Shown in pieces: positions 1-64,000 of a stretch of 64,000 nt of DNA. The stretch is taken from NCBI GenBank assembly GCA_034670405.1, contig JAXDDX010000001.1:4940501-5004500 (forward strand), in the 5' to 3' direction. Numbering within the stretch: the first letter of the stretch is position 1; each line of letters starts with the position of its first letter. This DNA is from Hoplostethus atlanticus (lineage: Eukaryota; Chordata; Actinopteri; Trachichthyiformes; Trachichthyidae). The notes under the pieces are model-generated. The model did no database searches. It saw only the letters and a program-made list of their open reading frames with translations, and had not been told where the DNA came from. A program made the position numbers and the translations under genes.

Positions 1-59
1 GAACATGGTAAATTTACATTTGAACTGCTCTTTAGAAGCAGGATCAGGACAGCTATGGT

Positions 60-1121
60 CTATTCAGGCAGTATGCACAGAGGAGTAACAGTAGTCAGGC
101 CTTGCCCCACTGTCCTTCGTTTTCGTTGAGAGAACAACGAGGATAAATCCAAGCCTGGACACTGAGAAAGCAGCACAGCAAAGGTGCCATGAAACTCCCT
201 CCTGAACTGGCGGCCCATGAAGCAGCTGAACAGAGGGTTAATACAGGTGTTGAGGCTGCAGAGGCACATCTCCACGGTAAAGGCCACGTCTGTGGGCTGC
301 CAGGAAGCAGGGCTGTCCGGGTAGATTGCCCGCATCATGATGGCAGCGTTTCGGGTTATGTGGTACGGCAGGTAGAGCAGGGCAAACAGGATCAACACTG
401 CGCTCAGCACCCGGGTGAGACGCCGCTGCTTGCAGTGCGGCTGGGGCTGGGGGCGGCAGGTGCGGCGGCGCAGCTCCCGGACGCTGCGCAGGCAGCAGTA
501 GCAGATGAAAACCAGGGGGAACAGGAAGCCGGCGATGGAGCAGAAAACGGAATAGGGAAGGCTCTCCTCGGTCCCTTTCAGCAGTATGTATAGGGTACAG
601 ACGGTGCGGTTGCTTACAGGACATGACTGGATCAGAGTCATATTGGCAACAGGTATGCTGAGGACCAGTGTAAACGCCCAGACTGCCACACACAGTAGGC
701 AGGTCTGCCGACGGCCCAGTAGGGCCAGGGAGCGCAGCGGATGCACAATGGCGATGTAGCGGTCCACACTAATGCAGGTAACAAAGAATATGCTGAGGTA
801 AAAGTAGTTGTGGTAGAGCAGCCTTACAGCCGTGCATAAGGGCAGACCTAAACTCCAGTAGAGCTTGTCCAGATGGTACTGGATGAGGAAAGGCAGGGCC
901 AGCAGCCAGGAGGTGTCAGCCAGGGTCAGGTTGAAGAGGAGGACCGTGCTGCGGGTCCAGCGCTTGAGGCGGCGAGAGAAGATCCAGAGGGAGAACAGGT
1001 TGAGGGGCAGCCCCAAGATCAACACCACCAAGAAGAAGGCTGGCATCAAGTAGAGCTGCACCACCAGTATACCTTCCTGGCCCGGGCTGCCCAGGTCGCA
1101 GAAGGGTTTCTCTGGAGGCTG
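60..1121 (-). CDS. P2Y/succinate/oxoglutarate-type class A GPCR, terminal coding exon
   Basis: Seven-transmembrane class A receptor for a small extracellular ligand at the plasma membrane; the ligand cannot be told. Visible marks, in order: TM1 'GLPLNLFSLWIF', TM2 'LFNLTLADTSWLLALPF', Cys before TM3 pairing with a Cys in the second loop ('CPVSNRTVC'), the TM3 end 'SVDRYIAIVHPL' (DRY box), the TM6 motif 'YLPYHITRN' typical of P2Y-like receptors, and 'NTCINPLFSCF' in place of NPxxY in TM7. The tail is Ser/Arg-rich and ends in a TAG at 60-62. No ATG lies between the upstream in-frame stop (near 1152) and a Met only at the edge of TM1 (1042-1044). A pyrimidine-rich AG just before 1121 looks like a splice acceptor, so the start codon is probably in an upstream exon that I could not place. 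Family is sure; the paralogue (P2RY, OXGR1 or SUCNR1-like) is not. Confidence 0.8.
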   Translation of the reverse strand, partial: QPPEKPFCDLGSPGQEGILVVQLYLMPAFFLVVLILGLPLNLFSLWIFSRRLKRWTRSTVLLFNLTLADTSWLLALPFLIQYHLDKLYWSLGLPLCTAVRLLYHNYFYLSIFFVTCISVDRYIAIVHPLRSLALLGRRQTCLLCVAVWAFTLVLSIPVANMTLIQSCPVSNRTVCTLYILLKGTEESLPYSVFCSIAGFLFPLVFICYCCLRSVRELRRRTCRPQPQPHCKQRRLTRVLSAVLILFALLYLPYHITRNAAIMMRAIYPDSPASWQPTDVAFTVEMCLCSLNTCINPLFSCFMGRQFRREFHGTFAVLLSQCPGLDLSSLFSQRKRRTVGQGLTTVTPLCILPE

Positions 1122-3710
1122 TAGTGAGAGATCAGCAGTGAGTTGTCTGTTTCAAGATCATCAACCTGTAGCTTCTCTGTCGCTCCAAAACAGATTGCTT
1201 CAGTTTGACTGAAACAAAGCTTCATTTCAATTGTACACTGTAACTGGTTGGACGTCAACACACATAAAACGCATGATTGATATTATTTGCCTTTCCGAAG
1301 CTAACCTCTCAACCACACATGTAAACAATTGACTGAGTATTTTTTTATTGTTCCAAAAAATCTCGTTTGTCTTGCAAGAAGAAAATGTTTTAAAATCTGA
1401 AATAAAGCTTACTCAGTGAACCTCTCTAACCTACCTGAACTTGAGTGTTGCCCATGTCTTTGTTACAGTGGCTTAGCTGTGTGCCAAGTGAAACAACTAT
1501 GCCAGCAGCATATTTTGGTACAAAGCACACCCACCAGTGTGAACAAACACTGAATAACTATGTGCGCTCTCTCAGGCCATCTGTTATGTGAACAGTGACT
1601 TACATCTACTCAGCAAAGGAGCTGTGATAAGTAAAATATTTCATACTGGTGCTCCTTTTCCAACACTGGATAGCCTATTTACTGTTGATCCAAACATATC
1701 CAACAAACACACTTAATTTTATCTGGTACTTTATTCTGAATGAACACATTTAGATACAGGGCAGTGTATAAAATGATGGGGAAAAAATGAAACAAAACAT
1801 GTACAGTAAACAGCTTTAGGCTCTTTCTTAGGTATGGTAAAGATATAAAATAAATAGCAACACTGAAGCATAACAAAAGACAGAAAAAAATAAAGGCAAT
1901 AAGAAAAAGTACAGAATTTCAAGGAGATGTACAAAGAAAATCACAACTGAAGTAGTTGTAGTATTAAGGCATCAACAGGCGTTCGTTTAGTACAGGGCAC
2001 AGAAAGGCAAACTGGATCTGTCCAACAAAGCTCACCTGGTTGTGTAGTCACACCTATGTGCATCTCTTACCAACATAACAATTATCTGCCTGAGATCGAA
2101 GCATAGCCAGTCAGCTATTTTGAGGATTTAAATAAGAGAGACTTCTTACATATTTCTATGTAGGTAATAAACTTGAAAATGTCCTTCATATAATTTCAAA
2201 ACAGAACCACTGGTCTACAGATTTCACCATTAAACACGTTTCAACGTCTTTTCTCCCAACTTTTCTCCCAATGTAAGCTCAATATAAACAGGAAATCAGA
2301 GCAGGGAACCATTTCTCACATACAGTATATGATTACATCTGCAGTACAACCTTTGTTCCATTTAAATTAACACAATTACAATGAACACGATAACAATATT
2401 ATCACCTTCCTGCTTCAGAACACTGATTATATGTAGTGCCATGACAGCAATTAGACTGACATATTTATGTCTTGGTAGTTATGTTTCATTAAGTGCTTTG
2501 TGCAAAATAAAAAAAAGAATGTGTACCTTTCCTTCTCTACACAGACAAGCTTGAGAACTAAGCGACGGCTGATGTGCTTTGTGTGATGGAGCAAACATAC
2601 CCCAGTAGGTGGGGGCAGGCTTTCATTAGTGCCAACGTGTTGGTAAACAGAGGCACATTAAAAAGGGATCCCTTCACTCTCTCAGGGCTTTAGGCTCTCA
2701 TCTCCAGGAACAGGACTCACTGTCAACAGTCAACATGCACCAGCTGCTGCCCACTCACAGGCCCAAGCCATGAGTGCTGAAATACATATTGCTGAGTTCA
2801 CTGCTGCAGAATAACTGGCCATGGCAGGGCAAACCAAAACTTCAGACGATCTCCCCTTATGGAACACGAAAACACGAATGAGCAAAAAATAAATGATTTT
2901 GAAATGTGGTGATTTTTCTTCATAGAACGCGTCTTCACACGTCACCAGAGATTGGCCGTAGGAAACAAATAGCATCGTCACTGAATCATAGTAAAAGACT
3001 GAACGCAAAAGAGCTAACAAAATGTTTTGGTAAATTTGTGATACTAGCGACTGCTCACAATTGTTGCACACATACAATTGGTCTAAAAAAAATAATTAAC
3101 TTATGTGACACCAGAACCCTTGATACAACTGTATGAGAAATAGTATGAGAAATACTCAAAGCCTAAAATGAACATACTTCATTTTCCAAATTATATTAGT
3201 TGTCATTTAGATGAAATGTAGAACCAAGGATGAGTGTGTAATATATTAAGGCATTTAGTCTTTGGTTAGTTATAGTGGCACTTCAAATAAATAGTCCAGA
3301 GCAAGTTGCCTGATACAGTGTTACATAGCATTTCCGGCCACTTTTGATTATCCTCACTATCACAATTACAACATAGAGAGTGAAAGGTCATAATTATGAG
3401 AGATTTAAATTCAAGTGCATGGTGACTACAGCCACGGCATGCATGTAGATTCAACAGTCTCACCATGTTTTTTATATCTGTACATTCCCACGTTTGAGCA
3501 GAATAGTAGAGGAGGGATGATTGTGAATTGAGGAAGTCCATACCTCTTTAATGGAACTTGTGTCCCTATATTGCAAATGTAGGCACTACAGCAAAGTAAT
3601 GGTCGGTATCATAATACACAGGCAGGGTAGTGTCAAGGTAATCTTCGTCACCATGTCCTCCCATGTCCAACTGATATTACAGTGGCGCTCTGGGAGGAGA
3701 AGGACACGGG
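1122..3710. other. Intergenic region and probable ano5 3' UTR
   Basis: AT-rich sequence without a recognisable gene. The part next to 3711 should be the 3' untranslated region of ano5. A minus-strand AATAAA (TTTATT on the plus strand at 1730-1735) is one possible poly(A) signal and would give a UTR of about 2 kb; another lies at 1344-1349. The 5' exon of the GPCR to the left may also lie here. The short open frames have no protein character. Confidence 0.5.
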
Positions 3711-6700
3711 CTAGAGACACTCAGACAGCACCTCATGTTGGGGTAAGGACGGGTAGATCATGGGCATGCAGGTGCAGTCGCTGTGGTCGTTATGGCTGAG
3801 TTGGATCTTTAGTTTCTCCACCTCATAGTTGTGGAGATACTCTTGGACCAGGTAGCGCTCTCTCTTGAGTCGAGCCTTCACCTCAGATGGGACATCAGGA
3901 ATCATCCAGGCCACAAAGAACTTGACCATGAACACAACATGCTATGGAGGAAGAACACACAACAGGTTGGATGCAAACCAGTCTCTGTACTGTAAACTAG
4001 ACCAGCTAAACTAAAACGACCAGAAGAACTAACTCTGCATGGATTTATCACAGACTGTGGATGATGTGTGTGTGGGAGAGAGGAGTTACTATAAATGTAA
4101 CAAATGACTACTGTCCAAAGTATGAATTTGAGGTTCAACCAAGAAGTGTTGTTGGTGGTGGTGGAAATGCTGAGGCCCTGATTTACCTCCATGATAATGA
4201 TGAAAGCCAGCTTGGCAGCCAAGATGTGCCAGAACTGCATAGTGTGGGAGTATTGCTTCTCATGGCCTGGGGGGTAGCGGTAGTCACGATACCTACAAAG
4301 AACAAATATATCACAACTTTATATTCTGCCTTTAGGCTTTATATCCTTCTATCCTTCTCACAGACCACACTGTCTATAGGCACATGGTAGGGTAGACACA
4401 TTTGCAAGGGTTCCTGGGTTCCTGCGGATTTTTAAGGTTGGTGAAATTTGGTGAAAAGGACTCAAAGTCAGTATCTTTTGGGTATCGTAGGCCTCATGTT
4501 TTACTCAGGATCTTGCTAAGTCAAGAAATCATGGTGAAAAAAATCAAGTACTTTTAAGGCTGTGTATTCATTTTTAAAAAAAACCTTAAGGCCTTATTTT
4601 GTTTTTCTCAAATCCAGAAACTTTCAAGGATTTCCAAGGCCCGTGGGACGCCCGGCATTTCTCATATGGACACACAAACAGACCCCTACAACCCTATACA
4701 AAAACACACACCTGCAGGTAGTGATGGAGCTGTCAAACCAGGAAGGGTTCTCCCCATCCTCAGGCCTGTTGGCCTCAGGGATCGCAGTGATATTGAACAC
4801 TGACAGGCTGTTGTTTATGTAGCCTTCCATGGTGAATCCACCATCCGGCTGGTAGGCGTACATGTACACGAGTCGAGGGATCATATCAGAGGTGAAGGCC
4901 ACAATGAAAGCCTAAAATTAAAGAAAAGAAAGGGTGGGAGGGAAACACAAAGATACAATTACAATCAAATTCTAGCATTATGGGCCTGACATGGATCAAG
5001 CCAAGCGCTAAAGACTGTCCACAAAGTATCAAGAGTCAAGTCTAGCTTTTGCATTATTGAGTGGTAGAGAGACCTAATCAACCACTCACATTGGTGACGA
5101 CGGAGAGGACGGCCACCCCATTGAGGATTTCCTCCCAGGCTCCGATGCTGTGGGCCTTGGCTGCCACAGGCCGTCTGAACTGAGTGGTGAACTTCCAGGC
5201 ATCCACTCTAACCTCTATAATGTTGTTGAAGAGTGCCAGCAGGGGCGCCAGCGGGAAGGAGGCGACGAACAACGTGATGAAACCAAACTGGATCACTGTG
5301 AGGCAGAGAGATATGGGTGAGATACAGTAAGAGGGAAACGCTACCCTCTGTAGGATCTCAAGGGACACTGCAATACAAAGTTGTGGTAGTCACAGTCTGT
5401 CCGTCTGTCTATCTAGTATGTAGGTATGGAAGCTGTATTTAAAGCAAAACAAACCCTTAATTTGATGGAGTCTTTCAAAGTAAAAATTAGAAGGCCAAAA
5501 ATATTAACTTTACAGAGATGAAGTAGAGGTAACAACAGTATCTGTTCACTGCAGCAGATAGGATAGCTTATATGTACTTGTTATTCTGATCACCCTATAA
5601 CATTCCCTAGTTATGTTTAAAACTGAAATTGCATGAACTGGATTGTTATGCCCCTTGTAGTTTGTTACAGATGTCCTTAAATTCAACTAAGATGGTCTTG
5701 ACTACAGCCTTGCTTTCAAGTATCTATCTCTCCAAATCAATGTATGTAGTGAACTGTGTGTGTTTACCCATCTCCAGGTACTCGTGGAAGAGGCCTAGCT
5801 GGCCCATGTCCTGCAGGTCATGGTCCTGCTCCCAGCGGCTGTACAGACTCTCTGGATGGTTTCGGGCCTTCCTGCTGCCCCACCAGTTCATCAGCCACCT
5901 GTAGGCATTCAGCAGAGGGATTTCACATGATGTAACGCACCTTCTGGCAGCCATATTGGAGGCCCTCAGCTTTTGGGCAACCGCGTCTGTGAACAGCCGA
6001 TTGTGTTTCTAAACGTACTAATTGTTACTTTCTGTGCTGTTTTTGATGAGAACCGATCATTTTGCCACTAATAAATCTGATAATCTGAGTGATTTTGTGT
6101 TTAGATAATGTTAGCGTGTTAGCTAGCTGTGGAAGAGTTTCTTGTATCTTGTGATTCTATGTACCCTTAGATTCTAGTTAGTACGACATAATGAACTGTT
6201 TAGATGCCTTGTGTAACTTAGATCATGTGTGCATGTTTCATTGCTTTAGGCCTGTCCCGTGCCCTCCTTCCATGCACCTTCTTAGAAGCACTTTCACACA
6301 GAACAGATTGTTCAGACTAAACTATTAGCATGTACTTGTAGATGTTTAGAAACTAGCCCCTTTGTTATTCCTTTCCTTATAATCTCTGCTCATATCTACA
6401 TATCCTACCTTGTGCGTGTACCTCTCTCCTGAGCGCTCAGTTTTTTGTGTTAATAAATATACTCAAGTAATTCATGACTCGAATACTCTTTGTCAATATC
6501 TGAATTTATTCAACACTAGCAAATCATAGTATCTGGTTAGCTAACACTGTCTTGAAAACACATGATGGGAGATTTGTGCAATTGGAGACCAACTGCAAAG
6601 CCTCTATATAGTGTATGAGGAAGATGTGGAGGGTGGGTACTCACGGGACCAGAGCCTCCTGGATGTTACCCCACACCTGTTTACCAGTCATCACTATCAC

Positions 6701-9700
6701 CAGCTGGGTGGTCAGCTCAATCAGACAGCCACCAGGGTCACACTGAACAGACAGAGACAAAGAGAGAAACACAACCTTAACTCAGGCTCTAAGTAGAGTT
6801 ACCGGGCTTAATCTAGTATATTGTTATGTAGTAAGATATGGTACCTCCTCATTCCTCAGTTTGCTCCATTTGCCAAACATGTAAGCGTAATCTCCAGGAT
6901 AGCCAACAAACTTGCCCTTAAAGAAAGCCACGTAGAAACAGGAGGAGTAGTAGTTGACAAACTGGAAGAGGAACATCTTCACTGTCAATTTGTTCTCATA
7001 TTCCAGGTGAGTCTTGGGGATTTCTGTCACATAAAGAGAGTCAATAAAGCATATAGTTTCAAAGCATAGACTGAAATATGTAGATACACACATAGATATT
7101 TAGAAATCTCTGTAAATGCTGGGATATGCTTTCTCTCTCTCTCACCCATGTCAGTGATCCAAATAGCCACCCTCTCATACATGAGGTTGAGGATCATGAT
7201 GATGACAAAGTTGATGCAGGAGGCCGTGACAGAGGTGGCCAGCTGTGGCGTGATTAGGGAGCCCACCACCTGCAGGTTGTTGGTGGGACTGTCCTTCATG
7301 ATGCTGGCGAAGGCTGCATACACCGCCAGGCGGTATGCTATCACCCCAATGATGCAGGCAATGATCAATGACATCTTCAGGACAGACAACAGTAGGGACA
7401 CATGAAAGATGGCTACATGGCAAAGCACATCACAAGACGAATGTACAGTGAAAATACCACATCTGCTGCAAACGCAAACACAAACAGACACGGGTATGGA
7501 TTAAACAAGCTTAATTATTGCCAACATACAGGAAACACAAAAAATAAGTCTCATGCTTGCAGAATTCACACATGCCCCATGAGCAGAAATCTAATATGAT
7601 CTGCCAATTATTCTCTTTCACATCTAAACTGTGATATTTTTAGAGGTTATATAGACCCAAGTATGCAGTATTACTAATAAGAATGTTCTGTGCTAAATAA
7701 TCATATAAAAGGGTTTGTTGATCATGATGATGTAAATTCTGGTTAAATGATAGTAGTGATGATGATGAAGAGCAGGATGGAAAAGAGAAAAGCTAGAGAG
7801 TGGAGATGAAGATGAAGGTGTATCAAAGACACTATGCTCACCCAGAATAGGACGGTGGCTCCAGACAGGCATGTGCGAGCACACTTGCTTGTTATGGGTA
7901 AGTAAGGCTCCATTTCCTACACAGTAACCAAGCAAAGCACAGATAAGGGAGTCAGTGACCCTGGTTATATCCTGAAAAGGCTCTGAACGGAGAGGTTCCC
8001 TTAATTACGACTGGCTTCAGACAAGAGGTAGAGCTAGGAAGGCCAATCAGAGCAATTTGCTAGATGATGCATGGGACTCAGATTGAAATGCCCCCACACA
8101 GTCTCCTGGTGAAGCCATGCTCTTGCAATAAACTCTTCAAGATACTAATCCACCAGGCAAAATGCTGCAGGTACAGATGGAACCTCGTGCCTCTGAGTCT
8201 TTCCAGAAATGTCTATGTTATCCACACAAGCTTGAACACATCAAATCCTCTTCCTCAGCAAACTGGCATTCCATGTTAAGTGCCACCCTTACCCACAGCA
8301 CCACGGTGGCCCAGCACAGTAACACTTTCCCCACTAGATCAGCTGCAGTCCTCTCAAGAACCCACTCCATCTCCTACAGACAGGTGGGGTGTGGTGGAGG
8401 GTCAGGGCAAAGTTAGAGCCCGCTGTCTATTCATATCATAAGTCTACGTCTATCATTGCACTGAAACTTTTTCAGTGACAATTATTTTGAGTTGATTGGA
8501 GAGTTGTTTGTTCACTCATAGAGCTGATATGGCTCTGGGCCGGCTGTTCAAAACTATCTAACTGATGGTATGGGCTTCTATAAACACTGCCATGTTGATT
8601 TTTAAATTACTCTTAAAGCTAATTTACACCGTGTACCCATTAATGCACCCAATGCATTAGTGTACCCAATGGACTACTTTATCAAAAACAAGTGGGCTGG
8701 TTTCACAAACCTAGACAAAGAGTGTTCACTCAAAACAGCTGTTTAGTCCAGGAGATGTATCCAACATCCAGAGGCATGTAGTACTTCAAATCTTTAGTGT
8801 AACAATTACAGTTCCTACCATATATCTTCCTACATTAAAGAGGCTACAGAGACTTCTAGTGTTATACATTAGAAAGCCATGAGCACACAAACACCTGAGT
8901 AATGCGGTTCAGCCTGCGGTTGGTGCACTTGGTCTCATACTCTGGCCGAAGCTGCAGCTGCTGCTGCTCTTCCTCAAAGTCGACTAGATCCCACTCATAC
9001 GCCAGACGGGCCTGCCGCCGCTTCCAGAACTCCAGGAACAGGGTCACTGCAGAGGCATACAACATGTTACAGCAGTCATGGTAAAAGCATGGTAAAGAAT
9101 ATGGTAGAGTATGATGGTAAACTGATGACTTTGTTTAATATGAGTTATAAAGTCTGTTATAACCTTTTGTTGTAGGTTTGGTGACTTAACATTCTCTTTT
9201 ATTTATTTTTAAAGCACTGACTGGTAAGCTGCCACTATACCTGTCCTCACTTTTGAATTTTAGAGACATAGAACACCATACTAGACTACAATCACATATA
9301 AGGCTGAACGTACCGCGGTGTAACACCAATGCAGGAAAGTCTGCCTTTAGCTTTTATGCACCTGAGAAGTGGAACAGGCTGCAGGACTCCCTAAAGCTGG
9401 ACCAACTTGTCTCTCTGGAGAGGTTCAAGGTTCTGGTCGAAGGTGTGCTCCATGTCGACTGTACATGTTTCTCATAGTACATGTTTTTCATAGTCTTGTC
9501 TTTTATTCTTGGATCTTGTGACTTTGTTTTGTGATTTTATCTTGTTTTGTTGTAACATAGTTCTATTTTGTATGTGTTACATTGTAATCAGGGCGGCATT
9601 GTAAAAGAGAGCTCGCTCTCAATTGTCTTCCCTGAATAAATAAAGGTTTCAATTCAATTCAATTCAATTCAATTCAATTCAATTCAATTCAATTCAATCA

Positions 9701-12700
9701 GACTGGGTAGCTTAGTGAAAATACCCAGTAAAGTTACTTAGTTTATTGCACCTTATCAAGAACTCCTTGTCTGATCTCATCATATTGGTATGGTATATGG
9801 TATGTGTTTGTGGTTTTACTGTTTTTTCATTATGTCCATTTAATGTGTTTTTATTGTAAACCGTCCTGCAAAACCCATTTTCCCTTTTGGGAAAGAAAAG
9901 TTTAAATTGAATTGAACTGAAATTGAAGGGAGTCCTCAGAGTCCTCAGAGTGTGCAAGTATGAAAGTTTGGTGTGGACAGTCTTGTATTTTTCTTAAAGA
10001 TGGAGGGAATAGCAGCACTTTAAAATCAATGGTTGCCAGCTGACCATATATTGCAGGGTTTAGTAGCTCCCACTAGGTGGTGCTCTGGATTAGAAAATAC
10101 AAAATCCATGTAATAGACATTTTTACTCACCCCAAATCCCCATGAATATGGCAAAGAACACCGTTCCAACATTGTCAAATAGGTGTGATTGCTGAAAGAG
10201 GAATATATTGAATAATACTGAAAAAGCCATTGCAGACATTTAGTAGAAATCATCCTATTAATGCCATGTGCCAAGGTGTCTTACCCATGATGAGTTGCAT
10301 GTTGAGTTGAGTTTCCAGTAGCCACATTTCTTGTCACACAGTGGGCACATGACAATTCTGCCTCCGATGTCCTCACTACATATTTCTTTACTAAAGGGGG
10401 AAAAGGGGATTTTTCATGAAAATATCAATGAAATGAGTGACATACTGATAATATGAAGGCAGCTTAACATCAGAAGATGTTTCATTACAAATATGAAGGC
10501 ATATGAAAGACCTACAAAACAGGCTTAACATTGGGTTAAAATCTAGCATAGCATTCTTGGCAAGACTCACCTCCACTCGTTATCATTGTAGGTGAGTAGT
10601 CCATAGATGAAACAGATGACTCCTACTACTGCAGCAAAGAACAGCATCTCAGTGTAGAAGCCCAGCCACGCAAAATAAACACCTATTTTCTCTCCATAAT
10701 ACTTCCTGTTTGAGGCAAAAACAACACAATTCTTAGTGTAAATTCTTCTGCCAGGTTGATGTGTAAATGTGTGATTTGTTTTGAGGTCCTACCTTATAAG
10801 GTTGAGGGGCTGTTCCTTGAAGAAACACAAGAATCTGGCCCAGTATTTGTAGAGGCTGTATCTGTCACTTTCGCAGTTAGGATCCCTTGATCTTGTCCAG
10901 TATCTGGACTGCACACACAGAGAGGACACAATTTGTCACTGCATTCACTGCATTATTTTGATGTGATTCATCCTTGCCATGCTATGCCCTCAGACAGGAT
11001 ATTACTGTTTGAAGCCACAGAGTGCACATTCCATTGCGGACCCCATGGCCTGGTGACAAAGGAGCGGTGTATTCCAAAAGGTTTGCTAAAAGAGCCTTAC
11101 ATCGTGCAGAGGGAAGGCAGAAGTGTAGGTGCCATTGTTGAGTAACCTCTTGATTCCCTTTTTGTCTTTATCCCCACATTCCTCCTTGTAGTATGGAATG
11201 CGGGCCAGGATGTAATAGACCTGGGCAGAGAGAGGAACGGGAGGATGCAATATCTTAATGTTTAGAAGCAGAAAACATTGAGAGCAGTTTTGAAACACGT
11301 TTTTACATCACATGGGATGTAACCTTTTTGCATTTATTAGCAGTTAAATAAGTGAAATAAGTTTCCTTACTATCCTGTTGCGGGTAGAGGCAGGGAAGAA
11401 CGTCTCTTTGTCATCGATAAGGAAGAAGTCGGACTTGCTCTTGTTGAAGGGGGCTGTAAAGTAGTCTGGCTCGGGGTGCATAACCTGGTCAGGCAGACGA
11501 AACGGGGTGGAGAGCCAGTTCATGGGCATCTCTTCGTTGTTGGGGATGTCGATGGCCTTGAAGGGCACCTTGATCTTCAGCACATCTGCGTAGGTGGCCA
11601 GGACCTCCCATGGAGCGTGGATCTTGAGGAAATATGTCTTTCCATCATCCGACTCCTGAGTGAGAGTGAGGAAAGTGGGTGAGAGAGTACATTAAAACAA
11701 TATGCTTATGGTCATGATTAAGGTGCTTATCACAGTTTCTATCTAAAGCCAATTTCATCATCTTCTGTCTACAAGGGATATAAAGAGGAACTGTAGCATT
11801 CCTTTTTTGCTGTGTCTTGAAGATGCTTCTGCTCTGATTCACTGTTTTAACAGTAAAAACTGCCAGTTATTTTTTTCTTTGTGAAAACAAGAAGTGTTTC
11901 AAAACAGCCTGGAAACAGATATCTCATTGCAGGCCATTGCATTCCCTATTACAATTAGACATAATCAGATCAAAAACCAGGGGCCTCTTACCGATTTATC
12001 TTCTGTCTCCAGCTCCAGGCCTGCTCTCTCTAGATTGGCCTCATACTCCCTTCTCCGCTCCTGTGAAAAAGGAAAAGGAAAATAAGATCTAGCCATCAGG
12101 ATATATTGATGAGTTTAATTTGCCTATGATAAATTCAAACTCACTTGATATGGCCGACATTTATTGCATAACATATTTGGATGACACACATAGGAATATG
12201 GCCTCCTGTTTGCTGTTCGTCATACATTGTGGAAAGAATGAGTAAGTTCCTGACCATGCCAGGGGTATGGGTGTTGACTCACTGACAAGGCTGTTTCAGA
12301 GAGTGATGTGTGAGTGATATGTGTCTGCGCTGACAAACACAGCAGGCAGGCCTCATAGCCATGGAGCAGTGACATCCAGGTGTGAAGACTAACAGCCTGG
12401 TATCAAACACCGGGCCATTCAGCACGCCACAGTTGACTTATGCTCAGTATGAAATACTAGAGAGCTACACAAATAAAGCCGATTTACCTGAGAAGGTAGA
12501 GCCACAAGAGGTCGATATCAATGTAGAAGTGACAATACCTTGAGAGGTTTATGGCACAAGCTGAGAATAACAGTTTATCTAACATTATCAGCGTTTGTGG
12601 TATTCAGGGTATGCTGTCTCACATGAGCTATGCTGATAGCCTGAAAGTACCAGCTGTCTTATTGCTTAAATCAAGTACAGTGCAAGTGCAAAGTGGAAAC

Positions 12701-14950
12701 TTGAGCTGCAGTAAGCTTATTGCATACTGCATATAACTTATTGCACTCCTACTTTAGCTCTGGTTATTATCCTAGATGCTTGTTTGGGGAGGAGATGCAC
12801 TTACGATTTCTGGTGACTAGTAGTTCACTTGCCTACTGTTGGATAAAACCGTTAACTAAAAATTAAGAGTTCAAGTCAAGTCGTGATTTACTTGAGTATA
12901 TTTATTTGCAATAGCTGAGTGCTCAGGAGAGATCCACACACAGTATAGGGTATACAGATCTCTAAAGAAAGAGCAGTTGGGAGTGAGGTTTCAGAGACAC
13001 AAGGCCATTTGTCAAGTCAAAACAACACCTAGATAGATAATAATACGCCTAAACATTAGCAGTTCCTTCAGAAACAAAACCAAATGATGGAGAACAGTCA
13101 AACAAACAGAGGGAATCATAGTAAATGGTTGACCTAAAGAATGCTAAGAGGGGTGCATACATTTTTCTACCACACCTACCTACGTTGAATGCACTTATTG
13201 CCACTTATAAGTCCGCAATGTAATGTAAATACGGACATCTGCTTGAGGTCAGTCAAATAGGAAAATATATAATATATATATATATATAGGTGGTCATCCA
13301 TAAGGTGTTTCTTACCTGTTTCCTCTCACCATCTTTATCGTCCACATACGACAGGACAAAATCTATCCTGCGCTTTCCGTCGCGGAAGAACACAGAGTCT
13401 TTACTCTGCTGCTGTTTGTCAATCTGTGAGGAGATGGATGGAAGAGAGATCACAACATGCATCCATTTGAAACACAAGCAGAGATATTCACAGCAGCTCA
13501 AGGAGTAGTTGCATGCATTCACCACAGCAGACCAGACAGTCAAATACCTGTGTCAGTGGCTAATGGCAAAACCCAAAGCTGTTGTTGAACAACGCCAACA
13601 GCATCCACAACAAATCAGTCATAACTGTGTGTTTCAATAGAAGAACATACAATCATGAAAGTATTTCCACTGCAAACACAAATGACATGCTGATGGCAGG
13701 ACAAGGCTTATATGCTGCCTATCTCTCCTCAACATGTTATATTGATCAGAACTGAGGTTCAAGAAGGAATCCCAAGCATTTTGGTAGAAAGCTGAACAGG
13801 TTGTGTCACTGAATCAGATCCAGAGAGATATCAATATCAAGTATTGTGATTTTACGAGCTTATTAAACACAAACTCAGATTATCTGTCATAGCAACGACA
13901 AAACAGGATGTGGAACAGTTCAGTACGATTACACTTCATGACAATCATAGACCACATTTTCTACACCGCAGCGGTCAGGTCAACCCTCCAACCTTATTTT
14001 ACTTTGTTTATACTTATGCCATCCAGTGTTTCCCCTATATGTATTCTACCATGGCAGGGCGGTAAGACCATTACCCACCATGCTAACAAATGTTTGCAAA
14101 ATCATTTTATTTTTACTCTAAATGGTCTCTTTAAGTAAAGAGGCAGGCGCTATATTTATTTTTCATATAGCAGTAACTTGATCTTAAATGTATTCTGTGT
14201 CATATTTCAAGTAATCTTCTGACTTAATAACTGGTTTTGAGGTGAAATCTCTCAGAAGGATGGTCCCGGGTCCCCCTGCATACTGTAACACCAGTTTGCG
14301 CTTCCCACCACCACAGCTGGAAAAAAAACAATATAGGGGAAACACTGCTGCAAGCCATATAGGTAGGAACCTGTATTTATCGTCAGTTAGCAGCTGCACT
14401 GACTCAGGCATGTGCATCAGCTAATGCTGTCCCCTGCGAAGGCTACAGGGAAATACTCACACAGGAATGCTTTAAGAGAGACAGGAAGACATGACCGTTT
14501 GCTCTCATTGCTCCTACAGCTGTTCAGAGAGCTATAAATAACTACGGGTACCAGGCACCAGAATATCTTGGTTCACCTCGGTACCATAGCCACCTAGACA
14601 GGACTGCACTAGAATTAGTACAACAAACACTACATCTACACTACACTACACCTACTGGATGTAGTTCAGCAGTTCGCATAGAGCATGCTTGCCCTGTCCT
14701 TCAGTACAACACCGTGGGGGAAGGGAAGGGAAGAAGAGTGCTTTACCTCCATGGCCCACTCCCTTAATGGTTATGATGCATCAGAAGAAAGTCTGGCCGT
14801 CTGACAGAGCAAAATTGCCTTTCTCCAGGGAGCGTAGTCGAGCCCTCAACACACTGCTTCTCTTACTCTAACTCCCCTGATCTGCCAGCCAGAGGGGCTC
14901 CATCCAGTCCACTCAATTCCCAGAACAAGCCCTCACTCGCTCAGACATCC

Positions 14951-15021
<71 letters not shown>

Positions 15022-18000
15022 CTCCCAGAGATGACATCAGCACACCGGTAGCATAGCCCCTGCCAACAGCCAACTAACGTAATAAGAGCAGAAGGGACAT
15101 CACTATACCACACTAGACCCTAGGCAGAGTGCTAATAGCCTGCAGCAGTGAAACATGTTTTAGGAAGAACTAAGCCAACTGACAAGTAAACTAACCACAT
15201 TCAGAAATACAGCCTCGACCGATAAGGATGACCAAAACTGATAGCTTGTGCATAAGGTCATCAATCTGGCTACTCACTGTTTGAAAACAATCAATGAAAC
15301 AACCTGGAGACCTTAAAACATCAATGTACAAAGTGCAATGTGGAACAGTACTGACAAGAAATACATGTCTCAGACACAGCCCAAAGGCAATTGGCTCTCA
15401 TAAAGCAACTGCTAAACTCCACAGCTTGACATTCAGGATCTACAACCCTGGTTCCTCCCTTGCCAACTTGAAGAGGCATCCATGTCTACGTGTACAACCT
15501 TTTTATAGCCTTCTTACCCCAAATTATGCATAGGTTCTACCCGTGGGTCCGAATTACCTCCCAGAGTAGATGATGTTGAACATGGCAGGGTGGGTGCTTT
15601 CTTTAACTGGGACGTTGCTCCAGAAACTCTCTAATTTGCTGTAATTACAGATTACCCATATGGAATCCCTGCATCTACGGGAACCCGCCCCTCCTCATTT
15701 AAACTGGTAGAGGCCACAGCGCTCTATACATTTACACACTAACCCTAACTACTGGGTGTGTAGGCATAGGTCTTTCATCTGAATTGAGGAGTGTAAATGT
15801 AGAACATGGCGTAAGATAAGCAGCCTACTACTTTACGGGAAGGGGACTCTTTTAAAGATTACTTTTAAGGTATTTCTGCTTTATTACACAGTATATACTG
15901 AAGAGTGACAGGAGGGATGGGAGGGAAACGGGACATGTGACGATGGTCATGATTTTGAACCCATAACGTCACAGGTAGAGGGTGTGAAGCTTAGCCCCTG
16001 ATCACAGGGCACCCCAGGAAAACGAGTCTTTCACCCACTCACTTTAAGCTTTCTTGCTGAATGCCTGCAGCCAATGTGATAATGTACTGAAGTATTACAT
16101 CACACAAAGCTTACAGCTGTTTCAAATAAGCTAAATTAAAATTTGCAATCATCGCATCATTTGCAAGTTTAAGTCCCAGGTACTCTAGTCATGATGTAGG
16201 TTAAAGACTTTAGTTTAAGGGAGCCAGACGAGAAATGGCACACAATTTCAAGTTTATGGCAGCTTTATTATTGAAAATTAGAAGCTGTTAGATGGTAGAA
16301 AGATTACACTCCTCACTAAAATAGGTCACACACCACAATTTAGAGGATTCAAAGTAGGACGCCTGTACGGTTAGCCACAGTACAGTTCAGTCCTGTCATG
16401 AGTACAGGGCAGGGTCATGATTACAGTATAGACTGAATACACTGCATGTGACACACATATACACACATATACACACATGTACATACACACATGTATGTAC
16501 ACATGCACATGCACAGTGTGTGTGAGCATGAACGTTTTCTAATTATATTTTAACACCACCAGGCTTGTGTGTTCTCTCCAGTGATGCAGACTGTTATCAC
16601 AGGTGAGAACAAAGCAAGTGAAAGGGCCTTTTCCATTTTTAATGAAGAACTCTCATGATGCATCAACACACATCTCATGGCAGCATGTTTCCATTACTCA
16701 GTCTCGGCAGAAAAACATGCTTTCCAGAAGCCACCAACATCTACAGTATGTACTGGTTTCAAATCTAAGCCAAGCCCAAGCTTTATTCCCTGGACGACTA
16801 ATGCTGGTGCAGAAAGTCCACACCGAACTTCTCTTGAAAGAAATAAAGGCTGGCAGGCCGGCAGAGTCATAAAGTAGCATCACATCACAAGCCTGTTTTA
16901 CCATGCCATACCCTGGAGCGAAACATCAGGAATAGTGCCCGCTTTCTCCAGTGCTGTGGAGGAACCGGGTGGACAGTGAGGGAAGGCCTATGTCAAAACC
17001 AATATCACACCCTTGAAACTGTAATGGCAACACAGCTCTAGATACAGCACAGATACATCAATACAAACAAGAGAAAAACAAGAGGAATCACAAGGTCAAA
17101 CACTAAAAGCCTCAACCCCTGCCTGATATTTAGAGTTTGAAGGCAGGTGGTTAACAGATTATGTCCAATGCATTGTATAACACTCTGAAACCACTCTATG
17201 GTAAGAAGCTGCCAAGACAGTGAGGGCACACCTAATCTCACTCGATTACGAGTTTGAGATTGTGTGAGATGACGCACACACACACACACACACACAGACA
17301 CTGACACAGCAGCATGCATCTGTGTCCATGCCTGGTGTCTTACCCCAGTCAAAGTGCTGATGCGCTCTAGGGTCTGGGGCTCAGACATGGGGCTGTCGCT
17401 GCACTCAGACGGGGCCAGGGAGGCCAGGCTGGTGTTGAGCGACTCACAGGACTCAAAACACACCCCTGGGGTTAAATGGGACTTAGATTTGGTGTGAAAG
17501 GAGCAGAGGAGAAAGGCATGTTAGGGTTATCTCTGAACCTCTTCCCTACCCAGCATGTGGGCTGTGCTGGTCTTCAGACCATTAGATTGGTGTTATCTCC
17601 AAGGTTAAGACTATTACGTGTGGGCTCCAATTAAGACCCACAAGCCAAACCCTGCTGCTGCATGCTGGCTGTTGACTGGTGGTGGGTTTTGAGAGTGATC
17701 ACTGACTGTACATCTGTGTTGTTATCACACTAGAAAGAGGAAATTAAGGGAAGGGATATGATGGACTTCCTGTTACCAGGTAAGCAGAAATGATGGATAC
17801 TGTATTCATCCTCGAGGGGAAATCCTGGATCGCAAACAGTATCGCAAAAAACAGAATGTATATAATATAAAAGGCCAAAATACTAAATACTAGAACACTA
17901 GATGACATTAAACAGGATGTACAGTAGATGGATGGCATATTTACATGTATACAAGTAATGTAATACAAGAAATGTTAAATCTGTCTGGGAGAGATAAAAA

Positions 18001-21000
18001 AAAATCAAGGATGGGAATGGCAAAGTTTCACCTCATGTAAATACTCGGTACCAGGCAATATACAGTGAGTCTACAAAATATTAGGGCCACCTTCCTACTG
18101 TTGAGTTGCACCCCATTTAGCACAACCATGTCCATGATTGTCAAGAGGACTAAAAACCTCTTTAACGTCTCCTCAACTTCATCTCCCCTTCATGACTGAA
18201 GTGGATTTAATAGGTGAAATCAATAAGGAATTACAGCTTTCAGCTGTATCCACCTGGTCAGCCTGAAAGAGCAGGTCCCTCAATTGTTTTGTCCACTCAG
18301 TGTAATTTGGATGGCCCAATTATATTCAAACTATTCAGGTGCACACGTCAGCATAAATCATTATATTACAGGCCATGATAGGCAAAACAGAGAAATGACT
18401 ATTAAGAATTTGCGTGAAATAACATTGCCGTTGTGAAACCCTTGCAACTCCAACTTTCAATTGAAAGATGTCATGGTTCTCCGGCCTCTTGGGCAGACAA
18501 TAGCCACGGCTTTGCAGAATATCCATGTGCGTGTATCGTGTGAATGCAAGCGTGTGGTGGGTATGATATTTACCCCTGATTGTCCCTGCTGGGAGGATCC
18601 TCCACTGGATGTGGGGTGGAGGTGGTAGCCGTTACTCTCATCTGCAAAGCAGTAAGACATGACATATTCAAGGACAATATAACCTGGCATTTCAAAGGCA
18701 AGTGGAAAGTCCAATTAGATCATTCTGAAATGGGATTAGCTCCATTAATCATTGTAGTAGTCTCTTGTTTATACCATTGTAATAAGTGTCATAGTGAATC
18801 CTCAAACAGGCAGATTGGTGGCAGTGTAGTTCAGTTTCAGGAAAATGAACAGCTGCCGTGGTAAAGAGAGGTAAGAGAGGAGTGCTGACAGACAGCCAAT
18901 GTTGTGGTCTATATTTGTACTGGATTTTGTGGCAGCACTGCCACAGGCCAGGCAGCATGACTTAACAGGACCGCTATACACAGAACCATGTTGCTAAGCT
19001 GCTACTCTAGTTCTCTGAGAAAGTGACTGTAGGGGATGTGGCAGAGATGTTTGGTAAACACCTGGGGACTTTTCTAAAGCCATGACGGAAACTGAATCCT
19101 ACTTTCACTTCCACTGCAAAACCTGTGAAATAACATAATTGCAATGTTACAGAGCACACTTAGGGAACAAGGCCCTAAGATTTAAGATTTCCAAATGGGT
19201 GGGCTGATGGAAAAAACAAGGCAAACACAGACCACTGTTGGCATAACCATACTAAAGAAATAAAGCAAAGTAGTGTTTCAGTCTGCGTTCTTAAATGGGA
19301 ACAGCACTAATTGCTGGTCTCTCTGAGGCTATATTTAGTCTGGACTCAGCATAGAATATGTGCTTACACTCCTGACCTGAAACAAGCATGAAGCTTGTAA
19401 CAATGCCAACCCTCTCTGTCTCTTACATGATTATACCCCACATCAACAAAGTAAAAGGTGGTGTCATTGAAAAACAATAATGAATTACTTGAATATAGCG
19501 CCGCCTCTGATATAGCGCTGCCTGTGGTGTCACTATTTCACCACTCCAGACTTTTTTTATTTGGTTGGGGTGGATCTTCTTCTTTATTTGATTGACTAAG
19601 CTCTTGATAATACCTGGCACTATGTACAATGTATTTAGAATCTGCAATTTAAGGATGCTTGTATCATTTGTATACATAGGAGTTATGGTGGGATCTGAAA
19701 AACTAGGAGTGACTGTTTTCCATCAACAATCATACCCTTGACGAATCTATGCACCTCAATACATTAAAAACAATCAAGATTTGGATTTCAAGCACCCAGC
19801 CAGCCTTGAGCTAGCCGTTCATGACAAATGTATTGACTCAAAACATAATTTGACCTAAAGTAGTCAGAGTGTTCTTTTTACATCCTCTTTTATACCAGTG
19901 TAATGAAGGGACTGGGTGTTGACATTGATCAGGACTGTTGTGATTTGTTCCTAAAAATGTGGTGGCCTTTCACAGCATCGGGGAATGTCTCCACATTTTG
20001 ACACAGTTGGATAAAGTAATGGAGCACAGCTCAGCTACAGCAAGAGTCCCTTTACACCTAAGTAGCTTTCACAGTCAAAGCATTGTTCCAGAGAGAGCAG
20101 CTGATCACAGTGGAAATACCGCAAGGCATTCATTTATTTTACTATAGCAACCCAATAGAGTCAACACGGTGAAACACAGATGCATCTATTATGTACGTAT
20201 ATAGGGAAATGTGTACTGGGAAGTTATTGTACAAGTTCTAATAAAATGTAAATCCACTTGAGTCGTAAAGCCACCAATATGAATAGAAATGGTGTAATAT
20301 TGTTACATAAGAGATCAAATCACTAAGCTATTTAACATCTATGACTATATTGAAGTGTGAACTCATCTAGAATACATCTAGGGAAAACACTGGTGCACAT
20401 ACAGTTTGTAACTGATTGGAATTTTAAAGCAAGCCAACTTTCAGCCATCCACAGGTTATTTTGCCTTACACTGTGCTGTTGGCTTTGTCATAAACTATCA
20501 GTGCTGCTTTAATTCAATTCAACTGGGAGTGTTGAGTAGAAACACTGGTTTGACTGTTATCTCAATGCACCATCTCCATCTACATATACACACAAACACA
20601 CACACGCACACACACACACACAACACCAAGATAACAGCAACCTAGTTCATGACCCTGCAGTTATCACTCCTACTTGAGTCTAGGCTGGTAAAAATCCTCT
20701 CTGGTCCTCTCTGTTCGACCGACAGATGAAACAGTACACTTCTGAGGGTTGATGCAGAGTGTCCGGTGTGATTCATCCTCCATTCAACAATACCATACAT
20801 GGCTAAAACCACAACCTCCTCTCTAGGCGTTTGTTTTAAGTTTTCAGCTGTCTAGAGGTCTGGTGGAGTGGGGCGGCTTGCCACACAGACGCCTGGAACT
20901 GACCGGGAGTTTCCAGTGGCAAAGCCAGCTGTCCGGGCCTGGACATGTGACTGCAGGCTGGCTGGCTCAGGCACTAATATTACCCTGACACGAAATCCAA

Positions 21001-21593
21001 CTAAGATCTAGTCCCGGCGAGAACGGGGAAATGTGCACGGTGAATAAACTGTAAAATAGTTCAGCAGAAATTACTTGCGCAGAGGAAAACATTGTCGTGT
21101 GAAGGGGGATGTAGCATTACCAAGGTACAAAGCTGTACCCATCAACCCATAACCCATCAACAACAACCCATGTCCTGAGTCTAATTTAAAAAAAGATACT
21201 CAACACTTTGCTCGAGTAAATTTAGAAATGTCCAACTCGTACACAAATATTCCTAATATATTGCTGAATGATAGCTAGCATACACTAACGTAAAATCCCT
21301 ATAATATTCCATTTTTTCTTTCTGTAGTATTCTTCTAAAATGTATTATACTATTACTGTAGTTGAATAAATGTAGGATTATTTTTTACAACCTTGTTAAA
21401 TAAAATAACAGGATCTCATCAACAACAATAGCCCAACACATTAACTTCACAACATAAGTTATAGTGAAGGCAAAAAAAAAAATCCACCGGCTGTGGGCAA
21501 TCGGCTTACTAAATCTTACTCACCGGTGTAAGAGTCTGTGGGGCTCATCTCAATTAAACTTTGATCTCCGGTCCTTCCCGTTATTCGGTCCAT
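3711..21593 (-). CDS. ano5: Anoctamin-5 (TMEM16E), complete coding region
   Basis: Ten-helix TMEM16 protein of intracellular muscle and bone membranes, a family of Ca2+-dependent lipid scramblases and channels; human ANO5 loss causes limb-girdle muscular dystrophy. Coding exons in transcript order: 21524-21593, then 18574-18641 or 17344-17465, 13316-13423, 11992-12060, 11371-11655, 11101-11220, 10793-10908, 10571-10705, 10285-10390, 10131-10191, 8895-9046, 8293-8373 or 7842-7916, 7146-7374, 6845-7023, 6645-6742, 5768-5898, 5090-5295, 4712-4911, 4187-4292, 3711-3941. Phase is kept at every junction; the version with 18574-18641 and 7842-7916 gives 914 residues (human 913). Family marks: '[20 protein letters not shown]', '[19 protein letters not shown]', '[20 protein letters not shown]', '[20 protein letters not shown]', '[10 protein letters not shown]', '[12 protein letters not shown]' and '[11 protein letters not shown]'. 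These match ANO5 better than ANO1 or ANO6. Start ATG at 21591-21593, stop TAG at 3711-3713. The last ~25 residues are Cys/Pro-containing and unlike human. I cannot tell ano5a from ano5b. Confidence 0.95.
6411..6480 (+). repeat. Unclassified interspersed repeat, copy 1
   Basis: The segment containing CTCTCCTGAGCGCTCAG followed by AATAAATATACTCAAGTAA recurs, inverted and diverged, at 12879-12945. The weaker similarity continues leftwards (about 6300-6410). It lies in the ano5 intron 5899-6644. No coding trace was seen, so the family is not assigned; an old LTR end or a non-autonomous element would both fit. Confidence 0.45.
7842..7916 (-). other. ano5: ano5 exon 12b (canonical version of a duplicated exon)
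   Basis: 75-nt phase 0-0 exon coding [16 protein letters not shown]… and ending …SGATVLFW, which corresponds to human ANO5 '[25 protein letters not shown]'. It leads into the membrane segment that begins '[16 protein letters not shown]' in the next exon (7146-7374). Acceptor TAG at 7917-7919, donor GTGAGC. Confidence 0.8.
8293..8373 (-). other. ano5: ano5 exon 12a (alternative version of a duplicated exon)
   Basis: 81-nt phase 0-0 exon with TAG acceptor and GTAAGG donor, 376 nt upstream of exon 12b in transcription order. It codes [15 protein letters not shown]… and ends …CWATVVLW. It shares the opening 'EME' and the closing 'ATV..W' with exon 12b but differs between them, as expected of an old exon duplication. 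Using both would keep the frame but insert a second half-helix. Confidence 0.6.
9205..9698 (+). mobile_element. LINE 3' end (reverse transcriptase C-terminus, 3' UTR and AATTC tail)
   Basis: An open frame reads '[18 protein letters not shown]…', then '…[18 protein letters not shown]', the C-terminal pattern of fish LINE-encoded reverse transcriptases of the L2/Rex1/CR1-like group. It is followed by a UTR with AATAAATAAAGG and a pure (AATTC)n tail at 9651-9698, the usual 3' tail structure of such elements. It is a 5'-truncated insertion in an ano5 intron, on the strand opposite to the gene. The exact clade cannot be fixed by eye. Confidence 0.7.
12879..12945 (-). repeat. Unclassified interspersed repeat, copy 2
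   Basis: Inverted, diverged partner of the segment at 6411-6480, sharing CTCTCCTGAGC.CTCAG and AATAAATATACTCAAGTAA on the minus strand. It lies in the ano5 intron 12061-13315. Confidence 0.45.
14955..15018. repeat. (GA)n microsatellite
   Basis: Uninterrupted GA dinucleotide repeat of about 64 bases in the large ano5 intron 13424-17343. Confidence 0.95.
15866..16018 (-). mobile_element. tRNA-derived SINE
   Basis: Read on the minus strand it starts with GGTGCCCTGTGATCAGGGGC (A-box-like), has a B-box-like GGGTTCAAAATC, a pyrimidine-rich body with TCCTGTCACTCTTCAGTATA, and ends in AATAAAGCAGAAAT. This is the usual layout of tRNA-derived fish SINEs, and the tail matches the copy at 62958-63111. 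Confidence 0.6.
17344..17465 (-). other. ano5: ano5 alternative N-terminal exon 2b
   Basis: 122-nt exon with CCCAG acceptor and GTAAGA donor. It reads openly (…[19 protein letters not shown]…) only if entered in phase 1, exactly the phase left by exon 1, and leaves in phase 0 as the exon at 13423 requires. It codes an acidic Ser/Thr-rich cytosolic stretch. It cannot follow exon 2a, because that entry phase runs into a stop inside this exon. Confidence 0.65.
17786..17850 (-). mobile_element. LINE/SINE 3' tail fragment
   Basis: On the minus strand it reads GGATTTCCCCTCGAGGATGA then ATACAGTATCCATCA, the familiar 'aatttcccctcgaggatgaataaagtatctat' type of 3' end of fish retroposons. Only the tail is recognisable. 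Confidence 0.5.
18061..18304. mobile_element. Non-autonomous DNA transposon with terminal inverted repeats
   Basis: The ends are imperfect inverted repeats: TACAGTGAGTCTACAAAA at the left and, reverse-complemented, TACACTGAGTGGACAAAA at the right. The 244-bp interior has no coding trace. It resembles a repeat I know from salmonid genomes with ends like cactgagtgtacaaaacatt, here internally deleted. It lies in the ano5 intron between exons 2a and 2b. Confidence 0.65.
18574..18641 (-). other. ano5: ano5 alternative N-terminal exon 2a
   Basis: 68-nt exon with GCAG acceptor and GTAAAT donor, entered in phase 1 from exon 1 and leaving in phase 0. It codes a Gly/Ser/Gln-rich stretch ([15 protein letters not shown]…) of the cytosolic N-terminus, a region that varies widely between anoctamins. 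Its phase class is identical to that of exon 2b. Confidence 0.65.
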
Positions 21594-23566
21594 GCTGCTG
21601 AAGCAGCCAAGGCGGTCCTGCTGGTCTCAATCTAAACCCACGCCTGTGACTCCAAGCTATTTTTCTATACAGAATGTTAAGTCTGTCCTCCTGTGAACCA
21701 CTTCATGACCACCACCAGGCTGCCTCGCTTACTCACTGGCTGCCTGCATCACTTCTGCAGATAATGCTCGTCATTAAAGGGGCGTGGCTCCAGGACTCTG
21801 CCGCGTGTTGGCTCACAAGCCAATAAACTATGGCTACTTGAAATTATGTGGATAGAACTAAATATGGTGAGGCTGTGTTGTATATAAATCAGTGCATCTA
21901 TTCATTTTGGATTCCTGTTTGGTAACAGTCTACAGTTTACGCTCGAAAAAGTGAATCTACGAAAGGCTAACCTAAAAACAATAAATGAATAGTAACGACA
22001 GAGAAGCTAATAGCTGGAAGAGATGTGTTGTAATTGTAACATCTGCAAGCATATCACATGTTACTATTTTAGCAAATATAGTGAAAGATAAGATTTTGTA
22101 ATCAAAATATGGGAGAAAACGTCAATATCAAAAAATATCAAAAATGTCACGGGCTTGGTGAAGTTCATTGTATCAAATAAATTGAGGCAATAAATATAGT
22201 TTGTGTGTTTCTTTGGTTTTGCGATGCACAGTCCCACGTCTGTGTTAATGATGGGGGATGGTCGGTGTCTTCAGCTTCCCCTGCTTCTCCCAGTCACATC
22301 TTTCTTCTTAAAGTTACAGTCCGGTCAAATTTAGTAGCAGCGGCCCATCATCGCCCTTCAAGTGGTTTATACAGTCCTGTACTCATGCAATTATGTTAAC
22401 CTTCTGTGCGGGGTGTGGTAGTGTGCAGAAATACAGCTGCTTATTTACTTGACCACTTTTTCTTCAGCCTCATATCACCTCTCATCCTTGACATATGGGT
22501 CTTGGGTGTGCACTACCTCCCCAAAAAAAAGTTTCCAAGATTAATGGCAAATATCTTCCCTAATAACAAGGCGCGGGTGGCCACCCATTTGACATGTTTG
22601 CTTTTCCTTCTTTTTTGAAATATAGACTGGAGAGTGGATAGTGCAGCTGGATAGTGCAAGCTAGAGTTTCTTAGGGCATTTGTAGGCAGATTTTAAAATA
22701 TAACATCACAAAACAAAGGCTGTATTTACACATTTTGAACACAGTGACACTCATATCTAATAGTAATCTGTAATGTAAAGATCAGATGTGGTTCATATAT
22801 TGTATAGTTAACTCCAGGTGTTTCATCTGTGTGAGTAAAGTGGTTTGGAGATGCGCAAAATGTTTTGTAAGACTCATTCAAGCGTGATCTACATTGATTA
22901 CATTACAAGAATAATACTTGTATTTAAAGAAACCTGCCTATCCTTTATGGGCGCGAGGTACTTTGACATTTTCATTACAGGACTCAAAGTTTGACATTGC
23001 TGAAGGTTTATTTTGAACAAATGTCACTGTTTTTCTGACCACTGTGTAGAAGGATTTACTTATGATTGCCAGTGCATGGTGCCAATCAGCGATGGATATG
23101 CGGGCAATGTCAATCTGTTTGCTGTCATCTAGTGGTGGGCAGATGCTAATACACATCAGTAAGGAGGAGGCAACAATACAATTTAGCGTTCCATCGTAGC
23201 TGATAAGCCATATCGGAATGATTTTAGTCTACCGGTGCTCTAATATAGGTCTCTGTCGCCCAATGCGGATTGGCTGAACACATTATTGGATTTCATGAAT
23301 TGAAAAGGTAAATTGAGAAGAAAGCCACCACGGGGCAGAAAATAAACCCTGTGACATCACAGCAACAGGTATAGTCGCTTTCACATTCCTCAGCTTATAA
23401 AACAACAGCACGTTTGTTCCTAGAGGAAGTACGGAAGTTAAACAGCACTCATGTCATTTACAGCTTGGGAATATTGGTGAGCTCACCAAAAGGCTTTGGG
23501 ATCAGTGAATGGTGATTGAATCATTTTGGTCTGGGAAGTCGCCTCTCCATTCAACACCTACTCATC
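21594..23566. promoter_or_regulatory. Shared ano5/ano9 divergent intergenic region
   Basis: ano5 is transcribed leftwards and ano9 rightwards from this 2 kb spacer, so both promoters must lie here unless distal first exons exist. Near ano5 there is a GC-box-like GGGGCGTGGC (about 21779-21788) and a CCAAT at about 21820. Near ano9 there is a TATA candidate (separate entry) and a CRE-like GTGACATCAC at about 23351. No other gene was seen; the short open frames look random. Confidence 0.55.
23396..23402 (+). promoter_or_regulatory. TATA box candidate of ano9
   Basis: TATAAAA about 170 bases before the ano9 ATG, which would allow a short 5' UTR of roughly 140 bases. This is a motif match only. 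Confidence 0.4.
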
Positions 23567-24342
23567 ATGCCCGGCCACAGGAGGCAGGTAGGTGGTCTTA
23601 TTCATGGTACTATAGGGCTACTGTGGGTTTCTCCATATTCCTCTAATAGCCAAATATCTATAGGATTAATAGGATAACTATATAATGAGACTGTAACCTT
23701 ACTAGTGCTAGAGTCATATTTTATGTTGCCATAAGACTGTTGTCTTTATCATGACCAGAAATGCTTTGAGCTACATGGAAGCATGTACTTGTCACACTAA
23801 ATAGCTATGACAATACAGCAGTACAAGATTGTATAAGACTAGCCATTACACAGATTTTGAGTAGGCTGCAAATAAAATGATAAGGTCTAAATGTAGAAAA
23901 TGTAAAATCTCTTTTGGTTTCAAGATAGCCAGATTGCATTTCTGCATCTGCCACTCCTTCACTGTCCTGGCCTAACTAGCACATAGATTTTGGAACATGA
24001 GTAGCATGGTTTGGCATGGCAGTGAGAACACACCAACATGCCATGCTGTTCAGTCAGGTTAACCCTTCATGTGCCAAACCTAATACACTGGCAATAATCC
24101 TTAGTGAGTCAGGATCATCACATGATTTTCTCAGCACAGTGGCATTCTTTACCACCCCACCCTGTGCTTGTAGATTATTTTGTAGATGATAAACTTTCCA
24201 CAAATATTGGACTAACTTTATATTGATGGAATATCAAATTTATGGAGCTACAAAGCCAAATTCTCCTAGGTACTTTTAACTCACCCGTCTAATCCTCATG
24301 TCACTTTTCATCATAATGCAATTTCTGGGACAATAAAGAGCC

Positions 24343-24420
<78 letters not shown>

Positions 24421-25158
24421 GTTGTAGCCCAGTATTGAACTACTGGAATTTATTGGAGTGGTTAAGGAGAATGGCAGTGAACAATCATCACTTCCTCCTG
24501 TGGTAAGATCACTCAGTGTGTCCTCTTGCAACATGCAGGCTGCTACCACAGATGAGGTTTTTATCTGAAATATTCACTTTGACATATTGTTTTCATACGC
24601 AGCATACCCCACTATCATATGACTATATCCTGGTTGCCAAAACCATTGATGACCAGCAGAAAGACGCCTTCAAGAAACAATTAGCATTCATAGAGGAATT
24701 GAAAAGAAAGAACTTGAAAGTCACAGTAAGTTTTAACAAAAGAAAAATTATCCTTATTTATTCTTACAGTTGGTATGTCTTTTAACATTTGGTTTGTTAC
24801 TCTTTGGCGAGTGTTGCAAAGATGAGGCATGACTTCATTATTTTATTTAATTCATTAATTTAAATTATTATTAATTTATTCTTCTATTTGCTTATTTTTG
24901 TTAGAAAATTATAGATGATAATATAGTCTTCTATGGGATTCAAGCGCCCAGAGAAATGTTTGAGAAGTACAGATATCTGCTGAAGGTGTCTGATGCCTGC
25001 AACTGGAGCTGTGATCAGAATGTTGTGCCTCTCAGCACCAGGTAAGACACTGTCAATACTGTTGTCAAGGTATTGCTTACAGTATGCAAGTTATCTCCAA
25101 ATACTGCATGCAGAATACATGAGTCTACTTTTTAACATGGGATGGAAATTCACAGTTA

Positions 25159-25191
<33 letters not shown>

Positions 25192-28100
25192 CTTTTAGCA
25201 GAAGATTTTCTTATTCCTGTTGTTTGAATGAACTTGATTGTCTAAATGACACTGTAAGCCCAAGCTATTGCGAACTATCACATTTGCAAAATAGCTCTAT
25301 CTCTATAACTTATCATACTAATACTGTATCAAGCAAACTGGGTTGTAAAGTGATAAGTCTCTTTGTTACAGAATAAGGATTGTGCACTTCATCCTGAATC
25401 ACACCCCTATCCATACAGGAGGTGAGACTTATTTACACCACCACTGCTCCCCGGGTAATGGGACTCCTAATGTTACATATTCTGCCTCACGTCTGTTAAT
25501 CTCCCCAGAGGATCTGCGGACTCTCATGAAGAAGAAGGTTTTTGAGGCAAAGTTCTGCTTGCATGAGGTAAATTCAGTATTTATATTCAGTAGTGTTGAT
25601 AGTTTTGTAGCTTTTTGCTAACATTTGACTGTGAAATTATATAGTCTGATATCCTATTGAATATCTAAAAGTGAAATAGTATGAGACCCAAATCACCGTT
25701 CTCCATTGATTAAATGATAAGAACATATGAATGCCAGCCATTGTTTTCTGCTGTTTCTCCATGTGGATGGAGAAACTCCCATGCTAAAAATAGTGACATG
25801 ATTATCTACTCTCTCTCTCGATACTCTCTTTCTTTCTCACACTTCCACTTAAGTGTTTTGTTATTTTTAAGAACCATTATGATTGTGGTGTGAAACCTGG
25901 CAAGGGCTATGCAAAACAATACGTCACTAGTAAAAGAGTATGTGTTTACAGATGCGTTATCAGTACACTGAGTCATCAAATGGTGGGTGAATGTGTGTGT
26001 CTGTGCGTGTGTGCATCTGTGCACATACAGTATACACATGTGTTCTGCCCACCTGCAGCATCTTCATTATCACCCCATGGGAATGGAAATCATTCCAGAG
26101 AAAGAAATGTTCAGGACACTGAAATGTATACATTTCAAAAGGTTATTCTAACTATGAGGCGTCCTTGAACAGATATTTGTAAATGCTCAGTCCATCCCAG
26201 TTTGATATGCATTTGTTATGCATTGTCAATATGTTATATTTTTGCATTGTAAAATTCTGTCTCACGCCTGTATGATACATCAATCAATTCTCAGGTTTAG
26301 CTTAATACAGCTCTGCTCTATGTGTATTCCTCTATATTCCTGTGTGTGCTTCTGCTTTCAGAAAAAGAAACAGAGAGAACTGAGGCAGAGCTGGGCACGC
26401 TGGACAGCCTGTCTCCAAGGGCAACCCATAACTGCTGTCAGGTTAGGACTACACCACAACAGCCTCTTTATTATTCTGCTGTTTTGCTGTTTTTACAGTT
26501 GCAGCTATTGCAGTGCAATTGTTTTCCATGTCATCCTACTGTGGAGTAGGTTCAAGTATGAACAAGGCAACAGTAAAAATGTCAACTCCCACACACGATG
26601 CAGGCATTGTTTGGCCTAATCATTGAAAATTATGTTACTCAATGCTTGCACAGTGTAGAGTATGATCTTTGTATGTGGATTCATTTATGTGCTGTCATGC
26701 GTCATATCTCAGACACTTCTGGGAAAGAGAAGGGATGACAGGCCAGATTTGAATCCAGGACATTGAGCTTACTTGGTATTCACCCAGCGAACCGAGCCAC
26801 CAGGACGCTGCCAGTGTAATGTTTTAATGCCAAAATGCATCATCCTTCCAAGTTTGGTCCAAATTGGACCAGTGGTGTCAATGTGAACACATTTGAGTTA
26901 CATACCTTTAGACCTTTAATTAAAGCGCCCCCATTAGGCCAATCAGTGTCATTTGTAAGGATTTGTGTAGCAAGTTTCATGTGAATTGCACCTAGAATGT
27001 AGCAGTTATGGCCTTTCAAAGAACATAGTACCAAGAACATACTACCAAAGTGCATCATCCCTCCATGTTTTGTCAAAATTGATTCAGTGGTGTCTGAGAT
27101 GTCACCTGATATTATGTTTGATGGATGGATCATCGTGTGTGTGTGTGTGTGTGTGTCAGGAACTACTTTGGGGAGAAGGTGGCCTTGTACTACCTGTGGT
27201 TGGGCTGGTACACATACCTACTCATCCCAGCTGCTTTCATCGGGCTCATTGTCTTCCTTTATGGCCTTGCCTTCTTCAACAGCTCCCCCCTCATGTAAGT
27301 GTTCCCACAACTCCGCAGTGGCCGATTGCAACAGTGCGTTTATGCTGTAATAACTAAACTGTTGATTGTTTTGTAGAAAGGAGGTTTGCGAGGCTAACAT
27401 AGCCATGTGCCCCCTTTGTGACAAGAGATGCAAAGTGTGGCAGCTCTCTGACACCTGCATGTATGCCAAGGTACACCCATGCATTCACCAGTAGGGAAGC
27501 AAACAGTGTACTTGTCTGCTGGTGCTCACTGTAGTCTTGTCTATTTACAGGTGAGCCTACTGTTTGACAATAACGGCACAGTGCTCTTTGCTATGTTCAT
27601 GGCAGTGTGGGGTGAGTTCAGAGTGTCAGTCGTAGGTACATGTATGCACTGTAATGTATCTAAAGGACAATAGCAGTGTTTTAACATGAAGGTTCGATGT
27701 CATTCTTGTCTTGAGTTAGCATTTCAGATATTTCAGAATGTATTTCTATATCTGATATCTATTAGTATTGTTTATTATTGATTCTTGGTCTTTAAATGCA
27801 GTTTTTATAACACATTTAAAACCCATGGAATCACCAAATTTGCTGAAAATGTCATGTTAACCCCTGATGTGTCCCTCATTTCTATGAAAGGTTGTTACTG
27901 CTTTGAGGCAGCTATTTAGACGCAATGGAGCAACTTTTCAGGAAAACGTTGACACTGATTAGAATGGCCTTTTAATATGTGGTGTTTTCTGTGGATTTGT
28001 TAAATGTTAGGGTGTGTTTTCAGATACACTGGAGCCTATGGCAATAAAAAAATATTGCAAAGCAGTTGCCAAAAAAAAAAAAAATATGGAAAAAGTACCA

Positions 28101-31100
28101 CTTACCTCAAAGGACCTGCATGTCCAAAGCATTGTCACTGTCTGTCAGTGCTGGTATTGTCCCAGCAGGGCGACATCAGCTCATCTAAATTCCTGCTTTT
28201 CACAGCAACACTGTTTTTGGAGTTCTGGAAGAGGCACAGGGCTTCCTATGTATGTGAATGGAAGGTGACTGACTGGTGTGAGGAGGAGGTATGCTCACGC
28301 AGAAACATTTCTTGTTTTTATGTTTTTTATATATATATTAATATCATCAAATGCATAACTGTGTTTTACTTTACATATACTTTCAGGAGGAATTGATCCT
28401 GGAAATTGTGAACAGTGCAAACTGTACACCCAAAAAATACAAGCACTCCTATCTGCGCAGCACTTTGGTTTTGATCTGTGTCACTATGATGGTGGGCGAC
28501 TTCTCAGTAAACTAAAAGTCTAATGATGTATGTGAAGTTACTGAGAAAAGTAGTTGGAAATGTCTAGTTGTGGGTCAAAAATAATCAGTGAGAGCTGTAT
28601 TTATAGGTTAAATGTATTAAATATGTGTGTGTGCGTGTGTTTGTCCCCAGATACTGGTGATCATTGGCCTGACTCTTGCCTTGGTGGTGTTCAGAGTTAT
28701 GGCAGCAGTGATGTTGGCTGAGGGATCATGGGAATTCCTGAGTCTCCACTCCAACACTGGAGCGATGATGCTGGGGGCTGTCCTCCACTACATCATCATC
28801 ACTATCATGACACGGGTATAGGGAATCTCTAAATGTGTGTCTAGATTTCATTTTGGTATCATTCTGGGACTCTGACCGTGTCTCCCTCTTTGCAGATCAA
28901 CAGGATTGTAGCCATGAAGCTCTGTGAAATAGGTGTGTTTCCCTTTTCTGTTTATTTCCATTGTATAGGTTATCAAGTTAAATTGGACATAATAATATCC
29001 CACTTGTATTGTTATGACTCTAAGCTGACTTAAACATTAGCTTTTAAAGGTCCTGTACTAGTTTTCATGATTTTGTTCTGTCTCGGGATAAGAAAAATGT
29101 TCTTCCCTCACATCGCAAATAAATGTAGTTTAGAGGGTATTTATTGGATGAATTTGAAGTCCTCACAGGCAGAACAGACACACCACTGAACCCTAATTGG
29201 CCAACAACACCAGCTCCTTTTAGCAATGCTTTAGTGAGGGGGTGCGTTGACTGGAGTTAGTCTGAGACTGCCTGTAGCAAAGGGTGTATTTTCAGATTTA
29301 ACCAAATTTTGATATCTACATTAAATATCTTTGAACGTATGTGTATATAAATAGAGGAAAGTTGACTTCCTCTATTAGGGCTCCTTTAAGCTCCTTTAAA
29401 CTGTGTGAGATTGTGCCATCCCTTGGTCAAATAGTGAATTATATGTACATTAACATGAGGTTATGCTGTCTTTACCAGAGGAAACAAGATCGTTTGCTGC
29501 TACAGAGAAAAGTTTCACTGTCAAGATGTTCACCTTCCAGTTCTTCACCTATTTCTCCTCACTCTTCTACGTAGCCTTTTTTCTCGGCAGGTAAGAACTT
29601 GTGGACCAAGTGTCCTAACCTGAAAGACCCAGTGTCCTAACCTGAAGGACCCAGTGTCCTTAACCTGAAGGACCCAGTGTCCTTAACCTGAAAGACCCAG
29701 TGTCCTAACTTGAAGGTCTTGGGCTTGTTAGAGTAATAATGGTATGTTTGTAACACACTTGACAGGATAAATGGTCATCCTGGTGGCTATGTGCGAATTG
29801 CACGGAAATGGAGGCTGGAAGAAGTGAGTAAACAGATATACATTCATTTAGAATAAGTTAATGTACATTTTTGTTTGCACATGAACATATTTTTGTAGAA
29901 GTCTCTAATTCCAAAAGTCTTGTTCTCCCCGTATAGTGTCACCCTAGTGGTTGTCTCACAGACCTATTCATCCAAATGGCCATCATAATGGTACTCAAAC
30001 AAACCATCAGCAATGTCTTTGAGTTCACTGGCCCGTAAGTGTACATCAACTCTGCAATTATGTGTTTATATACTGTATACAGTATGTATGTAATCCACTT
30101 TCCCAGCATGGGGTCCAGGCCTGTCAACGCTGTTTCTTGTCTCTATCAGCTGGTTCAGCGGGTGGTTGAAGAGGAAGAGAACCCAGAAGCTGCAGAGAAA
30201 ATGTGCTCACTGCTACCTCAAAGAGGAGTCGGAGACCAAAGAGGGAGCAGTACTGTGTGATAACTGCAAGCTTCGAGACTGGCTCAGCAACTACCATCTT
30301 AATGATGTGGACTCCTTCAGCCTGTTCAATGAGTTTCTGGAGATGGGTATGTACTGTGCAGAATGCATGTACAGTGATAACATCAGGGTAAGGTGTAATT
30401 TACTGAGAGAACAAATAAACGCTGGAATCGTTTTGGCACTTAATGTTTTTCTTTGTTGTCTTCCTAGTGATCCAGTTCAGTTTTACCACCATATTTGTGG
30501 CAGCGTTTCCCCTGGCTCCTCTGCTAGCCCTCATTAATAACATCATTGAGATACGCTTGGATGCCATTAAGATGGTCACTCTGGAACGCAGATTGGTGCC
30601 CAAGAAAACCAATGATATTGGTGAGGGTCATTGGTGAACTAATAAGATCTGATTGGCTAACTTTTATTTGGCATTACACCGGTAAAGTAACTGTAATGTA
30701 ACGGTCACTGTTGTTTACTGTATATTGGTAAAATACCCCAGACATCGTTTTTCCTCAGGTGTGTGGACAGACGTGTTGGAGGCTATCGGTGTCCTAGCTG
30801 TCATTGCTAATGGGCTGGTCATTGGTGTGTCCTCGGACTTCATCCCTCGCCTGGTGTACCGTTATCACTATGGCCCATGTGCCAATGGCACAGTGTCAGA
30901 TATTGAGTGAGACTGTACATTCTGACAGCTTTGATTTGAAGATTTTGTCACGTCTTTGTGATCTGCCATGTTCTGCTTCCTAAGTGCCACACTCAGTTTC
31001 AATGAATTCTTGTTCTTTTCCAGCTGCATGGTTGGCTATATCAATAACACACTATCCATTGCGCGAGTGGATGACAACAACGATATTTCACCTGACCAGA

Positions 31101-32311
31101 TGGAGACTCATAGTGGACTGAAACTCTCTTACTGCAGGTTTAAATCATTCTTCTTTTTTTACCCTATGTGTGGCCTTTAGCTGAACTGGCACATGATCCT
31201 GACATCCATGATGAACTCCTGAGGGTTGGGAGCAACCAAACAGAATAATATGATATAGTTTAATTGGTAAAAACAGAATAGCAAGTTCTGATGCAGCTCA
31301 CAGCCTGTGGAAACTACTGATCAGTGTTCATGGTGCACTCTGGTATCTTGCCTATTGTGTAATTAGGTATTTCTTACTAAATATGGGAGGGATCACCACA
31401 GCTAGAGCCAGGAATCAGCCCCAAATCATCGGATCTCTGTGAACCTTTAGGGAAAGAAGGATGAAGAATGATGAGGGAGATGAAGCCTGTCCATTCCTGT
31501 GTTCTGTTCTCTGTTCACAGCTATAAAGACTACAGGAGCAATGAGGACTACAGTCTCACCCCGCAGTTCTGGCTAATTCTGGCTGTGCGCTTTGCATTTG
31601 TCATCTTGTTTGAGGTAGGCGTTAAACCAACTTGACCAAGTGAGAAAGCTCCTTTTCTTAAATTGATTTCTACATTAATGTTAATGTTTTTTATCTCTGC
31701 TTGCAGCACGTTGTTGTCATATGCAAATTCATTGCAGCCTGGTTTATCCCGAGCGCTCCCATGCAGGTCAAGAACCACAGACTCTTTGATAAACTCAACA
31801 GACTAAAGGAAGAACTCAGGTGGGTCTTGGATAGAACGTCGTCAGACTGGTGTGTCAGGTTATCAAACAAATGATAGATCAGCTGTTTCCAACACGTCTG
31901 CCCTGAAAAACTGGTGTGCATTGAGAGTTTGCTCAAACATCACAACATGTACAACAAAACAAATTATATTAAAATTATATTTCCCTTTAGTAGATTTTGT
32001 CAGTCAAATTCTGTCTGTGGTTATGGACTGAAAGCAGAAAAAAATAAAAATGTGCTCTGACAGAAAGCAGATGAGTCACTTCACTGCAGATACCCAGTGA
32101 GGGCAATGTTAGTGGTTGACTGTTCCCTGAACTCATAGGTATGCATACTAAAAAACTAAAAATGTTCTACCAAAGTGAAATTTTATTTAATTTTCATTTT
32201 GGCATTGTGCAGCATCTCTTTGTGTGTTGTCTCTCGTTAAGTGTGTTGTGATAGCAAAAAGGCTACAACTAATAACTTGCTTCTAATTCTCTTAGGTCAT
32301 TTGAAGGGTGA
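23567..32311 (+). CDS. ano9: Anoctamin-9 (TMEM16J), complete coding region
   Basis: TMEM16-family membrane protein, epithelial in mammals and reported as a scramblase/cation channel. Coding exons: 23567-23587, 24428-24502, 24603-24725, 24905-25041, 25372-25421, 25509-25567, 25872-25937, 26362-26441, 27160-27294, 27377-27470, 27551-27611, 28206-28288, 28387-28491, 28651-28815, 28896-28932, 29479-29590, 29766-29823, 29937-30034, 30150-30346, 30468-30620, 30759-30906, 31024-31137, 31521-31614, 31707-31819, 32296-32311. All phases agree and sum to 797 residues plus TGA (human 782). Marks: '[18 protein letters not shown]', '[20 protein letters not shown]', '[13 protein letters not shown]', '[20 protein letters not shown]', '[14 protein letters not shown]', '[12 protein letters not shown]', '[14 protein letters not shown]'; the RRLVP.K..DIG and HY.PC stretches favour ANO9 over other anoctamins. 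The 66-nt exon 25872-25937 and the 7-residue first exon are the least certain. The C-terminus is shorter than in human. Confidence 0.93.
24230..24343 (+). mobile_element. Retroposon 3' tail leading into ATCT repeat
   Basis: GCAATTTCTGGGACAATAAA followed directly by (ATCT)n is the standard 3' end of fish LINE or SINE copies. The body upstream is too diverged to classify. Confidence 0.45.
24343..24420. repeat. (ATCT)n microsatellite abutting the ano9 exon 2 acceptor
   Basis: About 19.5 uninterrupted tetranucleotide units. Only seven bases (ending in TAG) separate it from ano9 coding exon 2 at 24428. Confidence 0.95.
26712..26812 (-). mobile_element. tRNA-derived SINE fragment
   Basis: On the minus strand it has TGGTGGCTCGGTTCGCTGGG (A-box-like), then GGATTCAAATC (B box) and a pyrimidine-rich CATCCCTTCTCTTTCCC body. 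It lies in the ano9 intron 26442-27159; the tail is lost. Confidence 0.5.
29609..29718. repeat. 22-23 bp minisatellite in an ano9 intron
   Basis: Five tandem units of AGTGTCCTAACCTGAAGGAC plus CC, with T/C, A/G and one-base length variants. It starts 18 bases after the donor of exon 29479-29590 and fills most of a 175-base intron. Confidence 0.9.
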
Positions 32312-32957
32312 CATTCAGACACATTCACGGGGGACATTTGTGTCTGAGCAACTGTGGAAACTGATGGCTTTGCAGTGCATTAAAGTGTCCAGTATATCGC
32401 AATGTTGAGTATACATAAAAGCCGTTGTTATCACTGTAAGGAGTACAGATAGGGGACTCACCCTGTTTGAATTTTATTGGTTATGTGATGGTCAGATGTA
32501 ACGGCAGGCCACCTGGTATCTGGCCACTGATATGGAGGCTAAAGAGAGAAAAAATAGGCCTTTGTTGGACAAATCAAGAGTGATTGATTTTACTAAAACG
32601 TCTTTCATGAGATATTATTATTACTATTATTATTGTTGTTGTTATTGGTATTATTGTTGTTATTACTATTATTAACATTAATAATATTATTATGATTTTT
32701 TTTTTATTGATTACCTATTATCAACTTGCAATTATGTCTTTCTGTTGAATTACTTATTTGTGACTCTTATATGTGTTTATTTTTATTGAATGCCTAAAGG
32801 TAATTTATATTATTGCACATACTTTGTGTTAAGTTGTTGCCTTATATTGTCTGAAGGCTTCTGATGATTGATTGTCTGATGGTGTGTCTGATGGTGTGTC
32901 TTGTAAATCAGACACAGGAACTGGAATTGTTTGCATTATATTATATTTATAATATTT

Positions 32958-32963
32958 AATAAA
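32958..32963 (+). terminator. ano9 poly(A) signal
   Basis: AATAAA about 650 bases after the ano9 stop codon, the first good plus-strand signal in a suitable position. Confidence 0.6.
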
Positions 32964-33436
32964 AGAGGAAAGTTTTGGCATCGTGGAATGTTATTTGCTT
33001 TTTTCAATGAAGAAATGTCATTTCAGAGTAAAGATTTTGAAATACAGCATTATGAAAGCAATTAGCTAGATCATGTATTCTTTATCATTGAACTATTTAA
33101 GTGATAACTATGAACATAATAGTTTCTTCCAGTTTCTCAACGATTCAGTGTGGGAAAACCATCAGTTACCAACACAGAGAGTGTGGAAAAGAACAATACT
33201 AATCCTATGGTAGTTTTTAGAACGATACAATACAAAATATAAATCCCCAGGAATATTATAGTTATAGTATGATGATACCATAGTAGATAAAAAAAGTACC
33301 AGACTGTCAGGTCATTACAAACTCGCATTCAATACCACAGGAATCATGACCCTAAAGGATTATTTTTTCTGATCTTTAGTTAAGAACACACCCTTTTTCA
33401 GTTTAACAACTAAACCCAGGTGAGAGCCGAGCAAGC

Positions 33437-33460
33437 GTCACGTGACCACGAGTAGCCAAT
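33437..33460 (+). promoter_or_regulatory. Palindromic E-box and CCAAT box upstream of sigirr
   Basis: GTCACGTGAC (33437-33446), a perfect USF/MITF-TFE-type site, is followed by CCAAT at 33456-33460, about 200 bases before the sigirr ATG. Motif evidence only. Confidence 0.4.
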
Positions 33461-33662
33461 AGATTTTCAGGTCTTTGCAGGTGCGCTGTGCAACCATGAA
33501 GCTACCGTAGCTGATATCCACTGTCCGCGGAGTTGCCACTGTACGTCTATTGCACCATAATAAAGTAATTGGATAAACCCAACCCACTAGGCAGTGATGT
33601 AAAAGTTTACAAAAAAGTTTTCTAGTCTTACCTGGAAATACGGTAAAGGAAGAAAGTGGATA

Positions 33663-36600
33663 ATGACTATGATTTTGATCGCTTTTATACTGGCGTGCAC
33701 CAGTTTATGCGACCGGACCTTCCTGGACATTGCTGACGGTAAGGATACACAGAAGTACACCTACATTGTGGGCTTTCATTTACTTAACGTTAGATAGGAC
33801 AGGCATACACTTGGTTGAGAAATACGACCTTTCTAATACATAGCATTTGGTCTTATCATATTATCATTCATTTTTAATTGTTTTACGTAAGGGAAACAGT
33901 CAAATGTCGAGGATGTTGAATGGGTAGTTCACTCAGGCCGGCTGTACAGTAGACCTATGTGACAGTGAGGGAAGGGAAATGCCCCGTCATGATGAACTTA
34001 ATGACTTAGGTTCATCTTATTAATTATGGCTTATAATCTATATACACCAGTCAACGCACATCTGGTCAGTGCCGACAGGGCTACAGTGTCGGTGCCCCGC
34101 AGTCACATGAGCCTCACTGCCTGGCAACATGGGATCCGACCTGGACTTCGCACCCGGATGTGGTAAAACGTCAAGTGGAGCGGGCAAAACAATAGAGCAA
34201 CCACAGATGAGCAGTTTTGCAAGTTCCTCCAGGTTTCGTTCACGGGTCATAATTGGGCGCATGCGTTGAATGTCTTGAGAAACCGGTCCAATCTTTGACA
34301 GCTTTGACTGAGATGTATCCATGAGGTCCCCACAGAGAATTAAATAAGCTACGTGTGGTGCTTATTATGAATAGGGGTCTGTTACCCTCAACACACTGGA
34401 TGCATATAAACTGCACACTTGTTTACACTGAACATGTCCTCCAACAGCGATGCAGATTCAGTGTTTTTTTCCACTTACTCAACAAAAGACCCATTTGCAC
34501 ATTCTCAGCCAGGGGGAGTAAACAGGTTCACCTTCATGCGCCATTAGCTTTAATGGCACAGTAATGTTGAAAACAGAGCCTAGCTCCACAGACTATGCAA
34601 AGTGTTAGGTATAGCTCAAAAGGATCTTCACTAATGAAAAGCTATTTCCAGCAATATGCTCCAGTAATATGCATGCACTGAATCACACGAGACAATGAAG
34701 GCTTCATTCATTCTGCCACTTTCCCTCTTCCCATTTGTAGCTCAGTGTGTGGATGAGCAGAGATTTAAGGAGCAGGTGCTCTACGTGGGGCAGGGGGTTC
34801 CATATCGGCTGAATTGCCCCCTAGAGCCTGCCTTGCTGCAGAGCTCCAAGCAGCTCCAGCTGACCTGGCTGAAGGACTGTCTTCAGCTGCCTGGGCCTTC
34901 TCCCTCCAGTCCTGCCCAGGCCCCGCTCACTCCGGCCTTCTTGCAATTCCCCCTCCTCAGCCTCAAGGACCAGGGGAATTACACCTGTGTGGTCAGGGAC
35001 AACGGCACAGCCTCTTTCACTGTGCGTCTCACTATTAAGGGTGAGTGCTCTCAATTTCAAACTGCCCACCTGTTGTAAACCACGATAAAGGAGTAAGAAA
35101 ATAATTTGCAGCTTCTTACTGGCATCTAATAACATGTCCTCAAGGTGGCTCTCTCAGCAAGCTGTTGTTTTGGGTTTTGAGGGAAACGTAGACTTCATAT
35201 GGGGAGAAGGGGCTAGTGAAATGGAATTCACTACATTTGCAACGAGGCATTGGGTTTCAGTGTGCCTTCCGGCAACTATGTGGCTGTATCAGGCTTACAA
35301 CAGTGGGCAGTGCACATGAAGGCCTCTATTATCTTTAGCTCTTGTAATGACTAAGGATAGAGGTGGTTTGTCTTTTCACAGAGTCCCAGTGTTCCAAGGC
35401 CCCACAATATAAGCCTAACGGGGACCTAACTAGGCTCTGGGGGAATCTGGGCTCCACCGTGAAACTGAACTGCACCGTTCTCCTTCGCTGGGACCCAAGT
35501 GAGGAGCCGTGTGACACCACCTTGCGTTGGAGTAAAGATGGCAACTCTCTCACAAACCACACCCTTTACCCACAGAATACATCCTCATGGTGCATTGAAG
35601 CTATTATTTTATTATTTTATATTGTTCAATGTTATATTACATCAAATCAAGTATTTCAGAGGCAGGACCATGGGGATAAGATCAAGCTTTCCATCCCTTA
35701 TCCCAGGTCTCCCAGTGCCGGCCAGCTGATGGTGAGCAATCTGCTGGAGGTCACCCTCAGTGAGCAGGTAGACTTTGGGCTCTACAGCTGCACAGTGAGG
35801 AACACCTCTTCTGACTTCAGCCTGCAGAATACATGTAAGACCACTTAGGATGCTTACCACACACACACACACACACACACACTCAGTCCTGTATTGTGTA
35901 ACTCTAGTCTAATGTGTCAGCACCAGTAAAGCAGGTCAGATTTCTTGAGCACCCGTTCTACTTGGCAAAATAAAGTAGATCTGATTATGATTAATGTGGA
36001 ACTGAACTAAATGTAAAGGATGAATTCCACTCTCACTCTTCTATCAAGAGCATGACTGAATCATTTTCAGTGTTCAACTGCAAGGACACTGTTGTTCAGA
36101 TCTACTCAAACTGGCCACATGCTGTCATGCGTGTTGGTTGATTTTGTGTTTGTGTGTGATCAGACCACCCCAGCCACACAGCTGCTGTTATTGCAGCCAT
36201 CGTCCTCCTCCTTCTCCTGGCCGTAGCTGCTGCTGTGTACTCCAAGTGTCATCTGAACATCAAACTCTGGTACAGAAACTCCTATGGAGACTATGAACTC
36301 AGTGGTGAGTATGTGGTATAGTGAAGGTCAATGTACTCAAGAGTATTTAAGCCGCTGTAAAACTCACAGTATCTTTCCCTCTCCATTTCTTCAGATGGCA
36401 AACTGTATGATGCCTACATCTCATATGTGAACAATGAGCATGACAGGAAGTTTGTCAACTTTATTCTCAAACCTCACTTGGAGAGTAAAAATGGACACAA
36501 GCTGCACCTCAATGACAATGACATCCTACCTGGCTCAGGTAGCCTCAAATGCCTGTTTTTCTCTGTGATCTTCTCTTACATACAGTAATTTACAAGGAAT

Positions 36601-38900
36601 ATGAATCAACACAATGATTGTATTTTAGACTCTGATAATACTCTGCCTGGTGGCTCTTTTTTATTTCTTCTGTTATACATTAGTATTGTAGGGACACAGG
36701 AAAAAGTTGAATCTACTGTTTGGGCATTGTGTCTTTGACCCCTGCGCTTGTTACTGTTTGTTTTAACGTTGTAAATCCATTTAAGCTTATTCTACTGTTG
36801 CACTCATTACAATTTGGTCTGGGTGAGAGTGTCAGTTAAATGCTTGAAATGTAATATGAATCTGCCTACTTTCAACAATACAATACAATGTGTCTCCAGA
36901 ACCTTCTGCAGAGCTGCTAATGAACATGAGTCGCTCTCGGCGTCTAATTGTGGTGCTCTCCCATGCCTACCTAGAGCAGGACTGGTGCTCCAACAACTTC
37001 AGGTCAGACTGTCTTTGACCCACTAAATTAGAAACATTATATTGTTGTTATGCAGCCATTACACTGTTTATCAAGCAGAATGATTCTGTACTTCATGTAT
37101 GAAATTGTGAGTAAATCTACTGTGGAATTTCTACAATTTGCCACTTGAGGTCAGTGTTGGTGCGACCACATAGTGAAGTAGCTGTGTTGTGTGTGTTCTC
37201 AGACAAGGCCTTCTGCACTTGTTGGAGCTCTCCCAGCGGCCCATCCTCATCACACTGGAGGGCCAAACCAAACACATGAGGCTGGAGATCAAGCAGCAGC
37301 TCAGAGAACATCAGCACTGCCTCACAATACTCACCTGGAGGCACAACTCTGTGGTAAGGGCCAAAATACACTTATTCTCAAGGTTGCTCTCTTGTAATAT
37401 AAACAAGAAAAGCATGCTGGGCATGAGTAATGAAGAATCTTTTGTTGTTTTTTTCAACACAATTTTTTTATATTTCCATTTTGAAAAATACAGATAAATA
37501 CTTGGACAGATGGGTTTAAAATTGAAATTCAGACATGAACATGGAATGACACATAATTAGGAGATTTAATATTAATAGAGACTGCATGCGGACAGCTGTG
37601 CATGTAGCATATGTGCACTTGAGTGTATGTGGATACGCCCTGAATTAATAAAGGTGAATGCTGCTTCTTCCTTTCTTTGTGATGACTGTAACGTTGTCCT
37701 AAGTTTACAGTGAGCTATACAAAATTAAAACCTTTGCTGCACATTTCTAAAGCGTTTTGATCCTGTCGTTGTTTCTTGATCTTATTTAGCTTGATTCCAT
37801 TAAGCTTATGAGAGGTGTGATGCCTTTTTTGCAGGTGTTTTGTGTAGGAGAACATATTAAAGGACAAGTCTTCCTAAAAAAAAGTCATAAGACCACATGA
37901 CCATTGGTCATATCGATATCATTGGATATATAGAAGAGGAGACAATTTTCCAGCAGCAAGAAGCAACTGGAATATTTCTGAAACACTGACACTGATAATC
38001 ATAACTGTATTTAATTGACAAAAACAAATTATGTGATTATAAGAGCATAAATGATGAGCATATAAGAGCGTAAAAAATGTTTGAGAAATGTAAAAATCCT
38101 TTTAAATCTAAAAAGCTTAAATATAAATCTGACTTAGTGATAAGAGGGCGACATGCAGACAAAGCTTCTGTAGTTTGGCCGTAGGAATCAGGAATCTGTG
38201 TTAATATTATAACATGGTATTATGTGTCTTGTTTGATTGCTGTGTGTTTGGTGTCCACAGGCTCCCCCCTCAGTCTTCTGGAAGGAGCTGGCCTTAGCTA
38301 TGCCTCGCAGGATGTCCTTCAACAGTGAGTCTGCAGGAGACCCTCAGATGCTGCTGCAAGATGACAAGGACCCCATGCTGACCCTCGACCCCGACTACCT
38401 GGACTGCCGCTCAGACACTGACCCTGCTGGAGACCTGGGTACGGCAATGTCCTCAACTGCTGACATGTCAGCACGCAAAGTGTACCGTTCTAATGATGAT
38501 TACGCAAGAATATTGGGATCCATAATAACAGCATTTCTATGGGGTCTCAATTATGGGGGATGGGCCGCTCTTATCACATCTCATCAGCCTACTTTGTCAT
38601 TTAGACTTATAAGGCAGGTGTAATCTTACATAGAAATCTTGCCTGCTGCAGCTTTAATAGGATTGGATGAGCTTGCATAAATTTGGGATATATTCTCCAT
38701 GTGTTACTTCTTCTTCTTCTGTCCCAGGGCTACGCCTCCCTGTGTACAAGGCCCTCACATCCAAAGCTCCGGTCCTCCCTGCTGCTCCCATCACGGCGGC
38801 TGTGTCCAAACCCTCAGACATTGATGTGTCCGATCTGGGATCACGTAACTATGGAGCCCGCTCAGACTTCTACTGCCTGGTCACCGACGAGGATATTTGA
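33663..38900 (+). CDS. sigirr: SIGIRR/TIR8-type inhibitory receptor with two Ig domains (DIGIRR-like)
   Basis: Single-pass IL-1R/TLR family receptor that dampens IL-1 and Toll signalling. Coding exons: 33663-33738 (signal peptide), 34741-35040 (Ig domain 1, Cys in 'RLNCPLEP' and 'YTCVVRD'), 35382-35834 (Ig domain 2, '[10 protein letters not shown]' and 'GLYSCTVRN'), 36164-36304 (helix '[17 protein letters not shown]' and '[12 protein letters not shown]'), 36395-36538, 36900-37002 and 37203-37353 (TIR: box 1 'KLYDAYISY', box 2 region '[10 protein letters not shown]', then '[12 protein letters not shown]'), 38261-38438 (box 3 '[14 protein letters not shown]', then '[12 protein letters not shown]'), 38728-38900 (tail '[20 protein letters not shown]', nearly as in human SIGIRR). 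It gives 572 residues, or 548 if a 72-nt AT-rich part of exon 3 is spliced out. Human SIGIRR has one Ig domain; a two-Ig form called DIGIRR is known in teleosts. All phases agree. Confidence 0.93.
35858..35883. repeat. (AC)n microsatellite
   Basis: Short AC run in the sigirr intron just after exon 35382-35834. Confidence 0.9.
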
Positions 38901-39400
38901 TCCACAGTCCTCTCACATCTGCACATTACATGAAGATGCCCACTTTGCTTTATATATCTATGTGAAGTAACTAAGTACAAGCTGAATTGTTTTTCTTTTC
39001 TTTACACTGTATGTTTTTAAAATCGCCAAGAGTGTTACAATTTAGTACTATTTCCATTTACCAAAGACTGATTTTTGGATATATTATATTTTGTATTTTG
39101 TGCTTATTGAAATCAAATTATAATTTAATGAGAACATTGTGTTAATAATTAACCTCGCTAACACACTTGTGTTAGTCAGGGAAATACACAGCACAAACTG
39201 TGCCATTGTTTTTGTGAGTATCCTGTATTTATAGAAAACTACATAATTGACAGTTCACAGCCAAGTCGTTGGTTTGAGTCCCCCAGCAGAGGGCAGAGCA
39301 AATTCAGACGCCACTGAAGAATCTTAGTACTTGCAATTTCTCTCCACTTGGGAGCTTTACGTGTGATGTAAACTGATTGTGGCAACTTGGAAATCACGTT

Positions 39401-39406
39401 AATAAA
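39401..39406 (+). terminator. sigirr poly(A) signal
   Basis: AATAAA 501 bases after the sigirr stop, followed by a T/G-rich stretch. Confidence 0.6.
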
Positions 39407-39664
39407 ACAGTTTGACAAGATATCTGGCTATTCTTTCTCTCTGGCGGCAGTTGGTGATCTCTGTCCCAGTGGGGTGATGACTGACTGCAGCGGAGTAGAG
39501 CTACATAGGGGTCCAGCAGGGAAGGCCTGTTATTGTCCTTGTCTTAGCAGGAGCAAATATGTAAACAGGGAGAGGCCTGGCATTTCTCAGCATTACAGTC
39601 TGTCAGTCTCTTATAGCCATGAGAAATGCTAAAGTACACATTACATTTAGTCACCAACAGTCTC

Positions 39665-39670
39665 TTTATT
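39665..39670 (-). terminator. pkp3 poly(A) signal
   Basis: AATAAA on the minus strand. It would give pkp3 a 3' UTR of about 1.25 kb (39650-40914) that stops about 250 bases short of the convergent sigirr end. Confidence 0.5.
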
Positions 39671-40914
39671 AGTTACAAAATATCCATTTGACACATCTGC
39701 CTGTATACAACACAAAAGCAAATATTAACACGGTCAACGTTTTTAAACAACAAAGGGTTATAAGTTCAACAAATACATGATTTAAAAAAAAAATCTGTGT
39801 ACTCTTTGTATTTAGGATTAGGGTTCGAAGTCTTTGCCATTGTTTTTTGGACGATTGCCATTCATGAACAAAACGTTGAGTTAAGTACAAAACAAATATT
39901 GTAGTATGCTCTGAAAATGAAGTAGGGGCTGCAAACTTTCACCCCTTATTCTCTGTTTCTCGACTTAATACATAACACATTACACATGACACAAAGAGCG
40001 CTTATAATGGCATGTTATGTAAAAATAAACTAACAATGGTATGAGAGTTTTTGACACAATTATTTGAAATGTCAAACATAAGCATTTACAGATGACAGAA
40101 CTGAGATTACTAAATTCTGAAAAGCACAAACTAACTACAAAATAGACTTTGTACAGCTTTAGAAGGTAAAACCATTACCCCCAGATTTCTGAATCATATT
40201 CATCAAAATCCACATTTCAGTAGTCTTTGTTTCTAGACATCCATGTATACATTCAATTATAACTCTGTTATAATTCTGACTTACTTATAAAGAATATGTT
40301 CCAGATAGGACATATTTATTCATCTATCCAAAAACTACAAATATAAAGTACATTATATATAACATTCATTAATTTACTGTATGAAAGAGAAGGCAACATT
40401 TACAAAAAAAAGTCAATATATTGGTTTATAATTAACCAGAGCAAGGCATACTCTAGTCTCTCATTGGTTGCATTCATGCTGAAAATGTGACCCTACAGTG
40501 AAAAGACGAGAGCAAAAGTCTCCTTATCTGCCCCATAAACAGTCCTTTATGGGACCGCTTCCACATGGCAGCCAGAGAGAAATCAAAAGAGGCAAACACA
40601 ACTGGCTAATGCAGGTTTCATTTTGGATACATGTTGCTCTGAGAGAGAAGAAAATCCCTGATTCCATAATACAGCATACAGTGTTCACACAAAGAAAGTA
40701 AAATGGCTAAGGTGCACACATTTGCGTACATTAGAGTGCATCAATAGTCCTTATTTCTAGCGGGTCACACTGCACCAATGTCCATCCAGCTCTAAAATGT
40801 GTAGGAAGTAGCCAAGTAGTTCTCCATTGGGTCCTGTAGGTCCTCAATCACTTATGTGTCCATGTCCTTATCCAATAACATCGTAGATATAAATTGCACC
40901 AGGATTACCTTTTT

Positions 40915-43900
40915 TTAGAATGTCATATCTGCAAAATCTGGTCTTGTAAACCCTTTCTGTGAAACAAAAAGCAGAATGGATACTTGTTATGTACCACACT
41001 GTATGAGCATAGATCCTAAAGATTAATTGATGGCAATAATTATACTGTGCTGTACACAATAGACTATATTTCCCTACTCTGAAGTGTCATTGTCAGCACA
41101 TGGTTTACGGTTTGTTGTATTTCTACTTGGATTATGAAAAGCAGAGTGACTTCTGAGCCCAAACACAACACTTTAAGTACATTCAGACCATTTCAGAGTT
41201 ACATAATTCAATGTTGAAATAATAACTCTGTTTTGTGCTTTTTGTAACATTTACCAAGACATAGCAGGAATCTGAGCATCACATGTAAAACTCAGCAGAC
41301 GTAGCAGAAACAGTAACGCATTTTTTGTTCTGTTGGGACTTGCTCATTAGGAAACAACCTGAATGCCGCACCCTGGGGAGGGGCGAGTCACCATCTGCAA
41401 AAGCAATAAATGTGCCTGGCCTTGCCCAAGAGGTAGATGTGCATCAGTGAGTGTGTGTTGAGAGATTAGTTGCTGTGAACACAGTTAGGGATGTATGGTT
41501 TTGAACACGAGCCACCCAATCCTGAAGGGAGTTCTAGAGAGGAAGGAATGTTAACTGACACACACACACGAGGGTGGGGCTCATCATTTACACTGAAGAG
41601 AAAGTTTTTGCTCTGAGCTTCTACCTCTGTGTATCAGTCTGCACATGTGCTGTACTGTCTTTGTTGCAAATGAGATATGAATATAAATAGATATAAATGT
41701 GAGAAAAATGGGGTCAACTAAGTTGAAAGATGAGAGAAAACAGAACTGTTGGTTATTTGAGAAAATCTAGGGCAACTTTAAATGAGAGGAATTCCACTGG
41801 GAATCCTTTTTGTGCCCCTTAATAGTACTTCGTCTCTAAGTGGAGCATTTACAGAAGGTTCTTTATTCACTCGGTTCGTACCTTCAGTGGTTGATGTGCT
41901 TAATTATACTTACAGTTCAATGGTTTAAGGCCTGCTTTCAAAATTGTAATATTTTTCAATTTTTCGTTTTAACATTCTGACTTGGACTTGCGTTGAAAGA
42001 CTTGTGACTTGACTATGACCAGAGAGTGACTTAAAAACACATCTGCTCTTATTCAGTTATTTGATAGTTCGGTAATAGAAGACATACATTTTTGTTTGGT
42101 TTGGCAGTTGATATTTTGAGACACTCCTTTGAGGTATCCGATTGGATATGATCTAATCCTTGATCTGTGAATCTTTTTTTTTAATTTTTTTTCAACTTTT
42201 TACAGGTTGGGCTCAATAACAATTCAGCATACTATAGTCCATCATATAGTCCACCTTTTTGGTATTTTGTCTAGTCTCTTACCTGTTTGTAGTCTTTGTG
42301 CAGCTTCTTGTACTGGAACATGTTGCAGAGAACTGTGGCTGCTGCTTTGGCCGCTTTCAGCTTCCCAGTGCTACAAAAGATACATTAACACTCAACACAA
42401 AGAACCTCTTCTGTTTTCAGACATTCATATCTTTCTACGTTTCTTGCAAACTACCAAGTGAGATACATCATTGAATAATACACATTTCTGTATCAATGCT
42501 CATAATAGCACATATGCAAGTAGAAGTGCAATGTTTAAACACAGCTTCTGTGAATGTAAAACATCATGTTCACCTCTCAGTAATCAATGATCTGCCATTT
42601 TAAAAGACCACTTACCTATTGTCATGGGAATTCTTGATGCCAACCAGTTTTGGCAGGCCATCAAAGAAGGTGATATCTCTGGCAGCAACGGAGCTGCTGG
42701 TCACCAGGTTATTTAAAATACCACAGATGTTAACCACCACCTCACTGGAGGGCTCCTTCTGCTGGCCGTCACTGGGCAGCTTTGTCACTAGGTTGTTCAC
42801 TACCTTTGTGGCTAAACAAAGAAATAAGTGCTGTTGTGATACTTGATCCAGTACAATAAACAACAAATGGCATTGAGTTACGGAGTGATCATCCTCTCAG
42901 GTTTGTAGTTAACACACCTTCCTCAGTCACATCTATATGTGTCATCTAATGTTTTACTTATAAGAAGGTGAAAGGTGTGAAGGACTGACCCATGTCATTC
43001 TTATCCCTGGCATGGCGGGACAGATTTCTGAGGAAGCCGGTGAGGGAGCGCAGCTCCAGGTCAGAGTTTGTACGCAAGAGATCGAGCAACACTGGCAGCA
43101 TGCGTTCCTGTTCCAGAGCCACTCGACTCAGCACTGACGCCCACTACAAGAAAGAGGAGACAAGCGGGGGGCAGATGAGCCAAGCTGAACCTGAATATAA
43201 TACATGTGAATGCTTCTGTAAGTGGCCTGAAGAGTGCTGATTACCCTCTTGTCCCCTGCAGTGATGTTCTGCAGTGCCCCAGCAGCAGCCTCGCGGGTGG
43301 TAGAATTGATCTCACACTGATGCAGCAGGCGGTTGTACAGCCCCACTATCTGGGGGTGCCACAGCCACTCTATTCCCTTCGGCACCCGGGCAACCTCAGT
43401 GAAAGTGGAGAGATCCTGGTTCTTCCGCTGTAAAGGGAAGAAAGATGCAGGAAGTCAGTCTTGAGCTTGACTTGTCAAGGCACCCAAAAATGTTGACAGG
43501 TAAAGGTTATGGGTGCATACATTTTTGGCTTTCTTGCTCTGCGGTGTAAAGCAACCAATGGCTTCACCCTTCCCTGTCTGTTGAGCTCTGGTTGGTCCTT
43601 CCAGGCGGAGCAGGGCAGATGGTGGAATCTCAGTGTAGAGCTGATAGGAGAGGTTTCTCAGGACACACACTGCATTTTCCACCCCCTGAGAACACAAACA
43701 CAAACAAGCAAGTGTGATGCTTGCGTTGAACACAAACACTACCTGCAACTTTAACTGCTATTCTCTGGTCGGTCAGTCTCACCTTGTCCTCTACTTTGTT
43801 GTCCTCAAGGGAGGCCTTGATGTAGCCCACCAGCGCATCCACCAGTCCATGGATTTCCCTCATCTGCTGACGGGTCTTCTCATTCACTGAGCTCAGATTC

Positions 43901-46900
43901 CTGGGCACCAGCAGGGCACACACAGATGGAGCAAGAGGTTAAAGAGCCATTTCAATTAAAGCCAATGGGAAAAAAGTGTTCATGGGAGAAATAGTAGACA
44001 TGAGGAAACAGTGTGAGGCAGAACATGCAAGACAAGAGTGTGAAACCATAGAGAGCAGACACAGATGTGTGTCCTGTACCTGAGACATCCGGTGGTATTG
44101 TAGAAGATGTCTGCCTCAGAGGGGCTCTGTTGGATGACCTCAGAGTCTCCGCTGCCTGACAGAGGAATGAGGATCCTCTCGGTCAGCTCAGGAAGGATCT
44201 CCCTGGCCAGCTTCTCCTTTAGGTTGTCTTTGGATGAAAGGTTCCACAGGATACCTACACAAACACACATCAGAGGAGGGTCATCAACTGCTATTTTTGC
44301 TTAATCTGCAATATTTCAATAGTTTCTTTAAAGCAATGGTTCTCACCAGGGTTACAAAAACGTTGCGAACCAGTGTTACAGTCTAGATTCTGGTGGAAAC
44401 ACTGTAGCCACACATAACTTGAAGACCTTGTAAGTCCAATTTTGTTGATTTTCATATTTTCATTTCATTCATGTGGGTTGAGAAGATTCTTGGGCTTATG
44501 AAACCCTTTCAAAACCCATTGGATAAACTAAGAAATGCATGGCAGTTGAACTAAAAACAAAGCTAATTATCTTAATTCCTGAAAAGCTGACAATTAGGAG
44601 ATCAAAGGTTTTCATCAGACAGTGACAATATGTTGGCCGGTCACATTTTGGCTAATTTCCCAGAGACAATGTATTGGCACAGCTGGTGTGTTCATGACCA
44701 CTTCCCCATACTGAACATGAACAGACAGACACAAGTCTCTGTGTTCAGGCAGATACAGATCAAGTTGTAACAGCTAAAACAAAAGGAGTGAAAAGTCCAT
44801 TACTCATAAAAAGGGAGTGGCTAAGAGTTCACAGGCCCATACAACTCCCTTCTCCTCCTCGTCACACACACTACGCTTCCCGCTCTGTGTGTACTCACAC
44901 GCACTATCTAGGAAATCTCCACCCTATGGTGATGTAAACCATGATCTTTTCTGTATCCACTGTCACAATCAAGAAGTCATTTTGCCTATTTGGAATTATT
45001 AGCTGGTGAAACTATAATTTAATAAAATACTGACAGATGGTGGATTCTTTCAAAGTTTCTGGTTTCCACTCTCCTCCCATTTGTTTTGTGTGAAATAATG
45101 ACATAATTTCAGAGGCTACTGTTCACTCCAAGATTTTCAAGGACACTATTGACTCAGGCAGTGTGCTAAGGGAGGATTATGTTGCATCCATGTTCTGCCT
45201 CTCATGGTTTGCATAATTTGTATTTGGGTCAACAGTCCAAAACAAGCAGCCGGCTCCAAAATGCAGATCAGCTCTGCTTGATAGTGGCGTAGTGTTTTAA
45301 CGTGAGTGACAGAGGCTTTGCCTGTCCTACCGGTGATGTTTTTGCGGAGCTCATCGTCAGGCTCCTTCAGTGCCTCAGTCAGCTGTGCGATGCCGCCCTC
45401 CTCGATCAGGGCCACCTTGTTGTCCATATTCTCATAGATTAGGTTGCGTGTGGCACCGGTGGCAAAACGCTGCACTTCCTGGTTGTCACAGTTGAACAGC
45501 TGCACCAGGTCCCTAATACCCTTGCAGCGACGCACCTTAGGATGGGATGGCATTGCATATTTAGTTTTAATAAAGTTTAGGTGACTCCATTCACACCTGT
45601 GATTAGGTGATTAAAGGTCATTTTTCCATTACACTATTGTTTCTGTATAACACAACTACATGCAAACACTGAATAGTCATCTCATGGATTAAGGAACTCG
45701 GACACAAACTGCCAGAAAACAATAGAGGGGCCCCTGTCCACCATGTTGGGAGACCACCACGTAATTCCAGCGTAACTGCTTTGCCTGACTTGCTGCTGTC
45801 AACACTGCAAATACCATGGTTACCTTTTGTCATGTGATTGGCTGTTTCAATAAGGCAGGATAATGGTGGTGCTGAAATTATTTTATAGGCTTCCAAAAAT
45901 CATGAAGAAAAAAACAAAAACATTATCAGAAAAAAAGAAGACGGCTATGGATAGCCTCAATCAATTGTCAAGACGCCAAGGCAGACAGCAGTACAGTCTG
46001 CTAAGATCAGTTCACATCTGGTGACTTGCTATCCAAGTACAAAAAGTCCTACTCAACTTTAGAAAAAGAAATGTCTGAGTGATTGCTAGCATACACAACA
46101 CCAGCTACTGCTGCTACTTGCCAACTCAAAAGGATTTGTTGACACAGCTGTTGATTAGCCTACCTAGCCAATACTGCTTGCAAGATTGGTAACTAAATCT
46201 AAGGCATTAGCATGACTATAATGTCATGACAAAGGTTTCCTAAGTTAGAAGTAAAGTTAACGTAACAATGACACTTGTCAGTGGTCTTCCAACAGGGCGT
46301 CTGGAGTGGCTGCTTCTGCAAAGGGTCTATTGCTTCAGGGTTGAAAATAATGGCAAGCCTCAACAAGCTGAAGGATCTGTGACGAACTACTTACATTTTG
46401 GTAAAACAAAAATGGTGTCAGAGTACAGATATGATAAATTGTGCAGCACTTGGAACAGTTGAAGTATGCCAGAATGGCAACAATGTTGTAACTATAACTA
46501 ACTAACTAACTAACCAACTAACTAAATGATGAACATCGATGTAACATTGATGGAAAACAATTCACATGGCTGAGGTTCCTAGCAAGGAGTTGCAGACAGG
46601 GGAGACAGAAGAATTCTGACCATAAATCCAATCTGTGTCCAGTACCTCATGTTTGGCATCGTTGTTGTTGTAACACTCGTGTTGAATATAGGCGGCTCCC
46701 AGGACCTGCATGTTAGGGTCAGACTCTCTCAGGTACTGCACCGCTGTGGGCATGTCCAAGCTGTTGATCCTGTCAAACCAGCAAATAACCAATTTAAACC
46801 AAGGAATGTAAAGATTCAGTGGTTTCATTTCCCTGCTACTATGTTTGGTAAATAAAACATAATGTCTTTTGGATGTTTCATGTGGAACAATAGTTCCAGT

Positions 46901-49900
46901 AACAGAGTCGCCACAGTAATCAATCTTAGATGATTTAGAGAAGTTGCTATAATTGCAGAAATTCTCCCATATCATACTGTGGTCTCTCAATCCGTTTGGC
47001 TAACCACAAGCTGTTGGAGTGTGAAATGCGAGGCCTGAAACTGCACTGCCACACCCAAACTAGTCCACCCAAACTAGTCCTGCCTCATACTAGTGCATTG
47101 CATTCACTGTAATGTCTGTAAGTTCATGAAAAATATGTCACAACTATGTCACATGAATCACAATGTTGTGGACTTCCTGTTCTTTGACAAGTTTCTGTTG
47201 CTCTGTCAGTTATTACATTTTAAAATATTTTTTAAAATGTACTTATTTTGCTAATAACTTACTTATTTAATCTTTCTATATCTGTATATAACAACATGTA
47301 TTAAGGTTGACTTCACTAACCAGTAGAATCTAAAATCTAGACACTCACTGAGGTACATGTGTTTTAATTTACTATATTCTTGTTCTCATTTGACTTTACA
47401 ACTTGTAAATAATAGTATGAGAACCTTGGATATTATTAATGCTACAAATTAAAAATGTGTCTTTGACCATGGGAGAAGAAACAAAGGGCGACTTATTGTG
47501 AGCTTCTCACCCGCTAAGGTTGCCCATGCTTCCCTTCATGTCCATCCCATCAAAGACGTCCATGCCCTTGCCCACACTGTGCATGCTCTTGATTGACATG
47601 GCACGGGACAGGGTGCCCTGGCGCTGCATCATCAGGTTCCCCTGAGAACCAGAGGACACTCCAGATTTCATGAACCCTCCTCCACCATAGCTGCTGCCCC
47701 CTGAAGACATCTGGTGCTGCAGGGTACCGGTCCCTGACACGGAGCCCATACTCAATCGGTTTCGGTTGTTAATCCTGCTGATAGTGCGGTAGGCTGGGCC
47801 TTTGAAGGAATGTGCCTGGACAACCTCCATCTCTCCTCCCGTCATCCCTCCGTTACGGGATAGAGTGCCACTGAGAGATCGGCGCATGGGGGGTGGGAAG
47901 GTCATGGTGCCCGCTGCTTGCCTCTGGCTGGAGGTGTAGCCATTCATTGTATTGTGGACGTACTGGCGGCTGAAGGTGGCATCCCGGTCAGAGATCATGC
48001 TGCCAGCATCGCTACCATCTACCATCCAGGCATTCACCTGAGTTGGCTGCTGTTGCATGGAGTGCAGAGAGATGGTATCTGGTTCAACTCGGCCCATGGG
48101 GAAGGTAGAGATGTTCATCTGGTGCCTGGTGCCCCCCTGGTAGCCCCCCAGGCGCACGTCATCATGTTGGTACATGGTGCCACCACCACTAAAACCACCC
48201 CCACCACTGATCCTCTGGCTGTAGCCCACATCCGCAAGAGACTGGGAGGTCCCACCTCTAGACATAGATAACTGGGACATGCGTTGAGCCTGGATCAAAG
48301 GAAGTAGGGAGCAAGCTTAAGCATGACATGGGTAAGCAGAGTTACTCAATGAGTTCCAATGTAATATGCGTAGGTGGATTTAAACAAACTACTGACATGA
48401 GTTATTCTAAATGACGATCGCAAAATTATTTGATTGGGCTGGCTAAGCTTTGGCAGCGTTCTTGTGGCAAAAATAAAAGCTTAATGAAATCTACACAATT
48501 ACAGCTCAAACATCTACAATGCCAATGTCTTCCTATTGAGGTACTAAAATGAAGGAATCTAGAGGGTGGACTTGAAGGACTGAGTTAATCCCATCACAGC
48601 CTACTGTGAAATACCACACATGTTGAGTCCTGAGTGGCCCACTTTGAAAACAACGGAAGGTCAGTCATGAACCACTGCTTTTTTGGAACAGCAGGACACA
48701 TGACACTTTGGATGATCAGCTGGATATTTCCATGATATGTGTGAATGCATGCTGAAATAGTGAGATAACTCTGATGTCCTTACCATGGCTGGTCTGGGGG
48801 CTGTGTAGACATAGGACTTGGAGCTAAAACCTGGGTTACTGGTATGGTATTTGATTGTTGAAGAACCGCCATATTCTGGAATTAAAGAACGAAAGTAAGG
48901 CATACAATAATAGGCATAAACACATAAAAACAGATTTCCACTTTTCTCGTTATATGGTATAATCCATCATTTAAAACTACACAAAAGACATTTGGATGTC
49001 CTCATAAAATGCATACAGTAATATCACATACAGTAAACAAGACTTATCAACAATCTTGTAAAATGTCTAATAAAAGTGAAAATTCATCGAGGGTTTTGTG
49101 AGTAAACGCTATAAGTCTCCTTAAATTCATGAACATGCTCTTCATGATAGCCAAGGATACAGTAATGGTAGATTTCCTCACATTACCACAGTGACAAGGT
49201 GTCATGCCTCTTTAATTTACAACAATCATGTGCATGAAGTACATCCATTTTTAATGCAGAATCAAAAACTAGGTTTCCTGTTTCACTGAACATGATACAA
49301 TTACCCAGATGGGCTGTGGTACTGCAATACCTGATCAGTTACAAAGTATGACTTCACTAGTCAGCCTTCACTTGGCCACTGGCCCAGGTCTCTCAATAGA
49401 GAAGGTGTGTGAATGTTGCTCCATTACCAGAATAGGGAGTGACCTTAGAGGCGAGGCGAGGCGAGGCGAGGCGAGGTGAGACAGATAGCAGTGGCATGTG
49501 TGTGCGTGCGTGTGTTTTACGATAGTGTGAGCGATGCCTGCGGCTCTTTCTACAGTTCACAACACTAATATCTGAGTGGGCTGAAAGCAGGACATATCAG
49601 ACAACAGAGATACAACCCTGTTAGCTATCTTTATTACAGTGATTGTATAATCATGTTTTAGATGTGAATGTGTGATTTCAGACTAAACTGTATATTTCGC
49701 ACCATGCACCAGATCAAATTCCTGGAAATCACATGCAAGCCATTCATTTAGTTATGAGTATTGTTATGAGTCAGAACAACCAAAAGAGATGATGCTAGCC
49801 TTTATTGCACTCTGGCTCTGTCTATTTACTTTCACACTACTCAGGATATTCTATTATTACTGCAACTGATTTTCAGAGAAATCATTTGTTTGACTTAAGT

Positions 49901-51941
49901 GAGCAGTTCTAACTTAATAAACTATATAAACTATATTCTATAGCCCTTAATCACGGCTACGGTCTCTTCACAATGCCCACATTATGAAAAAAAATAAATG
50001 ACAGCACACAAACTTGGACCATTGCAGAGGACAAGGAACACAATACTTCCATAAACCTTTAGAAAATTGTGAAAGGCGGCTAGGTCAGTGATTGATAAGA
50101 CAGGCTCCCAGCAGTACAGTCCCAACATAGGCCAAGCTGATCCAGTCAAAAACTCCTAACTTCAACACGGGCTAATCCTTTTCCTTTAGTGAGCCCAAAT
50201 GCCAATATGGGAAAGCATAAAAATAAGCTCTTGTTGTAAGACTGCGACTAAATGTGCCAAGTATAATATCCAAATGATCTGAGGAAACTTAAAAAAAAAC
50301 AAAGAAAGTGTGCCTGTGTGTGTGTGTGTGTTCCCATGTAAGAGGAAGACGCCAAACCGGTTGGTACAGGAGCAGAGTAGAAGAGAATGAAAGGCACTTC
50401 CCTGGCCCTGCCCCAGCCCAACCCCGACAACACCCAAACACCTAACGCCAAATACACCTGCCACTCACAGGCTTTACAACACATAAAACACACCCCGAAA
50501 ACTCTGAGGATTTTTTCTTACCAACAATCTCATCTAAAAAATGAACAGTGGTCATAAAGACTTTGTGCACTCTGTCAGTGTTTATTTTTCCTTTTTCTTT
50601 TCCGCTAACATTGTGTCATGACTTGTCTGCCTATGGGCGGCGGCAGAGCCTATAGGCAGACAAGTCACTCTCATAAATGCAGTCGAAGGCAGCATTTGGA
50701 CGCAGAGGGGCGGTGCCTGCAAAGCCCTCTGGATGTTTTCCTCATCTGTGAACACTGTCTCAATGCTCATGCATTGTTAATGTGCTCTTCTGAAGCCACA
50801 AGCCACTACACTGGTGACATTCTCTGTTGTGTTGTTCTTTTCTCCCTGTTATACAATACAACGTTTCAAAGGAAGATGCATATGACGTGACAGTTTTTAG
50901 TGATCGTATGTTCTCCTCCCAGCACTGTCCAGGGGAAAGGGTAAATGGAGATAACCCAGAGTACAAACACCACACAAAGCCTCTTTTTGCCCATGTTGGA
51001 CAAAAGAAGAGCGGTAAAAGAAAGATTGTGAGATGTTGACCCATTTAGCAGATATTTTGCACGTTCCTCTGAATTCCACCAAGTAAAAAGGGAACATACC
51101 GTATGTCTGTCCTGGGCCGCCAACCCAGGTAGTGCTGACAAGAACAATGAGAAGAGGGCTGTTCTTTGCTATCACATAACCAAGAATTAGAGATCATAAA
51201 CAAGGGCCTTAGCTCATGCTGCTCAACAGGCTCCCTGCACTTTTGCTTGAAGGAAATACATTGAATCACAATGGACAACGCTGTACGTACGTCAGACAGC
51301 CCAGACAACACAACAAACAGGTAGGTGAAATGTCAACACTGTGTGCTAAGAGTCTTTATAAGCAATGTTTTAGACGAAGTCAGGTTTATAATAAAATATC
51401 ATAATATAGCATGTTGCCCACAAGGGCACAATTGCTGTTTATAAGTACAATCCTACAATCGACAATCATTCAGATCTTTAACCGCATCAAATCCTCAGGG
51501 GCATGGCATTGGATAACAATTGAGTAAACCAATTACAACCACTCCAGGAAACCTTTAATTTCCCCTCTGAGAGTCTTACCACTGCTTACATAACAATCCC
51601 ACGTAGACACTCAGCTTGACTTTGTGCCAAGAGACCACTGACAGTAATTATTTGACACAACAGGCATCACAAAGGCTGGTTCTCACACACTGTCATTGAA
51701 CCCTCACCTCTTCAAGCTGACTAAGGCCTGAAACCCAATCACACAGAGAGAGGCTTTCACCCTAGGCTACTATCTGGGAGTTCATGAAAGCCGTGCTTGT
51801 TCTGGCCTGTTACACATTAACCTTTTTTTTTTCATGTGCAGGTAGCTTGTTGCAGTGGCTTCAGCTCAGGTTTGGTCTTACAGACCTGCTCTGGTGAATG
51901 GACAAATGCAGCAGTGAGAATGAGCTGACTGGCATGGAAAG

Positions 51942-52002
<61 letters not shown>

Positions 52003-52816
52003 GACAGAGAGAGAGACAGAGAGAGAGATACTCAGAAGCTTGAGAAATCACAGGAATGCTGCATGAACAAACACACAAAGAAACACACACACAAAGGAAG
52101 TACAGGCTATTCCAGTGCTTCCCAAAGTCCCCAGTAAAATGAGCAACAGCTTGATTTATTTCATTAGTTAGGACAGTGAGATAATTTTCTAGGAATGACT
52201 GCTCTAATTAGAGTTTCACTTTCTCCTCCACCATTATAGGCAGTGGGCCAGTTCAAGTCAGTTCAGTACACAGTCAGTACACAATCCAATAACAGATATT
52301 CTGACATAAGGCTCCCTCTGACAATACTGTAAGAAATGGGGGTCCATGTGTATCTTTTTGGGGGGCCTTGACACCCCTGGGCCACTCCACAGGCATTTCA
52401 CTCCAATTGAAATATGTTTTGCCATACTTTTATTACCACTTGTGCTTGTTCTACGGAATGATTAACCCGCCGTTCACTTTCACAGCAGGAAAATAGTGTG
52501 ACGCGGATTCTTTAACACTTCTCCAAGCAGGTCGTATGATAATGTTATATCATGATGTTGTGTGAAATACAAAAAGGCAACGTGTAAGCTTACCTGATGT
52601 GGTGTAATGTCTGGCCGCACCATTCTGTCGGGGAAGCGTGGACTTCTCCGCAAGTCGCATCTGAACCTGCTGCTGGACGCGGCGGGCTTTGGTCACCTCA
52701 TCCGACAAGGTGCCCCCGTTACCGACATGTATCTCGGAGGGGAGCCCGTACGTGGTGACCGAGTTGTTGGGCTGTAAAGCGGACAAAAACACGGTCTCTG
52801 AGTTTGCCACATTCAT
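40915..52816 (-). CDS. pkp3: Plakophilin-3, complete coding region
   Basis: Armadillo-repeat protein of the desmosomal plaque in epithelia, linking desmosomal cadherins and desmoplakin. Coding exons in transcript order: 52594-52816, 48784-48875, 47511-48289, 46646-46769, 45331-45535, 44080-44254, 43783-43900, 43521-43685, 43245-43427, 42990-43143, 42616-42811, 42283-42370, 40915-40956; 847 residues (human 797). The head begins MNVANSETVFLSALQPN with 'GLPSEIHV' and 'RRVQQQVQMRLAEK…RQNGAA', close to human PKP3. A long Gly/Ser/Met-rich head exon follows. The arm repeats read 'DMPTAVQYLRESDPNMQVLG', 'NQEVQRFATGATRNLIYEN', 'ENAVCVLRNLSYQLYTEIPP', 'GIEWLWHPQIVGLYNRLL' and 'AAAGALQNITAGDKR'. The last exon codes only 13 residues (KGFTRPDFADMTF) before TAA, matching human 'KGYRKEDFLGP' in position. 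Start ATG at 52814-52816. All phases agree. Confidence 0.95.
46490..46525. repeat. (CTAA)n repeat
   Basis: Short tetranucleotide run with one C substitution in a pkp3 intron. Confidence 0.8.
49449..49480. repeat. (GCGAG)n pentanucleotide repeat
   Basis: About six units of GGCGA in pkp3 intron 1, the last one GGTGA. Confidence 0.9.
50619..50667. repeat. Strong inverted repeat (hairpin) in pkp3 intron 1
   Basis: TGACTTGTCTGCCTATGGGC (50619-50638) pairs with the inverted copy at 50648-50667 with one mismatch, leaving a nine-base GC-rich loop. Confidence 0.85.
51943..52000. repeat. (CA)n microsatellite
   Basis: Pure CA run of 58 bases in pkp3 intron 1, followed by a GA-rich stretch to about 52030. 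Confidence 0.95.
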
Positions 52817-52890
52817 TGCGAGAGTTACTGGGACGCACACGCAGGCTAGTCGGTCCCAAGTTGGGCGTCTAAAACAATGTTAGTCTAGAA

Positions 52891-53842
52891 ATGTTGCCCT
52901 TAGTGTCGTGGCAGTTCCCGGTTGACTACCTCGACATGAGCCGCGACGGCTTTCTGAGCTCCAGATCAGCAGCAGGGCGGAGTCAGAGTCAGGCAACTCC
53001 AGTGTACCTGACACAGGTGAGCTGTTCCTTACACTCACTTCCCCATCGGGCAAAGGTTTACATATGTTTTTCAAAATACACACGCTCGAAATATGTTCCG
53101 AGAGGGCAACATATAATTGTATTTTTTTGTTTACTTATTAAGTAATTTTAACAAAACAATTCAACAATCAATTAATAACATTAAACATTAAGCATTTATT
53201 AATACTACAACTTACAGAATAATGTATATGAAACAGGCTGTGTTTTGGATATTGTTTCAGATATGTCAACAAAGCAAAGGAAGAAAATGTGTGAAAGTCA
53301 ACTACACGTACACATTATTTGGGAAATCTTTTGCAGTATGTGTTAAAATAAAATAAAATAGGCCTATTAGGGTTTATAATCAGTATATTCCTAAATCCCA
53401 TGATGTTTTCACAAATTGACGTGATATTAAGTTCAGTTTTGGAAATGACGTTAAGTATGAATGGGGGTCTGATACAAGGTGTGTCACAGTCTTACTCTGT
53501 TATTAAGTTGGTGCCACACCTAAGTTTAATCTGCCTTGTTTTACGTGACCATAGCAACCATGAGTCAGTGCAGACAATATCAAAGCGATAAGAGTGTGAA
53601 CATGTAACAGTATCTATGTGTCTGGATGTAAGTTAACAAAACCTCAATTCACTATTTGGCCAAGGTGGAATAAATATCTCCTTTTTATTGTTTATTTGCT
53701 TTTGTTTAGAAAAATAGAAAAACAAGAAAAACAAGATCTTGAGAAGCTCCTCTCAAGGTTATTTAATCAGACAGTCATTTCGCCTGAGGATGGCACCAGG
53801 TTTCGGGGTCAATATGGTTACGTTGAACAGGATTCAGTATAG
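52891..53842 (+). CDS. Unrecognised small gene candidate, head-to-head with pkp3
   Basis: I do not recognise this protein and am unsure it exists. A first exon could be 52891-53022: it starts 75 bases from the pkp3 ATG on the other strand, reads MLPLVSWQFPVDYLDMSRDG… and ends in a strong donor (CACAG/GTGAGC). A terminal exon could be 53710-53842: it follows a good pyrimidine tract and TTTAG, reads …EKQDLEKLLSRLFNQTVISP… and …GQYGYVEQDSV, stops at TAG, and AATAAA follows at 53916 and 54046. The phases of the two exons do not fit each other directly, so at least one middle exon is needed; 53262-53336 is open with good splice sites but does not correct the phase. It may be a noncoding transcript. 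Confidence 0.22.
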
Positions 53843-54045
53843 AGAGGAGAGAAGTATGGAAATATGACCATTTGCTTCTCTCCTCCTCAACCCCTCAACT
53901 CATCATTACTTGTAAAATAAAATCACCTTTGAGGGTGGCCTTCATTCAAGGATTTCCCCATGCTCCTTCCCAATCTGTTTACACTCTTCAGCATCAGTAT
54001 CACAGTCATTTTGTAGTAGAACTACCAACAGCTTTTACACATTTC

Positions 54046-54051
54046 AATAAA
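54046..54051 (+). terminator. Poly(A) signal candidate after the small gene candidate
   Basis: AATAAA about 200 bases after the TAG at 53840-53842; another lies at 53916-53921. Confidence 0.25.
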
Positions 54052-54736
54052 CACATGGCACCCACTAATTAGTTTGTGGTGAAAATACTTCCCCAGAAAT
54101 CCTCATTCTGCTTTATAATCCAAATGGGTATCATCTAGAGTTATGCGCTATAATATCTAACCATAGGTCTTGACTTACCATTACCATTGTGGCTGAAGGA
54201 TTCTGAAGAGTCTCCTCTCTGATTAGTGTAGCTGCTCTATGAGCCGTGTGATCTGACCTGGTGGGATTTTTGAACTTGAAGAAGTTTTAGAGAGTCTCAG
54301 TAGTCACCGCCCTAACAATTAAGATTGTCTTCTCAGGTAAATGACACACACAAAAGAAAGTTATGACGCAAAGAGGAAAGCATGAAACCAGAGGGTGAGT
54401 AACCCAAGGCAAGAGGGGCCAAATAAGTGTCTGCTTGTGACGGGGAAGGACAATTAAAACCAGCTGGCTCTGTGGCTCCTATTGAGAGGAGGAAGGTCTT
54501 CCAGACAGGTGAGCCAGTTTTCTGCTGCCTCGACTCTTTTGTTTTGTAATTTGAAGATGCTTAATACACTATTTCATTGTGTGTAATCAACACCAGTGTG
54601 GACTTTTAGTTTTTTGCAGTATTTCATTCAGACTCTACAGCACCAAACCAGATGTATTTGTTCACAGCCAAGCAAATGAAGAGGTATGACAGAGGGACAG
54701 AAATCAGCCTACATGTTGTTGACTCAGAGTAGTGTT

Positions 54737-54785
<49 letters not shown>

Positions 54786-55938
54786 ATGTGTGTGTGTGTG
54801 TGTGTGTCAGAGAAAGTGATTGAATGAGGGAGTGACATTCTGCTGCTGTGCAGGTGCCTACTGTCTGATGAGTCAGAAGCTGTCTGTCTGTAGAGACGCT
54901 GAGGAACTGGTTTGAAAGTGTTACTTAATTGTTACTTATAGAATAAATAATTTATGAAAATCTAAAACTGCTAAAATTATTAACATTACAATTACAGATA
55001 TGTATCAGGAAAGAAAGCAGAGCAGGAGTATAGGCGGGTGTTGACATCTTCTGTATTCTCTTCATTTGTTTTGATATAAATGATTACTAATGAACAGGTA
55101 ACAGCACAGTATTAATGTAATATTTGTAATGTAATTGCTTCTAATGTAATTAGTAGTTATAATGCAGTTATACAGGGAATGGCTATCTACCTGCAGGTGT
55201 GGTAGACCAAATAATGATTCAGATATCATATGCTTAACTAAATAGCCCCAAGTTTCATTCAGCAATCCACTCAAGTGTAAAAGGCAAATTGCACAACCAG
55301 TGAATTAGATTGTGATTCAGGACTACAAATTTGACACTCTTTTTATTTTAGCAATACAATTTTATCACCAAAACATCTTATTCAGTGCTTGTTGATGTGT
55401 TTTAGCAGGGGGCGTCAGGAATGAGATTCATCTTCCATTACATGTGGCATTATTACATAACTGTTTGCTGTAATGACAAAGTAAATCTGTTGGCAGAACA
55501 AACACGTTTTGTATGCTAGGTGTGGCTCCTGCCATAAAAGGTGGTGGTGCACAGAGCCAAGTATATTCAAGTCAGCTGGGTAGGGTATTGCAGTGGGAAT
55601 CATTGTGCTGATATCACACTGCCCCCTTGTGGTGACGTAAAGGTTAATGGCCACTGTATTGTCTTGGCATCAGGAATCTGCCTGAGGAAAGTTGAGGGAA
55701 AAGGATCTCTCAGAGTAGGTAGCTTCTTATAAAATGGAGGGTTCATGTAGTATTCGTGTCACAGGCATGGACTGAGACCCGTCCTAGACTTAAAACAAGT
55801 CTCACAATGGAGATTGTCATTGAAAGGACACTTTGATTTAGGACTTTTTAAAATTTTCTCATTAGAGCTTGTTTACTACTTGGACCCTCTGTATTGCGCA
55901 CACTGACCCACCCAAAAAGTACAAGAGAGAAGACATAA

Positions 55939-55944
55939 TTTATT
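55939..55944 (-). terminator. cd81 poly(A) signal
   Basis: AATAAA on the minus strand, giving cd81 a 3' UTR of about 615 bases. Confidence 0.5.
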
Positions 55945-56558
55945 AGCATTATTAAAACAGGTCATTGAGTAAGAAGACTTGACATAAGAGGTCATTACTT
56001 TAGGGGAGGGATTCACACGTTAATATAGGGATAGAGACAGCATGACATTGTAAGGACATTAGGCACTAAGAAGAGATACACACAGTGAAATGCGAACACA
56101 CCGGCTGTCAGCTCATTAGAGTAAGGAAGTGCATTTCCCTGAACAGCTGAAACCCTGCTGCTTAAATGATACAACACTGGCACAGCGTAGGGAGGTACAC
56201 AACAAAAAATCAAACAGGGAACATATGAACTCTCCTGACTAAGTGTTATTAACATATGACGAGTATATATACAATCTATACATCCATAAAAAGAGCATTA
56301 AGTTCAATGACTTCAGAGAAATATTTCACAACATATATAAAAGACTCAAGAGAAGTCTTGTATGAAACATACTGAACATCTGGCCAACAGAATCTTTTTG
56401 CATAATAAAGATGAGTGACACATTAGGATTAGCATCATAAAAAACTGTATAATATTCAGAAAATGTCCATTGTGCTGTATCATAAGGAAGAGGAACTACC
56501 GCATAAAAAAACATCATAATGTGATCCCATTGTAGGCTGCTGCTCATCGGCTGGGCTC

Positions 56559-58809
56559 CTAGTACACTGGGCTGTTGCGGATTCCACAGCAGAGCACCAT
56601 GGTGAAGATCATCTCGAAGATCTAAATGGGAAAAAGAACAGGACAACTAACTTCAGTACGTCTGCATTTCATCACCTATCTTGGTACAACTGATAAGAGT
56701 ATGAGGTTCAGTCTATAGGGAGATATACAGTGTAGTTACTGAACCAGGCTGATGGGACTCTAACACTCACCATGATAACAGCCACCACCAACGCAGCCAG
56801 GCCAATCAGGTAGAGCTTCTCAGAGAACAGCTCAATCAACTTCACATGACAGCTCTGGGGGGGGGGGGGGGGGGGGGGGAAATAAAGATGATGGGTTGTG
56901 ATGAATGAGACATTTTTACTGTTCATGCATAGGATATTCCTATTGGTCATGGAGAATTGGTTTCACCGTCATATAAAATATAAGGTCTAATGACAGCTGG
57001 TTCTAACATGGTGTTACATCATTAATACTCACTAGGACTACTCACATAAAGGATGACTACTTTCTTAATAGAGGTGGGTACCAACATAAAGGACATCAGT
57101 CCTTTTCCATTAGAGCATTAGTAAATATCAGTTTGTGGGGAAACTACATTTTCACATGCAGCTGTATTTGTTTGTTTATTTTGCTATATATGGTTCAATA
57201 GACATAACTGGGAGCAAAATGCTTATTTTATTAATCAGTCAAAACCTGCTGATTTTAAAGATTATAAAGACTTATGTTCAAGTTTTAACTTCATCCAGTG
57301 TAACTTTTAACTCACCATGATTATTTCAACTTGATTTTTCATGAAACCCAAAGTTAACCATTGGCCCTCCGTCTTAACTAATCTAGTGATGCTGCTAAGA
57401 TGTCCACCTTCTACCTTGTCTCCAGCCCCTTATATAATGCTATTACAAGTTCAGTTCGGATGGGAGATAAAACCACTGAGGAGAATGTACCACGTTATCA
57501 GTCAACCTTTCCTAAAAACATTTTAAAAATGTCAAAAACAATTTCAATTTATTTGTTTAATTGTTTTAACTTGTACATACCTGAGATTTCAGAAGATCTT
57601 CTGCGGTCTTCTTGGGACACAAGGTGCTGGAGATTTGCTTGAAGAGAGGGCTGTCATCTCCTTTACCACAGCAGTCAAGCTGAAGAAGAGATCAACAGAA
57701 AGCCAGTTCTTTCATTGGTTCACTCAACAACTGCACAATGAAGAGAGCTCTTTATAACTAGAAAGATTCCAATAAAACACTATGATCTTACTGCTTCATG
57801 TTCGCTATCATGACCTACCGTAGTGTGGAAGACCTCCAGCACCTTGATGGCAGCGTCTTTGCTGGGAGTCCCTGAGACATCCACAGCCTTGATGTATGCA
57901 GAATCATAGAAGTTGATCAGTTCTTTGGAGATCTGTGGATAGAGTCGGGCAGGTCGGTATGGTGACACAACAAACAGAACAGGTTCATTGAACCAGTGGT
58001 GTAGGTGGAAAATCAATGCAAAAGTCATTAAATGCTCCTGTGAGTTGCTTACTGTGTCCCGGTTCATGAAACCCCAAATTCCTGCAGCCACTTCACACGC
58101 AAAGAGGACCACCAAGAAGAAGAAGAACTGAAGAAGAAAGAAAGGAGAAAGAATATTTTAACCTCAAGGTCCCAAATGAAATAAATGAATCCCATTCGAC
58201 ACATTAGGATTACTGCATACTGAAACTCAAGTAGTGTAAATCTCGTCACATGTGGATCACACCGATGCTGGAGCTACATTTGTGTGACATGGAGAGCAGC
58301 AGAGTGGTGTCTTCCATATACTCACCGTCCCCAGGAGGCACTGAGATTCCTGAATAGCTCCATAGCAGCCTAGGAAGCCGACAAACATCATCACCGCCCC
58401 GACTGCTATCAGTATGTACACACCTAATAAGAGAGAGGCAATGGGAGGAAGAAATGGTGTGTCAAAGTACAAGAGTATTTTAAAAGAATGCTGTAGACTC
58501 CATGGCATTGTGTGTACAATACCACTAGGAGGCAGTGTAAGAGCTGTGGGTGGCTGGGCCCATTCATAGATCCATACATTGTTTGATAATGGACTTTCTG
58601 GATGTTTCTCTTGCCTTGCCTTGTAGGATGACATGACACTATTGACATCCTGGAAACGCACGCCTCTCAGATCCTGAGAGAGAGGCGGGACAAACCGCAT
58701 TCTGCTGCCAGGCCAGGAAATGCCTTCCAGATAACCCAACCCCCACAAACCCTTTCTGACCCCTGACTCCCGACATTATCCTTCCCCAGGAAACAGAGAG
58801 AACCATGTG

Positions 58810-58852
<43 letters not shown>

Positions 58853-61800
58853 ATCCTTGTTTAAATATACTGTGGAAAGTAGAATCCTTTATACTTAGAG
58901 AGCAAGCAATCTATTAACCATACAAAATATATATATTTTGGCAAAAAAATACTTCTTTTAGCACAATTCCTGCGACCCTCCTGTGACTCCCTCGTGACCC
59001 CCAGGTTAAGAACCTCTGATCTACGGTGATCCAAAAAATGTGCAGTAGCCATTGCTACTAATGGAAATCAAAAGTATGCGAAACCGTATAGGCACCAAGT
59101 CCTTCGGTGCAGAAAAACGCCACTGCATAGCAACACAGCCCTTGTGACACCAGAAGCCCGCCTTGTGTTGTTTTTTATAGATTTAAAGAAAAAAAGCTTT
59201 GGACATGGAGTCCAGGTGCAAAAATAAATGACTCTTGATGGTAGTTGTGTGGTGAGAGGCATCAGAAATAAACTTCATGGTGTCCCGATGATATTGATAT
59301 TAAGGAATTGACATCAATAGTTAATCATGCTGTATCCTAAAACCCCACCAATCAGCTGTGGGTTCCTCTGATTGTAACTGTCACTGGCCTGACAAAAGGA
59401 GATAAGGGGGGGAAGCAACCTGAATTTAGGCTGTACATCATGCAGGGGTAAATGTTTATTTCACAGCGTGGATCATAGTCTCTTTATTAGAGTAATAAAG
59501 GGAGGGTTGGTGGAGCAGAGGTTAGAGGTTGGATGGCTCTAACAGGAATTAATGAACTTAAATGACCTGAAAAATATAAAAGGCTTCAAGGTAATAAGAT
59601 GCAGTAGTCAGTAGTCTTCAGCCCTAGCAACATGTTTCAGGACAGTCTAATGACATTAACAGTTTCCTCTATATACAACCATTACACTGATATTAACATT
59701 AATCTAACTATGAATCTAACGGAATCCTTAAAAGTAATTCTCTTTTACAAATAAGATCTGGAAACCAGTCCGCTCCCTCCACTTTTCTGGGTTTTCTATT
59801 CTTACACACATCTCTCACACACACACACACACACACATACACACACACTCACTTAGATATAGCATTTAATGTACCCTGACAGGGCAGTCTAAAAGGGACA
59901 GACAGACCCAGTAAGAGGCTCTGACTCTGTTGGGTCTATGGTCTTCCAACACCTGCCACTGTACCGCACACACCACGCACCATCCCTCCATGTCCTTACA
60001 TCTACCCAACACACTCTCTGTCTTTCTTTTTCTCTCTCCCTCTGCAGTGAGCTAAGACCCCCTTTCTTTATTCCCCTCTCTCTTTCAGGACTTGATGTTT
60101 TGTTGAGGAGAAAATGGCTACCAGGGCCAGTAACCCAGCAATGCAGCAAAGCAGGCATTATTTCCACTACCTTCCATTACTATGACAACACCCTTTGAGG
60201 TTTGAAGGGTATTGAGACTTTAAGGGAGACAGGCAATTTTATACCGCCGGGGAAGCTCATTTATTTCTTGTCTCTCAGTGTAATCTCCAGAGGGAAAAAA
60301 AAGGGTTGTGAACACCAGCTAAAAGCTTCATTTAGACAGTAGAGCTCCCTTCACTTCCCTTCCACTGTTCAAGGAAGAGTACAGAGTAAGAGCTGTTAAC
60401 CCGAGTCCACCTTGTCAGAGCTTGACATCAATAAATTGAGGAAAGCTCAATCGCATGTCAGTGTTCTTAAATGTAAGGGATGAGATGAGGGTTAATTATT
60501 AAAAAGGATCCCTATATGACCCTTGTTGTCGTGGGAAGAGAAGGTACACAGTGGACATGCACAGTATCTTTACTTAGCCCTCTACAGTAAATGTTAGACA
60601 TGTTGAGTAAACGTTGCACAGCATACTCAATACATCCCAACATACACCAACATATTCTAAGAAGCCTCAACTCAGCATCAAAAACAATCAAGGATGAAAA
60701 AATATAAGGTTTGTATAGTCAGTTACAATACTAAGCATTATTTGCCAATGCTTCTCTTTCATTCACACACACACGCACACACACGCACACACACGCACCC
60801 ACTCTCTGAGAGAAGTGGGAATGGCTACCGCTCTTTAATGGAGCCACTGTGTCTGTCTTTGGTTTTAACTCTTATAAACAACTTCAGGACTTCAAAAATA
60901 TGACAAACAGGATTGCAATGAATAGATCTTTTACATCCAACAAATCTTTGTTCATTGCCTTAATGTGGGACTTAATGTGGGAATTGTTAGAAATTTGCCA
61001 TTTAGACAAAGAGGTTGAAACATCAACAGTATGGGTTTGTGTAAACGAAATAACTAAGAGGCTGTGTACTCTAAACGCAGAGGTTACGATTTGGGTTAAT
61101 GGGCCCCAGAATATGGTTCTCACCTCCTGTACAAAAAAACCTTCTTTTGACCTTCCTCAACAGCACTCTTTCCCACAATGCAGCCCTCTTGTTTATTTCT
61201 TTCGATAAGGAAAAATGCACAAAAGCTATTTTGGCAGAAGCTTCACATTAGACATGTATTGCAAAGTGTAAAACCATCTAAATATCTTGTCATCTTGTCT
61301 ACCAAAATCTGTCACACCTACAGTATGTCACCTACAGTATAGGAGGCTGTACTCGCAGTATAGCAGGGATGAGCGAGCCGGACCAGCGACAACTGCCAAC
61401 AGTAATTTCAGCTGCTGGTACGAGCTAGGAGAATGTATATTTTAAGTCTTACGTAAATACCACTTTGGTGTGCCAGCATGCTAAAAACATCCACTCCAAA
61501 CTCTAATTTGAGGGGTAATGAGCAGATGTACAAGGTTATTTGAATTATGCAAGGGCGTGTGTTCGAGTGGGAAAAAAAGGAACATTCCCTTGATCTCCCT
61601 TGGGTGGGCCCCTTTTGCCGCCCTGCCTTTAAAATCAAGAGTGTGCCTTTCCTCTATAAAAAGCATGGGTTTCTGTGCACTCCGTATACTTACTGAGGAT
61701 AAGTATGGGGGTGGAGCAGCCCAAATGTAAATTAATGGGCGCACCAAGTTCACCACCACAACAAACTGGGTAGATGGACCTTTGAAATGTTCTAATCATA

Positions 61801-62659
61801 TCACATACTGTAGGTTTTGGGATCCATCTGTGGATGGCTGTGGACAACGAAGGAGAGGCAATGATGGTTTATGCTGCCGGGGACACAACCTGGAGCACAT
61901 GTTCCTGATTTGGTTGTACAGACGACATGCTGCACTGCGTTAAAGTCCTCCTCCAGTATCACCCCTTTCAAATTTCTAATCTTCTCAAACAGTTCAAAAA
62001 GTGATGTCTGATCATTTCTACGGTAACAGTCAAAACGAGGCTCAGGTGTGCCAGGACGAGGCCAATCAGCTGTGTCTATTTTTGATTGGTAGAAATCAGC
62101 TGGCCCTCCTACTGTGCCTAATAAACCAATGATTTACTTGCAAGGCTTGTTTACAAATGTTAATATTGTCTGTGAGGTCAGTGGGGGGATCCAGGGCTTT
62201 AATACAACTGGTGGACCCTGTGAATAAGATCTACAGCATGTGGGATAGAAGGTAAATTATAGCTTCATTTGTGGTACCAAGCACAAAGACTGTCGGCATC
62301 CTCTGCCCACGCACTTATGCCTCTACGTCTGTTGAGAAACGTCTGGCCTTACTCTTCAAAGTACATAGCAGCCGAAGCTTTTTCAAGTCACGCGATCTGG
62401 AGTATTTTTCAGGACAGGGCATGTGAGCTTATCTGAGTCTGAGAATCACAAGAGCAATGAAACATGAAAAAAACTATTTTCATGTGGGGTTTTTTTTTTT
62501 AAGGAAGTGGTTGGGAAGCTCTGAGGTGATTGTAATATACTCACTGATGTAGAAGGTGCCTGGTGCCTGGTTGCCTTCAAACTGAAGTATGAGCAGGTTG
62601 CTGGTTTGACTGTCATGACGGAGCCACAGAGCCACTCCTAAGACCACACCTCCAGCCAG
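56559..62659 (-). CDS. cd81: Tetraspanin CD81, coding exons 2-8 (exon 1 outside window)
   Basis: Four-pass plasma-membrane tetraspanin that organises receptor complexes (CD19 partner on mammalian B cells). Coding exons in transcript order: 62545-62659, 58326-58423, 58053-58127, 57819-57932, 57581-57679, 56771-56854, 56559-56621; together 215 residues plus TAG. Human CD81 is 236 residues, so only the first ~22 are missing. Marks: '[20 protein letters not shown]', '[19 protein letters not shown]' with '[13 protein letters not shown]' (TM2 and the following loop), '[20 protein letters not shown]' (TM3), large loop with 'LDCCGKGDD' (CCG motif) and further Cys in 'TLCPKK' and 'SCHVKL', '[20 protein letters not shown]' (TM4), tail '[13 protein letters not shown]' as in human CD81. 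No exon coding the expected MGVEGCTKCIKYLL-type start was found up to 64000. cd81a and cd81b cannot be told apart here. Confidence 0.95.
56857..56879. repeat. Poly(G)/poly(C) tract of 23 bases at a cd81 splice acceptor
   Basis: On the coding strand this is C23 followed directly by AG, so it forms the whole pyrimidine tract of the acceptor of exon 56771-56854. Confidence 0.9.
58811..58850. repeat. (AC)n microsatellite
   Basis: Pure AC run in the cd81 intron 58424-62544. Shorter AC-rich runs occur at about 59817-59848 and 60765-60797. Confidence 0.9.
61840..62040 (-). mobile_element. L1-like LINE endonuclease fragment
   Basis: On the minus strand a frame reads '[20 protein letters not shown]' and then '[14 protein letters not shown]'. 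This resembles the L1-type endonuclease stretch with its GDFN motif, here EDFN. It is a short remnant in a cd81 intron; no other part of the element was recognised. Confidence 0.45.
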
Positions 62660-64000
62660 CTGTCCCAGTGAGAGAGAGAGAGGTTATATTATTCTCTGAT
62701 GTTTCTTTACTTTGGCGCTAACCTGTGGTAGATTATAGCCATTCAAAGATATGTTACCCTAAATATTAAAATAAACCTTTAAAAAAAAACATTAAGCTTT
62801 TATATGGTAGCAACAGTGAGCTCTCACCTTTGAACCACATGTAACCCTACTCTCCTGAGATCAAATCAGTGTCCTTCTCTCTTGTCTCTCCCTCTCTATG
62901 TCCAGCTCAGCCTTGAGGGACTGCACTGTCCAATGCCTTTTTTAAAAGTGATGGAAGTGCCTTGGTGCCTCAGTGGGCTAAAGCACACTGTCTTCAGAAA
63001 TGGGTCAAATCCATCTCAAGAATTTTGTTGCATGTTATGCCCTGTCTCAGTCTCACATCTTTACTCTTCGTCTCTCTTCACTATACAGTATTTAATAAAG
63101 CAGAACAAAAGGTGGTAAACAAAAGTGATAACAACAGAAGGATCAGATCCAGTGCCAGAGTATTGTTCATATGGTGAGGGTCCCTTTCCTTTATGCCAAT
63201 GTTTATACCAAGTTGTCAGCACATTAAGGGCCATGCCTGCTCTCCATTGTTCTCCCAGAAACAGGAAACTGAATCCTCAATCCTCAAAAATAGCAACGTG
63301 AGGAAGAGAAGCTCTCTGTTTTTTCACAATGACGGAGGAAACACTCAATCAAATGAAGAGTGTTCAGGATATGGTGACTTTGTGCTTATATCAGAAAAAG
63401 ACTACAGTCCTCTACGCAGACACCAAAATGAAAGCAAGTAAAATTCACAATCAAACGTGATAAATTCTGGCTGTGCAAGAACATGAATGAACACATGAAT
63501 GGAAGTAAGATTATGTTCTGATGTGGTGTAATGACGCTTAAAGGGCAGACAAGGCCAAAGGGGATGAGGCTGCTACTGTGGTAAGTCCTGTATGACTCAA
63601 ATGATAAATACACTGCCTTTTTAGAAAACAATTTGCAGAGTGAATGTAGAGTTACTTGGGGAGTGAAAACACGTCATCAGTATAGGTATTTCCTGAGCAT
63701 TTATAAACATTCAAAGATAGCAAAAGCTACGCAGTCTGACGACCAGGTGGGAACAAAGGAAATGTCAGAGGGAAAACAGCTCTCCCCTCCCCCAGAAACT
63801 CTATTACCCCTGTTCATGTATGTTAAATCTGGGGAGAACCACTTCTCTCAACAACAAATCCTCCAGTACTCCAAACTAATGTCAGACCTTGTGTAGAGTA
63901 TACAATTTGAACATGACTAAATTTCAATAAAATGATGCCACTGTTTGAAATAACTGAACCAGAGCTTGTGTGAACAGGAGAACCTTAAAAAGAGGCATGC
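62660..64000. other. cd81 intron 1 (partial)
   Basis: Sequence upstream of cd81 exon 2 to the window edge. Apart from the SINE at 62958-63111 I see nothing in it; the open frames have no recognisable product. Confidence 0.6.
62958..63111 (+). mobile_element. tRNA-derived SINE
   Basis: It has TTGGTGCCTCAGTGGGCTAA (A-box-like), GGGTCAAATCC (B box), the body TTTGTTGCATGTTATGCCCT, then CTCTTCACTATACAGTATTT and AATAAAGCAGAACAAAA. The tail matches the minus-strand copy at 15866-16018, so both belong to one family. Confidence 0.7.

Follow-up and report, generated by a model that had tools for sequence, protein, structure and literature searches.

A probable tandem-duplicated alternative exon ahead of TM3 in one of the two ano5 genes of Hoplostethus atlanticus

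Tandem-duplicated mutually exclusive exons are known from vertebrate genes such as OGDH (exons 4a and 4b) and U2AF1 (exons Ab and 3), where, in the excerpts available of PMC7969005 and PMC5224494, adjacent alternative exons supply two versions of one protein segment, much as the two exons described below, A and B, would do in an ano5 gene. The excerpt on OGDH ascribes exclusion to branch points located 25-41 nt from the upstream donor, closer than the roughly 50 nt proposed as a steric threshold (PMC7969005). Among the anoctamins, ANO1 (TMEM16A) resembles ano5 with exon A in that it is alternatively spliced in the intracellular loop between TM2 and TM3: the accessible parts of PMC3170211 and PMC8835819 describe exons 13 (4 amino acids) and 15 (26 amino acids) as optional insertions in this first intracellular loop that influence gating. 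A further mouse exon, 13b, adds 40 hydrophobic residues to the same loop and was found in mouse heart and not detected in human heart; being intronic, in frame and hydrophobic, it is like A (PMC3170211, in part). All three are inserts, whereas A is proposed to replace B (PMC3170211, PMC8835819, both in part), and the main text of PMC3170211, as far as available, calls none of these exons a duplicate and lacks the stem "duplicat". From our own reading of a primer, ANO1 exon 16 appears to hold the lead-in to TM3. The sequence-only reading of the DNA studied here was aware of no described ANO5 form with such an exon pair. Among the matches listed, in a search that reached a minority of subscription papers, no such form was described, and one phrase match (PMC12592175, seen in part) proved to be a mere reference to CaV1.2.

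The locus lies in a 64,000-nt stretch of the Hoplostethus atlanticus genome (the window), which is part of contig C1 in a genome of 633 Mb. The features needed in what follows, all on the minus strand, are these.

3714..13423, minus strand: span of the recognised ano5 exons, the outermost of them placed by eye
8895..9046, minus strand: upstream exon, ending ...RLNRITQ, with donor CAG/gtgttt and boundaries that fit the open chain
8412..8416, minus strand: CTAAC candidate branch point, its A 40 nt 5' of exon A, within a 49-nt AG-free tract
8293..8373, minus strand: exon A, 81 nt, 27 residues, phase 0-0, open, bounded as tag/GAG...TGG/gtaagg
7917..8292, minus strand: A-B intron, 376 nt, with a 44-nt AG-free tract before B
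7842..7916, minus strand: exon B, 75 nt, 25 residues, phase 0-0, open, bounded as tag/GAA...TGG/gtgagc
7146..7374, minus strand: downstream exon, starting in phase 0 with ATG (aag/ATG at 7374)

Sixteen modelled internal ano5 exons (12060 to 4187, minus strand, B included) join into a single open chain, and the Pfam Anoctamin domain (PF04547) scores 106.6 bits across the ano5 segment against a cut-off of 28. The nearest solved relative that we located for this gene is ANO6/TMEM16F. On the anoctamin topology, the upstream exon would lie in the TM2-TM3 loop, and the downstream exon would encode most of TM3, the TM3-TM4 loop and the start of TM4; the A/B segment, on that topology and on the alignment with TMEM16F, would sit between the TM2-TM3 loop and TM3. 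Searching the genome with the downstream exon returned at least seven places, namely the window gene, genes on C14 and C26 and four distant anoctamins, a search that is incomplete, as the ano9-like gene of the same window was missing from its matches. Viral contigs, considered as a source of downstream-exon relatives, gave 22 pattern matches, 0 of them confirmed. Identity of the downstream exon is 86% with the C14 copy and 55% with the C26 gene, and the upstream exon matches the C14 copy at 92% over 50 aa. Exon B of the C26 gene has a score of 91 against mouse ANO6 and of 31 against window exon B, so the C26 gene looks like ano6 and the window gene, which is probably ano5, does not. The C14 gene is probably a second ano5 copy of the same fish; its matched exons are open in the alignments, and it is adjoined by reading frames that we take to be VGLUT2-like and GAS2-like, for comparison with the human ANO5 neighborhood. 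Upstream of it, a 311-codon Tc1/mariner transposase-like frame was seen by eye on the plus strand (stretch L009, 6292 onward).

The window also holds another anoctamin gene, which is ano9-like and more distant, at 27158-31850 on the plus strand. Its stretches that match ano5 exons begin as follows.

27158, 27378, 27554, 28208, 29505, 29937, 30280, 30467, 30818, 31522 and 31707, plus strand: ano9-like stretches matching ano5 exons

By eye, two immunoglobulin-like reading frames, perhaps sigirr, follow at 34668-35848 (plus strand), a plakophilin-3-like gene with armadillo-like repeats at 42600-48316 (minus strand) and tetraspanin-like reading frames at 56700-58775 (minus strand); a single-exon class A receptor-like frame at 60-1151 (minus strand) follows ano5 downstream as the next large frame. 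The order of the ano9-like gene and of the sigirr-like and plakophilin-3-like frames near it resembles that of human 11p15.5.

Exons A and B are both present, continue the reading frame, carry good splice sites and are more alike than chance would have it in the comparisons below; the coordinates, lengths, phases and splice dinucleotides first read from the sequence all held on inspection. They are adjacent, of near-equal length (81/75 nt), in the same phase and more similar than shuffled sequence, as tandem duplicates are. Splice signals are present for both, as scored with approximate weights: the acceptor score of exon A is reached by 3.8% of all AG in the window and its donor score by 1.3% of GT, the corresponding values for exon B being 2.5% and 1.5%. 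Of the three donors scored, that of the upstream exon at 8895 is the weakest (reached by 6.9% of window GT). Besides the CTAAC, exon A has a second branch-point candidate in a CTGAC at 29 nt. The GC content of exon A (0.568) is higher than that of every one of 1,124 81-nt windows in three neighboring introns. Its codon score of 0.239 was equalled or exceeded by none of the 27 sense candidates and 4 of the 75 antisense ones in ano5 introns, and by 12 of 263 candidates in other DNA (the ano9-like gene excluded), but 4 of 15 true exons also fall under it, and this codon test is weak because exon B itself, at 0.029, scores far below exon A.

Both exons open with EME and close with ATV..W, which the alignment bears out, and 10 of the 25 aligned residues are identical, both ends included; at 4 of these the codons differ synonymously. 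Of 2,000 and 40,000 dinucleotide shuffles of the 978-nt intron, 1 and 2 respectively attained the pair's global BLOSUM62 score of 29. When 16 internal exons were scanned against 17 introns (272 pairings), 95 pairings had at least one candidate exon, and A-B was the sole outlier among them, at 0.21 of the self score against -0.009 for the runner-up. A set of 1,948 candidate exons, drawn from 187,402 bases counting both strands, held nothing above 29 except the two B exons and fragments overlapping them; the best unrelated candidate scored 17. In the DNA, the two exons are alike only along two short stretches close to their ends (13 of 14 and 16 of 18 bases), neither of which is significant alone, since each has an E value of 0.20. 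Exon A was chosen from a large scan, which carries an unquantified look-elsewhere cost. As the shuffles, the lone position among 95 pairings and the exon-like splice sites and GC content all point the same way, the resemblance of A to B is probably more than chance, and the suggestion that A is a duplicated exon probably holds.

Exon B is the canonical exon by comparison with its relatives, because it recurs in the C14 ano5 (88% identical) and, in diverged form, in ano6. The homologous exon of ano6 on C26 has 78 nt, stands in the same position and phase as B and encodes VKEKVPYTACGRCIRVSLGIGTVFFW, and B aligns to TMEM16F as well. Exon A was found only at the window ano5 among the places examined. 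Unlike the window gene, ano6 has no A-like exon in the two introns flanking its B homologue (240 and about 283 nt), and none was found in those of the C14 ano5 (99 and 151 nt); the C14 introns held 0 and 1 and the ano6 introns 6 and 0 candidate exons, none of which exceeded a score of -15 with B or -20 with A. Wider searches with A returned matches that we judge to be chance: a 9-residue antisense match in 29.7 kb around the C14 ano5 (tblastn, E 0.049), a 12-residue match at the C terminus of the ano9-like gene (31812-31847) in 50 kb of the window (E 0.009), and a best E of 0.031 in stretches of five other anoctamin loci, where each of the four distant anoctamins was covered by tblastn over one 9,901-base stretch. 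The ano9-like exon in the position of B (28388 onward, read by eye) bears no resemblance to A by eye. Against solved structures, exon A alone had no match up to E 10. Nor does A look like a dispersed repeat, as a 601-nt search, with very common words skipped, matched only itself and exon B of the C14 copy. In pairwise scores, A-B reaches 29, A with the fish ano6 exon 11, B with the fish ano6 exon 31 and B with its C14 counterpart 125. With 29 against 31, the distance between A and B is about that between ano5 and ano6 at the same exon, which seems odd for a functional copy unless it is very old or changes fast. Either A would be old and lost from the C14 copy and ano6, or it would have been born in the window copy and be fast-changing.

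The sequence-only reading had called the two exons probably mutually exclusive, which is unsupported so far: transcripts with A, B, both or neither would all preserve the frame, and neither sterics nor pairing offered a reason for exclusion. Inclusion of both exons and skipping of both stay in frame because each exon is a multiple of three and in phase 0-0. As the AG-free tract before B spans 44 nt within a 376-nt intron, the branch point of B is expected near its acceptor, far from the donor of A, and no steric exclusion is expected. This differs from OGDH, as the window ano5 is predicted to have no branch point close to the donor of A, and the alternative use of A and B is here a prediction from sequence alone. 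Pairing between introns, across the three introns, showed no excess over shuffles; docking/selector pairing was rejected, as the native duplexes had weaker energies than did 93%, 99% and 82% of the shuffles (100 in each case), by a crude measure. The built-in reasons sought at A/B (a frame shift if both are included, a short intron, a distant branch point or competing stems) were thus not found there. Such a reason is common in exons of this kind yet optional, since proteins can enforce the choice, and a protein-controlled choice between A and B is possible. Between 8894 and 7375, TGCATG and ACTAAC have 0 occurrences, and short splicing-factor words (TAAC, YCAY and those of PTB, MBNL and CELF) occur 8 to 37 times, a count made without a control.

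For the protein, choosing A would alter the cytosolic entry to TM3. The lead-in encoded by A is longer than that of B by two residues, has a net charge of -2 versus 0 and is without the PYLP and K-C-A-R pieces of B. The last 15 residues have a Kyte-Doolittle value of 1.97 in A, 0.75 in B, 1.03 in the B exon of C14 and 1.34 in mouse ANO6. With A replacing B, the Pfam Anoctamin score is 91.7 bits, compared to 106.6 with B, 90.0 with both and 81.2 with both skipped. Six shuffled versions of A gave 84.1-88.1, all 6 below the real A, a small gain of 3.6-7.6 bits. In the comparison with TMEM16F, the best chain of the A version reached 143.2 bits, lower than the 149.6 of the B version. A family review, as far as available, locates an element that modulates the calcium sensitivity of TMEM16A/B in the TM2-TM3 loop (PMC8835819), and as this is the same loop, an effect of A on gating is plausible.

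We lean, at barely better than even confidence, to the view that A is a tandem duplicate of B, either old or evolving fast, that is kept as a real alternative coding exon in one of the two ano5 copies. Exon A would have been duplicated from B in tandem and then diverged; the spliceosome would pick A in place of B in the mRNA, replacement being more usual than joining; the channel or scramblase would thereby gain a different cytosolic lead-in and different first turns of TM3, longer by two residues, more hydrophobic and with a charge of -2 instead of 0; and the A version may then change gating or the passage of lipids or ions. That A might instead be a relic, copied from B, now rarely or never spliced in and decaying while B alone makes the protein, would fit both the lack of an A-like exon next to B in the C14 copy and ano6 and an A-B divergence far above that between the ano5 B exons (29 vs 125). 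A neutral copy, however, should often lose its frame, its multiple-of-three length or a splice site, and A retains all of these together with its 49-nt AG-free tract, the CTAAC and an exon-like GC content, and we consider decay unlikely.

Chance could produce an unrelated intron stretch, possibly a young or cryptic exon, that is accidentally B-like, and the identity comes to merely 10 residues in a 27-residue peptide, the DNA similarity to two short stretches with E 0.20 each, from a first-stage scan that picks the best of many introns. We regard an accident as improbable given that 2 of 40,000 shuffles reached the score, that A-B was the sole outlier of 95 and that the splice-site and GC signals are separate from the similarity. 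Much the same low probability attaches to A being included together with B, so that 27 residues are inserted before TM3 in the manner of ANO1 exon 15 with its 26 residues. A and B together are in frame, nothing located forbids joining 8293 to 7916, and ANO1 offers precedents in the optional loop insertions of exons 13 and 15 (PMC3170211, PMC8835819, in part) and the 40 residues added by mouse 13b (PMC3170211, in part). The hydrophobic end of A, however, mimics the start of TM3 and would, if placed before B, lie in the cytosolic loop, and the Pfam score with both exons (90.0) shows no gain over that with A alone (91.7).

Overall, exon A of the window ano5 is a probable tandem-duplicated alternative exon, an instance of a known phenomenon at a new locus. 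More tentatively, we suggest a splice switch in this one teleost ano5 copy that would exchange a neutral cytosolic entry to TM3 for an acidic one. If true, the switch would give a scramblase or channel isoform that is beyond the reach of the other ano5 copy, of ano6 and possibly of mammals, at TM3, which on this splice-switch reading forms one wall of the ion/lipid groove. ANO5 mutations give rise to diseases of muscle and bone, and the way in which the ion and lipid activities of the protein are set is little understood. If the TM3 entry is replaced naturally here, nature would have supplied an experiment on the control of these activities, and this would also be a case of gene copies diverging, with one keeping an extra exon. 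Should A be unused, it would serve as a small example of how a duplicated exon can persist.
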